Below are positions 1 through 64,000 of a DNA stretch of 64,000 bases, one piece after another (position 1 is the stretch's first letter; each line of letters begins with the position of its first letter). The DNA comes from Methylomonas koyamae (GTDB taxonomy: Bacteria; Pseudomonadota; Gammaproteobacteria; Methylococcales; Methylomonadaceae). The notes under the pieces were generated by a model that did no database searches, was not told where the DNA came from, and saw only the letters and a list, made by a program, of their open reading frames with translations. The stretch spans positions 4,092,001 through 4,156,000 of the forward strand of contig NZ_AP019777.1 in NCBI RefSeq assembly GCF_019669905.1, in the 5' to 3' direction. The position numbers and the translations under genes were made by a program.

Positions 1-259
1 GGGTACCGATCAGCGTGATGGCGCGAGCAATGGAACCGACTTGGGCCGGAAAGCCGTAGAAAGCGCTATTGACGATCTTCAACAACTTGGCGGCCAGCGC
101 TGCGTCGTTCTCGATCACAAACGCGGCGTCCTTTGCGGTCTTGGCGGAATCGTCGACGATCTTCTTCAATTGGAAGTAAATATTGGGGGGAGAAGCGAGT
201 TGGAGATCGCCCCGCAACAAATCGGCAATGGTTAACGTGGAGGGTGAGGATACTATCAT
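1..259 (-). CDS. HDOD domain protein, N-terminal part (cut by window edge)
   Basis: Reading the minus strand from an ATG at 259 gives an open frame that runs off the left edge (86 codons visible). The protein shows the start of an HDOD domain: a short lead helix (TIADLLRGDLQL), then PPNIYFQLKKIVDD, VIENDAALAAKLLKIVNSAFYG and the segment SIARAITLIGT, which is the classic HDOD helix pattern ending in the conserved NSAxYG and IxRAIxxLG elements. HDOD proteins are non-catalytic signalling proteins, often linked to c-di-GMP, motility or stress control. Whether a GGDEF, EAL or other output domain follows cannot be seen. No strong ribosome site precedes the ATG, so the start is provisional. Confidence 0.75.
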   Translation of the reverse strand, partial: MIVSSPSTLTIADLLRGDLQLASPPNIYFQLKKIVDDSAKTAKDAAFVIENDAALAAKLLKIVNSAFYGFPAQVGSIARAITLIGT

Positions 260-439
260 CAACAATTCTAAATTTATAAATTTGCACCTATACTAACTGG
301 AAATAGCATAGAAACGACTTTAAAGTCTGCGCTTAACCCTAGTCCATTTCAATGGAATTACAAGCTTTACCAATGCCGGCCACTCTCCCAGCCCATGTTT
401 GAAGCTCCCCATTTCCAACAAATACCTGGATGGTATTAA

Positions 440-2275
440 ATGTTTGCCAGTGACGCGCTCAAAGAAAAACTCATCGTCGTAGCGGAACATGACGAAATCT
501 CCGCGTTGAAAATCATATCCACGCTAAAAGCCAAAGGTTTTAGCCATATTCTCCAAGCCGCCAGCGGCGAAGAAATCTACCAATTACTCCGCCCTTACAG
601 CGAAACCCCCGACGCCATCGGCCTGATCGTGCTGAATACGGCGTTGCCGCAGTGCAAAGTCCATGAGATGTGCCGTAACCTGTCCAGCACCACGACCGCG
701 TCGGTGATTCCGGTGTTGTTGTTAAACAGCGAACACTTCGAGTGCGCCTCCGAGCATTGCCCACCCGAACCCGAATCCGATTGCCTGACTTACCGGATCC
801 ACACCCCGGTCAACACCCAGGAATTATTGTTGGCCGTGAAATTTCTGCTGAGCCTGAAGCAGGAACGTCAGTTGCGCCAACGCCAGGAAGAACAATTGAT
901 CAACGAGTTGGCTGCGAAAAACGTCATCGACGCCAAGCTCAAATTTCTGGTGGCGCACGACGAACTGACCGGCTTGTTTAACCGCAGCAGCTTCGAGCGC
1001 CAGTTACGCCTGATTTTGAACCGCAGCAACAAAACCCAAAAAGACGGGGCGCTGTTGTTCATCGACGTCGACCGCTTCAGCTTGATCAACGAATTGGAAG
1101 GCTTCGAGGTCGGTGACCGGTTGCTGGTGGAGCTGGCGATTCTGGTCAGAAAAATGACGCCGCCGGCCAGCCTGTTCGCCCGCATCGGCGCCGACGAATT
1201 CTGTTTGTTCATCGAGAACAAGACCAAGAAACAGGCACAGCTTTTGGCCGAAACCATCAAGAACACCGTCGACAATTTCCGTTTCTTCACCGGCGAAGTC
1301 TGCTACAGCGCGTCGGTTTCGATCGGCATCGCCACGCTGGACAATTCGGTATCGGCCTTCCACCCCGGAGAGATGATTCTGCACGCCCGCCAGGCCTGCA
1401 ATTTCGCGAAAAACACCGGCCGCGACAAGGTCTGCGTTTACAACAGCGAAGACCTCACGGTTAAGGAAAGGCGGCGAGATATTTATTGGGTGCCGTTGAT
1501 CCGTAAAGCACTGCGCGACAACAGCCTGTTTCTGGTATTTCAGCCGGTGGTGCAATTGGCCGACGGCAATATTTCCCATTACGAAGTCTTGCTCCGAATG
1601 CGCGGCGAGGGCGACGAGATCATCACGCCGGACCAGTTCATTCCGGTAGCCGAGCGCACCGGCTTGATTCACGCCATCGACCTATGGGTGGTGGAAAACG
1701 CCATCGACTTCCTGGCCGCGCTGCCGTCTTACATGTCCTACGTGTCGTTAGCGATCAACCTGTCCAGCACCGCGTTCCAGTACCCGGATTTGCTATCCAC
1801 GATCAGCGACAAGCTGGAAATGACCTGGGTCGACGCCGGCCGCCTGACCTTCGAAATCACCGAAACCGCCGCCGTGGATAACTTCGATAAAACCCGGCAC
1901 ATGATCAATAAAATTCGCGCTTTGGGCTGCAAATTCGCGCTCGACGATTTCGGCGCCGGATTTTGTTCCTTCAATTATTTGAAAACCTTTCCGGTCGATT
2001 ATGTAAAAATCGACGGCCAGTTTATTAAAAACCTGCTGGAAAACGAAACCGACCAGATTCTAGTGAAATCGATGGTGGAAATTGCCTCGAAATTGGGCAA
2101 GAAAACCATCGCCGAATTTGTAGAATCGACCGGCACCGCGCTTAAATTGAAAGAAATCGGCGTCAATTTCGGCCAGGGTTACGCATTCGGCAAACCCGAC
2201 CGTAATTTAATCGACAGCCAGGTTTCCAATGCGATATTGTTCGCCGCGCCCAAATCGCCCACCAAGGTTATTTAA
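440..2275 (+). CDS. REC-like / GGDEF (degenerate) / EAL c-di-GMP protein
   Basis: 611-residue cytoplasmic protein with no membrane segment. Residues about 8-130 form a receiver-like domain, 145-165 a charged linker helix (QERQLRQRQEEQ), 170-335 a GGDEF domain and 355-600 an EAL domain. The GGDEF signature reads GADEF (residues 250-254), so the second Gly is lost and cyclase activity is doubtful. The EAL signature reads EVL (382-384), but the other phosphodiesterase residues are present: Asn in INLS, Glu in EITE, the DDFG pair, the VKID lysine, EFVES and GQGYAFG. I infer a two-component-controlled c-di-GMP phosphodiesterase whose GGDEF part may bind GTP or be regulatory. It is a single-gene unit followed by a hairpin. 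Confidence 0.85.
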   Translation: MFASDALKEKLIVVAEHDEISALKIISTLKAKGFSHILQAASGEEIYQLLRPYSETPDAIGLIVLNTALPQCKVHEMCRNLSSTTTASVIPVLLLNSEHFECASEHCPPEPESDCLTYRIHTPVNTQELLLAVKFLLSLKQERQLRQRQEEQLINELAAKNVIDAKLKFLVAHDELTGLFNRSSFERQLRLILNRSNKTQKDGALLFIDVDRFSLINELEGFEVGDRLLVELAILVRKMTPPASLFARIGADEFCLFIENKTKKQAQLLAETIKNTVDNFRFFTGEVCYSASVSIGIATLDNSVSAFHPGEMILHARQACNFAKNTGRDKVCVYNSEDLTVKERRRDIYWVPLIRKALRDNSLFLVFQPVVQLADGNISHYEVLLRMRGEGDEIITPDQFIPVAERTGLIHAIDLWVVENAIDFLAALPSYMSYVSLAINLSSTAFQYPDLLSTISDKLEMTWVDAGRLTFEITETAAVDNFDKTRHMINKIRALGCKFALDDFGAGFCSFNYLKTFPVDYVKIDGQFIKNLLENETDQILVKSMVEIASKLGKKTIAEFVESTGTALKLKEIGVNFGQGYAFGKPDRNLIDSQVSNAILFAAPKSPTKVI

Positions 2276-2282
2276 AGTTTAT

Positions 2283-2300
2283 GCGGGGAAAAACTCCCGC
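2283..2300 (+). terminator. Hairpin after the REC-GGDEF-EAL gene
   Basis: Perfect 5-bp GC stem (GCGGG / CCCGC) around an eight-base A-rich loop, starting 7 bases after the stop codon. There is no T run, so it is a weak or factor-dependent terminator candidate. Confidence 0.35.
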
Positions 2301-2426
2301 GCTTAACAGCAAGCCAATTGGTTTACCGGCATCGCGCGCTCTGGTATATTCGGATTCGGCAATCCTATTTGCCATTGCAGCGTACTTAAACTTTAATAAA
2401 TAGAATTAAAACAAGGGGGAAGGACT

Positions 2427-2903
2427 ATGGCTGAATTGCTTTTCATCGCAACGACTATTTTCGTGGCTTATGTGGTATTTGTAGTATTAGGCGGCAAAAA
2501 GGAAGCTCCGGAAACTCCGAAAGCCGAGGCGCCCAAACCGGAAGCCGCCAAGCCGGCGCCGCTCGCGGAACCTGTCGCCCCGCCCGCCGCCGCCAAAACC
2601 GTAGAAAAGCCCACCAAACCAGCCCCCGCCAAACCAGCCGCGAAAACCGCCAGCAAAGCCGCTCCGGCCAAAACCGCCGCAACCAAACCGGCCGCAAATC
2701 CCGACAGCCTGAAAAACCCGAAAACCGGCGAAGTCGCCAAATTCCCGGCCAGCTACTCCTTTGCCAAACGCTGGATCAAAGACGCTCTGGTAGAAGAAGG
2801 CCTGCTGGACAAAGTCTATAAAAACAACGAGCTGGACGAGGCCACCAACGCCAAAATCCAAGCCGCGCTACAACAATTGAGAACGCTGGACAAATACCAA
2901 TAA
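2427..2903 (+). CDS. Membrane-anchored Ala/Pro/Lys-rich protein of unknown function
   Basis: 158 residues with three parts. Residues 3-22 form one hydrophobic membrane segment (LLFIATTIFVAYVVFVVLGG). Residues 24-95 form a low-complexity linker made almost only of Ala, Pro, Lys and Glu. Residues 96-158 form a compact C-terminal domain (FAKRWIKDALVEEGLLDKVYKNNELD). A good ribosome site (AAGGGGGAAGG) precedes the ATG. The linker composition suggests a spacer that carries the small folded domain away from the membrane. The domain family is not recognised. The gene stands alone, convergent with pilR, with a hairpin between them. Confidence 0.75.
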   Translation: MAELLFIATTIFVAYVVFVVLGGKKEAPETPKAEAPKPEAAKPAPLAEPVAPPAAAKTVEKPTKPAPAKPAAKTASKAAPAKTAATKPAANPDSLKNPKTGEVAKFPASYSFAKRWIKDALVEEGLLDKVYKNNELDEATNAKIQAALQQLRTLDKYQ

Positions 2904-2916
2904 CGACGGCGCCTTG

Positions 2917-2942
2917 CGGCAGCCTTGCGCAGGAGGCTGCCG
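2917..2942. terminator. Hairpin between convergent genes
   Basis: Perfect 8-bp inverted repeat (CGGCAGCC / GGCTGCCG) with a 10-base loop in the 44-base gap between two convergent genes, where it could end transcription from both sides. There is no U tract on either side. Confidence 0.45.
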
Positions 2943-2947
2943 GCCGC

Positions 2948-4288
2948 TTATTCCAGACCGAGTTTCTTCAACCGGTAACGCAACGAGCGGAAACTCATAC
3001 CCAAATATTTAGCCGTCGCGGTTTTATTCCAGCGGTTTTCCTCCAAAGCCGAACTCAGCGCTTTTTTCTCGATATCTTCCAGATAACTTTCCAGCGACAT
3101 TTTTTCGGCATCGAAATCTTCCGCCGCGGCCAAGTCCAAACCGGTCGGCAAATTCAAATCGTCGACCTCGATCACGCCGCCCTCGTGCAGCGCCAAAGCC
3201 CGCTCCAAAATATTTTCCAACTCGCGGACGTTGCCCGGAAAATAATACTGTTTCAGCGCATTCAACGCCGCATCCGACAGGCGCGGGATAGCAATGCCGT
3301 TGGCCCGCGCCAAACCTTGCAGCAGATGTTCGGTCAATTGCGGAATATCGGCGGCTCGCGCCCGTAATGGCGGCAGATTCAGTTCGATGACGTTGATCCG
3401 GTAATACAAGTCCTGCCGAAAACTGCCTTCCTGAACCATTTTTGCCAAATCCCTGTGGGTCGCGCTCAGCAAACGCACGTCCACCGGAATTTCGCGCTGC
3501 TCGCCGATCGGACGGATTTTCTTTTCCTGTATCGCCCGCAGTAATTTGACTTGCAAAGCCAACGGCAAATCGGCCACTTCGTCCAGAAACAGCGTGCCGC
3601 CGTCCGCGGCTTGAAACAAACCTTGCTTATCGCTGACCGCCCCGGTGAAGCTGCCTTTTTTGTGACCGAAAAATTCGCTTTCCATCAATTCGTGCGGAAT
3701 CGCGCCGCAATTGATGGCGATAAAAGCCTTTTCGCTGCGCGGGCTTTGCTGGTGAATCAGCCGCGCCACCAATTCCTTGCCGGAACCCGACTCGCCGCTG
3801 ATGTAAACCGGCGCCTGGTTGCGCGCCACTTTATCGATCTTGGAGCGGATATTGCGCATCGGCGCCGATTCCCCGAGCAACAAATCGCGGGTGCGGCGTT
3901 CCTTTTCGGCCACCCGGTTCAGCGAGATCTGCAAGGCATGGCTGACCAATTGCCTTAACACCGCCAGATCGACCGGCTTGGACAGAAAATCGAAAGCGCC
4001 TTTTTTCATGGCCTTGATCGCGATATCCATGCTGCCGTGGGCAGTGATCACCGCCACCGGCAGCGTCAAACCTTGGGCCTGGATGTAATCGACCAGTTCC
4101 AAGCCGTCTCCGTCCGGCAAGCGCATGTCGGTCAAACATAAATCGAAGGATTGATTAGCCAGACAATGCTTGGCTTCGGCGAGCGTAGCCGCGCTACGGG
4201 TCTGGATCTGCATCCGGTTTAACGTGATTTCCAACAGTTCCCGAATATCGGGCTCGTCGTCGACCACTAACGTAACAGGCATATTCAT
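2948..4288 (-). CDS. pilR: PilR-type sigma-54-dependent response regulator
   Basis: 446-residue NtrC-family regulator. Receiver domain at residues 5-120 with acidic pocket D10-D11 and phospho-acceptor D54. Central AAA+ domain with Walker A GESGSGKE, a GSFTGA loop (the sigma-54 contact motif, Ser replacing the first Ala), Walker B GTLFLDE and the arginine-finger region. C-terminal Fis-type helix-turn-helix (WNKTATAKYLGMSFRSLRYRLKKLGL). It is expected to activate type IV pilin (pilA) transcription with RpoN. Its start overlaps the end of pilS by 4 bases (ATGA), so the pair is translationally coupled. pilA itself is not in the window. Confidence 0.92.
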   Translation of the reverse strand: MNMPVTLVVDDEPDIRELLEITLNRMQIQTRSAATLAEAKHCLANQSFDLCLTDMRLPDGDGLELVDYIQAQGLTLPVAVITAHGSMDIAIKAMKKGAFDFLSKPVDLAVLRQLVSHALQISLNRVAEKERRTRDLLLGESAPMRNIRSKIDKVARNQAPVYISGESGSGKELVARLIHQQSPRSEKAFIAINCGAIPHELMESEFFGHKKGSFTGAVSDKQGLFQAADGGTLFLDEVADLPLALQVKLLRAIQEKKIRPIGEQREIPVDVRLLSATHRDLAKMVQEGSFRQDLYYRINVIELNLPPLRARAADIPQLTEHLLQGLARANGIAIPRLSDAALNALKQYYFPGNVRELENILERALALHEGGVIEVDDLNLPTGLDLAAAEDFDAEKMSLESYLEDIEKKALSSALEENRWNKTATAKYLGMSFRSLRYRLKKLGLE

Positions 4289-5907
4289 ATTTCAATCGCC
4301 GCCCGATCGGCATTCGCCAATAACAAGGTAAAACAGGATTTTTCGCCGGGGGCGTAATTCAACTCGGCCCGGTTCAATTCGGCCAATTCCTTGGAAATGT
4401 AAAGCCCCAACCCGGTCCCCTGGTGAGACGTGGTGAAAAACGGTTCGAACAGATGCTGTAGATTGTCGGCGCCGATACCGGGCCCGTTGTCTATCACGCT
4501 GATGTAAGGCGAGCCTTGCGCCATGCCCGCCTCGACCAGAATCGGCCCCGCTTCCGGCCGGCCGTACTTCAACGCATTGGCGCACAGATTGTCCAGAATC
4601 TGCTTCAAATGACCGGCGTCGATACAGGCAGCGAGTGCGTGGGTCTGAAACGACAGTTTGAACGTATCCTCCGCCAGCCCCAGATTGAGGCGTTGTTCGC
4701 TCAAGTAAGCCGGCAGCCACTGGTCGAGCACGATTTTTTGCTTCTGCGACGGCGCCCGCCGCGACAGCTTCAGAATGTCTTCGATGATACCATTCACCCG
4801 CTGGCAGTGAATCCGGATGATTTCGGTCAGGCGCAAATCCTGGGCATCCAGCGCCCGCGATTCCGCCAACAATTGGCCGGCATGGCTGATCGCTGCCAGC
4901 GGGTTGCGGATTTCGTGGGCGATACTGGCCGTCAACCGGCCCAAGGAGGCTAATTTGCTTTGTTGCAAGCGCTGATTGTACAAGGCGATGTCTTCGAAAA
5001 TCATCATGTTCAAAGTTTCTTCTTCCACGGCCAACGCCGAGAACTGAACTTGAATTTCGCTACGGTCGGGCAAAGATACGATGGCAAAATCCTGCTCGCG
5101 GCGTTCGCGCCACATCTCGAACGCTTGCTGCAATTGCGGCGAGATTTCGGCCAATGCCTGCGGCTGCCGTTCCAGCCCCAACAAGCGCAATGCCGATTGG
5201 TTGGACAATTGGGTGGCCTGGCGGTCGTCGACGATCATGATGCCGGATTGCAAATGCTGAATGATGTAGCGGTTCAGGCTTTCCAGGCGGGCGATGGTCT
5301 GCTCGTGGCGTTGCGCCAGAATCGCGGCCTGCTCGGCGCGTTGCGCCAGGATCACCGACAGAAAGGCAATCGAAAAAAAAGCCACGCCGAGCATGCCGGC
5401 ATAGGTCAGCGTCGTGGTTTCGAAGGCGCGGGTCTGGATTGCATAAAGCTCCTCGGCCAAAATCGCCAGGCTGGCCAAGGCGGCAAACAAGATCGCGCAA
5501 CGGCCGCCGACCAACAGTCCGCCGGCCGCTATCGATATCGCCAATAAGATGCCGATGCCGCTGCCGACGCCGCCACTGGCGTGCATCATCAACGTGACCA
5601 ACACAATATCGGTAAAGATGAAAATCTGAGCCAATCTGGCGTAACCCAGCCGTTGGCGAAATGCGATCGGCCCGGCAATCAACGAAATCGCCAAATAGGC
5701 CGCACTGGCGAACTGGTACAATGCCGCGTCGTAGGCGCCGAGCAAGGACGGGCCGAAACGCAAATAAAACAGCATCGAGAACAGGCTGGCCGTGACGAAA
5801 CGGTACAGGGCAAAGATTTTCAGCATCAGCCAAGCCTGCCGACTGGGAATACCGTAACCTTTGGAAAAGGGACAGGGGTATAAAGTGTCGGCCGCAGGGG
5901 TTCGCAT
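4285..5907 (-). CDS. pilS: PilS-type membrane sensor histidine kinase
   Basis: About 540 residues. Six hydrophobic segments lie in the first 190 residues (typical of PilS), followed by a PAS-like region, a HisKA box with the phospho-accepting histidine in SIAHEIRNPLAA, and an HATPase domain with N box DNLCANALKYG, G1 DNGPGIG and G2 GTGLGLYI. It is the cognate kinase of PilR, and in Pseudomonas it senses pilin in the membrane. Start choice: the frame stays open to a TTG at 5952, but similarity to PilS begins only shortly before the first membrane helix, so the ATG at 5907 is preferred. It is divergent from sucC. Confidence 0.9.
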   Translation of the reverse strand: MRTPAADTLYPCPFSKGYGIPSRQAWLMLKIFALYRFVTASLFSMLFYLRFGPSLLGAYDAALYQFASAAYLAISLIAGPIAFRQRLGYARLAQIFIFTDIVLVTLMMHASGGVGSGIGILLAISIAAGGLLVGGRCAILFAALASLAILAEELYAIQTRAFETTTLTYAGMLGVAFFSIAFLSVILAQRAEQAAILAQRHEQTIARLESLNRYIIQHLQSGIMIVDDRQATQLSNQSALRLLGLERQPQALAEISPQLQQAFEMWRERREQDFAIVSLPDRSEIQVQFSALAVEEETLNMMIFEDIALYNQRLQQSKLASLGRLTASIAHEIRNPLAAISHAGQLLAESRALDAQDLRLTEIIRIHCQRVNGIIEDILKLSRRAPSQKQKIVLDQWLPAYLSEQRLNLGLAEDTFKLSFQTHALAACIDAGHLKQILDNLCANALKYGRPEAGPILVEAGMAQGSPYISVIDNGPGIGADNLQHLFEPFFTTSHQGTGLGLYISKELAELNRAELNYAPGEKSCFTLLLANADRAAIEI

Positions 5908-6005
5908 TGCCCGTCGTTTTTTCAGGAGTTGTTTAAAATTAGTGTCCGGCAATCATAGCACCAACTTGGAACGCCGCGATGTCCGCCTCAACATGGAGCA
6001 CCTAG

Positions 6006-7175
6006 ATGAACATTCACGAATACCAGGCGAAACAACTATTTACAGATTTTTCAATCCCGGTTCCGCGCGGTGCGGTGGCAGCCAATGCCGCCGAAGCGCA
6101 GGATGCCGCGCGCCAATTGGCCGGTTCGGCTTGCGTCGTCAAAGCGCAAATCCACGCCGGCGCCCGCGGCAAGGCCGGCGGCGTAAAACTGGCCCGCAGC
6201 CCGGAACAAGCCGGACAATTCGCCGCGGACATGCTGGGTACGCGCTTGGTAACCCACCAGACCGATGCCGCCGGCTTACCGGTCAATAGCGTCTGGATCG
6301 AAGAGGCTTCGGCGATCAAATCCGAATTTTATTTGAGCCTGCTGCTGGATCGGGAAAGCGAACGCCTGATTTTCATCGCCTCCGCTGCCGGCGGCATGGA
6401 TATCGAAGCGGTCGCCGCGCAAACCCCGGAAAAAATAGTCAAAGTACCGGTACACCCGGCCGCCGGCCTGCAGCCCTACCAAGGCCGGCAAATCGGCGCG
6501 GCGTTCGGCTTGGGCAAAGAGCAGCAGGGCCAATTGCAAACCATTTTGGAAGGCATCTACCGCTTGTTCCTGGCCAAGGATTGCAGCCAGATCGAAATCA
6601 ATCCGCTGATCGAAACCGCAGACGGCAGGCTGGTAGCCTTGGACGCCAAAATCAATTTCGACGACAACGCGCTCGCCTTGCACCCCGACATCGCCGCCAT
6701 GCGCGACGCGTCGCAGGAAGACGCCAAGGAAGCCGAAGCCAAGCAGTTCGATCTGAATTACGTCACGCTGGGCGGCAATATCGGCTGCATGGTTAACGGC
6801 GCCGGCCTGGCGATGGCGACGATGGACATGGTTAAACTGAAAGGCGGCGCACCGGCCAATTTTCTCGACGTTGGCGGCGGCACCAATAAAGACAAGGTCA
6901 AGGAAGCCTTCAAACTGATTTTGTCCGACGGCACCGTCAAGGCGGTGCTGGTCAATATCTTCGGCGGCATCGTCAAATGCGACGTCATCGCCGCCGGCAT
7001 TCTGGCAGCGGTCGAGGAAATGCATTTGACCATTCCGGTCGTGGTACGTTTGGAGGGCACTAACGTCGAGCAGGGCAAAACCATGTTAAGCCAGTCCGGA
7101 TTGGGCTTGGCAACGGCGGACGATTTAAACCAAGCCGCGGAATTGGCGGTTAAATTGGCGGAGGGCGTAGCGTAA
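6006..7175 (+). CDS. sucC: Succinyl-CoA synthetase beta subunit (ADP-forming)
   Basis: 389 residues, the usual SucC length. ATP-grasp domain from the N-terminus ([28 protein letters not shown]), metal/nucleotide residues in EINPLIE, and a C-terminal CoA-ligase domain with [16 protein letters not shown] and [13 protein letters not shown]. With SucD it converts succinyl-CoA, ADP and phosphate to succinate, CoA and ATP in the TCA cycle. The stop codon overlaps the sucD ATG by one base. The related malate-CoA ligase (MtkA) was considered, but no serine-cycle genes are adjacent and the partner is a very close SucD. Confidence 0.9.
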
Positions 7176-8047
7176 TGGCTATCTTGATCGATAAAAACAC
7201 TAAAGTCATTTGCCAGGGTTTCACCGGCAAACAAGGCACCTTCCACTCCGAACAGGCCCTGGCCTACGGCACGCAACTGGTCGGCGGCGTCACGCCGGGC
7301 CGCGGCGGTTCCGCGCATTTGAATTTGCCGGTATTCGACACGGTCGAGCAAGCCGTCCAAGCTACCGGCGCCAACGCCACGATGATATACGTGCCGCCTT
7401 TCTTCGCCGCCGACGCGATTTTGGAAGCGGTCGCTGCCGGCATCGAGTTGATCGTCTGCATTACCGAGGGCATCCCGGTATTGCAGATGCTGAAAGTTAA
7501 AGCCGCGATGCAGGGTACGAAATCGTTGCTGGTCGGCCCCAACTGCCCCGGCGTCATCACACCGGGCCAATGCAAGATCGGCATCATGCCCGGCCATATT
7601 CACCAACCCGGCAAAATCGGCATCGTTTCCCGTTCCGGCACCCTGACTTACGAAGCGGTCCACCAAACCACCCGCGAGGGCCTGGGCCAAAGCACCTGCG
7701 TCGGTATCGGCGGCGATCCGATCCACGGCATGAACTTCATCGACGTGCTGCAGCGGTTCCAGGACGATCCGCAAACCGAGGGTATCGTCATGGTCGGCGA
7801 AATCGGCGGCAGCGACGAGGAACAGGCGGCGGAATTCATCAAAGCCCGGGTGACGAAGCCGGTAGTCGGCTATATCGCCGGCCAAACCGCACCGCCCGGC
7901 AAACGCATGGGCCACGCCGGCGCCATCGTCACCGGCGGCAGCGGCACCGCGGCCGGCAAGGTCGCGGCGATGAAGGCGGCCGGCGTCAGCATGGTCAGTT
8001 CGCCGTCGGATATCGGTGCGGCAATGCGGGCTTGTTTTTCGAAGTAA
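7175..8047 (+). CDS. sucD: Succinyl-CoA synthetase alpha subunit
   Basis: 290 residues, near-identical in layout to E. coli SucD: N-terminal CoA-binding Rossmann domain ([19 protein letters not shown]), [21 protein letters not shown] and the phosphohistidine segment [10 protein letters not shown]. The phosphorylated histidine carries the phosphate between succinyl phosphate and the nucleotide. It is coupled to sucC by a one-base overlap and followed after 3 bases by nadE, so sucC-sucD-nadE probably form one transcript. Confidence 0.93.
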
Positions 8048-8050
8048 TCG

Positions 8051-9697
8051 ATGACCTTGCAAATCGCCTTAGCTCAACTCAATTTCACCGTTGCCGATAT
8101 TCCCGGCAACGTCGGCAAAATCCTGGCTGCGGCCGAGCAAGCTCGCCAACGCCGGGCCGACGTCGTCGTGTTTCCGGAATTGTGCGTAACCGGCTATCCG
8201 CCGGAGGACCTGTTGCTGCGCGCCGATTTCCTGGCACAAAGCGAACGGGCCGTGCAGCAACTGGTCGCGCAAATCCGCGGCATCACTGCGGTGATCGGCT
8301 TCCCGCGTCGCCTGGATGGCAAACTGTACAACGCCGCAGCGGCAATCCGCGACGGCGCTATCGTCGCCGAATACCACAAAACCGCCCTGCCCAATTACGG
8401 CGTATTCGACGAACAACGCTACTTCAAGCCCGGAACCGGCTGCTGCCTATTCGAAGCCAACGGTTGCAAACTGGCGTTGGCTATCTGCGAGGACGTCTGG
8501 CTGCCGGATACCATGGCCGCTAATCGCGCCGCCGGCGCCGACATCGTGCTGGCTTTGAACGCGTCGCCGTTCCACGCCGGCAAAATGCAGCAACGCGAAG
8601 ATGTCATCTGCAACCACGTCCGCGCTGCAGGCATCCCGCTGGTTTATGTCAATCAGGTCGGCGGCCAGGACGAGTTGGTATTCGACGGCGCCTCGTTCGT
8701 CGCCGATAAAAGCGGCGCAGTCGTCTACCGTGCGGCGGAATTCGAAGAGCAGCTCGATGTGGTCGAATTCAACGGCGCCACTCCTACCGGAACCGGCGTA
8801 GTCGCGCTTTACCGACCGATAGTCAGCGAATACAAGGCCCTGGTGCTCGGCATTCGCGATTATGTACGCAAGAACGGCTTTCAGGGCGCGATTTTGGGCT
8901 TGTCCGGCGGCATCGATTCGGCGCTGGTGCTGGCTTTGGCTGTCGATGCGTTGGGCGCCGACAAGGTCGAAGCGGTGGCAATGCCGTCGCGCTACACCGC
9001 CGATATCAGCAACGAAGACGCCCGGCTGGAAGCCGAGGCGCTGGGGGTAAATTTCCACACCCTACCGATCGAACCCGCCGTCAACGCTTTTTCCGACATG
9101 CTGGCGCCCTTGTTCGCCGGCAGCCGAAAAGACACTACGGAGGAAAACATCCAGGCCCGCTGCCGCGGCGTGTTGTTGATGGCTTTATCCAACAAGCAAG
9201 GCAAACTATTGCTGACCACCGGCAACAAAAGCGAAATGAGCGTCGGCTACGCCACGCTGTATGGCGACATGGCCGGCGGTTTTGCGCCGTTAAAGGACGT
9301 ATCCAAATTGATGGTCTATAAATTGGCCGAATACCGCAACAGCCTGTCGCCTGTGATTCCGGAGCGGGTCATCACCCGGCCGCCGTCGGCCGAGCTGGCG
9401 CCGGACCAAAAAGACGAAGACTCGCTGCCGCCTTACTCGGTGCTGGATCCGATTCTGGCCCTGTACATCGAACAGGACCAATCGGCCGCCGACATTGTCG
9501 CGCGGGGCTATCCGCGCGACGCGGTCGAACGCGCCGTCTCGCTGGTCGACCGTAACGAATACAAACGCCGGCAATCGCCGCCGGGCATCCGCATCACGCC
9601 CAGGGCGTTCGGCCGCGACCGGCGCTATCCCATTTCATCGGCTTACCGCGGCGCCGCCGCGCTTAATCCAACAGCGCCCGACAACGTTAAGGAGTAA
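8051..9697 (+). CDS. nadE: Glutamine-dependent NAD+ synthetase
   Basis: 548 residues with two domains. The N-terminal nitrilase-type glutaminase has its Glu-Lys-Cys triad in FPELCVTGYPPEDL, YHKTALPNYG and LAICEDVW. The C-terminal N-type ATP pyrophosphatase has the P-loop GLSGGIDSAL and the segments TTGNKSEMSVGY and LAPDQKDEDSLPPY. It makes NAD+ from deamido-NAD+, ATP and glutamine in the cytoplasm. The two-domain form means no separate ammonia channel partner is needed. It is tightly spaced behind sucD and ahead of the secreted unknown at 9702. Confidence 0.94.
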   Translation: MTLQIALAQLNFTVADIPGNVGKILAAAEQARQRRADVVVFPELCVTGYPPEDLLLRADFLAQSERAVQQLVAQIRGITAVIGFPRRLDGKLYNAAAAIRDGAIVAEYHKTALPNYGVFDEQRYFKPGTGCCLFEANGCKLALAICEDVWLPDTMAANRAAGADIVLALNASPFHAGKMQQREDVICNHVRAAGIPLVYVNQVGGQDELVFDGASFVADKSGAVVYRAAEFEEQLDVVEFNGATPTGTGVVALYRPIVSEYKALVLGIRDYVRKNGFQGAILGLSGGIDSALVLALAVDALGADKVEAVAMPSRYTADISNEDARLEAEALGVNFHTLPIEPAVNAFSDMLAPLFAGSRKDTTEENIQARCRGVLLMALSNKQGKLLLTTGNKSEMSVGYATLYGDMAGGFAPLKDVSKLMVYKLAEYRNSLSPVIPERVITRPPSAELAPDQKDEDSLPPYSVLDPILALYIEQDQSAADIVARGYPRDAVERAVSLVDRNEYKRRQSPPGIRITPRAFGRDRRYPISSAYRGAAALNPTAPDNVKE

Positions 9698-9701
9698 ATT
9701 C

Positions 9702-10826
9702 ATGTCAACACTGCGTACCGTTTTAATCTCTACCGCCCTGCTGCTGACGGCGGAGAACGGTCTAGCCCGCGAAATCAACATTCCCGTGCCGATGGAATAC
9801 CGCTTTATCAGAAGCGTTCTGGTCAATCAGCTCTACACCGGCCCCGACGAATCGGTACGGGCCTGGAAAGACGGCAAACAATGCAGCTATCTGGATTTGG
9901 ACCATCCGCAAATCAGCGGCGAAAACGGCCAAGTCAAAATCCAGAACAACGTCCAGGCCCGCATCGGCACGGCATTGGGCGGCAAATGCATGGCGCTGGT
10001 GGAATGGTCGGGTATCCTGCAGACCTTTCAGCAACCCACCCTGGACGCTTCGGGCAACGTGCTGAGTTTTCCGGTTACCCAGCTCAACGCGTTCGACCGC
10101 AACGGCCAGCCGCTGAATATCAGCCAATTGCAATCCTTGATCAAAAAAGCCGCCGAACCGAAACTGTCCGGCTTAAAAATCGATTTGAACCAAGTCCGGC
10201 CGGACATCGCCAAAGCGCTGGTACCTTATATAGCCGCCGAGCATAGCGAAGAGTTGCACGATACGATCAACAGCTTGCGCTTCAACCAAGCCAAGGCCGA
10301 CGCCAACGGCTTACAAATCAACCTGGGCTACACGGCCGACAACCCGAATCCGAACGACGTCAAGCCGGCCGCGGTTCTCAACGAAGCCGAGTTGAAGCAG
10401 TGGCGCGGGCTCTGGCAAAACTGGCAAGCGTCTCTGGATAAATCGATAGCCACGGCGCAGTTGGGCAGCAATGCCGAGGATACCCGCGCCAAATTGCATG
10501 AAGTCCTGCAAAAAGCCGGCAGCGCCTTCGAGCAAGGCCTGAGCAGCGAATCGGTCGCCGAGAACGACCCGGTCCGTAAATTTTTCAACAGCTCGTGGGA
10601 TACTTTCGCACCGTTGCTACGCGACGCCTCCAGCCAATTGCCGGGCGGCGAAAAGTTGCGCTACGTGACGCTGATTGCCGCGACCGATCTGATGTACGAA
10701 TTGGAATCCATCGGCTCGCCGTTGGGTCTGGAAGTCTCCTCCAACGGTTTACGCAAACTGGCCCGCTCCTTGATCGCCCAGCAAACGCTGAAAGGCAAAG
10801 CCAAAAAAGCCAAACGCAAAGGCTAG
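9702..10826 (+). CDS. Secreted protein of unknown function
   Basis: 374 residues counted from the ATG at 9702, which has a clear ribosome site (TAAGGAGT) and lies 4 bases after the nadE stop. The frame stays open further upstream but that part overlaps nadE. An N-terminal signal peptide (LISTALLLTAENGLA) is followed by a mature region rich in Gln and Asn. It has a central helical part (about 180-330) and a strongly basic tail made of Lys, Ala and Gly (KGKAKKAKRKG). No catalytic motif or repeat is seen and the family is not recognised. Its place in the sucCD-nadE transcript gives no functional hint. Confidence 0.8.
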   Translation: MSTLRTVLISTALLLTAENGLAREINIPVPMEYRFIRSVLVNQLYTGPDESVRAWKDGKQCSYLDLDHPQISGENGQVKIQNNVQARIGTALGGKCMALVEWSGILQTFQQPTLDASGNVLSFPVTQLNAFDRNGQPLNISQLQSLIKKAAEPKLSGLKIDLNQVRPDIAKALVPYIAAEHSEELHDTINSLRFNQAKADANGLQINLGYTADNPNPNDVKPAAVLNEAELKQWRGLWQNWQASLDKSIATAQLGSNAEDTRAKLHEVLQKAGSAFEQGLSSESVAENDPVRKFFNSSWDTFAPLLRDASSQLPGGEKLRYVTLIAATDLMYELESIGSPLGLEVSSNGLRKLARSLIAQQTLKGKAKKAKRKG

Positions 10827-10848
10827 CCCGCCCTCCGCTTCGACCCAC

Positions 10849-10878
10849 CCCGGATTACTCGACGCACGGTGATCCGGG
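10849..10878. repeat. REP-like palindrome
   Basis: Perfect 7-bp arms CCCGGAT / ATCCGGG around a 16-base centre, 22 bases after a stop codon. The shape resembles short extragenic palindromes (CGGATTAC...ATCCGGG) common in bacterial genomes, and it may also act as a transcript end. No second copy is seen in the window. Confidence 0.4.
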
Positions 10879-11068
10879 CTCATCCTGCCTGACCGCGTAA
10901 TCCCCCAGCAACAGACCCACGTTATTAACCTGTTTTTTTCAACAGGAATTTACGTTAAGCTTGCCCGCCAGTTAGACGGAACGCGAGTATCCTAAACCGA
11001 CAGGGCCAGAATCGCCGGTACCCGGACCGGCGCCTTCCGGCGCTCGATAAACCTATAGCGAGCGAAAC

Positions 11069-13150
11069 ATGCCAGACCACCTGTTCGACATGCACCCATA
11101 CATGCCTCACGGCCAATGTTATTTGTGGCAGAACGATCTGCTATTGCTGCATGTGGTGTCCGACACATTGATCGTGTTGTCCTATTACTCGATCCCGTTC
11201 GCGCTGGTCTACATCCTGAAAAAACGCCAGGATATTCCGTTTAGCTGGATTTATTGGCTGTTCGGCCTGTTCATCTTCCTGTGCGGCACCACCCACTTGC
11301 TCAGCATCTGGAATGTCTGGGTGCCCGATTACTGGCTGTCCGGATTCGTCAAACTGGCCACGGCCATAAGTTCGATTACGACGGCGGCACTGGTTTGGCC
11401 CTTGGTGCCGAAAATCCTGGCCATACCGAGCCAAGCCCAATTGGTCGCGGCCAACTCGGCCCTGGCCAGAGAAATCGAAAACCATAAGAGAACGGAACAG
11501 GAGCTGCGCAAATTAACGCTGGCGATGCAATACAGCTCGAGCATGGTCATCGTCACCGACGCCCAAACCCGTATCGAATATTGCAACCCGGCCTTCTTCC
11601 AGATTACCGGTTACTCGGCGGACGAAGTGTTAGGCCAACGAGCCAACCTGCTCAAATCCGACCTGACCGCCGACGAGACTTACAAAGGCCTGTGGGCCAC
11701 CTTATTGAGCGGCTCCGCCTGGCACGGCGAATTTTTGAACCGCAAAAAAAACGGCGAATTATTTTGGTGCCTGGAATCGATCGCGCCCATCCTCGACGAG
11801 AGCAATTCGATCAGCCATTTCGTCTCCATCATCCACGACATCAGCGACCGTAAGGATACCGAAGAAATCATCCGCCACATGGCGTACTACGATCCGTTGA
11901 CCGACCTGGCCAACCGCTCTCTATTCAACGAGCGGCTGGAACAAGCCATCCACCAAGCCAAGCGCAATCCACAAATTTTTGCGCTGTTCTATCTGGATCT
12001 GGACCGTTTCAAAAACATCAACGATACGCTGGGGCACTTGGTCGGCGACAAATTGCTGATCGAGGTCGGCAGACGCATTTCGGCCTGCCTGCGCGAACAA
12101 GAAACCGTGGCCCGGCTCGGCGGCGACGAATTCGCGCTGATCGGCCTGAATTTGACCAGCCCGGCCGACGCCGGCGAGATTGCCCAGCGCGTGATCAACA
12201 CCGTCAACGAACCGTTTTTCATCGACGACCACCAGTTGTTCGTCAGCACCAGCCTCGGCATCAGCGTCTACCCGCAGGACGCGACGACCAGCGAACAACT
12301 GTTGAAACACGCCGACGACGCGTTGTATCTGGCGAAACAACACGGCCGCAACACCTTCGAGTTTTACAATGCCTCGGCCAACGCCCAATCCTTGCGCCGA
12401 TTAAACATCGAAAACCATTTGCGCCATGGCCTGGCCCGCAACGAATTCTCGCTGGCCTACCAGCCGCAAGTCGATTTGGCCAGCGGCCGGATTATCGGTG
12501 CCGAAGCGCTGTTGCGCTGGATGCCGGCCATCGGCCCGATCGGTCCGGACGAATTCATCCCGATCGCCGAGAACAGCGGCTTGATCGTCGAAATCGGCGA
12601 ATGGGTCATGCGCACGGCTTGCCGCGACTTTATGGCGGCGCCGTTGCACGAGCGGAAGCTGTTGCTGGCGATCAACCTGTCGGCGCGCCAGTTCAAGAAA
12701 ACCACGCTGGTCGACAGCGTGCGCGGCATCTTGGCGGAAACCGGCTTTCCGGCCGAGCGGCTGGAGCTGGAAATTACCGAAAGCATGCTGGTCGAGCACT
12801 TCGAGAAGACCGTCAAACAAATGCAGGAACTGAAAAACCTGGGCATTCGCCTGGCGATCGACGATTTCGGCACCGGTTTTTCCTCGCTCAGCTATTTGAA
12901 ACGGTTTCCGATGGACACGCTGAAAATCGACAAATCCTTCGTTGCCGATATCTACGACAACCAGAACGATGCCTGTATCGTGCGTTCCATCATCGGCCTG
13001 GGCCACGGCCTGAACCTGAAAGTCCAGGCCGAAGGCGTGGAAACCGCGCAGCAACTGGAGCTATTGCAGCTGCACCAATGCGACCGCGGCCAGGGCTATT
13101 TCTTCCACAAACCGCTGCCGATAGACGAGTTTCGCCGGCTGTTCGTCTAG
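11069..13150 (+). CDS. Ethylene-receptor-type N-terminus fused to PAS-GGDEF-EAL
   Basis: 693-residue membrane protein. Residues 20-115 form three transmembrane helices matching the ethylene-binding domain of plant ETR1 and cyanobacterial homologues. The copper/ethylene residues align without gaps at a constant offset of 7: D32, Y39 (YYSIP), I69, C72 and H76 (LCGTTH) correspond to ETR1 D25, Y32, I62, C65 and H69. A PAS domain follows (about 155-265), then a GGDEF domain with intact GGDEF (351-355) and an EAL domain with intact EAL (479-481), INLS, EITES, DDFG, LKID and AEGVET. Both output domains look catalytically competent. Inferred role: a membrane sensor of ethylene or another copper-bound small ligand that sets c-di-GMP level. 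It is monocistronic with a 242-base leader region. Confidence 0.88.
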   Translation: MPDHLFDMHPYMPHGQCYLWQNDLLLLHVVSDTLIVLSYYSIPFALVYILKKRQDIPFSWIYWLFGLFIFLCGTTHLLSIWNVWVPDYWLSGFVKLATAISSITTAALVWPLVPKILAIPSQAQLVAANSALAREIENHKRTEQELRKLTLAMQYSSSMVIVTDAQTRIEYCNPAFFQITGYSADEVLGQRANLLKSDLTADETYKGLWATLLSGSAWHGEFLNRKKNGELFWCLESIAPILDESNSISHFVSIIHDISDRKDTEEIIRHMAYYDPLTDLANRSLFNERLEQAIHQAKRNPQIFALFYLDLDRFKNINDTLGHLVGDKLLIEVGRRISACLREQETVARLGGDEFALIGLNLTSPADAGEIAQRVINTVNEPFFIDDHQLFVSTSLGISVYPQDATTSEQLLKHADDALYLAKQHGRNTFEFYNASANAQSLRRLNIENHLRHGLARNEFSLAYQPQVDLASGRIIGAEALLRWMPAIGPIGPDEFIPIAENSGLIVEIGEWVMRTACRDFMAAPLHERKLLLAINLSARQFKKTTLVDSVRGILAETGFPAERLELEITESMLVEHFEKTVKQMQELKNLGIRLAIDDFGTGFSSLSYLKRFPMDTLKIDKSFVADIYDNQNDACIVRSIIGLGHGLNLKVQAEGVETAQQLELLQLHQCDRGQGYFFHKPLPIDEFRRLFV

Positions 13151-13187
13151 CATTGCGCTCCGTGGCGAACAGCCGGCAACCGGCGCT

Positions 13188-16100
13188 TTATGCGGTGACG
13201 CAGCGGTAAGGCCCTAGCGGATCGGCGCCCAGGGTACCGACCAGAGATTCCAGATAGGCCGGTCCGGACAGTTCCTGCAGTTTGCGTTGCGCCCGCTGCA
13301 AACGCTCGGCCAGTTTCAATTCGCCGACCACGGCCTGATGGCTGTTGTCGCGCAAAAACGCCTCCAGATAGCCGACGTGGCGTTGCCACAGCGCCAGCTC
13401 GCGTTGCTGTTTGATTTCCAGCCTCTCGCGGTACCAATCCGCGGCCAACAAATAGTCGCGGGTAAACATCGCCCGAATTTCGGGATGGTGCGCGTCCTTG
13501 CCCTGATAATGGCCGATCGCCATGATGTGCAGCAGCGCATACAACGGCGGGCAGGCGTCTTCGATGCTGCCGTCGTCCAGATATTGCTGCGCCACGCGCT
13601 GCTGGGTTTCGACGATATTGTTGACGCCGTCGACGAACACCTCCAGATTTTGCCGTTCCGGTTGCAGAATCTCGTCGGTGAACACCGCGTAGGGGTTGTC
13701 GAAGATCTTGCCCATCAGGCTATGCACGAAGTGGCTGGTGATACGGTAGCCGAGCCGGCTAGCCATGACCAGTTGGCCTTTGTGTTCGAAATCGGTCAGC
13801 GGCTCCAGATAACCGTGTTGCAACAGGTAATCGGCCTCGCGCTCCCGGCGCGACAAGCGCGCCCAGATTTCCGGAATCAACAGGCTGATGTCGTGGTCGA
13901 CCCGGGTGTCGGGGCCGATATGGCCGGCGGAGCTGGAAAAGCCGGGATAGCCGGTCAGAATGTAGGACACCAGCGTGTTGTTCAGGTCGGTGATGCCGCG
14001 CAAGGCGTTGAACGGACCTTTGGTCAGCGCGCCCTCGCTGCCGGCGCCGGTCGTCGACGGCGATTTGCCGGTCAGCGAACTGATGAAGTCCATGAACAGC
14101 TCCGGCAACTCCTGGTAATGAATCGGGTTGTACACCGCCAACGGCCGGATGCCGGGTTCCGGCGGGTTATTGCGCCGGCCGGTCAGCACCGCATCCACCG
14201 GATGGCACAAGGGCTGGTTCAGCGGGATTTTCCGGTGCAGGCGGGCGCCGACTTCGGCGACGTATTTGCGCAGCGGTTTGACCACATCGACCCGGGTTTC
14301 CAGATAGCGCGGATTTTTCGACGGTTTGCCGTTCACCAACCGCGGATGCGCCGAAGAAACGACAAAGCCCTTGCCGTCGCGGTAAGCTTCGCTCAACAGG
14401 CTTTGCATCGGCGGGGTAAATTTGGAAAAAGTCATGACGTCTTCCACCACGGCCGCCAGCTTTTCGCGGTCCAACGGTTCGAAATTGGCCATGAAGTTGC
14501 CGGGACCGGACATGTTCAGCTCGGTCTGTTTATCGTATCCGGGAATGATCGCATCGTCCGGGCGCTGGAACAGCCGGTACTCGCAGTTGGTGACCAGCTT
14601 CAAGCTCATCTGGTAGCCGTCGTCCGGCAGCCAGGGCAGCACCGCCGCGGTCGGCACCACCACAGAGGCACTGATGTCGTCTTCCATCTGCACTTTCTCG
14701 CAGGCGATGTAGTCCTGGCGTACTTTAAAGGTGCGCCAGCCGCCTTCGGCGTCGAAGCCGACCCGCAAATAGGTGGCGACGATCTTGCGTTGGTTCAGTT
14801 TCAGCTCGTGGCCCGGCGCACCGTCGATCACATCCACCGACAAATGGTCGCGCCAGTGTTCGCCCCACTCCTCCCGGTAAAAACGTTTGATCAGGAACAC
14901 CAAAGCCAGAATGCTGGGCGGGATCGACTTCAGCCAGTTGTTGAACTCCGGCGTATGGTAACTGGACGGCGTCAATAACTTGATGACCGAGCCCAAGCTG
15001 CGCTCCGGACTCAGAATCTTGCGGGCCGGATCGCGGTCTTCGTACTCGTAGCCCGGCAGGAAGCGGCCGGTGTAATCCTTGTCGAAAATCGCCTGCACCC
15101 GGTCCAGATCGTGTTGCAAATCGTCGACGAACAGCGGCCCGTAAATCACCGCATCCTCGATGGATTTGGAAATTTCCGACTTGCCGCCGCCCGAAACCGT
15201 ACACGGTTTGTGGCAGAACGTGCCTTCCGCGACGGTACCGATCAAGCGCCAGGACGGTGCACCGGGGTGCTTGCACATTTCGATCTTGTAGCCGTTGGGC
15301 TGCACGTAAATCTTGCCGGGTTGCAAGCGGATACTGTGGCTCTGGCCGTTTCTGATCCAGGTGATTTTCTGGTTGTTCAAGCTCATCCGCAGATCTTGCG
15401 GCACATAGATGATGTCCGGGTATTGCTTGTCCACCGCATAGCCTTCCGGCTGCATGTCCATGATCGCGCCGTAGCGGTAAACCATGTCGTCGAAATCGTA
15501 GCCCGGCTCGCGGGTCAGGCTGCCGATGCCGAATTCGTCGCCGTGGTTGAAGCGGCGGAAGGCCAGCGCGCCGCCGGCATGCTCTTCCTCGGCCAGGCCG
15601 AACAGGTTGGCAGCATAGCTGATCTGGGTTTTCACTTCCTTTTTGCAATAGCCGTAATAATTGTCGGCCAACAGCGTGACGATGACGCCGGAGCGGTCGC
15701 GGGCAGTCAATTTAAAGGCCTGGCCGTCGTTATACAGCTCGGCCGGGTCCTGCCAGCACATGCCCTCCGCGCGCTGGCGCTCGCTGGCATCGGTCCAGTG
15801 CGGCAAGCCCAATTGTTTCTTGGTCAGTTTGACCAGATGCGGCGCCAGAATCACGCAGCCGCTGTGGCCGGACCAATGTTCGACGTCCAGTGCCGCATCG
15901 CATTCCGGCAAGGCCGGATTGCCGCCGTTACCGAAAATGCTCTCGACGAAATCCAGGTTGCTGACCAGATTTCCAGGGGCGAAAAAGCGGATTTCCATCG
16001 ACTTCTCGGCGGCGACGCCGGGAATTTCCGGACAAACCACCGGACGCAGCAACAACGAGGCGAACATGTGCGCCGGCTGCGGTTGATTGGCGGTGAAGGG

Positions 16101-16664
16101 TAGCGTCAGCAAGTCTTGCGGCGGATTCAAGGCCTCGGCCAGCATCAAGGCAAAGGTTAGCTGCGGCACCTGCTTTTTGTCGCCGGGCACCGGCAAGCCG
16201 CCTTCGGCAATGTGGAAAGAGCCTTGAGTGGTGCGGCGGTCGCTGGCCGGATTATGCAAAACCCCTTGTTTGACGCGGAAACTGGATACGATTTCGGAGC
16301 GGAATTCGTCTTCGCCCATCGGCAACGAGAGCTCGCGGGCCACGCCGTGCCGGTCCAATTCAAAGGTCATGGTCGGCAGCGACGGCACTTTTTCGAGACC
16401 AAGATCGCCGCAATAGCGATCAAGGAAATCCTGAATCCGGCGGTCGGCGGGGTACAACGAGGAGCTGGCCAATTGCCGGCTTTTCTCCAGATAACTGTTC
16501 AATAAATCCTGAGCGGTATCCATGAACTGGGCCGAGGCCTGATCGATACAGGTCGGTTGGCCGCAGGACGCCAATTTCAAATTGATATACAAATGCAATT
16601 GCCGCTTGACCGCTTGCTCGTCTTGACCCGCAGGTCCCAGACCCAACGCTCTGAGTTTATCCAT
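13188..16664 (-). CDS. Giant conserved enzyme-like protein, candidate PPi-type PEP carboxykinase
   Basis: 1158 residues with no signal peptide or membrane segment and a strong ribosome site (AAGGGGGAGG). An unusual phosphate-loop-like motif TVSGGGKSEISKS lies near residues 490-500 (K495). Other conserved-looking blocks are YCKKEVKTQISYAANL, EEEHAGGALAFRRFNHGDEF and ITDLNNTLVSYILTGYPG. The size (about 130 kDa) and the P-loop-like block are compatible with the pyrophosphate-dependent PEP carboxykinases described in Entamoeba and Propionibacterium, which convert PEP, CO2 and phosphate to oxaloacetate and PPi. That identification is from memory of the family and is tentative. The gene is monocistronic. 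Confidence 0.55.
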   Translation of the reverse strand: MDKLRALGLGPAGQDEQAVKRQLHLYINLKLASCGQPTCIDQASAQFMDTAQDLLNSYLEKSRQLASSSLYPADRRIQDFLDRYCGDLGLEKVPSLPTMTFELDRHGVARELSLPMGEDEFRSEIVSSFRVKQGVLHNPASDRRTTQGSFHIAEGGLPVPGDKKQVPQLTFALMLAEALNPPQDLLTLPFTANQPQPAHMFASLLLRPVVCPEIPGVAAEKSMEIRFFAPGNLVSNLDFVESIFGNGGNPALPECDAALDVEHWSGHSGCVILAPHLVKLTKKQLGLPHWTDASERQRAEGMCWQDPAELYNDGQAFKLTARDRSGVIVTLLADNYYGYCKKEVKTQISYAANLFGLAEEEHAGGALAFRRFNHGDEFGIGSLTREPGYDFDDMVYRYGAIMDMQPEGYAVDKQYPDIIYVPQDLRMSLNNQKITWIRNGQSHSIRLQPGKIYVQPNGYKIEMCKHPGAPSWRLIGTVAEGTFCHKPCTVSGGGKSEISKSIEDAVIYGPLFVDDLQHDLDRVQAIFDKDYTGRFLPGYEYEDRDPARKILSPERSLGSVIKLLTPSSYHTPEFNNWLKSIPPSILALVFLIKRFYREEWGEHWRDHLSVDVIDGAPGHELKLNQRKIVATYLRVGFDAEGGWRTFKVRQDYIACEKVQMEDDISASVVVPTAAVLPWLPDDGYQMSLKLVTNCEYRLFQRPDDAIIPGYDKQTELNMSGPGNFMANFEPLDREKLAAVVEDVMTFSKFTPPMQSLLSEAYRDGKGFVVSSAHPRLVNGKPSKNPRYLETRVDVVKPLRKYVAEVGARLHRKIPLNQPLCHPVDAVLTGRRNNPPEPGIRPLAVYNPIHYQELPELFMDFISSLTGKSPSTTGAGSEGALTKGPFNALRGITDLNNTLVSYILTGYPGFSSSAGHIGPDTRVDHDISLLIPEIWARLSRREREADYLLQHGYLEPLTDFEHKGQLVMASRLGYRITSHFVHSLMGKIFDNPYAVFTDEILQPERQNLEVFVDGVNNIVETQQRVAQQYLDDGSIEDACPPLYALLHIMAIGHYQGKDAHHPEIRAMFTRDYLLAADWYRERLEIKQQRELALWQRHVGYLEAFLRDNSHQAVVGELKLAERLQRAQRKLQELSGPAYLESLVGTLGADPLGPYRCVTA

Positions 16665-16982
16665 AGCCTCCCCCTTGGAATTTTTTTAATGAATGGTAGC
16701 GGCATGATATAGCAAACCCGGCTCCGGCTGAACTTGGCATTCGCTCGGTCTGAGGCCGATTCCGGCCGCCGCGTGCGCCGGCGGCCGCCGAATCGGCCCG
16801 ATCCGAACATGCGCGATATGCCCGATCAATCGCGTCATTTAACTTAGATTAATTAAATTTGCCGGCAAAATTCCGCCGCGTTTTCCGCTCCGGCTTTGAA
16901 AATCCGGGATCGCCACTACTACGGCGGGACTGGCATATAAATTGCTTGGAACGGGCTCCATCTTCTGCCACCGGAGCCCGCC
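16665..16982. other. Intergenic region between divergent giant gene and fecI
   Basis: 318 bases without a gene. It holds the leader of the minus-strand gene, a long GC-rich inverted repeat (16754-16798) and an AT-rich stretch (16836-16860) that may contain the fecI-like promoter. I could not read a convincing Fur box. Confidence 0.6.
16754..16798. repeat. Long GC-rich inverted repeat
   Basis: An arm of GGCCGATTCCGGCCGCCG is answered after a 6-base loop by its near-complement, with one small interruption. It would form a very stable hairpin in either transcript, or a site for a dimeric protein. It has no U tract and lies between two divergent genes, so it is not an ordinary terminator. Confidence 0.6.
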
Positions 16983-17498
16983 TTGTCCGCTGCCGCCATT
17001 CCCGCCGATCAGATTGCCGCGCTGTTTCGCGACCATAAGGAAGCGATCGTGCATTTTCTGTTACAGCGCGTCAAATGCCCCGACACGGCACAAGACTTGA
17101 GCCAGGAAACCTATTTGCGCCTGTTGCGTAAAGACGGGCTGGCTCATACCGACAATCTGAGCGGTTACCTGTTCCGCACCGCAGAGCGGCTGGCGATCGA
17201 TTTCGTCCGCCAGCGCCAGCGCCTCAGCGCGCGACTGGAAGCCTTGCCGGACGACGCCCCCTGCCCTTTGCCGCAGCCGGAATATGCCGCAATCGTCAAC
17301 CAACGCTACCGGCGCTTGCTGGACGCGATCGCCGCGTTGCCGGCCCAATGCCGGCATATCTTGTTGCTGCGCAAAATCGACGAACTCGGTTACCGGGAAA
17401 TTGCCGAGCAACTCGGTATTTCCGAAAAAACCGTGCAACGCCAATTGGTCAAAGCGATGTTGCATTGCCACGAATATTGCCGCGATACCCCGCCATAG
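16983..17498 (+). CDS. FecI-like ECF sigma factor
   Basis: 171 residues. Sigma-70 region 2 at residues 10-80 (DTAQDLSQETYLRLL, LFRTAERLAIDFVRQRQR) and region 4 at 105-160 with helix-turn-helix YREIAEQLGISEKTVQRQLVKAM. The start is a TTG at 16983 preceded by CCGGAG; no ATG occurs before the conserved region. It is followed by fecR and a TonB-dependent receptor, the standard cell-surface signalling arrangement in which a loaded receptor releases the sigma factor through FecR to switch on its own uptake genes. Probably under iron control, but no Fur box could be assigned. Confidence 0.88.
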   Translation: MSAAAIPADQIAALFRDHKEAIVHFLLQRVKCPDTAQDLSQETYLRLLRKDGLAHTDNLSGYLFRTAERLAIDFVRQRQRLSARLEALPDDAPCPLPQPEYAAIVNQRYRRLLDAIAALPAQCRHILLLRKIDELGYREIAEQLGISEKTVQRQLVKAMLHCHEYCRDTPP

Positions 17499-17589
17499 TC
17501 TTGGCCGTCGCGGGGTACCGCCCCATCCCGCGCCCGAATCGGGTAAACTCGCACCGGCTATTTGTCCAAGACCCGTCTGAAATCTCCGG

Positions 17590-18543
17590 ATGACCGCTAC
17601 CACTCCCGCCCAGCACCACCTAAAACAAGCCACGACCTGGTTCGTAGCGTTACAGTCCAGTTGCGTCGATCCCGAACAGCGCCGGCAATTCGAGCGATGG
17701 CTGGCGGCAAGCCCGCTGCATCGCCAAGCGTTTAGCGAAGTCGAACAATTCTGGGGCAATCTGGACGCGCTGAAATCGGCCGATTTGCCGGAGCTGGAGC
17801 ACGCTCGCGCCGCCCGGCCGCCGCGCTGGCGCCAGGGCCGGCCGCTGTTGTCCGGGTTATTGCTCGCAGCAACCCTTGCCGCGGCCTGGCAGGAACTATC
17901 GGCTCCGGCCGCCAGCTACCAGACCGGAATCGGCGAACGCCGCGAAATCGCGTTGGCGGACGGTTCCCGCTTGCAATTGAACACCGCCACCCGCTTACGC
18001 ACCCGCGTCACCTGGTTGCGCCGCGAAATCGAACTGGAACAGGGCGAAGCCCTATTCGACGTGGCGCACGAGCGCTGGCGCCCGTTTCGGGTCCATGCCG
18101 GCAAAGTGCACATTAGCGACATCGGCACGCGGTTTAACGTACGCCACCAGGACTCAGGCGGAACCTCGGTTTCGGTATTAGAAGGCGAAGTGGAACTGCG
18201 CGTCGGCCGCAGTTGGCTGGGAGAAGTATTGAGCGCCGGTTTCCGCCGCCGCCTCGACGCCGAAGGCCGCTGGCATTCACCGGAAAAAATCGACGCCGAG
18301 CCGGTGTTGGCCTGGACCCGCGGCCAGTTGGTGTTCAACCACACGCCGCTGGCCGACGTGACCAAAGAATTGGAGCGTTACCATAATCTCCATTTCGTGC
18401 TCGCCGATAGCTCGCTCGGCCAACAAACCCTGAGCGGACGTTTCGACGCCGGCGATCTGCAGCCGTTTTTACAAGCACTGCAAACGATGTTGCCGGTGCG
18501 GGTACAGCGCGGTAAAGACACGGTTGTGTTGCATAAACGCTGA
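17590..18543 (+). CDS. FecR-family anti-sigma / sigma regulator
   Basis: 317 residues. N-terminal cytoplasmic domain of the DUF4880 type (QCRQF-like segment VDPEQRRQFERWLAASPLHRQAF), a single membrane helix at about residues 87-103 ([15 protein letters not shown]), then the periplasmic FecR domain (GERREIALADGSRLQLNTATRLR, HISDIGTRFNVR) and a C-terminal STN-like portion (VTKELERYHNLHFVL, LSGRFDAG). It would carry the signal from the receptor STN domain to the sigma factor across the inner membrane. It lies 91 bases downstream of the sigma gene. Confidence 0.9.
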   Translation: MTATTPAQHHLKQATTWFVALQSSCVDPEQRRQFERWLAASPLHRQAFSEVEQFWGNLDALKSADLPELEHARAARPPRWRQGRPLLSGLLLAATLAAAWQELSAPAASYQTGIGERREIALADGSRLQLNTATRLRTRVTWLRREIELEQGEALFDVAHERWRPFRVHAGKVHISDIGTRFNVRHQDSGGTSVSVLEGEVELRVGRSWLGEVLSAGFRRRLDAEGRWHSPEKIDAEPVLAWTRGQLVFNHTPLADVTKELERYHNLHFVLADSSLGQQTLSGRFDAGDLQPFLQALQTMLPVRVQRGKDTVVLHKR

Positions 18544-18573
18544 CACAGCCTCCTCAGCCCATTTTCCGCCCCG

Positions 18574-18590
18574 CCGAAAATTATTTTCGG
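18574..18590. promoter_or_regulatory. Palindrome upstream of the TonB-dependent receptor
   Basis: Perfect 7-bp inverted repeat CCGAAAA-TTA-TTTTCGG in the 136-base gap between fecR and the receptor gene, about 90 bases before the receptor ATG. It could be an operator near a sigma-dependent promoter or a small attenuating hairpin. No direct evidence separates these. Confidence 0.4.
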
Positions 18591-18679
18591 TGCCGCTGTC
18601 CAGTTTCGTTGCCTTGCTTCGTTTATGACAGGTATCGCCAGCAAAGGCCTGGCCTACCTTCATTACACAGGAGACGACA

Positions 18680-21043
18680 ATGAGCCGATCAACCAATCCA
18701 CCTTACCGGCAGCGCAACCGCGGCCGCACCGTTGCGCCGGTGCTGGCTTTATCTTTGGCAGTCGCCGGCAATAGCTGGGCCGGCCCAGCCGCATCGAGCC
18801 AACTCGATCTGCCGGCGCAAAGCCTGGCTGCCAGCCTGGACAGCTTGGCGAAAACCAGCGGCGCCAAGTTGATTTATGCCGATTCGCTGGTCAAAGGCCT
18901 CCAGGCCGAGGCGCTGCACGGCGAATTTACCGTGCAGCAGGCGCTGGAGCAGTTGTTGCACAAGCACGGGCTGCAATCGGAAAACGTCGGCGACGGCGTT
19001 ATCACAATCAAGAAAGCGCCACCGGCACCGAAGCCGCAAGCGGTCCGCGACGACTCGATCATCTCGCTCGGCGAAGTTACGGTCAGCGACCAACAGGAAA
19101 ACGGCAAACTGACCAGCAAAGACATCGCCACGTCGGTGGATATCATGTACGCCGATAAAATCGCCGACCAAAACGTCCTGACTGCATTCGACTTGATGCA
19201 TCGCATGCCGGGCGTGCAGATTACCCAATTCGGACAAGGCACCACCACCGGCAAATTTTCGTTCCGCGGCTTCAATGGCGAGGGCCGCACCAACGCGGTG
19301 AAACTGTTGATCGACGGCATTCCCAGCAACTCCAACGACGGCAACATGCCTTATTTGGATGCCTTGTTTCCGCTGGATATCGAATCGATCGAAGTGGTAC
19401 GGGGCACCAACGATCCGCGTTACGGCCTGCATAACATTGCCGGTAACGTAAATATGACCACCTCCACTGGCGGCAATTACGTCAAAGGCCGGATGAGTTA
19501 CGGCAGTTTCGACACCCACGAGATCCAATCGGGCTTGGGCTACGAAAAAGACGGCTTTTCGCAGAACTATCAGATTTCGTACCGAGCCAGCGATGGCTAT
19601 CGCGACCGCAGCGATTCCGACAAGAACAGCTTCTCCGGCAAATGGTTCTATGCGCCGAGCGACAAATATAAAGCCGGCTTGATCGCCCGTTGGAGCGAGG
19701 CCGGCGCCCAAGAGCCGGGTTACCTGACCTATCAGCAGCAACTTGCCAGCACGACGCAAGCCACACCGCACGACCCGCTGGATTACAGCAAGCGCACCGT
19801 GGGCCAGATCAGCGCCCATCTCGACGTCAACTTAAGCGAAACCTTGTTCTGGTCGAACAAGGCTTACGGCAATATTTTCGATGACCAACGCTTGGTACAG
19901 TTTCACCCGGCGTTTTCCCAGGTCAAACGCGACCGGGACGAAGTACAGTACGGTGCCATCACATCGCTGACCTACCACCCGCAAGTCAGTTGGCTGGACG
20001 ATTTCTCGATCGAAACCGGCTTCGACTTTCAACAGCAAGAAAACAAGTACAAGCAATACCGAACCACCAACGGCATAGCCAACCCCAGCAGCGCCGCCAA
20101 TATCCGTAACGACGAGCATTGGACCTTTATGAATTACGGCGGTTACATCCAAGCCGTGATCAAGCCGACAAGATGGTTGAAATTGACGCCCGGCTATCGT
20201 GCCGACGTGATCGACGGCGATTTTTTCAGCTACCGTCCCGGCGCCACCTATGGCTCCTACCCGATCAACGATTACGGGACCATCTCGCAACCCAAAATTG
20301 GCGCGGTGATCACCCCTATCGAAGGCTACAGCCTCTACGGTAACTGGGGCCGGACTTTCCAAGTAGGCCTTGGACAAGCCACTTTTGTCGGGCGAAACCA
20401 ATCAAATACCGGCCCTTCTCTGAACGACGGCTGGGAAATCGGCGTGAAATTATCTCCGGTCGCGTGGGCGGAAGGCCGGGTGGCCTATTGGATGCAAGAT
20501 GCCAGCAATGAAATCAGCCGCAATCTGGCCAGTACCGATTCCACCATGATTGGCCCCACCAAGCGGCAAGGCGTGGACATCGAACTCAAAGTGTATCCGA
20601 CCGACCGCTTCGGCGTCTGGGCGGCTTACTCCCTGCAGGAGGCCAAGATCACCAATCCGCCGGCGGTGGTCGCCAACGCCATGGAATACACCGCGGGCAA
20701 CCAAGTCGTGAATACGCCCAATTACCTGTTTTCCGCCGGTATCGACTATCAAATTACCCAACAACTGCGTTCGTCGTTATGGACCAGCGGCCAAGGCAAC
20801 TACTTCGTCGATCAAGCCAACGACGCCGGCAAACACGGCGAATACGCGCTGTTGAATTTGGACTTGGGTTACCAGGTAACCAAACAAGTGGAACTGCAAT
20901 TCCAGGCGAAAAACCTGACCGATACCCAGCGCGAATACTTGTGGTACGACGAAAGCTACGGCGCCGGCCAGCGGTATGCCTTTTATTCTCCCGGCGACGG
21001 TCGCGCCTTTTACGGCGCCGTCAGCGTCAAGTTCGACTACTAA
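18680..21043 (+). CDS. TonB-dependent siderophore receptor with STN signalling domain
   Basis: 787 residues. Signal peptide ending near SWA-GPA (residues 20-36), an STN domain at about 40-112 (LPAQSLAASLDSLAKTSGAKL, LHGEFTVQQALEQLLHKHGL), a plug at about 130-260 (MHRMPGVQITQFG, IESIEVVRGTNDPRYG) and a 22-strand barrel ending in aromatic FDY. The STN domain identifies it as a transducing receptor that talks to the FecR protein upstream. The substrate is unknown, presumably a ferric siderophore. The ribosome site AGGAGA precedes the ATG. The PepSY gene follows after 3 bases. Confidence 0.9.
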   Translation: MSRSTNPPYRQRNRGRTVAPVLALSLAVAGNSWAGPAASSQLDLPAQSLAASLDSLAKTSGAKLIYADSLVKGLQAEALHGEFTVQQALEQLLHKHGLQSENVGDGVITIKKAPPAPKPQAVRDDSIISLGEVTVSDQQENGKLTSKDIATSVDIMYADKIADQNVLTAFDLMHRMPGVQITQFGQGTTTGKFSFRGFNGEGRTNAVKLLIDGIPSNSNDGNMPYLDALFPLDIESIEVVRGTNDPRYGLHNIAGNVNMTTSTGGNYVKGRMSYGSFDTHEIQSGLGYEKDGFSQNYQISYRASDGYRDRSDSDKNSFSGKWFYAPSDKYKAGLIARWSEAGAQEPGYLTYQQQLASTTQATPHDPLDYSKRTVGQISAHLDVNLSETLFWSNKAYGNIFDDQRLVQFHPAFSQVKRDRDEVQYGAITSLTYHPQVSWLDDFSIETGFDFQQQENKYKQYRTTNGIANPSSAANIRNDEHWTFMNYGGYIQAVIKPTRWLKLTPGYRADVIDGDFFSYRPGATYGSYPINDYGTISQPKIGAVITPIEGYSLYGNWGRTFQVGLGQATFVGRNQSNTGPSLNDGWEIGVKLSPVAWAEGRVAYWMQDASNEISRNLASTDSTMIGPTKRQGVDIELKVYPTDRFGVWAAYSLQEAKITNPPAVVANAMEYTAGNQVVNTPNYLFSAGIDYQITQQLRSSLWTSGQGNYFVDQANDAGKHGEYALLNLDLGYQVTKQVELQFQAKNLTDTQREYLWYDESYGAGQRYAFYSPGDGRAFYGAVSVKFDY

Positions 21044-21046
21044 AAC

Positions 21047-22213
21047 ATGGCTTCGCCTGCGTTAAAAGCCAACAAGAAACAGACCGCCCGCCGGCTTTGG
21101 TTGGCGGTCCATCTTTACTTGGGGCTGAGCTTGGGTTTGGTCATTGCCGTCGTCGGCCTGACCGGCAGCCTGTTGGTGTTCTATCTCGATCTCGACGAAT
21201 GGCTGAATCCGCAATTGGTCATCGCCCAGCCCGGCGCACAGCGGCAAAGCTACGAAGCCCTGTACCAAGCTTTACGCCAGGCGGAACCAAGCCGGCAACG
21301 CGGCTGGCGGCTGGAAATTTCTGAAAACCCGCGCCGCGCAGTTACCGCCCGCTATTACAAGCCGGAGGAAACCGTCCACCACGGCTTTGCGCCGTTGATG
21401 GTTTCTCTCGACCCTTACACCGGCAAAGTGCTGGCGAACCGCTTTTGGGGCGAGTTTGCGATGACTTGGCTGTACGATCTGCATTACAAACTGCTGCTGG
21501 ACGACCCCGGCAAAATTCTGATGGCGATTGTCGGCGGCATTTTGCTGATTTCGCTGATCTCCGGCCTCTACCTGTGGTGGCCGCCGTTAAGCAAACTAAA
21601 AACTGCGCTGACGGTTAAGGCCAACGCCAGCAAGGAACGGCGGAATTACGACCTGCATAAATTGGCGGGCTTTTACGCTTTCATCGTGATGCTGGTTGTG
21701 GCGCTGACCGGCGTTGCCCTGGAAATCCCGCAATACGTCAATCCGCTGTTCGGCTATCTTTCGCCGCTACAAGCCATGCCCAAACCGCAATCCTCACCAT
21801 CAGCGCCCGGACAACAACGGATTAGCCTCGATCAAGCCGTCGCTGCCGGCCAGTCGGTTTTTCCCGACGCCCGCTTGTGCTGGATCGAAACCCCGCACGA
21901 CGCCGGCGGCAGTTTCCGCATCAATCTGCGCCAAGACGGCGAGCCTAGCCAACGCTTCCCGAAAACCAATGTCTGGGTGGACCAATACAGCGGCCGGATA
22001 CTGGCGGTCAGCGATCCCGCCGATCTCGGCGGTTCGGACACGCTGATCAACTGGCTGCATCCTTTGCATACCGGCGAGGCCTTCGGATTGATCGGGCAAT
22101 GGCTGGTGTTGATATCCGGATTGGCCTGCCCGCTGCTGTTCGTTACCGGCGTGATTCGCTGGCTGCAAAAACGCCAAGCCCGTCACAAATTCAAACTGCG
22201 CAGCAACGCCTGA
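21047..22213 (+). CDS. PepSY-associated transmembrane protein (siderophore iron reductase type)
   Basis: 388 residues with about four membrane helices: LYLGLSLGLVIAVVGLTGSLLVFYL near the N-terminus, AIVGGILLISLISGLYLWW, FYAFIVMLVVALTGVAL, and WLVLISGLACPLLFVTGVI near the C-terminus. A periplasmic PepSY segment (ISLDQAVAAGQSVFPDARL ... VWVDQYSGRIL) lies between the last two. Such proteins beside siderophore receptors, for example FpvG, take part in reductive iron release in the periplasm. It is coupled to the receptor gene by a 3-base gap. Confidence 0.87.
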   Translation: MASPALKANKKQTARRLWLAVHLYLGLSLGLVIAVVGLTGSLLVFYLDLDEWLNPQLVIAQPGAQRQSYEALYQALRQAEPSRQRGWRLEISENPRRAVTARYYKPEETVHHGFAPLMVSLDPYTGKVLANRFWGEFAMTWLYDLHYKLLLDDPGKILMAIVGGILLISLISGLYLWWPPLSKLKTALTVKANASKERRNYDLHKLAGFYAFIVMLVVALTGVALEIPQYVNPLFGYLSPLQAMPKPQSSPSAPGQQRISLDQAVAAGQSVFPDARLCWIETPHDAGGSFRINLRQDGEPSQRFPKTNVWVDQYSGRILAVSDPADLGGSDTLINWLHPLHTGEAFGLIGQWLVLISGLACPLLFVTGVIRWLQKRQARHKFKLRSNA

Positions 22214-22454
22214 TCCAGCCACCGCCGGCTTCGCTATTTTGCGGATCAGTGCCGGCGGCGGGCGATTTCGGAGCCAAGATTGGCACGACGGTCCAGTAGT
22301 GTCGAGTTTTCCCGGCCGATTCAGGTAAAAATCCGCCACTCGGACTGCCGAATCCGTCCGCACCACCCCGAAATCCACCTTTGTCGAAAGTGAAATTTCT
22401 GATTAAATAATGTCCTCATAAGCTTACATTACCTTCCTGGAGCAAAGTAATAAC

Positions 22455-23783
22455 TTGAGCGCCCTGCCTACGCCCCGTTTAGCCCTGATCTCCCTGGCTT
22501 GCCTGCTGCTGCAAAGCCCGTTTGCGGCTGCCCGCTACGCGGCCATCGTCATCGACGCCGACAGCGGCCGGGTGATTCACGAGAACGAATCCACCCAACG
22601 CTGGTATCCGGCATCGCTGACCAAGGTCATGACCATGTACATGACCTTTGCCGCGCTGGAATCCGGCGACCTGAAGTTAACCGATACCGTTTACGCGTCG
22701 AAACATGCCGCGTCTATGCCCAGCTCCAAGTTGGGCCTGCGTGCCGGGCAAAGCCTGACCGTAGAACAAGCGATCATGGCCGTCACCACCCGCTCGGCCA
22801 ACGATGCGGCGGTGGTTTTGGCGGAACGGCTGGGCGGGACCGAGAGCAATTTCGCGGCGATGATGACGCAAACCGCCCATCGCCTGGGCATGAGCAGCAG
22901 TTCGTTCGAAAACGCCAGTGGCCTGCCTAACGACGGCCAAATCAGCAGCGCCCGCGATTTGGCCTTGTTATCGGCGGCGGTATTGCGCGACTTCCCGCAG
23001 TATTACCATTACTTCTCGGCAACCGAATTCCGCTACAAGGGCCGGGTGATGCCGAATACCAACAAAATTCTGAAAACCTACCCCGACGCCGACGGCTTCA
23101 AAACCGGCTTTACTTGCGGCTCCGGCTACAACCTGATCGCTTCGGCCAAACGCAACGGCCACCGGATCATTGGCGTGTTGCTGGGCGCCCACAGCAGCGG
23201 CGAACGCTTCGAGCAAATGAGTAATTTGTTGGACATGGGCTTCGCCAAAAGCGGCAGTAGCCAGCTTGGCGAGCATATTTCGCAATTGCACGACACAGCC
23301 CAATTGCCGCCGCCGTTTCAGTTGGCCTCCAACCGTTGCGCCGGCAGCGCCGAGCAAATGGGCGCCGATTCCGGCAGCATCAGCCGTTACGAACCGATCC
23401 GTATCAACGAAACGCCGGAAAGTAAGGAACGCCGGCTGCTGGCGGCAAACAAACCGCAGCCGCGCATTACCGGCCAATCTTGGAACGTCAGCCTAGGCAG
23501 CTTTCCGCGCAAAATCGATGCCGACGTCAACCTGCAACGGGTCCGCAATGCGTTGGGGCCGTTGGCGAAAAACGGCCAGCCGCGGATCGTCAAAAGCAAA
23601 AACAAGAGAGGCACGGTCTGGCTTAGCCAATGGACCGGCCTGCAACAGGACGACAGCCGCGATTTCTGCCGCCGCCTGCACGGCAAAAATCTGGATTGCA
23701 GCTCGTTTCCGCAACCGAAACAAACCGTGGCTGCGGCCGGCAACCACGGCAAAACCGGCCACCGCAACCGCTCCAAGTCTTAA
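22455..23783 (+). CDS. D-alanyl-D-alanine carboxypeptidase (S11) with SPOR-like tail
   Basis: 442 residues. The start is a TTG at 22455 preceded by CTGGAG; no ATG lies before the signal peptide (LALISLACLLLQSPFAAA). The penicillin-binding catalytic motifs of family S11 are all present: SLTK (nucleophile serine) in YPASLTKVMTMYM, SAN in RSANDAAVVLAE, and KTG in DGFKTGFT. After about residue 330 comes a SPOR-like region (SWNVSLGSFPRK ... CRRLHGKNLDC) that would target the enzyme to denuded septal glycan. It trims the terminal D-Ala from peptidoglycan pentapeptides in the periplasm. It is a DacA/DacC relative, and which one cannot be decided. Confidence 0.88.
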   Translation: MSALPTPRLALISLACLLLQSPFAAARYAAIVIDADSGRVIHENESTQRWYPASLTKVMTMYMTFAALESGDLKLTDTVYASKHAASMPSSKLGLRAGQSLTVEQAIMAVTTRSANDAAVVLAERLGGTESNFAAMMTQTAHRLGMSSSSFENASGLPNDGQISSARDLALLSAAVLRDFPQYYHYFSATEFRYKGRVMPNTNKILKTYPDADGFKTGFTCGSGYNLIASAKRNGHRIIGVLLGAHSSGERFEQMSNLLDMGFAKSGSSQLGEHISQLHDTAQLPPPFQLASNRCAGSAEQMGADSGSISRYEPIRINETPESKERRLLAANKPQPRITGQSWNVSLGSFPRKIDADVNLQRVRNALGPLAKNGQPRIVKSKNKRGTVWLSQWTGLQQDDSRDFCRRLHGKNLDCSSFPQPKQTVAAAGNHGKTGHRNRSKS

Positions 23784-23795
23784 ACCGGCCGCGGA

Positions 23796-24008
23796 TCAGT
23801 AATGCGGCGGCCGTTCGTCGAGCGGCAGCAACGGCCGCTCCGACATGCTCGACGCCAGGCTCTTGATCTTGTCGTGCAGCAATTTGCAGGTTTCTTCCAA
23901 TTTGCCGATCTGTTTTTGCTGATCGGCCACCACCTGGTTCATCGCTTGAATCAAGTCTTCCTGGTAGGCTTGTTTAATTTCCAATTCGATAATGCGCTCT
24001 TCGTTCAT
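23796..24008 (-). CDS. slyX: SlyX family protein
   Basis: 70 residues that are almost entirely one coiled coil (ERIIELEIKQAYQEDLIQAMN ... KLEETCKLLHDKI) ending in the conserved PPHY. This is the SlyX family signature; the biochemical role is not established. It is convergent with the carboxypeptidase gene, 12 bases away. Confidence 0.88.
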   Translation of the reverse strand: MNEERIIELEIKQAYQEDLIQAMNQVVADQQKQIGKLEETCKLLHDKIKSLASSMSERPLLPLDERPPHY

Positions 24009-24137
24009 AACCGCTTAAAAGTTCCAGTGTTGGGCCATTCTAATCGAATTTCGCCGCGGTTTTGCGCCGCCGCACTCGCACCGCCCCGCTAAACTCGCTA
24101 TCATTGCCCACCACATCAACACAGCGAGGATGCAACC

Positions 24138-24440
24138 ATGACAACCATTGCAGATCCGGTCATCGGCCGTTGGTATAAAGATTTGGAAAGCAATCTTACC
24201 TTCAAGGTCGTGGCGATCGAGGGAGCCGACGAATCCATCGAAGTCCAATACGCCAACGGCGACCTGGGCGAATACGACAACGAATCCTGGTACGGCTCGA
24301 CCATCGATTACATCGAAGATCCCGACGATTGGAGCGCACCGTTCGACGACCTGGAAACCGACGATCTCGGCTATACCGATCCGGACCGCCATACCCGCGC
24401 CGATTCGGAAGATTTGGATATCAGCGACTTTTTGGATTGA
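24138..24440 (+). CDS. Small acidic DUF6763-type protein
   Basis: 102 residues, very acidic, especially the tail (DDLETDDLGYTDPDRH ... DLDISDFLD). The N-terminal half (DPVIGRWYKDLESNLTFKVVAIEG, YANGDLGEYDNESWYG) looks like a small beta-barrel fold of the DUF6763 family found in gammaproteobacteria. Function unknown. It is probably co-transcribed with the ATPase gene that starts 10 bases after its stop. Confidence 0.75.
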   Translation: MTTIADPVIGRWYKDLESNLTFKVVAIEGADESIEVQYANGDLGEYDNESWYGSTIDYIEDPDDWSAPFDDLETDDLGYTDPDRHTRADSEDLDISDFLD

Positions 24441-24450
24441 TTACGACTTT

Positions 24451-25299
24451 ATGAGAATGACCCCGCAACAGTTTTTGGACTGGGAGTCCAAAAGCATCAC
24501 GCTGCTGGCCATGTCCGGCGCCGGCAAGACCACGCTATCGGCCAGATTGCCCAAGGACAAATGGTTCCATTATTCCGGCGACTACCGAATCGGCACCAAG
24601 TACCTGGAAGAACCGATCCTGGACAATATCAAACAGCAAGCGATGGGCGTGCCGTTTTTGCGGGACCTGCTTAAGTCGGACTCGATCTACATTTGCAGCA
24701 ATATCACCGTCGACAATCTGGCGCCGGTATCCAGCTTTCTGGGCAAAATCGGCGACCCGAGCAAAGGCGGCTTGAGCCAGGCCGAATTCAAACGCCGCCA
24801 AGCCTTGCACCACCAGGCCGAAATCGCGGCGATGAACGACGTGCCGGACTTCATCCATAAAGCGGAAGCCATCTACGGCTACAAGCACTTCATCAACGAC
24901 GCCGGCGGCAGCGTTTGCGAATTGGATTGCCCGGAAGTCTTGGAAAATCTGGCCAAGCACACGCTGATCGTCTACATCAAAATCCCGCCGGCGCTGGAAC
25001 AGACCATCATCGACCGCGCCAAGCAGGACCCGAAACCCTTGTATTACCGGCCCGAATTTGTCGACGAAAAGCTGGCGCAATTCATGCGCGAACGCAACTA
25101 CCAAAACACCGACCAAATTCCGCCCGACGAATTCGTCAGTTGGGTGTTTCCCGAGCTGTTCAAGGCCCGCGTGCCACGCTACGAAGCGATTGCCGCCCAA
25201 TACGGTTACACCGTCAGCGCCGACGAAACCGCCAAAGTGGAAACCGAAGACGACTTCATCCAACTGATCGCCAGCGCGATCGCTCGCGAAACCGTATGA
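24451..25299 (+). CDS. P-loop ATPase of unknown role
   Basis: 282 residues from the ATG at 24451; the frame is open further upstream but that part overlaps the DUF6763 gene. Walker A is MSGAGKTTLS near residues 21-30, as in small nucleotide or shikimate kinases, and later segments (HTLIVYIKIP, YGYKHFINDAGGSVCELD) fit a kinase-like P-loop fold. The substrate is unknown. It sits 13 bases ahead of metA, so a link to methionine metabolism is possible but unproven. Confidence 0.75.
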   Translation: MRMTPQQFLDWESKSITLLAMSGAGKTTLSARLPKDKWFHYSGDYRIGTKYLEEPILDNIKQQAMGVPFLRDLLKSDSIYICSNITVDNLAPVSSFLGKIGDPSKGGLSQAEFKRRQALHHQAEIAAMNDVPDFIHKAEAIYGYKHFINDAGGSVCELDCPEVLENLAKHTLIVYIKIPPALEQTIIDRAKQDPKPLYYRPEFVDEKLAQFMRERNYQNTDQIPPDEFVSWVFPELFKARVPRYEAIAAQYGYTVSADETAKVETEDDFIQLIASAIARETV

Positions 25300-25312
25300 G
25301 CGCAGTACTGCC

Positions 25313-26377
25313 ATGCCTCTAGTCGCTCATACCGCATTGCCGACTTTCCGCCGCTTGCAGGAAGAAGGCGAAGAGATTCTCACCCCGGACCGCGCCGCCC
25401 ACCAATCGATCCGCGAATTGCACATCGGCCTGTTGAACATCATGCCGGACGCGGCGCTGGAAGCGACCGAGCGCCAGTTTTTCCGTCTGGTCGGCGCCTG
25501 CAACCAGATCGCCCAATTCCACGTCCACCCGTTTACCATCGACGGCCTGGAACGCGGCCCGGAAGCCTTGGCACACATCGAAAAATATTACGAAAGTTTC
25601 GAGCAAATAAAGCGCGACGGCCTGGATGCGCTGATCATCAGCGGTGCCAACGTCACCCACGACCATTTGCAGCAAGAAGACTTTTGGCAGCCGTTGACCG
25701 AAGTGTTCGAATGGGCCAAGGAAAACGTCACCTCGGTTTTGTGCTCCTGCTTGGCCACCCATGCCTTGATCCAACATTGCTACGGCGTCGAGCGTACCCG
25801 GCTGCCGGCCAAACGCTGGGGCGTCTACTCGCATAAAGTCGTGGACCGTTCGCATCCGTTGGTAGCCGAGATTAACACCCGTTTCGACGTACCGCATTCG
25901 CGCTATAACGAAGTGTTCCGCAGCGACATGGAAAAACACGGACTGAAGGTCTTGGTCGCCAGCGACCAGGCCGGCGTGCATTTGGCGGTAAGCCCGGACG
26001 GCTTCCGCATCGTGTTTTTCCAGGGCCACCCGGAATACGACGACATCAGCCTGTTAAAAGAATACAAACGCGAGGTACTGCGCTATTACCGGGCCGAACG
26101 CGACGATTATCCGCCGTATCCGGAACATTATTTCGACGAGGCGGCGCAACGCCTGCTGGCCGAATACGCCAGCCACGTACAAGCCGCCCGCCACGGTGGC
26201 CGGCAACTGAAAGCGATGCCGGAGGAGCAAATTGTCGAACGTTTGGACATCACTTGGCGCGACTCGGCCAAAGCGGTATTCAACAACTGGCTGGGCAAGG
26301 TCTACCAGATCACCAACGAAGACCGCCGGCTGCCGTTCATGGACGATGTCGATCCGCGCAACCCGCTGGACCTATGA
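25313..26377 (+). CDS. metA: Homoserine O-succinyltransferase family (MetA)
   Basis: 354 residues of the MetA glutamine-amidotransferase-like family. Conserved blocks include IRELHIGLLNIMPDAALEATERQFFRL, the nucleophile cysteine in CSCLATHA, KRWGVYSHKV, VPHSRYNE and the catalytic histidine in FFQGHPEYD. It acylates homoserine in the first committed step of methionine synthesis; the acyl donor (succinyl- or acetyl-CoA) cannot be told from sequence here. The C-terminus is slightly longer than in E. coli. The stop codon overlaps the start of guaD. Confidence 0.87.
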   Translation: MPLVAHTALPTFRRLQEEGEEILTPDRAAHQSIRELHIGLLNIMPDAALEATERQFFRLVGACNQIAQFHVHPFTIDGLERGPEALAHIEKYYESFEQIKRDGLDALIISGANVTHDHLQQEDFWQPLTEVFEWAKENVTSVLCSCLATHALIQHCYGVERTRLPAKRWGVYSHKVVDRSHPLVAEINTRFDVPHSRYNEVFRSDMEKHGLKVLVASDQAGVHLAVSPDGFRIVFFQGHPEYDDISLLKEYKREVLRYYRAERDDYPPYPEHYFDEAAQRLLAEYASHVQAARHGGRQLKAMPEEQIVERLDITWRDSAKAVFNNWLGKVYQITNEDRRLPFMDDVDPRNPLDL

Positions 26378-26841
26378 TGCACCGTGACTTTCTGCACCAA
26401 GCCGTGGAACTGGCTTGTTTCAACGTCGCTAATGGCGGTGGCCCGTTCGGCGCGCTGATCGTGCAAGACCAGCGCATCATCGCCGCCAGCGGCAACCGAG
26501 TCACCGAAAACATGGACCCCACCGCCCACGCCGAGGTCCTGGCGATCCGCCAGGCCTGCCAGTATCTGCAGGACTTTCAACTGAAAGACTGCGTGCTGTA
26601 CACCAGTTGCGAGCCCTGCCCGATGTGTCTGGGCGCGATTTATTGGTCCAGGTTGGAAGCGGTGTATTTCGCCAGCAACCGCGACGACGCCGCCCAAGCC
26701 GGTTTCGACGACAGTCTGATTTATACTGAAATCGATAAACCTGCCGACCAACGCCAGATTGAGATGCGGCACCTGGCCATCGAATCCGCCGCGGAGCCGT
26801 TCCGGCTATGGCAAATCCAGACCGATAAAATCCGCTACTGA
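26374..26841 (+). CDS. guaD: Guanine deaminase (cytidine deaminase fold)
   Basis: 155 residues from the first of two adjacent ATGs, overlapping the metA stop. Zinc site HAEV (TAHAEVLAIRQAC) plus PCPMC (SCEPCPMCLGAIYW). The overall sequence follows Bacillus subtilis GuaD closely (GGPFGALIV, DDSLIYTEIDKPADQR), which separates it from the tRNA adenosine deaminase TadA. It converts guanine to xanthine in purine salvage. It is the last gene before the integrated element. Confidence 0.82.
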   Translation: MMHRDFLHQAVELACFNVANGGGPFGALIVQDQRIIAASGNRVTENMDPTAHAEVLAIRQACQYLQDFQLKDCVLYTSCEPCPMCLGAIYWSRLEAVYFASNRDDAAQAGFDDSLIYTEIDKPADQRQIEMRHLAIESAAEPFRLWQIQTDKIRY

Positions 26842-26964
26842 GCGGCTTTTTGCATTACTGAAGGGACGGGTGAGAAATTACCTGTCCTTTTAGATCGGGA
26901 CAGAACGCGAACCCAAGGCTTTCACTTGGGGGCCACTAAGATAACAACTTGACGCTCATAATTA

Positions 26965-27010
26965 ATGGCGTCCCGGATACGATTCGAACGTACGACCTGT
27001 CCCTTAGGAG
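26965..27010. repeat. Left attachment repeat (displaced tRNA-Arg 3' half)
   Basis: 46 bases identical to 32309-32354, from the CCA end of the tRNA-Arg gene to the far side of the anticodon loop. The identity stops exactly in the anticodon loop, where the rest of a tRNA would be needed, so this is a remnant and not a gene. Confidence 0.92.
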
Positions 27011-27129
27011 TGCGGTACAAATCAAAACCCATAACAACAGATAAAAAAATATAGTAATTAAATTCAATACCTTGGCGCCAATCTAAAGCTATCTCTTGTT
27101 ACAAAAAGCTGCTGTTATTTGTCGATTAG

Positions 27130-27147
27130 TGCAACAAAATTGCAACA
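27130..27147. promoter_or_regulatory. Candidate integrase arm-type site (left)
   Basis: TGCAACAAAATTGCAACA, two TGCAAC units in direct repeat, occurs once here and once at 32245-32262, inside each end of the element and in the same orientation. Placement inside both attachment repeats is that expected of arm-type binding sites of a tyrosine integrase. Confidence 0.5.
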
Positions 27148-27284
27148 ACGCTACAATAAGCCCCAGAAACAAAAACGGGCTTGGCAGTGCGACCAACACC
27201 ACCAAACCCTAGACCATTCACTTATTCAAGGTAAGTGCTGGCTTAGTCAAATTATGCCATGCACCACCCTGCAAGGGAAACAAC

Positions 27285-28403
27285 ATGGCAACCATTCAGC
27301 AACGCCCCGGCAAAGACGGAAAACCTAGATATACCGCCACTATTCGGATTAAAGGCCAGAAGGAAAAGTCGATAAGCGCAAGCTTTACTCGGCTAACTGA
27401 GTGCAAGGACTGGATAACCCGGACTGAGGCGGCTATTAAGGAAAATAGGCACTTTAAGACCAACGAATCAAAAAAACACACTCTAGGCGAAGCAATAGAC
27501 CGCTATCTTGCCGACGTTGCACCACTTAAATTTAAGCCCAACGAGCTACGGATAAGAGGGCCAATTCTTGAGTGGTGGAAATCTGAAATAGGCTATTGCA
27601 GGCTATCCGACTTAACCGCTAAAGACTTTGCCGCCTGCCGGGATAAGTTAGCAAAGCATGGCGGCAACAAAGGCAGACCGCTAGCCGCTGCGACAATTAA
27701 ACGCCACTTTGTTTCGATTGGTCACGTTTTAAAAATCTGCCAACTTGAATGGCATTGGTTGGATCAAAACCCACTTAAAGACGGCATTGTTGAGTTGCCA
27801 GAGTTGCCACGAGGGATAGTTCGCTTTCTTGATGATGAAGAACTTGCACGGCTAACCGTCGCCTGTAAAAACTCACCTAACGAACTGCTATACCCTGCTT
27901 TTATCCTGTCGGTGTCAACAGGTATGCGTCAAGGCGAGACAATGAACCTCTATTGGCGGGAACCAGCAACACCGCCAGAAGGTACAGCGTGGGGCGTGGT
28001 CAATTTAGCCGAAAACTGCATTATCTTGCACCAAACAAAAAACGGTAATCGTCGGCGTGTACCGTTAGCCGGTGAAGCCTTGGCAGAATTGCAAAAACTT
28101 TCCAAAGTACGTCGGTTAGATACTCAACTGGTATTCCCAAGCCCAACGCACCCACAACAGCCAATCGAGCTTAAAAAGGCATGGACTAATGCCCTAAAAA
28201 CCGCCGACGTTGTTAATTTTCGCTGGCACGACCTAAGACACACAGCCGCTAGTTATTTGGCTCAATCAGGGGCGAGCTTGATTGATATTGCCGCTATATT
28301 GGGCCACAGCACTTTACAGATGGTGCAACGGTACGCTCACCTATCCGATAGCCACATTAGTACGACAGTTGAACGCATGAATCAACGTATCGGCGGTGTG
28401 TGA
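27285..28403 (+). CDS. Tyrosine-type site-specific integrase
   Basis: 372 residues. N-terminal arm-binding part (YTATIRIKGQKEKSISASF), core-binding SAM-like domain around 65-165, and catalytic domain from about 180. Catalytic residues visible: Arg in STGMRQGE, Lys in QTKNGNRR, HxxR in WHDLRHTAASYL, His in LGHST and the nucleophile Tyr in QRYAHL. It would integrate and excise the element at the tRNA-Arg site. Unusually for tRNA-targeting elements, it lies at the end away from the rebuilt tRNA. It overlaps the next gene by 4 bases. Confidence 0.93.
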   Translation: MATIQQRPGKDGKPRYTATIRIKGQKEKSISASFTRLTECKDWITRTEAAIKENRHFKTNESKKHTLGEAIDRYLADVAPLKFKPNELRIRGPILEWWKSEIGYCRLSDLTAKDFAACRDKLAKHGGNKGRPLAAATIKRHFVSIGHVLKICQLEWHWLDQNPLKDGIVELPELPRGIVRFLDDEELARLTVACKNSPNELLYPAFILSVSTGMRQGETMNLYWREPATPPEGTAWGVVNLAENCIILHQTKNGNRRRVPLAGEALAELQKLSKVRRLDTQLVFPSPTHPQQPIELKKAWTNALKTADVVNFRWHDLRHTAASYLAQSGASLIDIAAILGHSTLQMVQRYAHLSDSHISTTVERMNQRIGGV

Positions 28404-29407
28404 TGAATGATTGGTTAAATGATGATGAAGTGGACAGTTTCACGCTTAATGATGACATTGAAAGTGCGGTAATTCGCAAAGCATTAAAAATGCCGCCACA
28501 ACCCCCCATTGATTGGCCGAGTGTTCTAAGTCTTTCGTTGTGGAGCGTATCAGAAACTATTTGCAACATATTTGGAATTGATTCTGAACTGTATGAAAAA
28601 GGCTTGCTTGATTCACCACGCCAAAAATTTGCCGACGCCATGCGAACTAGGCTTGAACGAGAGGCAATGGCCGAGAATCTACCTCATAAAATCGTGGGAG
28701 GCGAGATTTTCTATAAACCAAATTCAGCTATAGCGTGGGCAGTACAGAAAGGTTTTCCCGTAATCCCAGAGTTAAAAGACTATATTTCAAATGTAATAAA
28801 AAATAGAACTGGCGTAGATTGGGGCGTCGATATATTGCCGCTTGAGACGCTAACTGACGAAGATAACCGAGTCTACAACAATTTGGCCGCTTGGTCTTGG
28901 GTTGATGCAATTTATATTCTGCAAGGGTATAAGCCAGTTTTTCAATTAAAAACAGAGCAGGTGCGCTCTCACTTTTCTGGCTTGGTGAATTACTTCACGC
29001 AGTCAATCCAATTAGGTGTTATTGGTAAAGAAATAACCCAAGCGGGTGAAAAATCATTTATTGATTCCCCTGCCAACTGGCAAGCATTTTGGCAGGGTAT
29101 CAGCAAACAAAGTGAAAATGTGGCAAGTAATGATGGCTCAGCAATTAAGCCAAGAAAAAAGCTAATCCCTAAAGAAAGAGAAACAACGGAAAGTCTATTA
29201 TTAATTTACGAGATAACTAAAAAACATAAAGTTAATTACCGAGATGACCTACCAGGACCAAAAGCCTGGGGGAAAATCGTTTCTGGTGAATTTACTAGCG
29301 ATTTAATAAAGGTAGTTTCTGATACAAAGAAAAGCATCACTCTAAACGACGGTGAAAAGTTATATAAAACAAGTTTTTTAGACAAATATCGGAAGCGGTT
29401 TAAATAA
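28400..29407 (+). CDS. Element-borne protein of unknown function
   Basis: 335 residues, AT-rich codon use, coupled to the integrase by an ATGA overlap. No signal peptide or membrane helix. The N-terminal part is acidic (WLNDDEVDSFTLNDD), the middle is rich in aromatic residues, and the C-terminal 90 residues (TESLLLIYEITKKHKVNYRDDLPGPK ... FLDKYRKRF) look like a separate basic, possibly nucleic-acid-binding domain. It is not recognised and could be element maintenance or cargo. A strong terminator follows at once. Confidence 0.8.
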   Translation: MMNDWLNDDEVDSFTLNDDIESAVIRKALKMPPQPPIDWPSVLSLSLWSVSETICNIFGIDSELYEKGLLDSPRQKFADAMRTRLEREAMAENLPHKIVGGEIFYKPNSAIAWAVQKGFPVIPELKDYISNVIKNRTGVDWGVDILPLETLTDEDNRVYNNLAAWSWVDAIYILQGYKPVFQLKTEQVRSHFSGLVNYFTQSIQLGVIGKEITQAGEKSFIDSPANWQAFWQGISKQSENVASNDGSAIKPRKKLIPKERETTESLLLIYEITKKHKVNYRDDLPGPKAWGKIVSGEFTSDLIKVVSDTKKSITLNDGEKLYKTSFLDKYRKRFK

Positions 29408-29418
29408 TAACTCAATAC

Positions 29419-29444
29419 AAAACCGGCTCTAAACCGGTTTTTTT
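29419..29444 (+). terminator. Intrinsic terminator after the int operon
   Basis: Perfect 8-bp stem AAAACCGG / CCGGTTTT with a 7-base loop followed by further T residues, starting 12 bases after the stop codon. It separates the integrase unit from the genes starting at 29597. Confidence 0.85.
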
Positions 29445-29596
29445 ATGCAATAAACGGCACTAAAAACGGCATTAACGGAAACAGGAGCAGCTAATAACAT
29501 AATAAAAATCAATTACTTATAGTATCACCATCAACAGCGGCAAATCTTGGTAGTCGCTGGAGATAAATTTTATCAACTAATAATTGATGGTGATTT

Positions 29597-29836
29597 ATGT
29601 CCCAGAAACAACAAACCGAAGCCGTACAAACGGCAATCATTTATTCCACAGTAAATCAATTCACAAATAAGCATCCTGCCTTTACTAAGGGCGGTATCAG
29701 GGCGCTGATATTCAATGAAAACAACAACGGATTGGCTAAGGCTGGCGCTGTTGTTCGTATTGGCCGGAAAGTCTTGATTGATGAATCAAAATTTTTCGCT
29801 TGGGTTGAGTCACAAAACCAAGGCGGTGCGAAATGA
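29597..29836 (+). CDS. Small DNA-binding protein, possible excisionase
   Basis: 79 residues. FTKGGIRALIFNENNNGLAKAGAVVRIGRKVLIDESKFFAWVESQ resembles the winged-helix/MerR-like domain of AlpA- and Xis-type proteins, in which a helix pair is followed by a wing ending in a trailing helix. It is the first gene of a run of overlapping genes (ATGA overlap with the next). Likely a directionality factor or regulator of the element. The assignment rests on size, fold pattern and context. Confidence 0.65.
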   Translation: MSQKQQTEAVQTAIIYSTVNQFTNKHPAFTKGGIRALIFNENNNGLAKAGAVVRIGRKVLIDESKFFAWVESQNQGGAK

Positions 29837-30366
29837 ATAGCACCGACTTAGCACCGTACAAAATCCAACGCATTGTTGACGGCTCAGAAGTTTACGAAGC
29901 AAACAGCGGATCGACTTCGCCACTGGCGGCTAGAGACCTGCAAAAAAAGCTAACCGGGGACGAGTCCGCAAGGAAGATCAATTACACCCCGCCAGACGGC
30001 ATTAAGCGCAGTCAGCTTGTACCACAGCGCCATTTTGAGCTGTTATCCAGGCTCGCAGATGGCAATTGGCATGCAATCGAGTCGCTGAAATCGATCAGGA
30101 GCGAAACCAGAAAGCCGATAGCCGACATGCGTGCACTTGGCCTAATTATCGAGACTGACCGCAAAAAAGCCGCATATCGCTTGCGTGGAGAGGTCGAGCT
30201 TTATCCGTTGGGCTTAGGCCTTGGCATTCCGACCGTTTGCGATTTATTGCCAAACCTGACCGAATGCCTGGAAATCGAGAAGCAGAAAGCCAAAGCCGAG
30301 ATTGCCAAGCGCATATCAAGAGCAAAGCGCACAGCGGATATGTTAGAGGGGGTTAGTTATGACTAG
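29833..30366 (+). CDS. Element protein with winged-helix-like centre, unknown function
   Basis: 177 residues. The middle (LVPQRHFELLSRLADGNWHAIESLKSI ... ADMRALGLIIETDRKKAAYRL) has the pattern of a winged helix, and the C-terminus is a basic helix (KQKAKAEIAKRISRAKRTADML). Probably DNA-binding. It overlaps the preceding gene by 4 bases and the following small gene by 8. Confidence 0.7.
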   Translation: MNSTDLAPYKIQRIVDGSEVYEANSGSTSPLAARDLQKKLTGDESARKINYTPPDGIKRSQLVPQRHFELLSRLADGNWHAIESLKSIRSETRKPIADMRALGLIIETDRKKAAYRLRGEVELYPLGLGLGIPTVCDLLPNLTECLEIEKQKAKAEIAKRISRAKRTADMLEGVSYD

Positions 30367-30502
30367 CCAGAGAGAAACCGCCCCGCACGGCAATGCAAAG
30401 GCGGCATTTATCAAACAACTTCAAGACCATTTTAACCAGATAAACCAGCTTAAACAAAGGTTGGCGAGGTTTTCTAAATGGCTTAATTCGGTTTTGATTT
30501 AA
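30359..30502 (+). CDS. 47-residue small protein
   Basis: Short frame from an ATG at 30359 to TAA at 30502, with a ribosome site (GAGGGGG) just upstream and an 8-base overlap with the previous gene. The product is basic with an amphipathic helix (FIKQLQDHFNQINQLKQRLARF). It fills the gap to the next gene exactly, which is the main support. Function unknown. Confidence 0.55.
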   Translation: MTSQRETAPHGNAKAAFIKQLQDHFNQINQLKQRLARFSKWLNSVLI

Positions 30503-30511
30503 GGAGCGGTA

Positions 30512-30979
30512 GTGGCGAAACATCCGAAACGCTCTACAGACAACCGGAGTTTTTCGGCAAAGCCTCACCATATTTTTAGACCTAACTTCGCAGCGGGTAC
30601 ACCTTCGCCCGCTGCCGTTCTGAGCCATAAGGCGGCGCATTTGCTCGATAACCTTACGGCTCAATATAACGGCAAAAATAATGGCGACTTGTCGGCGGCT
30701 CCCAAGATTATGGAATTATTCGGCTGGAAATCCCGAGGAAGTATTGACGAATCGCTGACCGAGCTTCTGGCTTTTGGCTTTATTGAACAAACCAGGCAAG
30801 GCGGTAGAAATCAATGCTCACTATATGCGATTACATGGCAACCAATAGACGAATGCGGCGGCAAGTTGGATGTTAAATCAACCATCGTTGCATCGAATCT
30901 ATGGAAGCCAGAGAACGCAGAAAAGCGAGATAAACGGTTCGTGAATAAGTGGGAAGCCATGCGGAAAAAATCAAAATGA
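30512..30979 (+). CDS. Winged-helix protein of plasmid/phage replication type
   Basis: 155 residues, GTG start with a good site (AAGGAG) 7 bases ahead. The core (HLLDNLTAQYNGKNNGDLSAAPKIM, SRGSIDESLTELLAFGFIEQTRQGG, CSLYAITWQPIDECGGKL) belongs to a winged-helix family widespread in proteobacterial plasmids, phages and islands. The stop codon lies one base before a 19-bp repeat array, so the protein is the natural candidate to bind it, as an initiator or autoregulator. That pairing is inference. Confidence 0.72.
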   Translation: MAKHPKRSTDNRSFSAKPHHIFRPNFAAGTPSPAAVLSHKAAHLLDNLTAQYNGKNNGDLSAAPKIMELFGWKSRGSIDESLTELLAFGFIEQTRQGGRNQCSLYAITWQPIDECGGKLDVKSTIVASNLWKPENAEKRDKRFVNKWEAMRKKSK

Positions 30980-30980
30980 C

Positions 30981-31125
30981 TTCCCGGTATAAGGACAAGC
31001 GTTCCCGGTATTCGGACAAGGTTTTTTATGACTTGTCCCCATACCGGGAACAGCCCCTAAAACTTCCCGGTATTCGGACAAGTCAGAGCCATTTTTTAAC
31101 CGCCTCTTCCCGGTATTCGGACACC
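30981..31125 (+). repeat. Iteron-like array, five 19-bp units
   Basis: Consensus TTCCCGGTATTCGGACAAG. Copies at 30981-30999, 31002-31020, 31064-31082 and 31107-31125 are direct. The copy at 31032-31050 is inverted and slightly diverged. Start-to-start spacings of 21, 30, 32 and 43 bases rule out a CRISPR. A TATAAT box begins 3 bases after the last copy. This suits an origin or an operator array. Confidence 0.85.
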
Positions 31126-31233
31126 TTTATAATTTACCAAGGGGGTTTTAGGTTTTATTCGCTTCGATTCCAGGCGGCAATAGCGGCTAGGACTGCACGG
31201 CGGCCAAAATCGGCGAACCTGAATCCCTGAAAC

Positions 31234-31659
31234 ATGCAGAAACAGAACACTATGCCAACGCCAAAATTCAAACCCGGTCAAAGCGGAAACCCAGCGGGCC
31301 GACCGAAAGACAAAACCCCGGCGACATTGCTCAGAAAAGCCATTGCCGACGATATGCCCGACGTGGTTAGAAAACTGGTCGAATTAGCCAAGGAAGGCGA
31401 TGTACAGGCCGCCAAGGTGCTGTTAGACCGGATATGCCCGCCACTCAGGCCGCAAGCCTTGCCGGTCGTTATCGAAACCGGCTCCACCTTGCCGGAAACA
31501 GGCGGCAATGTTGTTACAGCCACGCTAAGCGGCAATGTTCCGCCCGACATTGGTGCCATGCTGATTCGGGCTTTGGCCGAGCAAGGCAAGCTAATCGAAT
31601 TGCAGGAAATGGCCGACCGCTTGCAACGGCTTGAAAAGCTATTGGAGGCCAGACCATGA
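31234..31659 (+). CDS. DUF5681 domain protein
   Basis: 141 residues. The N-terminus FKPGQSGNPAGRPKDK is the DUF5681 hallmark, often found in phage and island proteins. The rest is helical (VVRKLVELAKEGDVQAAKVLLDRI, IGAMLIRALAEQGKLIELQEMADRLQRLEKLL). Function unknown, presumably nucleic-acid related given the basic GRP-type N-terminus. The start could be the ATG at 31252 (MPTPKF) instead. It overlaps the next gene by 4 bases. Confidence 0.78.
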   Translation: MQKQNTMPTPKFKPGQSGNPAGRPKDKTPATLLRKAIADDMPDVVRKLVELAKEGDVQAAKVLLDRICPPLRPQALPVVIETGSTLPETGGNVVTATLSGNVPPDIGAMLIRALAEQGKLIELQEMADRLQRLEKLLEARP

Positions 31660-32141
31660 AGCCCGCCCAAGTGAATAAACTTTATGCCAGGCTGACACCG
31701 CACGAACAAGCGGCGCTTGCCATCGAAGCCGCTGCAAGGCATGACGAGAGCGAAATAGATGCGATTCTGGCACACGTCGAGCACAGGCATTACCTTAGCA
31801 CCCATGCCGACTATACACGGCGTATTCACGCATTAATGACGCTTGCCGGGCAATATGGAATCGAGTATTGGAAAAATCGAGCGCTGATGCTGATAGCTTG
31901 CGAATACGCCGACCAAGGCAATCAGGAAGCCGAAGCCCCGGCCTTGCGGTTCTTAGCCAAGGCGGTTGCGCTGGAATCTGCAATTGTTGAAGTCTGCAAG
32001 CAACTAAAAGTCGATGTAAAGGCAATCAAGACTATGGCGGGCTGTCCTGATGATGACGTGAAGCCGGAAGCATTGCAAAAAGCCGATGCGGAGTTGGTCA
32101 CGCAATATACCGGCATGTTTGCAGGTCTGTTTACTAGCTGA
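31656..32141 (+). CDS. Element protein of unknown function
   Basis: 161 residues, almost wholly helical (YARLTPHEQAALAIEAAARHDESEID ... RRIHALMTLAGQYGIEYWKNRALMLIACEY). No membrane segment or known motif. It is coupled to the DUF5681 gene by an ATGA overlap, so the two probably work together. It is the last gene of the element before a terminator. Confidence 0.72.
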   Translation: MKPAQVNKLYARLTPHEQAALAIEAAARHDESEIDAILAHVEHRHYLSTHADYTRRIHALMTLAGQYGIEYWKNRALMLIACEYADQGNQEAEAPALRFLAKAVALESAIVEVCKQLKVDVKAIKTMAGCPDDDVKPEALQKADAELVTQYTGMFAGLFTS

Positions 32142-32190
32142 AATCCGCCATACATGGCGCTTTTAGCTGGTGTGATAACGTAACAATCTT

Positions 32191-32212
32191 GCCGGGTAAT
32201 ACCGGCTTTTTT
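32191..32212 (+). terminator. Intrinsic terminator at the end of the element gene run
   Basis: GCCGG / CCGGC stem with a 6-base loop followed by six T residues, 50 bases after the last stop codon. Confidence 0.85.
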
Positions 32213-32244
32213 ATTACCTGTTTTTGGGGCGTTTTATTTTGAAT

Positions 32245-32262
32245 TGCAACAAAATTGCAACA
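32245..32262. promoter_or_regulatory. Candidate integrase arm-type site (right)
   Basis: Second exact copy of TGCAACAAAATTGCAACA, 47 bases inside the right attachment repeat. Confidence 0.5.
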
Positions 32263-32308
32263 TTGACAGGCAAGCCAAAAAACAAAAAAACCTAAGACTT
32301 TGATTTGT

Positions 32309-32354
32309 ATGGCGTCCCGGATACGATTCGAACGTACGACCTGTCCCTTAGGAG
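32309..32354. repeat. Right attachment repeat (inside tRNA-Arg)
   Basis: 46 bases identical to 26965-27010. Here they form the 3' half of the intact tRNA-Arg gene, which therefore was restored by the element on integration. Confidence 0.92.
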
Positions 32355-32386
32355 GGGACCGCTCTATCCTACTGAGCTACCGGGAC
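32310..32386 (-). tRNA. tRNA-Arg (anticodon CCU)
   Basis: 77 bases on the minus strand with an encoded CCA end. Acceptor stem GTCCCGG pairs perfectly with CCGGGAC. D arm GCTC...GAGC. Anticodon stem GTCCC/GGGAC around loop CTCCTAA, giving anticodon CCT at 32350-32352. T arm with TTCGAAT. It reads the rare AGG codon, and its 3' half doubles as the attachment site. Confidence 0.95.
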
Positions 32387-32426
32387 CGAGTGAATTTAGC
32401 TGGCGGATTTTAACACAGCGAGCGAG

Positions 32427-33206
32427 TTAGGCTTTCTGTTTTCGAATCTCGACCCGCTCCAAAGACGTGATGAAATACGACAGCTTGGACTGGCTTCTCG
32501 CCGACAGGCCTTCGAAGAAACCGCCGATTTGCACCTTGGGAGAGGTTGCCGAAACCGGTTTGACGAAGCGCACGGCAAAATCGAAATCCATCACGTAATC
32601 GTCGAAATTGATTTGGCAATTCTTGATTACGTCGCCGCGCTGTACCCGGGCTCTATTGACCGGCACAATAACTCCGGCGCCGCCCCTGGACAGATCGAAC
32701 AGATAACCGCCAATCGATATCCCTGTGCGTTGCACGACACCGCTGAACGGTATGTCGATGGCACTGATTTCCAGCCGCGGCGAGCGCCGGCGCTGCGGAT
32801 AAAATACCCGATCCGGCAGCGGCGCCTTGTAGTAATTGATGCCTCTGGAATGGCCAATCTCGATGTCCGTCAAATTAAAAGACAAGTGGATGCCTTTATG
32901 AAAGGTCGATAACTTCAAGGCCCGCGAGCGAAGCAACAAGTCGTTGCCGTGTTTGGGCATCAACTCGTCCAGGATGATGCTGTTTTTGTCCAATTTGATG
33001 CTCAAGATGGACGAGCTGAAATCTTCGGCGAAACCTTCGACTTGAATGCTGCATAACGGTGAGCTGTTCTCGATTTCTCCGAGCAGCCGGGCGATTTTGT
33101 CCGGGTCGGTGATGAAATTCGGATTTTCGAACGCCAATAAATCGTCTTCGGCTTCAGGCGCCGATACGTTCGCTTTGGAAAAAAAATGCTTCAGCTTGCT
33201 CAGCAT
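32427..33206 (-). CDS. ycgR: YcgR-type PilZ flagellar brake protein
   Basis: 259 residues. N-terminal YcgR domain (about 30-140), then a PilZ domain with both c-di-GMP contacts: the RxxxR region RRRSPRLEIS and DLSRGGAG (D/NxSxxG). Such proteins bind c-di-GMP and slow flagellar rotation by acting on the stator or switch. It is downstream of flgM-flgN on the same strand, which supports a flagellar role. Two GGDEF-EAL proteins elsewhere in the window could feed it. Confidence 0.87.
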   Translation of the reverse strand: MLSKLKHFFSKANVSAPEAEDDLLAFENPNFITDPDKIARLLGEIENSSPLCSIQVEGFAEDFSSSILSIKLDKNSIILDELMPKHGNDLLLRSRALKLSTFHKGIHLSFNLTDIEIGHSRGINYYKAPLPDRVFYPQRRRSPRLEISAIDIPFSGVVQRTGISIGGYLFDLSRGGAGVIVPVNRARVQRGDVIKNCQINFDDYVMDFDFAVRFVKPVSATSPKVQIGGFFEGLSARSQSKLSYFITSLERVEIRKQKA

Positions 33207-33240
33207 GTCAAGCGGCCCGTAAACTAGTTCGGCGCCCAGT

Positions 33241-33735
33241 CTACACTGAAATTAAGGTATGCGAAAACAGCTCGTTACGGGTCACGCCATCCGGTCCGTA
33301 GGTGGCCGCCAGCGGGGATTTACCGCGTAATATTTGCAAAGAACGCTGGGTATGTCGGCTCAACAGCGCGATGCTCGCACCGTTTTGTTCGTTAAGCGCG
33401 CGGCAATTTTCTGACAGCTTGGCGAGGCCGGCCCAACTGCCCCGGACACCTTCGACGCGGATGCCGGCGGCGTCGGCTTTGGCAAGGTATTTTGTGACGC
33501 CTTCGTTACCGACGCTTAGCTGTTCGGTGGCCAAGACTTGACCCAGTTGCTTGGTAAATTGCTCGAGCTGGGCTACCAACTCTCTTTTGTTGGCTGCGAT
33601 ATTGGCTATCGCCTCCGGGTCGATTTTCTGCTTGAGCTTATCGGATTCGATGGTTAACAGCTCGAACAGGCTTTGTGCCGCCTTTAACGCATTGGCGAGC
33701 AATTTTTCGGTGATGGGATATGTTTTTTCTATCAT
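33241..33735 (-). CDS. flgN: Flagellar export chaperone FlgN
   Basis: 164 residues, mostly helical, with the FlgN pattern (ANALKAAQSLFELLTIESDKLKQ ... LVAQLEQFTKQL). It escorts the hook-junction proteins FlgK and FlgL, both encoded in this window, to the flagellar export gate. It lies 4 bases downstream of flgM, as in most gammaproteobacteria. Confidence 0.87.
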   Translation of the reverse strand: MIEKTYPITEKLLANALKAAQSLFELLTIESDKLKQKIDPEAIANIAANKRELVAQLEQFTKQLGQVLATEQLSVGNEGVTKYLAKADAAGIRVEGVRGSWAGLAKLSENCRALNEQNGASIALLSRHTQRSLQILRGKSPLAATYGPDGVTRNELFSHTLISV

Positions 33736-33739
33736 AACG

Positions 33740-34045
33740 TCATGTACTGTCGGGTAACTGTTTATCGAATTGCAGCATTTTCTCAGCCACGCGTTCAGCG
33801 TTGACTTGGTAGCTGCCAGCCTGGATCGCCGCTTTTATCGCTGCCACCCGGTCTTCGTTGACCACTGGCGTTGCAGCGCCGGCGGCCGACGCCGTTTTAA
33901 TATCCTGGGCGGTGGCGGTGATCTCGACAGTATCGGTAACGACACCGCTCTCGGTCCGTTGTTTAGGCTCAGCCGCATCTTTAACCCCAGGTTTTGCGGG
34001 CACTGAGGTCGTAACAGGCTTGCCGGTGATTGATTCGATAGCCAT
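33740..34045 (-). CDS. flgM: Anti-sigma-28 factor FlgM
   Basis: 101 residues. Disordered N-terminal half (ITGKPVTTSVPAKPGVKDAAEPKQ) and a C-terminal sigma-28-binding helix region (EDRVAAIKAAIQAGSYQVNAERVAEKML). It holds FliA inactive until it is secreted through the finished hook. A near-consensus sigma-28 promoter lies upstream, so FlgM is made under the sigma factor it inhibits. Confidence 0.9.
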   Translation of the reverse strand: MAIESITGKPVTTSVPAKPGVKDAAEPKQRTESGVVTDTVEITATAQDIKTASAAGAATPVVNEDRVAAIKAAIQAGSYQVNAERVAEKMLQFDKQLPDST

Positions 34046-34079
34046 GGCGAAATTCCCAAGTTAGTTTTATCTGAAGCAT

Positions 34080-34106
34080 TTAGCGGCATCATAGTAAATT
34101 CCTTTA
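34080..34106 (-). promoter_or_regulatory. Sigma-28 promoter of flgM-flgN
   Basis: On the minus strand TAAAGGAA, 11 bases, then GCCGCTAA, against the FliA consensus TAAAGTTT-N11-GCCGATAA. The spacing is exact and only four positions differ. It lies about 35 bases upstream of the flgM ATG. Confidence 0.75.
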
Positions 34107-34115
34107 GCGCCAATT

Positions 34116-34811
34116 TTAAAAATTAACCGAAACTTGGCCGGCATTGACCACGACGGCTTGAATCACGCGCTTGGAAGACAGGTTCCGCACGCTGATTTTC
34201 TGGCCCTTCGCGCCGTCGCTCATCGCCGCCCCGACCGCACTGATCACGACTCCGGCTTTGCTGGATTCGATATTCACCCGTTCGCCGCGGCGAACCACCG
34301 TCGGATCGGTAACTAGTTGCCGATTCAACACGCTGCCTGCCGGAATATTCCGCGCGGCCTGCTTGTCCAGCACATCGCTGATATCGGTAACGTAGCCCTG
34401 CGGCAGCATGCCGGCATCGCGGGTCTCCACATTCAAGTGCTCTTGCCGAATAATGTCGTTGCGCAGCATCGACTTGTTCAATACAAACACGTCCTTAAAC
34501 GACTTGACCAACACCGTGCTGTATATGGTCCAGCCCTTATCGCCGTAACAACGGACGCCGACGGTATTGCGGCCTGGCTTAATTTCCCCGGTTTGGGCAA
34601 ACACTTGCAGCGCTTGCTCGCAGTTAGGCAATTGCAGACGGGGATCCGGCTGCGCCAGGTTGATTTCGTATTTGCCCCCCGCTTCCAGCGCGGACTGGAC
34701 GAATTGGTTAATCGCATCCTGGATTTGCTGAGCGGACTGGAATCCACCGCCCAACGCCATTCCCGACGCCAACATCAAAATTCCGGGTAACATTCGTTTG
34801 TTCATATTCAA
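34116..34811 (-). CDS. flgA: Flagellar P-ring assembly chaperone FlgA
   Basis: 231 residues with a signal peptide (LPGILMLASGMALGGG), an N-terminal region and the C-terminal SAF-type domain (DIIRQEHLNVETRDAGMLPQGYVTD, LDKQAARNIPAGSVLNRQLV, GERVNIESSKAGVVISAVG). It is a periplasmic chaperone for FlgI. It is divergent from cheV and has its own sigma-54 motif. The minus-strand unit flgA-flgM-flgN-ycgR has a second entry point at the flgM promoter. Confidence 0.92.
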   Translation of the reverse strand: MNMNKRMLPGILMLASGMALGGGFQSAQQIQDAINQFVQSALEAGGKYEINLAQPDPRLQLPNCEQALQVFAQTGEIKPGRNTVGVRCYGDKGWTIYSTVLVKSFKDVFVLNKSMLRNDIIRQEHLNVETRDAGMLPQGYVTDISDVLDKQAARNIPAGSVLNRQLVTDPTVVRRGERVNIESSKAGVVISAVGAAMSDGAKGQKISVRNLSSKRVIQAVVVNAGQVSVNF

Positions 34812-34843
34812 TCGCCATTTTTTTGACTTGCCCTAAGCTTTCA

Positions 34844-34857
34844 GCATAAAACGTACC
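34844..34857 (-). promoter_or_regulatory. Sigma-54 promoter of flgA
   Basis: Minus strand TGGTACGTTTTATGCT has the invariant GG (34857-34856), ten bases, then GC (34845-34844), close to TGGCACG-N4-TTGC. It lies 33 bases before the flgA ATG. Confidence 0.75.
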
Positions 34858-34865
34858 AGCAAATT

Positions 34866-34892
34866 TCAAGTAAACCCAAGTAATGCCGCTAT
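34866..34892 (+). promoter_or_regulatory. Sigma-28-like promoter of cheV
   Basis: TCAAGTAA at 34866, 11 bases, then GCCGCTAT at 34885. The -35 matches the TCAAG form used by FliA in pseudomonads and the -10 matches six of eight consensus bases. The ATG of cheV is 30 bases downstream. Confidence 0.5.
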
Positions 34893-34921
34893 AATTGAGC
34901 GAACGTTATTCAGGGGGTTAT

Positions 34922-35854
34922 ATGGCCGGAGTCTTAGACGGGGTAGATCAACGAACCAAGCTAGCAGGACACAACCGATTCGAATTGCTTTTGTTCAAAT
35001 TGGTCAGCCGCCAGCGATTCGGGATCAATGTGTTCAAGGTCCAGGAAGTCATTCAATGCCCCCCGCTGACCCAAATCCCCAACTCGCATTCCGTGATTTG
35101 CGGCGTAGCCCACTTGCGCGGCAAAACCATACCGGTGCTGGACCTATCGATGGCGATCGGCATGCGCCCGCTGCAACGAGACTCGGGTTGCTACGTCATC
35201 GTCACCGAATATAACCGCTCCATCCAGGGTTTTCTGGTCGGTTCGGTGGACCGGATCATTAATATCGGTTGGGAACAGGTCAAAGCCCCGCCCACAGGCA
35301 CCGGCAAGGAAAGTTATCTGACCGCGGTAACCGAAATCGAAGGCGAACTGATCGAAGTCATCGACGTGGAAAAAGTCATGAAAGAGGTGATCGGCGGCCG
35401 CGAGGAGGCTTCAGCGGAAACCATAGATCAAAACGTGATGAGCCAAAACGACCATATCCTGGTCGTGGACGACTCTTCGGTCGCCAGAAACCAGGTGAAG
35501 CGGGTTTGCGAACAAATCGGCATCGAGTGCACCCTGCTGAAAGACGGCCAGGAAGCCTGGGACCATTTATGCGCATTGGTTGCGGAAGGGACCAAAATCG
35601 AACAACGCTATTCGATGATCATTTCCGACGTGGAAATGCCGCGAATGGACGGCTACACGCTAGCGACCAAAATCAAAGCCGATCCGAACATGAAACACAT
35701 CTACCTGATCCTGCACACATCGTTGAGCGGCGTCTTCAATACCTCGATGGTGCAAAAAGTCGGCGCAAACGAATTTTTAGCCAAGTTCGATCCGGACTCG
35801 CTGATGCAGTCCATCCAAAAACGGCTGAGAGTCAACCACGCCGGCCACGCCTGA
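34922..35854 (+). CDS. cheV: Chemotaxis coupling protein CheV
   Basis: 310 residues. CheW-like domain at about 20-165 (FELLLFKLVSRQRFGINVFKVQEVI, VAHLRGKTIPVLDL) and receiver domain at about 180-305 with the phospho-acceptor aspartate in ISDVEMPRMDGY. It couples chemoreceptors to CheA and adapts by phosphorylation. The ATG at 34922 is preferred over an upstream TTG (34895) because CAGGGGG lies just before it and the TTG falls within the promoter region. Confidence 0.92.
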   Translation: MAGVLDGVDQRTKLAGHNRFELLLFKLVSRQRFGINVFKVQEVIQCPPLTQIPNSHSVICGVAHLRGKTIPVLDLSMAIGMRPLQRDSGCYVIVTEYNRSIQGFLVGSVDRIINIGWEQVKAPPTGTGKESYLTAVTEIEGELIEVIDVEKVMKEVIGGREEASAETIDQNVMSQNDHILVVDDSSVARNQVKRVCEQIGIECTLLKDGQEAWDHLCALVAEGTKIEQRYSMIISDVEMPRMDGYTLATKIKADPNMKHIYLILHTSLSGVFNTSMVQKVGANEFLAKFDPDSLMQSIQKRLRVNHAGHA

Positions 35855-35882
35855 TCAGGGTAGCGCGGAATTTGTATCCTCC

Positions 35883-36749
35883 ATGTTGAATTCGGCCGGC
35901 ACCGACAAATCCCTGGGCATCTCCGGCAACCTGTCGCCGGCCGACTACCAAGCCATTCAGCAATTCCTCAGCCAAAACTGCGGCATCGAGTTGGGCGACA
36001 GCAAGCAGTATCTGGTTAAAAGCCGATTGCAACCGTTGCTGGCCAAATTCGAACTGCCGGGCTTTGCCGATCTGGCCGCCGCCCTGCAATCCAACGCGTT
36101 CTCGGCGCAAAAGTTGAAAAGCGCCGTGATCGACGCGATGACCACCAACGAAACCTTCTGGTTTCGCGACGAACGCCAGTTTTCCGAACTGCGCGACAAC
36201 GTGTTACCGCAAGTGCTGGCACAAAGAAACGGCAGCATCCGGATTTGGTCCGCCGCCTGCTCTTCCGGCCAGGAACCCTACTCCATCAGCATCTGCGGCT
36301 TGGACGCCCTACGCGCCAGCGGCAAGAACCGGGCGTTGCAAATTATCGGCACCGACATTTCCGAGGCTATCCTCGAAGAGGCCAAGCGCGCCTGCTATTC
36401 CGACGCCGCGTTATCGCGCGGCATAGACGAAGCGACCAAAGCCAAATACTTCCAGAAAAGTTACGACGGCTACCAACTAAACGAAGAAGTCACGCGCCAG
36501 GTCCGGTTTCAACAATTCAATTTGTTGAAATCCTTCGCCGCCTTGGGCCGGTTCGACGTTATTTTTTGCCGCAACGTGTTGATTTATTTCTCCGACGCCA
36601 TCAAACGCGACATCCTGACCCGGATGGCCGACAGCCTGGAACCGGGCGGCTATCTGTTCCTGAGCAGTACCGAAGCCATGCCTCCCGGCATCGGCGCCTA
36701 CGAAATGGTCCGTTCCGGACTCACCAATTATTTCCGCAAACCCAGCTAA
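35883..36749 (+). CDS. cheR: Chemotaxis protein methyltransferase CheR
   Basis: 288 residues. N-terminal helical domain (IQQFLSQNCGIELGDSKQYLVKSRL), then an S-adenosylmethionine methyltransferase domain (IWSAACSSGQEPYSISI, IIGTDISEAIL, FDVIFCRNVLIYF, GYLFLSSTE). It methylates glutamates on chemoreceptors. The cheV-cheR pair immediately upstream of flgB is the arrangement known in Pseudomonas, Vibrio and Shewanella. Confidence 0.94.
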   Translation: MLNSAGTDKSLGISGNLSPADYQAIQQFLSQNCGIELGDSKQYLVKSRLQPLLAKFELPGFADLAAALQSNAFSAQKLKSAVIDAMTTNETFWFRDERQFSELRDNVLPQVLAQRNGSIRIWSAACSSGQEPYSISICGLDALRASGKNRALQIIGTDISEAILEEAKRACYSDAALSRGIDEATKAKYFQKSYDGYQLNEEVTRQVRFQQFNLLKSFAALGRFDVIFCRNVLIYFSDAIKRDILTRMADSLEPGGYLFLSSTEAMPPGIGAYEMVRSGLTNYFRKPS

Positions 36750-36753
36750 CGCC

Positions 36754-36776
36754 GCCGAATTCTTGACGGATTCGGC
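36754..36776 (+). terminator. Hairpin after cheR
   Basis: Perfect 7-bp stem GCCGAAT / ATTCGGC with a 9-base loop, 5 bases after the cheR stop and ahead of the flgB promoter. It lacks a T run. Confidence 0.45.
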
Positions 36777-36878
36777 AACCGGCAAGTTTTTGCCGCCCAC
36801 CGCCCCACACCGGTTTTTGACGCCAAAACCAAGCCCATTCAAAGCCAGACAACTGAAAATTAACTAATTTTTTTTTCA

Positions 36879-36892
36879 GGCACGCTTACTGC
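36879..36892 (+). promoter_or_regulatory. Sigma-54 promoter of the flgB operon
   Basis: CAGGCACGCTTACTGCTTT: GG at 36879-36880, ten bases, GC at 36891-36892, matching the -24/-12 pattern. An AT-rich tract precedes it and the flgB ATG is 34 bases after the GC. Expected to need RpoN and a FleQ/FlrC-type activator, which is not in the window. Confidence 0.8.
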
Positions 36893-36925
36893 TTTTTCAG
36901 TTAAAAAACCAGTAAGGTGGCAACC

Positions 36926-37321
36926 ATGTCAATCAATTTCGACAACGCTTTGGGCATACACCCGCAAGCCCTGGCGCTTCGCGAAAAACGCGGGGAAATT
37001 CTGGCGTCCAATCTGGCCAATGCCGACACGCCCGACTACAAGGCGCGCGACCTGGATTTCAAAGCCGTATTTCAACAAACCCTGGCCGACCGCGGCGGCG
37101 AATTAAAACGCAGCCAGAGCGGACACTTGGCCAGTCAACACCACGTGCTCGGCGCCGACCTGCTGTACCGCAATCCGCAACACGCGTCGCTGGACGGCAA
37201 TACCGTGGAAGCCCACATCGAACAAGCCAAATACGCCGAAAACGCCGTGCAATACGAAGCCAGCCTGCGCTTCATCAACGACGACTTTCTAGGTTTGATG
37301 ACCGCCATCAAAGGAGAATGA
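36926..37321 (+). CDS. flgB: Flagellar proximal rod protein FlgB
   Basis: 131 residues. Typical FlgB: N-terminal rod motif LREKRGEILASNLANADTPDYKARDLDF and C-terminal helix. The ATG at 36926 is chosen over a GTG at 36917 because TAAGG lies 8 bases before it. First gene of the rod-hook operon. Its stop overlaps the start region of flgC. Confidence 0.93.
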   Translation: MSINFDNALGIHPQALALREKRGEILASNLANADTPDYKARDLDFKAVFQQTLADRGGELKRSQSGHLASQHHVLGADLLYRNPQHASLDGNTVEAHIEQAKYAENAVQYEASLRFINDDFLGLMTAIKGE

Positions 37322-37323
37322 CC

Positions 37324-37740
37324 ATGAGCTCTTTACGCATCTTCGATGTCGCCGGCAGCGGCATGAACGCCGAGAACCTGCGCCTGAACCTGGTGGCCAG
37401 CAATATTTCCAACGCCAACAGCGTCAGCAGCAGTATCGACCAGGTTTACAAATCGCGGCAGCCGGTATTTGCCGCCGAATTGAAGAACATTATGGATAAG
37501 AACAACACCGCCAGCGGCGTCAACGTGCTGGGCGTCGTCGAAAACCAGGCACCGCCGATCATGGAATACAACCCTAACCATCCCATGGCTGACGCCACCG
37601 GCTACATCTATAAACCCAACGTCAACACCGTCGAGGAAATGGCCAACATGATGTCCGCATCGCGTTCCTACCAAAACAACGTCGAGGTGTTGAACACCGC
37701 GAAAAACCTGATTTTGCAAACCCTGAAAATGGGCCGCTGA
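37324..37740 (+). CDS. flgC: Flagellar proximal rod protein FlgC
   Basis: About 138 residues. IFDVAGSGMNAENLRLNLVASNISNANS and the C-terminal MMSASRSYQNNVEVLNTAKNLILQTL are diagnostic. Two in-frame ATGs exist (37318 and 37324). The second has the better spacing from AAAGGAG and matches the family N-terminus. Confidence 0.94.
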   Translation: MSSLRIFDVAGSGMNAENLRLNLVASNISNANSVSSSIDQVYKSRQPVFAAELKNIMDKNNTASGVNVLGVVENQAPPIMEYNPNHPMADATGYIYKPNVNTVEEMANMMSASRSYQNNVEVLNTAKNLILQTLKMGR

Positions 37741-37748
37741 GGTGAACC

Positions 37749-38429
37749 ATGAGCACAAGCGCAATCGACACGTTTAACAGCCTGGGCTTGGCCACGACCG
37801 CCACCGCTTCGGCCAGCACCCAAAAACAATCGCTAGGCCAGGATCAGTTTCTGAAACTGCTGACCACGCAGCTAACCCACCAGGACCCTTTGAAACCGAT
37901 GGACAACGGCGAATTTCTGGGCCAAATGGCCCAATTCAGCACCGTATCCGGCATCCAGGATTTGCAGGCGTCGTTCAAGGATTTCGCCGGTTCGATCAGT
38001 TCGAACCAGGCGCTGCAAGCCTCCGGTCTGGTCGGCCGCCGGGTGTCGGCGCCATCCACCGAAGCGCTGCTGGGCGCCGGCGGCAGCGTCTCCGGCGATT
38101 TCGAATTACCGAGCAGCTCGCCGGAAGTCACCGTGAAAATCATCGATCCGGAAACCGGCTCGACGATCAGAACCATAGACAAAGGCGCCCAGTCGGCCGG
38201 CACCACGACTTTTACCTGGGACGGCAAAGACGGCAACGGCAATCTGGCCGACCCCGGCGTCTACAAAATCGAAGCCGCCGCCAAAATCGACGGCGTCAAT
38301 ACCGTATTGGCTACCAACATCCAGTCGCTGGTCAAAAGCGTGACGATGGGCAGCAGCAATAGCAGCATGCAAGTCAACCTGGACGGCCTGGGTCCGGTTA
38401 AATTCAGCCAAATCAAACAGATACTGTAG
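37749..38429 (+). CDS. flgD: Flagellar hook cap protein FlgD
   Basis: 226 residues. LGQDQFLKLLTTQLTHQDPLKPMDNGEFLGQMAQFSTV is the FlgD hallmark, followed by Ig-like domains (TFTWDGKDGNGNLADPGVYKIEA). It caps the growing hook and guides FlgE polymerisation. Confidence 0.95.
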   Translation: MSTSAIDTFNSLGLATTATASASTQKQSLGQDQFLKLLTTQLTHQDPLKPMDNGEFLGQMAQFSTVSGIQDLQASFKDFAGSISSNQALQASGLVGRRVSAPSTEALLGAGGSVSGDFELPSSSPEVTVKIIDPETGSTIRTIDKGAQSAGTTTFTWDGKDGNGNLADPGVYKIEAAAKIDGVNTVLATNIQSLVKSVTMGSSNSSMQVNLDGLGPVKFSQIKQIL

Positions 38430-38440
38430 GAGAAATCGAC

Positions 38441-39766
38441 ATGCCCTTTACCACAGCACTCAGCGGCCTGAACGCCGCATCCAACAATCTGGCCGTGACC
38501 GGCAACAATATCGCCAATGCCAACACCGTCGGCTTCAAAAAATCGCGTTCCGAATTCGCCGACGTTTATGCCGCCAGTCTGGGCGGGGTCAGCAGCATCA
38601 CCCCCGGCGCCGGCGTCAAAGTCGCCAACGTCGCCCAGCAATTCAACCAGGGCAATTTGCAATTCACCGACAACAACCTGGATTTGGCAATCAGCGGCGA
38701 AGGCTTCTTTACGCTGGCGAAAAGCCCGACCGAAACCAACGACCTGTCCTACACCCGGGCCGGCGAATTCAAACTGAACAAAGAAGGCTATCTGGTCAAC
38801 AACCAAGGCAAGGCACTGCTGGTCTACCGGCCCAATACCACGAAAGTCGAGGACGGTTTCAGTACCGGCGTCACCACGCCGGTGCAGATCAATACCCTGA
38901 CCGGCTTGCCGTCGGCGACCGATACCGTCAACATGCAATTGAACCTGGACGCCCAGGACGACTTCACGCCCAGTACGCTGCCGTTCGACCCGACCGACAG
39001 CAATACCTATAACTCGCAGACCTCGACTACGGTTTACGACACCTTGGGCTCGCCGCATATTCTGACCACCTACTTCGTCAAACTCGATCCGGCTACCGCC
39101 CCGAACCCCGGCACTTCCGAATGGCTGGTCTACCACTACATGAGCGAACCGGCCACCCCCAATACCCGTACGGCGGTGCCGGTGACTTCCGGCACCCTGG
39201 GCGGCACCACGCCGGAATCGGCCAAACTGACCTTCGACTCCGGCGGCAAATTGACCGACCCGGTAGACGGCAAATTCGGCTTGTCCAGCTATGTCATCAC
39301 GCCGCCGACCGGCGCCGCCGATGTCGAAATCGACACGATCAATTTTTTCGGCACCACCCAGGTCCAGCAAAAATTCAGCGTCAACGGCATGACGCAGAAC
39401 GGTTTGCCGGCCGGACGCCTGACCGGCATCGACATCGACGACGAAGGCGTGATCTTCGCCCGCTTCAGTAACGGCGGCTCGCAAACCATGGGTAAAGTGG
39501 CTTTAACCCGTTTCGCCAACAATAACGGCCTGGCGAAACTGGGCGACACCTCTTGGGGCCAAAGCGCCAATTCCGGCGAACCGATTCCGGGCCAGGCCGG
39601 CGCCAACAATTTCGGTGCGATTCAGGCCGGCGCGCTGGAAAGCTCCAACGTCGACTTATCGGCGCAATTGGTGAATCTGATCGTCGCCCAACAGCATTAC
39701 CAGGCCAACGCCCAGACCATCACCACCGAAAACAGCATCATGCAAACCATCTTGCAGATTCGTTAA
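38441..39766 (+). CDS. flgE: Flagellar hook protein FlgE
   Basis: 441 residues. N-terminal ALSGLNAASNNLAVTGNNIANANTVGFKKSRSEFADVYA and C-terminal LVNLIVAQQHYQANAQTITTENSIMQTIL form the D0 coiled coil. The central region is the surface-exposed hook domain. Good ribosome site (GTAGGAGA). Confidence 0.95.
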   Translation: MPFTTALSGLNAASNNLAVTGNNIANANTVGFKKSRSEFADVYAASLGGVSSITPGAGVKVANVAQQFNQGNLQFTDNNLDLAISGEGFFTLAKSPTETNDLSYTRAGEFKLNKEGYLVNNQGKALLVYRPNTTKVEDGFSTGVTTPVQINTLTGLPSATDTVNMQLNLDAQDDFTPSTLPFDPTDSNTYNSQTSTTVYDTLGSPHILTTYFVKLDPATAPNPGTSEWLVYHYMSEPATPNTRTAVPVTSGTLGGTTPESAKLTFDSGGKLTDPVDGKFGLSSYVITPPTGAADVEIDTINFFGTTQVQQKFSVNGMTQNGLPAGRLTGIDIDDEGVIFARFSNGGSQTMGKVALTRFANNNGLAKLGDTSWGQSANSGEPIPGQAGANNFGAIQAGALESSNVDLSAQLVNLIVAQQHYQANAQTITTENSIMQTILQIR

Positions 39767-39782
39767 TTGAAGGAGGCCGCTC

Positions 39783-40526
39783 ATGGACCGTAGCCTTTAC
39801 ATTGCGATGAACGGCGCCAAACAAACGCTGATGGCGCAATCGGCCAATGCCAATAATCTGGCGAACGCCCAGACCACCGGCTTCAAGTCCGACTTCGAGC
39901 AGTTCCGGGCCATGCCCAGCTTCGGTCCGGGTTACCCGTCGCGGGTGTATTCGATGACGGAACGCCCCGGCACCGATCTGTCGAACGGTTCGATCTACCA
40001 TACCGGGCGCGAACTCGATGTCGCGGTCGAAGGCCAGGGCTGGATCGCCGTGACCGGTAAAGACGGCAAGGAAGCCTACACCCGGGCCGGCGACTTGCGG
40101 CTGACGCCGGAGGGCCTGCTGCAAACCGGCGCCGGCCTGTCGGTGCTGGGCGAAGCCGGCCAACCGATCGCGGTACCGCCGGCGCAGAAGGTGGAAATCG
40201 GCAAGGACGGCACCATAAGCATCGTGCCGCAAGGCGTCAACGCCACCAACACCGTGCTGGTGGATCGGATCAAACTGGTCAGCGCCGACCCGGCCAATCT
40301 GGAAAAATTGGAAGACGGCCTGATGCACCCGAAACAAGGCGGCGTGTTGCCGGCCGATGCCAACGTTACCTTGATCCAAGGCTCGCTGGAATCCAGCAAC
40401 GTCAACGCCATGGCAGCCATGGTGGAAATGATCGAGCTGTCCAGAAGCTTCGATATGCAATCTAAGGTCATGAAAGATATAGACGAAAACGCCGCCGCCG
40501 CCGCCAAGTTAATGCAAGTGGCATAA
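39783..40526 (+). CDS. flgF: Flagellar proximal rod protein FlgF
   Basis: 247 residues. MDRSLYIAMNGAKQTLMAQSANANNLANAQTTGFKSDFE at the N-terminus and SSNVNAMAAMVEMIELSRSFDMQSKVMK at the C-terminus. Rod component between FlgC and FlgG. Strong ribosome site GAAGGAGG. Confidence 0.94.
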   Translation: MDRSLYIAMNGAKQTLMAQSANANNLANAQTTGFKSDFEQFRAMPSFGPGYPSRVYSMTERPGTDLSNGSIYHTGRELDVAVEGQGWIAVTGKDGKEAYTRAGDLRLTPEGLLQTGAGLSVLGEAGQPIAVPPAQKVEIGKDGTISIVPQGVNATNTVLVDRIKLVSADPANLEKLEDGLMHPKQGGVLPADANVTLIQGSLESSNVNAMAAMVEMIELSRSFDMQSKVMKDIDENAAAAAKLMQVA

Positions 40527-40537
40527 AACCTGCTTTA

Positions 40538-40571
40538 CTCCTGATAAGACAAAAAATCGTCAGATCAGGAG
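40538..40571 (+). promoter_or_regulatory. Hairpin that encloses the flgG ribosome-binding site
   Basis: CTCCTGAT at 40538-40545 pairs perfectly with ATCAGGAG at 40564-40571, with an additional GAC/GTC pairing inside. The 3' arm contains the whole Shine-Dalgarno AGGAG of flgG (ATG at 40578), so the folded form would hide it. Confidence 0.55.
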
Positions 40572-40577
40572 GCTGTC

Positions 40578-41366
40578 ATGACAGAACGAGCATTATGGGT
40601 CGCAAAGTCCGGATTGGACGCCCAACAAACCCGCATGGCGGTTATTTCCAATAACCTGGCCAACGTCAACACCACCGGTTTCAAGAAAGCCAGACCGATA
40701 TTCGCCGACCTGATGTACCAAAACATCCGTCAGGCCGGCGCCCAATCCACCCAGAACACCCAGTTACCGACCGGCCTCCAGCTCGGCACCGGCGTACGGA
40801 CCGTCGCCACCGAGAAAATCCATACCCAGGGCAATATCTTGCAGACCGGCAACTCGCTGGACATCGCCATCAGCGGCCGCGGTTTCATCCAAATCCTGCA
40901 GCCCAACGGCGACATCAATTACACCCGCGACGGTTCGTTCAAGATGGATTCCACCGGCCAGTTGGTGACCTCCAACGGCATGCTGCTGGAGCCGGCCATC
41001 ACCATCCCGCAGGACGCTCTCAGCATCACGATAGGCCAGGACGGCACGGTTTCCGTAACCCAGCCCGGCGCCGCCGCGGCCAACCAGATCGGCCAGATCC
41101 AGATCGCCGATTTCGTCAACACCGCCGGCCTGGAACCGATAGGCGACAACCTGTTCCGCGAAACCGTCGCCAGCGGTGCGCCGATTATCGGCAATCCCGG
41201 CGAAAACGAACTGGGCCAGATGATCCAAGGCTCGCTGGAGACTTCCAACGTCAACGTCGTCGAAGAGCTGGTCAATATGATCGAAACCCAGCGCGCTTAC
41301 GAAATGAACTCGAAAGCCATCTCCACCACCGACCAGATGTTGTCCTTCGTCACGCAACAACTCTAA
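40578..41366 (+). CDS. flgG: Flagellar distal rod protein FlgG
   Basis: 262 residues, the usual length. [43 protein letters not shown] and the C-terminal [31 protein letters not shown] are diagnostic. It forms the distal rod crossing the P and L rings. Confidence 0.96.
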
Positions 41367-41381
41367 TTCAGGACCAAGGCC

Positions 41382-42095
41382 ATGAAAAACCCAACTCAGA
41401 TCCAGCGGCAAACCGGCGGCAAATTTTTGCTGCTGGCGGCAACGCTAGCCATACTGACCGGTTGCGACACGCTGCCGAAACGCGACCCGGACTTTGCGCC
41501 GGTACAACCTGCCGACCTGCGCCCGCCGCAACAAAACAATGGCGCCATCTATCAGGCCGGTTACGACATGCGCTTGTTCGAAGACCACGCCGCACGCCGG
41601 GTCGGCGATATTTTGACGGTAACCTTCGACGAAAACACCAACGCCACCAAGCAAGCCAATTCCAAAGCCAGCAAGAACAGCGATATCCAGGCCAGCGGCA
41701 GCGCGCCGACCATCTTCGGTCTGGCCAGTTCCGCCCTGCTTGGCCACGACCTTGCAACTTCGCTGGATTACAGCATGGACCGCTCGACCGAGGGCAAAGG
41801 CGACTCCCGGCAAAGCAACCGTTTGACCGGCGGCATCAGCGTCACGGTGGTCGATTTGCTGCCCAACGGCAATCTGCGGGTACGCGGCGAGAAACGGGTG
41901 ACGCTGAACGACGGCAGTGAGTACATCCGCCTGTCCGGCATCGTCAGGCCGATCGATATCAACGTCGCCAACACGATTCCGTCCAGCAAGGTAGCCGACG
42001 CCACCATCATGTATACCGGCGACGGCGCACTAGCCGACAGCAGCAAGCCCGGCTGGATTACCCGAATTTTGTCCAGCCCGATCTTCCCGTTCTGA
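41382..42095 (+). CDS. flgH: Flagellar L-ring lipoprotein FlgH
   Basis: 237 residues with a lipoprotein signal ending in the lipobox LTGC. Family blocks [26 protein letters not shown] and [26 protein letters not shown]. It forms the outer-membrane bushing of the rod. Confidence 0.95.
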
Positions 42096-42118
42096 TCCGG
42101 CCGCCCAGGAGAAACGCC

Positions 42119-43204
42119 ATGAAACGCTTAATTTTTCTGCTTCTGCTGCTCGGCGCCGGCCAGGCGCAAGCCGAACGCATCAAAGACATCGCCTCGATTG
42201 CCGGCGTGCGCAGCAACCAACTGGTCGGCTACGGCCTGGTGACCGGCCTGGACAAAAGCGGCGACAAAACCAAGTTCACCGGGCAAAGCCTACGCAGCAT
42301 GATGGGCAAACTCGGCATGACTTTGCCGCCGGATATCGATCCGAAATCGAAAAACGTGGCTTTGGTCAGCGTCCACGCCGACCTGCCGGCCTTCGCCAAG
42401 CCCGGCCAAAAAATCGACGTCACCGTATCGTCGATGGGCGACGCCAAAAGCCTGCGCGGCGGTTCGTTATTGATGAGCCCGTTGCGTGGCGCCGACGGCA
42501 ACGTCTATGCCGTGGCGCAAGGCAATCTGGTGGTGGGCGGCCTCAGTGCCGGCGGCCAGGACGGTTCCAAGGTTACGGTCAACAACCCGCTGGTCGGCCG
42601 AATCCCCAGCGGGGCGACGGTCGAGCGTATCGTACCGACCTCGTTCGACCAAAGCCCGGATATGGTGTTCAATTTGAACACGGCCGACTTTACCACCGCC
42701 CAGCGCATGGCCGATTCGATCAACAAAACCTTGGGCGCCGATACCGCGCAAACCATAGACGCCACCTCGGTCAGCGTCCGCGCCCCGGTCAACCCTGCGC
42801 AACGGGTCGGCTTCGCCTCGGTAATAGAAAACATCGAACTAGCGCCGGACGATGCGCCGGCCAAAGTGATCGTCAACTCGCGTACCGGCACCGTGATCAT
42901 TAACAGCAAGGTGCGGGTGCAGCCGGCCGCGGTATCGCACGGCAGCTTGACGGTGACGATCAGCGAAAATCCGCAAGTCAGCCAGCCCAACCCGTTGTCC
43001 GGCGGCAGTACCGTGGTGACCCCGCAATCCAACGTCGAGGTCAAGGAAGATAAGAACCACATGTTCGTGTTCAATCCCGGCGTGTCGTTGGACGAAATCG
43101 TACAGGCCGTCAACGGCGTCGGTGCCGGCCCCAGCGATTTGGTGGCCATTCTGGAAGCTCTGAGATCGGCCGGTGCGCTACGCGCCGAATTGATTGTGAT
43201 TTAA
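42119..43204 (+). CDS. flgI: Flagellar P-ring protein FlgI
   Basis: 361 residues with a cleavable signal peptide ([15 protein letters not shown]). [31 protein letters not shown] is the family N-terminus of the mature protein. Forms the periplasmic ring, with FlgA as chaperone. Confidence 0.96.
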
Positions 43205-43249
43205 CGCTAACCGGCACGTCGTTTTAAACCGGTTTAGGGGGGATTCGTT

Positions 43250-44302
43250 ATGTTGAACGTAGACAGCGCCGCGGTATACACCGACTTCAATCATCTGGCG
43301 AAACTGAAACAAAGCGCCCGCGAACAATCGCCCGCCGCCGTCAAGGAAGTCGCCAAGCAATTCGAATCCTTGTTTCTAAGCATGATGATGAAGAGCATGC
43401 GCGAGGCCAAACTGGCCGACGGCATACTCGACAGCCAGCAAAGCCAGTTTTACCGCGACATGTACGACCAGCAAATGGCCATGCACCTGGCCGGCAAGCC
43501 GGGGATCGGCTTCGCCGACTTGATCGCCAAACAACTGTCGCCCAAAGCTGCGGAAGAAGACGAAAAAGATCCGAAGCTGGCCACCAACGAAGTGTTGAAC
43601 CGGGCCGCCGGCACCGGCAGCGCGTCGCAACCCGACCGCCACCAGACCATTGCCGGGGCCGGCGCGAGCGACGGCGAACCGCTGGAAAATTCGGGCCTGG
43701 ACAGCCTGGAACGCAGTCTGGCCATGCTGGAGCGCAGCCAGAATGCGATGGCCGACCGCTGGCAACATCTGGAAGACGACTTGCAGGCCGCAGCAAGCGC
43801 CGGCACGGAAACCTTATCGAGCAAAGAAGAGTTCATCAGCCAATTGCGCCCGCACGCCCTCGAGGCGGCCCAAGCCCTGGGCGTCGATCCCAATCTGCTG
43901 CTGGCACAAGCGGCATTGGAAACCGGCTGGGGCCAAGCCGTGATTAAAAACGGCCACGGCGAGAACAGTTTCAACCTGTTTAACATCAAAGCCGACAAAT
44001 CCTGGCAAGGCAAGCAAGCCAAAGCGTTGACGCTGGAATTCGACGGCTCCAGCGCCAGGAAGGAAATGGCCGGCTTCCGCGCTTACGGCTCGTATAAACA
44101 AAGCTTCGACGATTACGTGAATTTCATCAAGAACAACCCGCGCTACAGCGAGGCCCTGAAAAAAGCCGGCAACGCCGGCCAATATATCCGCGAGCTGCAA
44201 CAAGCCGGCTATGCGACCGATCCGCGCTACGCCGACAAAGTGATGAGCATCTACCACAACCAGAACGCCGCCGAAGCGGCGGCACTGCGCGACGCAGGCT
44301 AG
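43250..44302 (+). CDS. flgJ: Flagellar rod-cap / muramidase FlgJ
   Basis: 350 residues. N-terminal rod-cap domain (AAVKEVAKQFESLFLSMMMKSMREAKL), a charged linker, and a C-terminal glucosaminidase domain from about 190 (LLAQAALETGWGQAVIKNGHGENSFNLFNIKA) with the catalytic Glu in LETGWG. It opens the peptidoglycan for the rod. This is the dual-domain form typical of gammaproteobacteria. Confidence 0.94.
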   Translation: MLNVDSAAVYTDFNHLAKLKQSAREQSPAAVKEVAKQFESLFLSMMMKSMREAKLADGILDSQQSQFYRDMYDQQMAMHLAGKPGIGFADLIAKQLSPKAAEEDEKDPKLATNEVLNRAAGTGSASQPDRHQTIAGAGASDGEPLENSGLDSLERSLAMLERSQNAMADRWQHLEDDLQAAASAGTETLSSKEEFISQLRPHALEAAQALGVDPNLLLAQAALETGWGQAVIKNGHGENSFNLFNIKADKSWQGKQAKALTLEFDGSSARKEMAGFRAYGSYKQSFDDYVNFIKNNPRYSEALKKAGNAGQYIRELQQAGYATDPRYADKVMSIYHNQNAAEAAALRDAG

Positions 44303-44311
44303 GAGGCGATC

Positions 44312-45991
44312 ATGTCGATGGGCATCTTGGGCACCGCACTTTCCGGTTTGACCGCGTTCCAACGCTCGCTGGAAACCACCAGCAACAACATCGCCAACGC
44401 CAATACCGACGGCTACAGCCGGCAACGGGTGGAACTCGCCACCCGGCCCGAGCAATTCAACGGCGCCGGCTACATGGGTAACGGCGTGGAAGTGGCCAAC
44501 ATCACCCGCAGTTACGACCAATTCATCACCAACCAGGTCCGCACCAGCGCCGCCACATTCAACGACGTCAACAGTTTTTATAAGTTGTCCGCCCAAATCG
44601 ACAATATCACCGCCGACAACGCCACCGGCCTGGCACCGGCCTTGAAAAGCTTTTTCAATGCGGTGGACGACGTGTCCAACGATCCGACTTCGATCGCCGC
44701 GCGGCAAGTGATGCTGACCCAGGCCGAGTCGCTGACCCAGCAGTTCAACACCATGAACCAGCGCTTCGGCAACCTGCGCACCCAAGTCAACACCAATCTG
44801 GCCAGCGCGGTCGACGAGGTCAACGGTTACGCCAAATCGATTGCCGAACTTAACGTCAAAATCGTCGCCGACATCGGCCGCTCCACCGGCAAACAGTTGC
44901 CCAACGAACTGCTGGACCAACGCGACCAGTTGCTGACCAAAATCGCCGAGAAAGTCGACGTCAGCTATGTCGCCCAAAGCGACGGCTCGATCAACGTCTT
45001 TATCGGCAAGGGCCAATCGCTGGTGCTGGGCAATTACGCCGCCGAACTTTCGTTGCAAGGCGACGCGCTGAATGCCGACCAAAAACAATTGGTATTGAAC
45101 GGCCAGGACATTTCCAACCAAATCTCCGGCGGCAGCATCTACGGCAACCTGCGCTTCCGCGACCAGGTTCTGGACCCGGCGCAACAACAGTTGGGGCTGC
45201 TGGCAACCGGCATCGCCACCGAATTCAACAACATCCACCGCAACGGCTACGATCTCAGCGGCCCGCCCGCCGCCACCGGCGTGGATTTCTTCGAGCTGGG
45301 CGCACCGAGCGTGCAAGTAAAAGGCCCTCCGGGCAATAACGCCGGCGCCGTGGCCAGCTTCGTCGCACCGACCTCGGCGGCCAATTTGGGCGCATCCTAC
45401 AAACTTGAAGTAATCAGTACCGCGCCCGACCTGTTCACGCTGACCAATCTGAGCGACAACACCGCCTATACGCCGCTGAGCGCTGCCGATTTGAGCGATC
45501 CGGCACCGGCAGTGGCGGCGGCCAACGGCTTTAACATCAGTTTCAGCGGCACATTGACCATAGGCAACAGCTTTACCATCAGCCCCAGTTTCAACGCCGC
45601 GGCGAACATTAAATTGAACAGTGCGATCACTAACCCGAAACAAATTGCCGCGGCCAGCGCCGCCGATTTGCCGGGCGACAACAGTAACGCGCTGAAACTG
45701 GCCGAGCTGGAAACCAAAACCAGCATGCTGGGCAGCAAAGCCAGTTTTACCCAAGTCTATGGCCAGTTGGTGGCGGATGTCGGTTCGGAAACCCATGCGG
45801 CGTCGGTCAGCCGCGACGCCCAGGATACCTTGCTGAAACAAGCCACCAGCGCCAAGGAAAATATTTCCGGGGTAAATTTGGACGAGGAAGCCGCCAATCT
45901 GATCAAATTTCAAAATTCGTATCAGGCGGCCGCTAAAGCGGTATCGGTGGCCAATGCCATGTTCGATACCCTGATCGGGGCCTTTCGCTAG
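44312..45991 (+). CDS. flgK: Hook-filament junction protein FlgK (HAP1)
   Basis: 559 residues. N-terminal LGTALSGLTAFQRSLETTSNNIANANTDGYSRQRVEL and C-terminal GVNLDEEAANLIKFQNSYQAAAKAVSVANAMFDTLI are conserved. The variable middle domain is about 150 residues. Ribosome site AGGAGG. Client of FlgN. Confidence 0.95.
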   Translation: MSMGILGTALSGLTAFQRSLETTSNNIANANTDGYSRQRVELATRPEQFNGAGYMGNGVEVANITRSYDQFITNQVRTSAATFNDVNSFYKLSAQIDNITADNATGLAPALKSFFNAVDDVSNDPTSIAARQVMLTQAESLTQQFNTMNQRFGNLRTQVNTNLASAVDEVNGYAKSIAELNVKIVADIGRSTGKQLPNELLDQRDQLLTKIAEKVDVSYVAQSDGSINVFIGKGQSLVLGNYAAELSLQGDALNADQKQLVLNGQDISNQISGGSIYGNLRFRDQVLDPAQQQLGLLATGIATEFNNIHRNGYDLSGPPAATGVDFFELGAPSVQVKGPPGNNAGAVASFVAPTSAANLGASYKLEVISTAPDLFTLTNLSDNTAYTPLSAADLSDPAPAVAAANGFNISFSGTLTIGNSFTISPSFNAAANIKLNSAITNPKQIAAASAADLPGDNSNALKLAELETKTSMLGSKASFTQVYGQLVADVGSETHAASVSRDAQDTLLKQATSAKENISGVNLDEEAANLIKFQNSYQAAAKAVSVANAMFDTLIGAFR

Positions 45992-46000
45992 GAGATTATC

Positions 46001-46909
46001 ATGCGTATTTCAACATCCTGGAACCATCAGTTGGGCCTGACAGCGATGCTGGACCAGCAATCCAAGCTCAACGAAACCCAATTGAAGCTGTCGTCCGGCA
46101 AAAAGTACCTGAACCCGGCCGAAAACGCCGTGGCGGCGACCAGCATGCTCAATTTCGAGCAAAACATTAAGGAAAACCAACAGTATCAAACCAACATCGG
46201 TGCGGCGCGGCAACGGTTGGGGCTGGAAGAGAGCAATTTGGCCAACGCTACCGATGTGCTGCACCGGATCCGCGAACTGACAGTACAAGCGCTGAACGAC
46301 ACCAACACCCAAACCAACCGTCAGCAAATCGCGATGGAAGTCGACGAGCTGAACAAACAATTGCTCAGCATCGCCAACACCAAAAACGCAAACGGCGAGT
46401 ATTTGTTTTCCGGCTACGCCAGCGACCGGCCGGCCTTCACCGACACGCCGGATTACGCCTACCAGGGCGACGCCAACCAACGCCAAATCGCGATCGGCCC
46501 CAACCGGCTGGTCACCGACGGCGATCCGGGCGAGGCGGTATTCGGCACTATCCAATTGGCGCCGCTTAGCGCCGGGTCCATCGACAACGTGTTGCAGGCA
46601 GTCGCACAATTATCCAGCGATTTAAAGAGCAACACGCCGAATAAGCTTTCGCTCGACGACCTGGACCGGGCGATGGTCCGCTTCGACAACGTTCGCGCCT
46701 CAGCCGGCGCCCGCCTGAACGCGTTGGACGATCAGGAAAACCTGAATGCCGACTATATTCTGGACAATAAAGCCACCGCGTCGGACATCGGCGACCTGGA
46801 CTATGCCGAGGCGCTGAGCAAATTCAACCAGCAACAGATCGCGTTGCAGGCCGCGCAACACGCATTCACCAAAGTACAAAACCTGTCGCTGTTCAATTAC
46901 ATTTCCTAA
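46001..46909 (+). CDS. flgL: Hook-filament junction protein FlgL (HAP3)
   Basis: 302 residues of the flagellin-like superfamily: LDQQSKLNETQLKLSSGKKYLNPAENAVAA at the N-terminus and the helical C-terminus ending in LFNYIS. Joins FlgK to the flagellin filament. Last gene of the plus-strand operon. Flagellin genes are outside the window. Confidence 0.94.
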   Translation: MRISTSWNHQLGLTAMLDQQSKLNETQLKLSSGKKYLNPAENAVAATSMLNFEQNIKENQQYQTNIGAARQRLGLEESNLANATDVLHRIRELTVQALNDTNTQTNRQQIAMEVDELNKQLLSIANTKNANGEYLFSGYASDRPAFTDTPDYAYQGDANQRQIAIGPNRLVTDGDPGEAVFGTIQLAPLSAGSIDNVLQAVAQLSSDLKSNTPNKLSLDDLDRAMVRFDNVRASAGARLNALDDQENLNADYILDNKATASDIGDLDYAEALSKFNQQQIALQAAQHAFTKVQNLSLFNYIS

Positions 46910-46937
46910 GCGCCGATCCGCCGGCAACCGCCGCAGC

Positions 46938-48023
46938 CTAGTCGAAGAAACCGGCGGCTTTCAGCTTCGCCACCAAGCGCCGGGTGAATTCGGCTTTGTC
47001 GCGCCGATCCAGATGCGCGCCGTCCGGCAATTCGAAACCGAATTCCGGATAGTCCCAACAATTGACGGTAAGCGCCGGACTATTCGCCGCAAACACGTCC
47101 CAGCCGGTCGCTCTGGGATAACGGTATTCCTCTATGGTTCTGACCAAGGCTGTGGATGGGAAATTGATAAAAGCCAGTTGAGCTCCTTTATTCTGGATTT
47201 GCCTGCCAAGACTATTGGTATAAGCGAATTGGTCGGCGCTAAATTGCACGGCGGCCGACTGCCTGAGTTTTTCGCCGACGGCTTGCTCGAACTTCTCCCG
47301 GCTATCGATCCCGTTCATGTCGAGCGGCTGGCCCAAACTACGCAACACCCGGTTGATATAAAAAGCCGGCTGTTGCACCAATTCGTAGTCGGCGTCGCGC
47401 TCGCGGTTGGCATAGGTCGTCAAATAAAACAGCCGGACCATGCCGGGAGAGGTCAGCCGCGTGAACAATACCTGCGGCGGAATTCCGCCACCGTACAACG
47501 CCAACTGCTGTTGCACCTGGCTTTTCAACAGGGTTTCCAATTTGGCCGAAACCAGATCCTTGTATTTGCGGTGGTAAAATGCCACCCATTCTTCGCCGCG
47601 GTCGTGCGGCCGGTCCGCGGCCAGTTTCCAAACGTCGCCGGACACCAACAATTTGCCGGTGATTGCCGGATCCTGCGCCATATCGGCCAGTACCGGTAAA
47701 AACTCCGACCCGTCTATCGCCAATTGCACCGGCGCCAGTCCGGTCTCGGCAGCCAATACGTCCAAATCCATGCCTAATTGCATCCTGGAGTCGCCGACCA
47801 AAATCAAGGCCTGCTTACCCAACAAAGCCGCTCTGCCGCGTTGCGCCGCCCAGAGCTCTTTGCTGTCCTGCACCGTCGGCCGAAAGCCGATTTGCCGCAG
47901 CCTGAGTTCGACCACAGCCAACAGCACAACGGCCGCCAACAAACCGAAGACAAACGCGCGCTTAGCGGCGGGATTCGGCAACCTATCGCTAGAATTGGAA
48001 ATAAATGAAGGCACGGCTGTCAC
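46938..48023 (-). CDS. SGNH-type (AlgX/AlgJ-like) membrane-anchored acyl-transfer partner
   Basis: 361 residues. One N-terminal membrane helix (AFVFGLLAAVVLLAVVEL), then a periplasmic SGNH-hydrolase-like domain with block I VGDSRMQLG (nucleophile Ser) and a C-terminal DxxH motif in PDGAHLD. Paired with the overlapping MBOAT gene, it would transfer acyl (usually acetyl) groups onto an exported glycan. The substrate is unknown. Its 35-base overlap with the MBOAT gene argues for a fixed partnership. Confidence 0.75.
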   Translation of the reverse strand: MTAVPSFISNSSDRLPNPAAKRAFVFGLLAAVVLLAVVELRLRQIGFRPTVQDSKELWAAQRGRAALLGKQALILVGDSRMQLGMDLDVLAAETGLAPVQLAIDGSEFLPVLADMAQDPAITGKLLVSGDVWKLAADRPHDRGEEWVAFYHRKYKDLVSAKLETLLKSQVQQQLALYGGGIPPQVLFTRLTSPGMVRLFYLTTYANRERDADYELVQQPAFYINRVLRSLGQPLDMNGIDSREKFEQAVGEKLRQSAAVQFSADQFAYTNSLGRQIQNKGAQLAFINFPSTALVRTIEEYRYPRATGWDVFAANSPALTVNCWDYPEFGFELPDGAHLDRRDKAEFTRRLVAKLKAAGFFD

Positions 48024-49401
48024 CGTTGGAAAATAGCACGACGGAAATCGTCAACCCGGCAATCACCGAGCCGCGGACCATGGGCGAAAATCGTTCGAAC
48101 AACTGCTCCAGCCGAATTTCCCGGGCCAGAATGTGCCATACCAACATCGCCGATACGATACCGGCCACCGCGATGCGGCTGGACTGGTCCAGCACAGCGG
48201 CACCATCGCTACGCACCAACGCGGCCGCCATCGCCGCCAGGTTTTCGAAGCCCTGAGCCCGAAACGGCATCCAGGTTAACGACACCAACAAAAATGTCGC
48301 CAACATCAGCGCCAGCCTGGCGGCAGAACTTTCAGGGCGGAAACCGGCGGCGTGCTTGACGCCGTGTTCCACCGCCAACAACCCGCCATGGATGATGCCC
48401 CATAAGGCAAAAGTCCAGGCAGCGCCGTGCCACAAGCCGCCCAGAACCATGACCAACACTAAATTGAAAACGGTCCGCAATGGGCGGACGCGGTTACCGC
48501 CCAGACTGAAGTAAAGGTAATCGCGCAGCCAACTCGACAGCGAAATATGCCAGCGCCGCCAGAAATCGGAAAAGCCCAAAGCGCCGTAGGGGCAATGGAA
48601 ATTGTCGGGCAGGCTGAAGCCCAAGGTCATCGCCGCACCGATGGCACACAGCGAATAGCCGGCAAAATCGAAAAATATCTGCCCGGAAAATGCCAACACC
48701 GCCAACCAGGCATCCGCCGCAGCGAAGGCTGCGGGATCGGCATAAACTCGGTCCACGACCGGCGCCAAACCGACATCGGCCAGTATGGCCTTGGCGAACA
48801 CGCCAAACAAAAACAAGGTCAAGCCCCAGACGAAATGGTCGGCTGCGGTTTGCCGCGGCGTCTTGCATTGCGGTAGGAATTGCGGCGCCCTGACGATAGG
48901 GCCGGCCACCAACTGCGGAAAAAATGTCACGAACAACGAGAAGTCGAGCAAGCTGGTTTCCGCGGCGATTTTGCGTTGGTAAACGTCCAGGGTGTAGGAC
49001 AGGCTTTGAAAGGTATAAAACGATATGCCGATCGGCAATACGATACCTAAAGGTTGCGGCTGGTAGCCTATTCCGAACCACGCCAAGATTTCGGCAGCGG
49101 TCTGGTTCAGGAAATCGGCATATTTAAAAAACCCCAGAAAACCCAGATTAACCAACAGGCTTAGCGCCAATAACGCCTTACGCCGCGGCTGATTCTGCGC
49201 CGCGCCGATCAGTTTGCCCAGACAAAAATCGACATTGGTCGAAATCCACAGCAACACAACGAACGGCGGGTTCCAGGCCGCGTAAAACAAATAACTGGCG
49301 ATCAACAGCATCAGCTTGCGGCTGCGCCAATCCGGGATCGAGTAATACAAGGCCAGAACTACTAGCCAGAAAATCAGAAATAAAAATGAATCGAATTGCA
49401 T
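47989..49401 (-). CDS. MBOAT family O-acyltransferase (AlgI-like)
   Basis: 470 residues with about ten membrane helices. Hallmarks: LPIGISFYTFQSLSYTLDVY, FFPQLVAGPIVRAPQFLPQ, FWRRWHISLSSWLRDYLYFSLGGNR and the catalytic His in GGLWHGAAWTFALWG. It moves acyl groups from a cytoplasmic donor across the inner membrane for a surface polysaccharide such as alginate or cellulose. No polymerase gene is nearby, so the glycan cannot be named. Confidence 0.9.
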   Translation of the reverse strand: MQFDSFLFLIFWLVVLALYYSIPDWRSRKLMLLIASYLFYAAWNPPFVVLLWISTNVDFCLGKLIGAAQNQPRRKALLALSLLVNLGFLGFFKYADFLNQTAAEILAWFGIGYQPQPLGIVLPIGISFYTFQSLSYTLDVYQRKIAAETSLLDFSLFVTFFPQLVAGPIVRAPQFLPQCKTPRQTAADHFVWGLTLFLFGVFAKAILADVGLAPVVDRVYADPAAFAAADAWLAVLAFSGQIFFDFAGYSLCAIGAAMTLGFSLPDNFHCPYGALGFSDFWRRWHISLSSWLRDYLYFSLGGNRVRPLRTVFNLVLVMVLGGLWHGAAWTFALWGIIHGGLLAVEHGVKHAAGFRPESSAARLALMLATFLLVSLTWMPFRAQGFENLAAMAAALVRSDGAAVLDQSSRIAVAGIVSAMLVWHILAREIRLEQLFERFSPMVRGSVIAGLTISVVLFSNGDSRAFIYFQF

Positions 49402-49531
49402 AAAGACGTTGCTGGCCGAGGCCGGAACGGGCGGCCGCCGAAAAAGTTTCGGCTAAGAGTAGTCCATAGCCGCAAATTCGGTAGCTCGCGAGCCGAATAA
49501 TCCACCCCGACCCGGTTAGCTGCCCAGCAGA

Positions 49532-50503
49532 TTACGTCTTGCGTGCGGCGATGGCCTGGCTCAGTTGGTATACCGCCATCGCGTACAGCGGACTGTGGTT
49601 GTAGCGGGTAATCACGTAAAAGTTATGCAGACCGATCCACAAGTCCTCGCCGGTTTGCTGCTGGTAGCTAAGCAGCTTGGCCTTTTCGGCGCCGGCCAAG
49701 TGCGGCGGCAATTCGACCTGTAACTGGCGCAGTTCGGCCACGCTGACATCGGGTTTGACGCCTTTGCTCAGAGCCTGCCGATACGATTCGCCCTTGGCCG
49801 AGACCGGAAAAGCCACCGGCGCACCGGGCTGCCACTGGTTGCGCACGAAATAATTGGCAACGCTGGCGATGGCGTCGGCCGGATTGCTCCAGATATCGCG
49901 TTTGCCGTCGCCGTCGAAATCCTTGGCAAAGCTGCGGAAACTGCTGGGCATGAATTGCGGGAATCCCATCGCCCCGGCATAGGAACCCATCGGTTGCAAC
50001 GGGTCCATGTGCTCTTCCCGCGCCAGCACCAGGAATTGTTCCAGCTCCTTCAGAAAAAACTCGCTGCGCGGCGGATAGGCGAAGCCGAGCGTGGCCAACG
50101 CGTCGATGACCCGGTATTTGCCGGTATGTGCGCCGTATTTGGTTTCGACGCCGATGATGGCGACGATGATTTCGGCCGGCACGCCGTACTGGCGCTCCAC
50201 CGCCTGCAAGGTGGCGGCGTTGTCTTTCCAGAATTGCACGCCGCCGGCGATGCGGGCTTCGGTCATGAAGATTTCGCGGTACTGAAACCAGGGCTTACCC
50301 TCGGCCGGCTTGGACATCGCATCCAGAATCGGCTGCTGGATGTTGACGGCTTTGAACAGACTGCGCAATTCCGCTTCGTTGAAACGGTGTTGCTTGGCCA
50401 TCTGTTTGACGAAAGCGTTAAAAGAGTCGGTCGGCGCGATTTCGGCGGCAACCGGGCCGATGCCGATCAGCGACAACAGCAGAACCGCGAATTTGGTTTT
50501 CAT
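49532..50503 (-). CDS. mltB: Lytic murein transglycosylase B
   Basis: 323 residues from the ATG at 50503 (an in-frame ATG lies at 50509). Signal peptide (FAVLLLSLIGIGPVAA). The catalytic domain shows IIVAIIGVETKYGAHTGKY with the catalytic Glu, GSYAGAMGFPQFMPSSF, and DGDGKRDIWSNPADAIASVANYF. It cleaves peptidoglycan with formation of 1,6-anhydro ends. The frame is open upstream into rodA; that part is not the gene. Last gene of the mre-mrd cluster, as is common for mltB-type genes. Confidence 0.9.
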   Translation of the reverse strand: MKTKFAVLLLSLIGIGPVAAEIAPTDSFNAFVKQMAKQHRFNEAELRSLFKAVNIQQPILDAMSKPAEGKPWFQYREIFMTEARIAGGVQFWKDNAATLQAVERQYGVPAEIIVAIIGVETKYGAHTGKYRVIDALATLGFAYPPRSEFFLKELEQFLVLAREEHMDPLQPMGSYAGAMGFPQFMPSSFRSFAKDFDGDGKRDIWSNPADAIASVANYFVRNQWQPGAPVAFPVSAKGESYRQALSKGVKPDVSVAELRQLQVELPPHLAGAEKAKLLSYQQQTGEDLWIGLHNFYVITRYNHSPLYAMAVYQLSQAIAARKT

Positions 50504-50553
50504 AGTCATGTCAAAGTTGGATAAAAATGGCCCGGCCACCGACCGGGCGGGCG

Positions 50554-51684
50554 TTATACCGGCAACAACTTCCGGTGGGTATGGATCGACATCAAAATAC
50601 CGAAACCGGCCATCAATGTCACCATCGACGTGCCGCCGTAACTGACCAGCGGCAGCGGCACGCCGACCACCGGCAAAATGCCGATCACCATGCCGATGTT
50701 GACGAACACATAGACGAAAAACGTGAACGACAGGCTGCCGGCCAGCAAGCGGCAATAGGTATCCTGAGCTTGCACCGCGATGTAAAAACAGCGGCTGATC
50801 ACCAGTAAATACAACAGCAGCAGGCCGACGCAGCCGAACAGGCCGAACTCCTCGGCAAATACCGCGAAGATGAAATCGGTGGAACTCTCCGGCAGAAAAT
50901 CCAATTCGGCCTGGGTACTGCCCAGCCAGCCTTTGCCGTTGATACCGCCGGAGCCGATCGCAATTTTGGATTGAATGATGTGGTAACCGGTGCCCATCGG
51001 ATCGGCCTCCGGATTGAACAAGGTCAACACCCGATTGCGTTGGTATTCGCGCATAAAGTGCCACAGAATCGGCGTCGACGCCGCCAGCCCGACTACCGCG
51101 CTCAGCATAAACCACCACGACAGTCCGGCAAAAAACAACACGGCCGCCCCCGAACTGGCCACCAGCAATGCCGTGCCCAAATCCGGCTGTTTGGCGATCA
51201 ACAGCACCGGCACCAGCAGCAACCCGGCAGCGATCATGACATGCTTGGGTTTGGGCGGCAGCGAATGTTCGGCCAGATACCAGGCCACCATCATCGGCGC
51301 ACTGATTTTGGTGAACTCGGACGGTTGAAACCTAAAAAAACCCAAATCCAGCCAGCGCTGGGCACCCATGCTGATCTGACCGATTACTGCAACGGCGATC
51401 AGCAACAACACGCACACCGAAAACAAAGCGACGGAAAAAGTCTGAAACCGGCGCGGATTGATGTGCGCCAATACCGTCATCAAGCCGATCGCCAACCCGG
51501 CACGGCTGGCATGGCGTACCAGCATTGCCACTTCCTGGCCGCCGGCGCTGTACAAGATCACGAAACTCAGTACCAAAATCATCAACAAACCGATGAATAG
51601 CGGAATATCGATATGCAATTTGCGCAGCAGGTTGCCAAGCAGCGACGGCGTTTGAAATTGTTCGTTGCGCATTTCGTGTCTCAT
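50554..51684 (-). CDS. rodA: Peptidoglycan polymerase RodA (SEDS)
   Basis: 376 residues with ten membrane helices. SEDS-family blocks are clear: WLDLGFFRFQPSEFTKI, KQPDLGTALLVASSGAAVLFF, GSTQAELDFLPESSTDFIFAVFAEEFG and VGVPLPLVSYGGTSMVT. It polymerises lipid II glycan strands for side-wall growth with PBP2. It overlaps mrdA by 4 bases. Confidence 0.95.
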   Translation of the reverse strand: MRHEMRNEQFQTPSLLGNLLRKLHIDIPLFIGLLMILVLSFVILYSAGGQEVAMLVRHASRAGLAIGLMTVLAHINPRRFQTFSVALFSVCVLLLIAVAVIGQISMGAQRWLDLGFFRFQPSEFTKISAPMMVAWYLAEHSLPPKPKHVMIAAGLLLVPVLLIAKQPDLGTALLVASSGAAVLFFAGLSWWFMLSAVVGLAASTPILWHFMREYQRNRVLTLFNPEADPMGTGYHIIQSKIAIGSGGINGKGWLGSTQAELDFLPESSTDFIFAVFAEEFGLFGCVGLLLLYLLVISRCFYIAVQAQDTYCRLLAGSLSFTFFVYVFVNIGMVIGILPVVGVPLPLVSYGGTSMVTLMAGFGILMSIHTHRKLLPV

Positions 51685-53531
51685 GGCGCAGCGTCCTTGG
51701 TTTGGTTAAGGTAAGCGTCGATGATTTCGGCGGCGATAGGCGCGGCCACGGAACCGCCGTGGCCGCCATGCTCGGCGATCACCGCGACGGCAATCTGCGG
51801 GTCGTGCACCGGCGCCAAGGCGATAAACAAGGCATGGTCGCGCATTTTGAAGTCGACCGCATCCTCGTTGTATTTTTCCTCCTGCTTGACCGTGAACACC
51901 TGTGCGGTTCCGGTTTTGCCGGCGATCTGGTAATTGATATTTTTTGCGATCAATTTCGCGGTGCCGCGCGGGCTGTGAACCACGTTGGTCATGGAGCGGA
52001 GGATGTTGTCGACATTGGCCGGTTTCAACGGAATGTCGGGGACGATACGCAGTTCGGGCGGCGCGGCGTAATCCGGCGTGATGATTTCCTGCACCAGGTG
52101 CGGGTTGACCACTTTGCCGTAATTGGCCAGCGTCGCGGTGGCGCGCGCCAATTGCAGCGGGGTCACCTGGGTGTAGCCTTGGCCTATCCCGGTAATCACC
52201 GTCTCGCCGGGAAACCAGACCTGGTTGCGGTAACGCCGCTTCCATTCCTTGGACGGCATCAAGCCGTCGACCTCTCCGACTAGATCGATACCGCTTTTCT
52301 CGCCGAAGCCGAATTTATGCATGAAGCCGGACATCTTGTCGATGCCCAAAGCCATCGCCAGATCGTAAAAGTACACGTCGCAGGACTCGGTGATCGCTTC
52401 GTTCATGTCGACCATGCCGTGTCCCCATTTCTTCCAATCCCGGTATTTGTGGTCGACGTTGGGCAATTTGTAATAGCCGGGGCAAAACAGGCGGTGGCCG
52501 TAATCGATCACGCCGTACTCCAGGCCGGCCAAGGCATAAAACGGTTTCATCGTCGATCCCGGCGGATACAGGCCGCGCAAGGCCCGGTTATACAAGGGCT
52601 GGTCTTCGGAATCCTTCAACGCCTTGTAATCCTTGGCCGAAATACCGGAGACGAACGGATTCGGGTCGAAGCCGGGCCGGCTGGCGAAGACCAATACCCC
52701 GCCGGTCTTGATTTCGATCGCCACTGCCGCGCCGTTGTATTCGTGCAGCGCGTCGTAGGCGATTTTTTGCAGATCGATATCCAGCGTCAAATAAATGTTG
52801 GAGCCGGCTACCGGCTCCACCGTCGACACGGTACGCAAGGCTCGGGACTGGGCGTTGGTTTCGATTTCCTCGTAACCGGCCGTTCCCAGCAAATGGCTTT
52901 CGTAATATTTCTCGATGCCGATTTTGCCGATCTGGTCGGTGCCGCGGTACTGTTCCAGCGGCAACTTTTTCAGCTCGTCCTCGCTGATTCTGCCGACGTA
53001 GCCGACGACGTGGGCGGCCAGATCGGCGTAAGGGTAATGCCGCACCAGGCGGGCGTAGACGTCGACGCCGGGAAAATACGGCCGCACCACAGCAAATTTG
53101 GCAACGTCCTCGTCGGTCAGATTTTGCAGTAACGGCGTCGTGGTAAAGGATTTATTGCGCTTACGCAACTTTTGGAAGGCATCGATTTTTTCCTCGGAGA
53201 TATTCAGCAACTGCTGCAAACGCTTCAGCGTATCGTCCAGGTCGGCGATCTGTTCCGGGATCAATTCCAGGCTGTAAGTCGGCACGTTCTCCGCCAACAT
53301 CCGGCCTTTGCGGTCGTAAATGACGCCGCGGGTCGGCGGCAGCGGCGAAATTTTGATGCGGTTGTCTTTGGACAGCGTGGCGTAATGCTCGTGGCCTACC
53401 ACTTGCAGGTAAACCAGGCGCACCACCAAGCCGACGATCAGGAACAATATCAAAATAAAAGCCGCGACGATGCGGCTCAAAAACAGGCGGCTTTCCGCCA
53501 ACGGGTCCTTGATCGCGAATTTTCTATCCAT
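51681..53531 (-). CDS. mrdA: Penicillin-binding protein 2
   Basis: 616 residues. One N-terminal membrane helix (IVAAFILILFLIVGLVVRLVYL), a pedestal domain, and a transpeptidase domain with catalytic SxxK in PPGSTMKPF, SxN-type SCD in AITESCDVYF and KTG in AGKTGTAQVF. Transpeptidase partner of RodA in the elongasome. Confidence 0.95.
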   Translation of the reverse strand: MDRKFAIKDPLAESRLFLSRIVAAFILILFLIVGLVVRLVYLQVVGHEHYATLSKDNRIKISPLPPTRGVIYDRKGRMLAENVPTYSLELIPEQIADLDDTLKRLQQLLNISEEKIDAFQKLRKRNKSFTTTPLLQNLTDEDVAKFAVVRPYFPGVDVYARLVRHYPYADLAAHVVGYVGRISEDELKKLPLEQYRGTDQIGKIGIEKYYESHLLGTAGYEEIETNAQSRALRTVSTVEPVAGSNIYLTLDIDLQKIAYDALHEYNGAAVAIEIKTGGVLVFASRPGFDPNPFVSGISAKDYKALKDSEDQPLYNRALRGLYPPGSTMKPFYALAGLEYGVIDYGHRLFCPGYYKLPNVDHKYRDWKKWGHGMVDMNEAITESCDVYFYDLAMALGIDKMSGFMHKFGFGEKSGIDLVGEVDGLMPSKEWKRRYRNQVWFPGETVITGIGQGYTQVTPLQLARATATLANYGKVVNPHLVQEIITPDYAAPPELRIVPDIPLKPANVDNILRSMTNVVHSPRGTAKLIAKNINYQIAGKTGTAQVFTVKQEEKYNEDAVDFKMRDHALFIALAPVHDPQIAVAVIAEHGGHGGSVAAPIAAEIIDAYLNQTKDAAP

Positions 53532-53537
53532 GCCCGA

Positions 53538-54032
53538 TCAGACGATGCGCGCCATGACCCGGATATAGCGCAGCACCACAAACACCAGCGGCCACGCCAG
53601 AGTGCCGCTCAGCACCGGATACCAAAACTCCAGCGGCAAACGGTTGCCGGCGCGCATGCTTTCCAAACCGAAAACCACGCATTGCGAACCCAACAAACAG
53701 AAAAACACCCACAGGCACTGCTGCACGATCGGAAATTGGCGCAGGCGGCGATGCTCGTTGATACTGAAATAACAGATCAACGCATAGATCAGCGCATATT
53801 GGCCCAACAAGCGGCCGGTCAGCACGTCGGCCAATAGCCCTACCGCCCAGGCGGAAAATACGCCGAAGCGCTCAGGCAGGGCGATGGCCCAGTAAATCAA
53901 TACCAGCACCACCCAATCGGGGTTGAATATGTCCATCGCCGGAAACAAGGACATCACCCGCAACACCATCGCCGCGGCAACGGTCACGGCGAAATAGGAA
54001 CCGGCCAACACATCAAGGCGCGCCATTGGCAC
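53538..54032 (-). CDS. mreD: Rod shape-determining protein MreD
   Basis: 164 residues, five hydrophobic segments (MVLRVMSLFPAMDIFNPDWVVLVLIYWAIALPERFGVFSAWAVGLLADVLTG is the diagnostic first half, given here as context). Inner-membrane part of the MreBCD complex. It overlaps the end of mreC by 20 bases and is followed 6 bases later by mrdA. Confidence 0.92.
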   Translation of the reverse strand: MPMARLDVLAGSYFAVTVAAAMVLRVMSLFPAMDIFNPDWVVLVLIYWAIALPERFGVFSAWAVGLLADVLTGRLLGQYALIYALICYFSINEHRRLRQFPIVQQCLWVFFCLLGSQCVVFGLESMRAGNRLPLEFWYPVLSGTLAWPLVFVVLRYIRVMARIV

Positions 54033-54912
54033 TTTCCCGCGTATCCGAAACGTCCGCCGCCGGCTTGCCCGGCTCGCCCAACACTACCGGCGTCGAATGA
54101 CTCCAGACGATCAAAAATTCCCGGCTTTTTTCCAGATCCGCTTTCGGCGTGGCATAAATGTTGGCGAAGGATTTGTCCGGCCGGGCTTCGAACTTGTCGA
54201 CCACCGCCACCGGATAACCGGCCGGGAACACGCCGCCCAAACCCGATGTGACCAGCAAGTCGCCCGGCACGACGTCAGCGTTATTCGCCAGAAACGGCAA
54301 ATGCAAGCGGTTGGGTTGGCCGGTCCCGAACGCAATGGTACGCAGGCCGTTGCGGTTGACTTGGACCGGGATGGCGTGGTCGGGGTCAGTGATCAACATT
54401 ACCTCCGAGCTGGACGGCAAGGCCCGGACCACTTGGCCGACGATACCGTTGGCATCCAGCACCGGCTGTTCGGGGTGAACGCCGAACCGGGTGCCTTTGT
54501 TGACGACGACGGTATGCTCGTAAGGCGCCAGTTTGACCGAAACCAATTCGGCAACCAGCACTTGCTCGCCGAGTTGAAACGAGTTTTCCAACAGCATGCG
54601 CAGCCGGGTGTTCTCCTTCTCCAGCGCCGCCAGTTTCAATAATTTGGCATCGTTGACGAATTGCTGCTCCTTCAGGCGGCGGTTCTCTTTTTGCAGCTCG
54701 ACGAACGAAATAACAGTGTCGGAAAAGGAATGGGACAAATCGACTGGCAACGAAGCCAGCGCTTGCAACGGATAGGTCAGCACGGACAGCAGCGACCGCA
54801 AGCGGCTCAGCCGCTCGCTGCGGTAATCGACTACCAGCATCGAAACGGAAACCAGCAACGCTACCAATAAACGGGTGTTAAGCGAAGGACCTTTGGCGAA
54901 TAAGAGTTTGAT
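54013..54912 (-). CDS. mreC: Rod shape-determining protein MreC, apparent ATC start
   Basis: About 299 residues: a short cytoplasmic N-terminus, one membrane helix (LLVALLVSVSMLVV), a coiled coil (ELQKENRRLKEQQFV, LAALEKENTRLRMLLENS) and the beta-rich MreC domain (VVNKGTRFGVHPEQPVLDANGIVGQV, DLLVTSGLGGVFPAGYPVA). The family N-terminus (KLLFAKGPSLNTRL) is encoded immediately after an ATC codon at 54912-54910, which is preceded by an AGAGG ribosome site and an in-frame TAG. The nearest standard start, TTG at 54867, has no ribosome site and would remove the conserved N-terminus. The start is therefore placed at ATC. Confidence 0.88.
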   Translation of the reverse strand: MKLLFAKGPSLNTRLLVALLVSVSMLVVDYRSERLSRLRSLLSVLTYPLQALASLPVDLSHSFSDTVISFVELQKENRRLKEQQFVNDAKLLKLAALEKENTRLRMLLENSFQLGEQVLVAELVSVKLAPYEHTVVVNKGTRFGVHPEQPVLDANGIVGQVVRALPSSSEVMLITDPDHAIPVQVNRNGLRTIAFGTGQPNRLHLPFLANNADVVPGDLLVTSGLGGVFPAGYPVAVVDKFEARPDKSFANIYATPKADLEKSREFLIVWSHSTPVVLGEPGKPAADVSDTRESANGAP

Positions 54913-55078
54913 GGCAAACCTCTAATGTCTAAACGCAACGATCAAAATCGCCGCCAACGCGTGCGGGCGTGGACCGACCCAGTCTGCGGTACACTGCCGG
55001 GCTAGATACAAGCCTATTTGGTTAAGACGGCTGGGACTAGGATTTCCCCACCGGTCCCGGAGAGAATTGTGGCGGATT

Positions 55079-56158
<1,080 letters not shown>

Positions 56159-56236
56159 CTACTTTATCAATCAAGCGGGTATTTGAGCAAGATATAAAGT
56201 ATCATAGTTTTACTAAGAAAACCTGGAGTTAGAAGA

Positions 56237-56524
56237 ATGTCCTTAACGGCGAATGACGTTAAAAAAATCGCTCACCTGGCTAGGTTGGGCATTGCCGAAC
56301 AAGACGTCGAACACTATGCAAAAGACCTGTCCGGAATCCTGGACCTGATGACCCGAATGGGCCAACTCGATACCTCCGGCATCGCGCCGATGGCGCATCC
56401 GCTGGACCAAACCCAACGCCTGCGTGCCGACCAAGTAACCGAATCCAACCAACGCGAGCATTTCCAGGCAATCGCCCCGCAAACCGAAGCCGGATTGTAT
56501 CTGGCACCCAAAGTCATCGAGTAA
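56237..56524 (+). CDS. gatC: Asp/Glu-tRNA amidotransferase subunit C
   Basis: 95 residues, standard GatC: LTANDVKKIAHLARLGIAEQD, LDLMTRMGQLDTSGIAPMAHP, LRADQVTE, YLAPKVIE. Stabilises the GatA-GatB interface. Ribosome site TGGAG before the ATG. First gene of the gat operon. Confidence 0.95.
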   Translation: MSLTANDVKKIAHLARLGIAEQDVEHYAKDLSGILDLMTRMGQLDTSGIAPMAHPLDQTQRLRADQVTESNQREHFQAIAPQTEAGLYLAPKVIE

Positions 56525-56533
56525 GGACGCCCC

Positions 56534-57985
56534 ATGCACAACAACAGTTTAAGCGAGCTGGCCGCCGGCCTGCGCGGCAAGCAATTTTCCAGCGTGGAGC
56601 TGACGCAAACCTTCCTGGCGCGGATCGATCAACATCGCAATTTAAACGCCTTCGTCACCGTTAGCGCGGAAACGGCTTTACAACAAGCCCAGGCCGCCGA
56701 TCAACGCTTGGCGGCCGGCAACGCAACGGCCTTGACCGGAATCCCTATCGCCCAAAAAGACATTTTCTGCACTCTGGGCATTAAAACCAGTTGCGGCTCG
56801 AAAATGCTGGACAACTTTATCGCGCCTTACGACGCCACGGTGGTCGACAAATTCAACCAAGCCGGCGCCGTATGCCTGGGCAAATTAAACATGGACGAAT
56901 TCGCGATGGGTTCGTCCAACGAAACCAGTTTCTACGGCCCGGCCCGTAACCCCTGGAACACCGATTGCGTGCCCGGCGGCTCGTCGGGCGGCTCGGCGGT
57001 CGCGGTCGCCGCGCGCTTGGCACCGGCAGTGACCGGCACCGACACCGGCGGCTCGATCCGCCAGCCGGCAGCCTTGTGCGGCATCACCGGCCTGAAACCG
57101 ACCTACGGCCGGGTGTCGCGCTACGGCATGATCGCCTACGCCTCCAGCCTGGACCAGGGAGGACCGATGGCGCGCAGCGCAGAAGACGCGGCCTTGCTGT
57201 TGCAGGCCATGGCCGGTTTCGATCCCAAAGACTCGACCAGCGTCGATCAACCGGTACCGGACTACAGCGCCACGCTAAACGATAGCTTGCAAGGCTTGAA
57301 AATCGGCCTGCCGAAGCAGTTTTTCAACAGCCAGCTCGACAGCCAAATGGCGGCGACAATTCAGGCGGCTATTGCTGAGTACCAAAAACTTGGCGCCACG
57401 GTGCAGGAAGTGGACATGCCGAATCTGGAACTGGCAATTCCGGCCTACTACGTCATCGCTTCGGCCGAATGTTCCTCCAACTTGTCGCGTTACGACGGCG
57501 TACGCTTCGGTTACCGCTGCCAGAATCCGGCCGACCTGACCGATCTCTACACCCGTTCGCGCGGCGAAGCCTTCGGTGCCGAAGTCAAACGGCGGATTTT
57601 GATGGGTACCTACGCTCTCTCGGCCGGCTACTACGATGCTTATTATTTAAAGGCGCAGCAAGTACGCCGCCTGATCAGCGACGACTTCAAACGCGCGTTG
57701 AGCGAAGTGGACGTGTTGATGGGTCCGGTCACCCCCGGCACCGCGTTCAAAATCGGCGAAAAAACCAGCGACCCTATCCAAATGTATCTGGAAGACATTT
57801 ACACCATCGCGATCAACCTGGCCGGTCTACCGGCACTATCGCTGCCGGCCGGTTTCATAGCCGGCTTGCCGGTCGGTTTGCAGGTGATCGGCAACTACTT
57901 CAGCGAAGCCAAATTGCTGAACATCGGCCACCGCTACCAGCAAGTGACCGGCTGGCATCTGCAAAGTCCGAAAGGTTTCGAATAA
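56534..57985 (+). CDS. gatA: Asp/Glu-tRNA amidotransferase subunit A
   Basis: 483 residues, amidase-signature family. The Ser-cisSer-Lys triad is visible: Lys in IAQKDIFC, cis-Ser in [13 protein letters not shown], nucleophile Ser in [13 protein letters not shown]. It releases ammonia from glutamine for GatB. Confidence 0.96.
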
Positions 57986-57998
57986 CACGGGAGGCAAC

Positions 57999-58601
57999 AT
58001 GGCGCCGATCACGCAATTGTCGCAACTGGACCCCGAAGGCACTTATAGCTACGCCGATTATCTGACCTGGCAGCTCGAGGAATCGGTCGAGCTGATCCGG
58101 GGTAAAATCATGGCGATGTCGCCGGCACCAAACCGCAAACATCAGAGTGTCTCCGGCAATCTATTTCTTCATTTAGGAAACCATTTCAAACGCAAAAGTT
58201 GCCAAGTGTTTGTAGCACCCTTCGACGTCAAACTCTATGACCGCCGAAAATCCTTGCTTCAGGATCGTGAAGTTTTCAGCGTCGTGCAGCCGGATTTATG
58301 CGTTATCTGCGACAAGGAGAAGTTAACAGAACAAGGTTGCGACGGCGCGCCGGACTGGATTATCGAGATTTTGTCGCCGAGCAACAGCCGCAAGGAAGTG
58401 CGCCTGAAGTACGAACTGTATCAAGAATGTGGCGTCGGTGAATATTGGTTGGTATTCCCTTACGAACAAATCGTGCAGCAATTTGTGCTCGACGATGGCG
58501 GCAAATACCAGCTGCGCGCTTTGTATCCCGGCAACGAAACCGCCGCCCCGCACTTATTCCCCGACCTGCAAATCGATTTGAACGACGTTTTTGCCGAATA
58601 G
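57999..58601 (+). CDS. Uma2 family putative nuclease inserted in the gat operon
   Basis: 200 residues of the Uma2 (DUF820) family with PD-(D/E)xK-like residues: Glu in ESVELIRGKIMAMSPAP, Asp in VQPDLCVI, and PDWIIEILSPSNSRKEVRLKYELYQECGVGEYWLV with E and K. It lies 13 bases after gatA and 18 bases before gatB, all on the same strand, so it must be co-transcribed with them. These proteins are abundant in cyanobacteria and sporadic elsewhere, and the biological substrate is unknown. Confidence 0.87.
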   Translation: MAPITQLSQLDPEGTYSYADYLTWQLEESVELIRGKIMAMSPAPNRKHQSVSGNLFLHLGNHFKRKSCQVFVAPFDVKLYDRRKSLLQDREVFSVVQPDLCVICDKEKLTEQGCDGAPDWIIEILSPSNSRKEVRLKYELYQECGVGEYWLVFPYEQIVQQFVLDDGGKYQLRALYPGNETAAPHLFPDLQIDLNDVFAE

Positions 58602-58619
58602 TTTTTAAAGGAACGCAAC

Positions 58620-60056
58620 ATGAGCTCACAATGGGAGGCCGTCATCGGCCTGGAAATCCACACCCAACTCTCGACCAAATCGAAAATCTTTTCCGGCGCG
58701 GCGACCGCCTACGGCGCCGAACCCAACACCCAAGCCTGCGCGGTCGATTTGGGACTGCCCGGCGTATTGCCGGTACTCAACGAAGACGCCGTGCGCAAGG
58801 CCGTGACTTTCGGCTTAGCCATCGACGCCGAAATCGCCCCGCACTCGGTGTTCGCCCGTAAGAATTACTTCTACCCCGACTTGCCCAAAGGCTACCAGAT
58901 CAGTCAGTTCGAGTTGCCCATCGTCGGCAACGGCCACCTGGACATCGAAGTCGACGGCGTCGAAAAACGCATCGGCATAACTCGCGCTCACCTGGAAGAA
59001 GACGCCGGCAAATCGCTGCACGAGGATTTCCACGGCCTGACCGGCATAGACCTCAACCGCGCCGGTACGCCGTTGCTGGAAATCGTCTCCGAGCCCGACA
59101 TGCGTTCGGCGAAGGAAGCCGTGGCTTACATGCGCAAACTGCACGAACTGGTGCGCTATCTGGAAATTTGCGACGGCAACATGCAGGAAGGTTCGTTCCG
59201 CTGCGATGCCAACGTCTCGGTGCGCCCAAAAGGTCAAAAAGAGTTCGGCACCCGCGCCGAAATCAAGAACATCAACTCCTTCAAGTTCGTCGAAAAAGCC
59301 ATCAATCACGAAATCGAACGCCAAATCGACGTCATCGAAGGCGGCGGCAAAGTCGTGCAGGAAACCCGTTTATACGACGCCAACAAGGACGAAACCCGCT
59401 CGATGCGCAGCAAGGAAGAAGCCAACGACTACCGCTATTTCCCCGATCCGGACCTGTTGCCGGTGGTGATCGAAGAAAACCTGAAAACCGAAATCCGCGC
59501 CACGCTGCCGGAACTGCCCGGCGCCAAGAAAAGCCGATTCATCGCGCAATACGGTATGGACGGCGAAAGCGCCGCGACCCTGACCTCATCGCGTGAATTG
59601 GCGGACTTTTACGAAAAAGTCGCCGCCGAATCAGGCGAAGCCAAATTGGCAGCCAACTGGTTGACCGGCGATGTGCTGGGCGCGTTGAACAAAGCCGGCC
59701 TGGAAATCGGCGCTTGCCCGGTCAGCGCCGAGCGTTTGGCGGGCCTGCTGAAACGTATCGCCGACAACACCATATCCGGCAAGACCGCCAAACAAGTGTT
59801 CGACAAATTGTGGAACGGCAGCGAATCGGCCGATGAGATCATCGAAAAAGAAGGCTTGAAGCAAATCACCGACACCGGTGCCATCGAAGCGATTGTCGAC
59901 AAAGTCATTGCCGCCAATCCGGTGCCGGTCGAGCAATATCTGGCCGGCAAGGACAAGGCGCTAATGGCTTTGGTCGGCCAGATCATGAAGGAAACCCAGG
60001 GCAAGGCTAATCCGGCTGAAGTCAACAAAATGTTGATTGCCAAGCTGAAAAGCTAA
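58620..60056 (+). CDS. gatB: Asp/Glu-tRNA amidotransferase subunit B
   Basis: 478 residues. Diagnostic start [22 protein letters not shown], then [40 protein letters not shown] and [17 protein letters not shown], with the YqeY-like tail domain ([22 protein letters not shown]). It phosphorylates and amidates mischarged Glu-tRNA(Gln) and/or Asp-tRNA(Asn). Its presence implies that the organism uses the indirect route for at least one of the two. Confidence 0.96.
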
Positions 60057-60060
60057 GCGT

Positions 60061-60091
60061 TGCGGCTCCCCCGTTAAACAGGGGAGCCGCA
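60061..60091. terminator. Strong hairpin between gatB and the SBP56 gene
   Basis: Perfect 11-bp stem TGCGGCTCCCC / GGGGAGCCGCA with a 9-base loop, 4 bases after the gatB stop and between convergent genes. It has no T tract, so termination may be factor-assisted. Confidence 0.6.
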
Positions 60092-60152
60092 GCAAAACCG
60101 CCATTCCCACTTACCCCTCGCATAATCCGGGAGCGGTCAGTGGGCCAACCCC

Positions 60153-61466
60153 TTATTTCGGCGTTTTACCGTACAAAGCGTAAGCGCCGAAACGCATCTG
60201 GTGCGCCCTGCCCAGCTTCTCTTTGTTAAAGTCGATCGAGAATTGCTCGGTCAACTTGTCGCCGTCCCAGCTATAAGCCTTGAAATATTGCTCGTTGTCG
60301 GCGCCTTTCTTATCCCAATTCGCCAGTAGCGACGAGGTGTAATACAAGCGTTTGCCGTCCCAGCTCGACGACACCATGTTGACCTGGGCGCCGATTTTTT
60401 GCTCGAACACTTGTTTGGGATGGAATGGGTCGCTGATGTCGAAACGGCGGGTCTTGCCATCCATGAAGGTGTTGACCCACAAGGTCTTATCGTCGCTGGA
60501 AATGGAGATATCCACCGGCAGCGGGATTTTGGCCGGTTCGCCGATATCCGCCACATCCTTAGCTTGCCATTCGCCTTTGTCGTCCTGGTAAATCAGCCAG
60601 ATTTTCGAGGTCAGCGCGGTGCTGGTGAAGCAATAGTTATGGGCTTCGTCCCAAGCGCAACGGATTTCCAACGGCGCGCCCGGCACGTCGAACACTTTTT
60701 TCGGCTGACGGCTGTGTAAATCCCATTGCACGACGGTATTGCCGAAGCGTTTCATCGCCTCCTGATCGTTCAACATCTTGCCGAAATCCATCATGTAATT
60801 CGACCAGCCGGTGAACGACGAAGTCAGCATCAGGTTTTTGCGCGGCAAGGCCCGCACGTCGTAGTTATAACCATCGGCGTATTTACCGGATTTGATTGCA
60901 CCTTGCAGATTGTCGTCGGTCGGCAACCAATAGGTGGCGATGTAGTCGCCGGCATTGCTGTACTCCACAATTGCAGTGCGGCCACCGTGGTCTTTGTTAT
61001 TCGACAGGCCGGTGATGACCATCCGCCCCGGCAAGGCATACAAGCTGTGTGGGCCGACCACGCCGCCGCTCTTGGCGACGAAATCGGTGATGGTTTTGGT
61101 CAGTTTGGGTTTGGCCGGATCGGTCGCCACGTCGAAGATGAAGATCTTGTTGGTATCCAAACCGCCGGCCCACAGAAAGCGGCGGTCGTCGGTAAAGTCG
61201 GAATGATGCGCTTCGTTGCGGCCGCCGACCGACAGGCTGGCAACCACTTTGCCGTATTGTTTGGACTTTGGATTCACATCGACGGTGACCAGCTTGTCCT
61301 GCTCGTCGCCGACGCCTTCCGCGCCCAAAGTCCAGATGTAAACGAAATCCTCCTGGCCGGTAATTTTCGCCATGTACGGCGAGGCGCAGGTTTCGTCGGC
61401 GCTGGCGGACAAGCTGGCGCTGCCGAGCAACAGCGCGGCGGTAAAAGTGCTGAGTTTAAAGTTCAT
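60153..61466 (-). CDS. SBP56-family methanethiol oxidase, periplasmic
   Basis: 437 residues of the selenium-binding-protein-56 / methanethiol oxidase family, a beta-propeller. Signal peptide (TFTAALLLGSASLSASA) and then the family core: CASPYMAKITGQEDFVYIWT, NEAHHSDFTDDRRFLWAGGL, VGPHSLYALPGRMVITGLS, GAPLEIRCAWDE. Histidines in HHSDF and PHSLY are likely metal ligands. In Hyphomicrobium MtoX oxidises methanethiol to formaldehyde, sulfide and peroxide. Formaldehyde production would suit a methylotroph. The Sco1/MauG-type genes usual beside mtoX are absent here. Confidence 0.85.
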   Translation of the reverse strand: MNFKLSTFTAALLLGSASLSASADETCASPYMAKITGQEDFVYIWTLGAEGVGDEQDKLVTVDVNPKSKQYGKVVASLSVGGRNEAHHSDFTDDRRFLWAGGLDTNKIFIFDVATDPAKPKLTKTITDFVAKSGGVVGPHSLYALPGRMVITGLSNNKDHGGRTAIVEYSNAGDYIATYWLPTDDNLQGAIKSGKYADGYNYDVRALPRKNLMLTSSFTGWSNYMMDFGKMLNDQEAMKRFGNTVVQWDLHSRQPKKVFDVPGAPLEIRCAWDEAHNYCFTSTALTSKIWLIYQDDKGEWQAKDVADIGEPAKIPLPVDISISSDDKTLWVNTFMDGKTRRFDISDPFHPKQVFEQKIGAQVNMVSSSWDGKRLYYTSSLLANWDKKGADNEQYFKAYSWDGDKLTEQFSIDFNKEKLGRAHQMRFGAYALYGKTPK

Positions 61467-61500
61467 AAAGCTCTCTCCCCCGAGAAGGTGTATTGGTGGT

Positions 61501-61595
61501 GTAGGCCGGAATAAGCGTTAGCGTTTCCGGCAGAAATTTAAAGTGGCTGCGTCGAATAGCTTGCCGGAAACGCCTGGCGGCTGATTCCGGCCTAC
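61501..61595. repeat. REP/MITE-like imperfect palindrome
   Basis: The left arm (61501-61532) and right arm (61562-61595) are imperfect inverted copies. Their outer 12 bases (GTAGGCCGGAAT / ATTCCGGCCTAC) and inner 12 (GCGTTTCCGGCA / TGCCGGAAACGC) are perfect, with a roughly 29-base loop. Intergenic, about 95 bases, matching a palindromic extragenic element. Confidence 0.75.
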
Positions 61596-61636
61596 TGTTT
61601 GACCTGGCAAATAGGCGCGAGGCAATCTAATATCGC

Positions 61637-61909
61637 TCAATCGGCCGTAGTCGGATCGATCATGGTCTTGATTTCCTCGATCCGGTTGGCCGGAAACCCG
61701 CCTTGTTCGGCGTGTTCCCGAATCGCTTGTTCGTTGTCGGCGATGTAGATGCAATACACCTTGTCGCCGGTTACGTAGCTGTGCAGCCATTGAATGCGCG
61801 GCCCCATTTCGCGCAGCACGCCGCAGGATTTTTGGGAAATGCCTTGCAGCTCGGCGGGCGTCAGTTTGCCAGCACCGGGAATGTCACGTTCGATAAGATA
61901 TTTGGGCAT
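61637..61909 (-). CDS. DUF4242 (SCO4226-like nickel-binding) small protein
   Basis: 90 residues. MPKYLIERDIPGAGKLTPAEL, VLREMGPRIQWLHSYVTGDKVYCIYIADNEQAIREHAEQGGFPANRI fits the DUF4242 ferredoxin-like fold, whose Streptomyces member binds nickel. The residues HSY, HAEQGGFP are conserved. Ribosome site AGGAG. The promoter region contains the same operator as the tetR gene, so it is the probable target of that repressor. Confidence 0.85.
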   Translation of the reverse strand: MPKYLIERDIPGAGKLTPAELQGISQKSCGVLREMGPRIQWLHSYVTGDKVYCIYIADNEQAIREHAEQGGFPANRIEEIKTMIDPTTAD

Positions 61910-61920
61910 GATGATCTCCT

Positions 61921-61942
61921 AATAAATGACCGGTCGTCTAAT
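61921..61942. promoter_or_regulatory. Probable TetR operator at the DUF4242 gene
   Basis: Near-palindrome centred on GACCGGTC. GACCGGTCGTCTAATTTG (61928-61945) is repeated exactly at 63290-63307. Here the other half matches 8 of 11 symmetric positions. It begins 12 bases upstream of the DUF4242 ATG, where binding would block expression. Confidence 0.7.
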
Positions 61943-62088
61943 TTGCCGGCGTTAAAAAATGCTGCCAGGCGGGCAGCGCATATTCTGATACATGTAGATA
62001 TGCCAACGTTAGCAGAAGCATCTATCGGGAGCGACGTGCTCACTTTGTTCAGCACATCCTACGACCCTCGAATTTGACAGAGGGCCAA

Positions 62089-62664
62089 TTATTGTTCCTT
62101 GTCAAATATTGGTGGCTTAATCGTAGCAAGAAAAGCCTCTACATCATTCTTTACCAGATCATCGAATGGCCACGGACCGCCAATAGCCTCGTTATGAACG
62201 ATATTCACAAACTCTTGTAAATATTGAAAATATATTTCATCTTCTCCTTTGGCAAACTTTCCTAAAGTCGCGCCTGCAACTATTGAAGCGAGGTCATTAT
62301 GAGACAGCACTTGGTTGCGTACATCGCGAAGTTGCAGGGCAAATGTATTCAACTTTTCTTCAAGTCGCTTAAGTTTTTCCAAAACATCCGGTTTCCAACC
62401 ACCATAGACCATGATGTATTCGAGACTAAGCGTAATTTTACCGCTCACAACAGCGCGATCATGCAGCTTGACCACCTGTAATAGAGAATATTCCTGACTG
62501 ATAATGCTTAATCTGAGTAACTCGTCGCCCGCCCATGATTTAAAAAGTTCTGGACCTCGCGGGTTGTCGTCGAACAACTCGCGGTGATTGAGCCATGTTT
62601 CGTAAGCCCATCCACATAATTTGCAAAACTCAATGATCACCGAAGCTGACAATGCGGACATCAA
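62089..62664 (-). CDS. HEPN/AbiU2-like protein
   Basis: 191 residues, nearly all helical. It contains RNQVLSH, the R-x(4-6)-H motif of HEPN nucleases, preceded by VVKLHDRA as in AbiU2-type HEPN proteins. This suggests an RNA-cleaving abortive-infection or toxin protein. Its codon use and base composition are AT-richer than its neighbours, a sign of recent acquisition. No nucleotidyltransferase or antitoxin partner is seen next to it, so a complete toxin pair is not supported. Confidence 0.65.
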   Translation of the reverse strand: MMSALSASVIIEFCKLCGWAYETWLNHRELFDDNPRGPELFKSWAGDELLRLSIISQEYSLLQVVKLHDRAVVSGKITLSLEYIMVYGGWKPDVLEKLKRLEEKLNTFALQLRDVRNQVLSHNDLASIVAGATLGKFAKGEDEIYFQYLQEFVNIVHNEAIGGPWPFDDLVKNDVEAFLATIKPPIFDKEQ

Positions 62665-62679
62665 GAGACCTAATATTCT

Positions 62680-63276
62680 TTAAGCAGTAAAATAATCATC
62701 CAACAACTCCCGACAAACCTCCTGCAACGGCTCGACCGATTGCTCGACCTTCATCCTCAATAACGCCCCCTGCCAGCCGTTCAGCATCAAATCCGCCATG
62801 CTTTTCGCGGTCTTGTCGGTGCGTACCCTGCCGTCTTTCTGACCACGCTCCAAAGCAGTTTTCTGCAAATCGGCGTAGCGGCCGACCGCTTCGAGCAGGG
62901 CGTCGCGGCACAGCGGGCTGGTATCGCCAATCTCGCCCATCAGATTGCCCAGCAGGCAGCCGCCCTTGAAACCGGTTTGCGCGACTTCGTCTATCAGTTC
63001 GGCGTAATACGCCTGCAACGCCCCTAGGCCGTCCAACTCGGGGTTTTGCAAATGGCCGGACAATCGCTGGATAAACGGCTCGATGTAATGCTTGACGGCC
63101 TCGGCGGCGAATTCTTCCTTGCTGCCGAAATAGGCATAAAACGAACCCTTTGGGATTTGCACCGCCTCCAGAATTTCTTTCAAGCCGGTGGCGTGGTAGC
63201 CCTTTTCCAATAATAAGCTGACGCCCCGGTCGAGCAATTTTTCCCGCTTGATTTGTTTAGGCTTCAACATCGTCAT
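62680..63276 (-). CDS. TetR family transcriptional regulator
   Basis: 198 residues. TetR helix-turn-helix at residues 12-58 (KLLDRGVSLLLEKGYHATGLKEIL ... IPKGSFYAYFGSKEEF). C-terminal domain with GCLLGNLMGEIGDTS, typical of the TetR_C AcuR/NemR-like group, in which a cysteine often senses electrophiles. The start may be the second Met. An operator overlaps its upstream region, so it probably represses itself and the DUF4242 gene. Confidence 0.9.
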   Translation of the reverse strand: MTMLKPKQIKREKLLDRGVSLLLEKGYHATGLKEILEAVQIPKGSFYAYFGSKEEFAAEAVKHYIEPFIQRLSGHLQNPELDGLGALQAYYAELIDEVAQTGFKGGCLLGNLMGEIGDTSPLCRDALLEAVGRYADLQKTALERGQKDGRVRTDKTAKSMADLMLNGWQGALLRMKVEQSVEPLQEVCRELLDDYFTA

Positions 63277-63282
63277 GCTCAG

Positions 63283-63304
63283 ATTATGCGACCGGTCGTC
63301 TAAT
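63283..63304. promoter_or_regulatory. Probable TetR operator at tetR
   Basis: 22-base near-palindrome ATTATGCGACC / GGTCGTCTAAT (9 of 11 pairs symmetric) a few bases upstream of the tetR start. It shares an exact 18-base block with the operator at 61921-61942. Confidence 0.72.
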
Positions 63305-63444
63305 TTGTAAATCAGTTTTTTCTAATTCTTTAATGGTCGCTACCAACGCCATCGGCAAACAGCGTCGGGCCAGGCAATTAGCGATTTTTCGGCTTCATTA
63401 TGTTATGTTGCAGCTTTGTTTCCGTTTACCGATAAACCAGCCAC

Positions 63445-64000
63445 ATGAGCATCAAATCAGACCAATGGATTCGCCGCATGTCCGAGCAACACGGCATGAT
63501 CGAGCCGTTTCAGGCCGGCCAGATCCGCGAATCCTCCCAGGGCCGCATTATTTCCTACGGCACCTCCAGCTACGGCTACGACGTCCGCTGCTCCAACGAA
63601 TTCAAAATCTTCACCAACATCAATTCTACGATCGTCGATCCGAAAGATTTCGACGAAGCCAGCTTCGTCGACGTCAAATCCGATGTCTGCATCATTCCGC
63701 CCAATTCGTTCGCGCTGGCGCGCACCGTCGAATATTTCCGGATTCCGCGCGACGTGTTGGTGGTGTGCCTGGGCAAATCGACTTACGCCCGCTGCGGCAT
63801 TATCGTTAACGTTACGCCGCTGGAGCCGGAATGGGAAGGCCACGTAACATTAGAGTTCTCGAACACCACACCGCTGCCGGCCAAAATCTACGCCAACGAA
63901 GGCGTCGCGCAAATGTTGTTTTTCGGCGGCGACGAAGTCTGCGCAACCTCGTATAAAGACAGGGGCGGCAAATACCAGGGCCAGACCGGAGTCACCCTAC
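63445..64000 (+). CDS. dcd: dCTP deaminase, 3' end cut by window edge
   Basis: 185 codons visible from the ATG at 63445. [40 protein letters not shown] and [33 protein letters not shown] are diagnostic. The catalytic Glu lies in [16 protein letters not shown] and the conserved Ser-Arg in GKSTYARCG. It makes dUTP from dCTP for thymidylate synthesis. The protein is missing only a few C-terminal residues. Confidence 0.96.

Follow-up and report, generated by a model that had tools for sequence, protein, structure and literature searches.

An ethylene-binding domain of the plant receptor type fused to PAS, GGDEF and EAL domains in the methanotroph Methylomonas koyamae

We analysed a stretch of 64,000 nucleotides of the Methylomonas koyamae genome (the window), in which a single open reading frame encodes an ethylene-binding domain (EBD) followed by PAS, GGDEF and EAL domains. 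The gene and its features are as follows:

11069..13150, + strand: EBD-PAS-GGDEF-EAL open reading frame, 693 aa, ATG start
11117..11119, + strand: C17, candidate dimer disulphide cysteine (alignment of the order; role by analogy to plant receptors)
11138..11425, + strand: EBD, Pfam ETR1_N (PF25487), aa 24-119, E=8.2e-39
11162..11164, + strand: D32 (ETR1 D25), binding residue by homology, co-varies with K95 (residue alignment)
11273..11296, + strand: I69, C72 and H76 (ETR1 I62, C65 and H69), predicted copper/ethylene site in helix 2 (residue alignment)
11351..11353, + strand: K95 (ETR1 K91, AzoEtr1 K98), helix 3 partner of D32 (alignment)
11432..11530, + strand: predicted continuous signalling helix, aa 122-154, from the membrane domain to PAS (AlphaFold2 model)
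11543..11848, + strand: PAS domain (PAS_9, aa 159-260), Pfam E=2.9e-20
11882..12352, + strand: GGDEF domain, aa 272-428, motif GGDEF at aa 351-355, Pfam E=1e-51
12413..13114, + strand: EAL domain, aa 449-682, Pfam E=1e-70

The ETR1_N match reached 132 bits against a cut-off of 27 and covered profile positions 2-97 of 97. An earlier note on this DNA had proposed an ETR1-type EBD at the N-terminus, and this significant profile match bears it out. With the PAS region, which spans about aa 154-262 in Pfam, and the GGDEF and EAL matches, the EBD-PAS-GGDEF-EAL architecture is confirmed far beyond chance. Sequence databases already contain proteins of this architecture, listed for example as 'EAL domain-containing protein'. 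Pfam gave no match to HisKA or HATPase in the 693-aa protein, in which GGDEF and EAL stand in the kinase's place. Because of this output we file it as an EBD protein and not as a canonical ethylene-receptor kinase. A promoter scan of 10700-13300 revealed no sigma-70-like site, and terminators were no more frequent than in shuffled sequences.

All seven ETR1 binding residues were found in the EBD (D32, Y39, I42, P43, I69, C72 and H76). Five of them, D32, Y39, I69, C72 and H76, lie at a constant offset of 7 from the ETR1 positions, as the earlier note had stated, and I42 and P43 can now be added. This comparison rests on the Pfam ETR1_N profile and a residue list; the residues that Wang et al. 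reportedly gave in 2006 are D25, Y32, I35, P36, I62, C65 and H69. PMC11819568, of which we cite excerpts here and below, confirms D25, C65 and H69 and describes seven residues as needed for ethylene binding. In the AlphaFold2 model (20 sequences, mean pLDDT 85.4, pTM 0.54), three membrane helices are predicted at aa 22-52, 59-84 and 88-117, and the hydropathy profile shows three peaks; the 33-residue helix 122-154 follows, and then PAS, GGDEF and EAL. Among the 127 aligned EBD rows of the host's order, the copper-ligand Cys and His were present in all and a Cys at the C17 position in 126. The dimer cysteines of plant receptors (excerpt of PMC6682694) offer an analogue for the role of C17. A sequence search for solved structures gave no relative for the EBD: the 11 matches at E<=1, all with E>=0.0057, were to antibodies and designed proteins.

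The best solved relative was 4rnh (E=1.2e-122), one of the 'Motility regulator' structures 4rnh/4rnf, and in all 60 listed of 195 solved relatives the best-matching stretch lay outside the EBD. Within NCBIfam, DibA was the best match at 620 bits, which does not reach the DibA cut-off of 980 bits; DosP is likewise a GGDEF-EAL enzyme, like the output half of the window protein. The intact catalytic signatures that had been noticed in the letters were recovered here by Pfam matches and residue alignment. The GGDEF metal/GTP residues are intact, with D310, N318 and D319 invariant in 20/20 aligned proteins. At the I-site, which is inhibitory and not required for the cyclase, the protein reads REQE and not RxxD; RxxD occurs in 48 of the 64 GGDEF members of the order. 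The EAL catalytic and metal residues E479, N536, E568, D598, D599, K619, E655 and Q675 are present (8/8), at positions assigned from what is known of the family.

Across the order, the GGDEF motif (GGDEF or GGEEF) was kept in 63 of 64 members, the remaining one being unaligned, and the eight EAL residues were kept in 55 of 59 GGDEF-EAL members. Three of the other four (L145, L146 and L148) carry substitutions and one is cut off by a contig end. In these three and in P0004, all M. methanica-like orthologues, the EAL catalytic Lys and Glu are replaced and GGDEF is kept (for P0004 the substitution was read from the alignment); their phosphodiesterase half looks decayed, judging from these residues. 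GGDEF-only EBD proteins occur, and no EAL-only protein was found among 163 EBD ORFs. The sequence pattern favours the cyclase as the more constrained output, which does not by itself fix the direction of the response; since both halves are intact in the window protein, its net direction is not readable. We consider it probable that the 693-aa protein is a Cu(I)-dependent ethylene sensor controlling c-di-GMP turnover.

Just over half of the genomes of the host's order have an ETR1_N match (156/301; 152 over the cut-off). A class sample of 369 genomes yielded 16 with a match (12 over the cut-off, three of these from the host's order) and a phylum sample of 398 genomes yielded 29 (28 over the cut-off, one being the own genome); these two samples overlap in some genomes. 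The copper monooxygenase family PF02461 matched in 237 of the 301 genomes of the order. EBDs are not universal in the order, because the 24 PF02461 genomes of families f2, f3, f6, f7 and f8 had none (0/24).

The outputs of these proteins were called with home-made profiles. The inside-order set held 124 EBD places, mostly the best-scoring among the matches listed; counting the own two, it gave 127 ORFs, of which one is a cut-off copy of its neighbour, leaving 126 distinct. The outside-order set held 36 EBD places (every match over the cut-off in the class and phylum samples save a 26-position fragment in G914; five sub-cut-off matches were excluded). The 126 mostly high-scoring proteins of the order comprised 59 with GGDEF-EAL, five with GGDEF, 58 with a histidine kinase and four with no output seen; the GGDEF-only call is doubtful for L120, which has an undetermined residue at the EAL start, and for L182, which is unaligned over the GGDEF motif. 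A GGDEF or GGDEF-EAL end thus occurred in 64/126 inside the order compared to 0/36 elsewhere in the phylum, a share that may be too high for the order because the top of the score list is rich in GGDEF-EAL. Outside, 29 proteins ended in a histidine kinase and seven had no recognised output, two of which look like HWE-type kinases by eye. Fisher's test on the 127/36 table gave p = 8e-10, a value that ignores kinship and the choice of places. This distribution pattern of EBD fusions across the host's order is what is new here.

We also examined 80 named loci, the best of 438 when ranked by similarity to an alignment headed by the window EBD. GGDEF(-EAL) outputs were found in 19/19 Methylococcales, in 5/38 Cyanobacteriota, all of them Nostocales, and in none of the other 23. 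The closest EBDs in this set were those of Methylomonas sp. SURF-1 (99% over the EBD) and then M. koyamae (92%), from which the host's order is taken to be Methylococcales. The statement that known bacterial members feed histidine kinases holds for the characterised ones but not in general, as fusions to c-di-GMP enzymes are frequent in methanotrophs and are found in Nostocales as well. A fusion unique to methanotrophs is rejected, since Nostocales carry separate ones, and c-di-GMP is not the sole EBD output of the order, given that 58/126 end in a histidine kinase. The fusion is not missing outside the order for want of EAL domains, because the 34 EBD genomes there hold a median of 12 (0-44). 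Abundance of EAL genes alone is not favoured as the cause of fusion, with 0/36 EBD proteins fused at that median and a fusion present in G003, which has 11 EAL domains. Five of seven order genomes counted have 30-47 EAL domains, and such abundance may help fusions to arise.

A quick search over few columns (122) gave a tree of 121 EBDs in which 62 of the 118 inner branches are open. The c-di-GMP label, found on 28 of its rows, has to change 11 times, and well-supported branches force at least four of these changes. With nine long-branch rows left out, the hypothesis that all c-di-GMP members form a single clade was rejected (p-AU 0.00013), and so was that of a single clade of the methanotroph c-di-GMP members alone (p-AU 0.00017), so the fusion arose, or outputs were swapped, several times. 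The only Nostocales c-di-GMP fusion kept in the tree sits within the cyanobacterial clade (98*) and is therefore separate; the Nostoc EBD-PAS-GGDEF-EAL proteins have the same kinds of domain in the same order as the window protein, but by a fusion of their own. The relatives thus appear to have evolved EBD-c-di-GMP fusions several times.

PAS-GGDEF-EAL is a very common architecture, and as many as four PAS domains occur in many relatives. One might therefore regard the EBD as a mere membrane anchor or dimer holder, with PAS doing the sensing in an otherwise ordinary PAS-GGDEF-EAL enzyme. We find this very unlikely, as among the four domains the EBD shows the highest conservation in 9 of 11 orthologue rows (several rows are near-copies of each other), and its Cys and His are invariant in the order. 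In the L172 orthologue, for instance, identity is 85% for EBD, 75% for PAS, 76% for GGDEF and 59% for EAL; in the L181_8 and P0002 orthologues GGDEF is above EBD (94 vs 91%). Moreover, the P0098 fusion has no recognised PAS at all. Within an ethylene sensor, PAS could still carry a second or even the main signal.

The D32-K95 pair was Asp-Lys in 117 of the 127 rows of the order. Seven rows have Asn in the first position, all with Asp or Glu at the Lys position (7/7), and the remaining three read His-Leu, Glu-Lys and Asp-Arg. The seven Asn-Asp or Asn-Glu proteins (L113, L219, L225, L228, L229, L234 and L236) are all EBD-GGDEF-EAL, and those kept in the tree group together, which points to one or few events. 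A bond between D25 and K91 has been described (PMC11819568), and exchange of the key Asp for Asn lowers receptor affinity about 100-fold according to an excerpt of PMC13012798; not every EBD need therefore bind ethylene tightly, as these seven carry that Asn. The swap is a natural co-variation that is predicted to alter affinity. This subfamily would also suit a different natural ligand, such as propylene, acetylene, isoprene or CO, for which ethylene would be a surrogate. Plant ethylene receptors respond to analogues, and methanotrophs encounter other alkenes. For the window protein such a ligand is quite improbable, as its pair is Asp-Lys, the ethylene type, and none of the seven residues is missing.

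Searching plasmids with aa 1-130 returned 19 records, seven of them from Azospirillum. The match in A. brasilense Sp 7 (L317) encodes 525 aa and has a receiver gene overlapping its 3' end. Both features fit the description of AzoEtr1 in PMC11819568, and by strain, length and overlapping downstream receiver gene we identify L317, an unannotated record that shows no locus tag, as AzoEtr1. The two EBDs are 53% identical over 125 aa, and AzoEtr1 D35, C75, H79 and K98 align with D32, C72, H76 and K95. Residues 1-130 of AzoEtr1 show saturable 14C-ethylene binding, and ethylene reduces biofilm in A. brasilense (PMC11819568). Together with the 53% identity, this binding is our strongest reason to expect ethylene binding by the window EBD. 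Both proteins come from proteobacterial hosts and have an N-terminal EBD followed by PAS; in AzoEtr1 a histidine kinase follows and the receiver is a separate protein, whereas the window protein has GGDEF-EAL in the same chain. SynEtr1/UirS (Slr1212) of Synechocystis, compared by description, is also a bacterial EBD receptor and has been linked to motility (excerpt of PMC5812497) and biofilm (PMC11819568), but it has a light-sensing domain and a histidine kinase output. Plant ETR1 shares the ETR1_N domain and the seven residues (by profile and residue list) and differs in its histidine kinase and receiver and its place in the plant endomembrane. In the open-access literature no functional study of an EBD-GGDEF or EBD-EAL protein was found, and specialist reviews (Papon and Binder 2019) may show the architecture.

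The host was suspected to be a methanotroph, and it is indeed a Methylomonas whose 5.1-Mb genome has two matches to PF02461. The soluble monooxygenase profile PF02332 gave no match in this genome, and likewise none in its control. With copper monooxygenase genes in the host, and with C72 and H76 being copper ligands by homology and Cys and His in 127/127 rows, the EBD might instead report copper supply through its Cu(I) occupancy and tie c-di-GMP to the copper status needed by particulate methane monooxygenase. This is unlikely, since D32, Y39, I42, P43 and I69, which are not metal ligands, are kept too, and in the closest bacterial relative to have been tested ethylene is bound and elicits a response (PMC11819568). 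Furthermore, none of the 34 EBD genomes outside the order gave a PF02461 match (0/34), although the control genomes also gave none.

Returning to ethylene, the protein would act as a one-component membrane receptor, with Cu(I) held by the three membrane helices via C72 and H76 and ethylene, or a closely similar small alkene, binding at this site. In a dimer, the signal would travel from the EBD along helix 122-154 and through PAS to the two enzyme domains, GGDEF and EAL, with a change in c-di-GMP as the result. By analogy with the plant, Synechocystis and Azospirillum receptors, the empty receptor would be active and ethylene would reduce its activity. As GGDEF is the more conserved enzyme half, we tentatively expect ethylene to lower c-di-GMP, at somewhat less than even chances. 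The genome holds 50 EAL and 70 GGDEF domains over the cut-off, and the effect of this one gene may thus be local or small.

Ethylene is toxic to methanotrophs, whose methane monooxygenase converts it to toxic epoxyethane (excerpt of PMC11507031); it would thus be plausible for these bacteria to couple an ethylene sensor to c-di-GMP, and the presence of ethylene would shift the cell between motile and attached states. As a point against this reading, the same paper, in whose text the word 'receptor' is absent, attributes epoxide detoxification in another methanotroph to a MEDS-domain regulator. More broadly, gammaproteobacterial methanotrophs may possess a copper-dependent ethylene-to-c-di-GMP pathway, with membrane EBDs wired directly to c-di-GMP enzymes several times independently; ethylene would be a co-substrate that their own monooxygenase makes poisonous, and cells could use the pathway either to remain in wetland or root niches rich in ethylene or to move away from them, and the Asn-Asp/Glu subfamily might be tuned to another affinity or ligand; we hold the chances of this wider picture to be close to even, though slightly below. 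If true, a receptor of the plant-hormone type would work in bacteria via a second messenger and not a phosphorelay, and ethylene released by plants and waterlogged soil may alter the behaviour of bacteria that remove methane. The natural variants, with intact or decayed EAL and Asp-Lys or Asn-acid pairs, would allow ligand binding to be separated from output.

A second EBD protein of this genome lies outside the window (G000:C1:1750134-1751909, - strand; L002 91-1866). It has 591 aa and, by our home-made profiles, the order EBD-histidine kinase-receiver. Tyr replaces the Ile equivalent to ETR1 I35, and the other six residues and the Lys are kept.

The EBD-PAS-GGDEF-EAL gene stands alone. Of six Methylomonas loci compared, four keep this arrangement and two have a different EBD gene instead, and no operon partner was seen; conservation of the locus within Methylomonas says nothing of function. 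A PilZ flagellar brake in the window had been taken as adding interest to a c-di-GMP link. The YcgR-type PilZN-PilZ gene is real (32427-33206, - strand) and lies beside FlgN, with FlgD and CheR nearby, but it is 19 kb away and carries no evidential weight; with so many EAL and GGDEF domains spread over the genome, its nearness was rejected as support. Convergent with the EBD gene, 13188-16664 (- strand) encodes a 1158-aa protein without a Pfam or PHROGs match, which is 84-98% identical over about four fifths of its length in four Methylomonas loci. Next but one to the EBD gene, 16983-22213 (+ strand) encodes an ECF sigma factor, FecR, a TonB-dependent receptor with an STN domain and a PepSY membrane protein, and looks like a metal-chelate uptake cluster. 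Elsewhere in the window we observed a further GGDEF-EAL protein (440-2275, + strand), a PilS-like kinase with a sigma-54 response regulator (2948-5952, - strand), a Uma2-like protein (57999-58601, + strand) and a HEPN/AbiU2-like protein (62089-62664, - strand).
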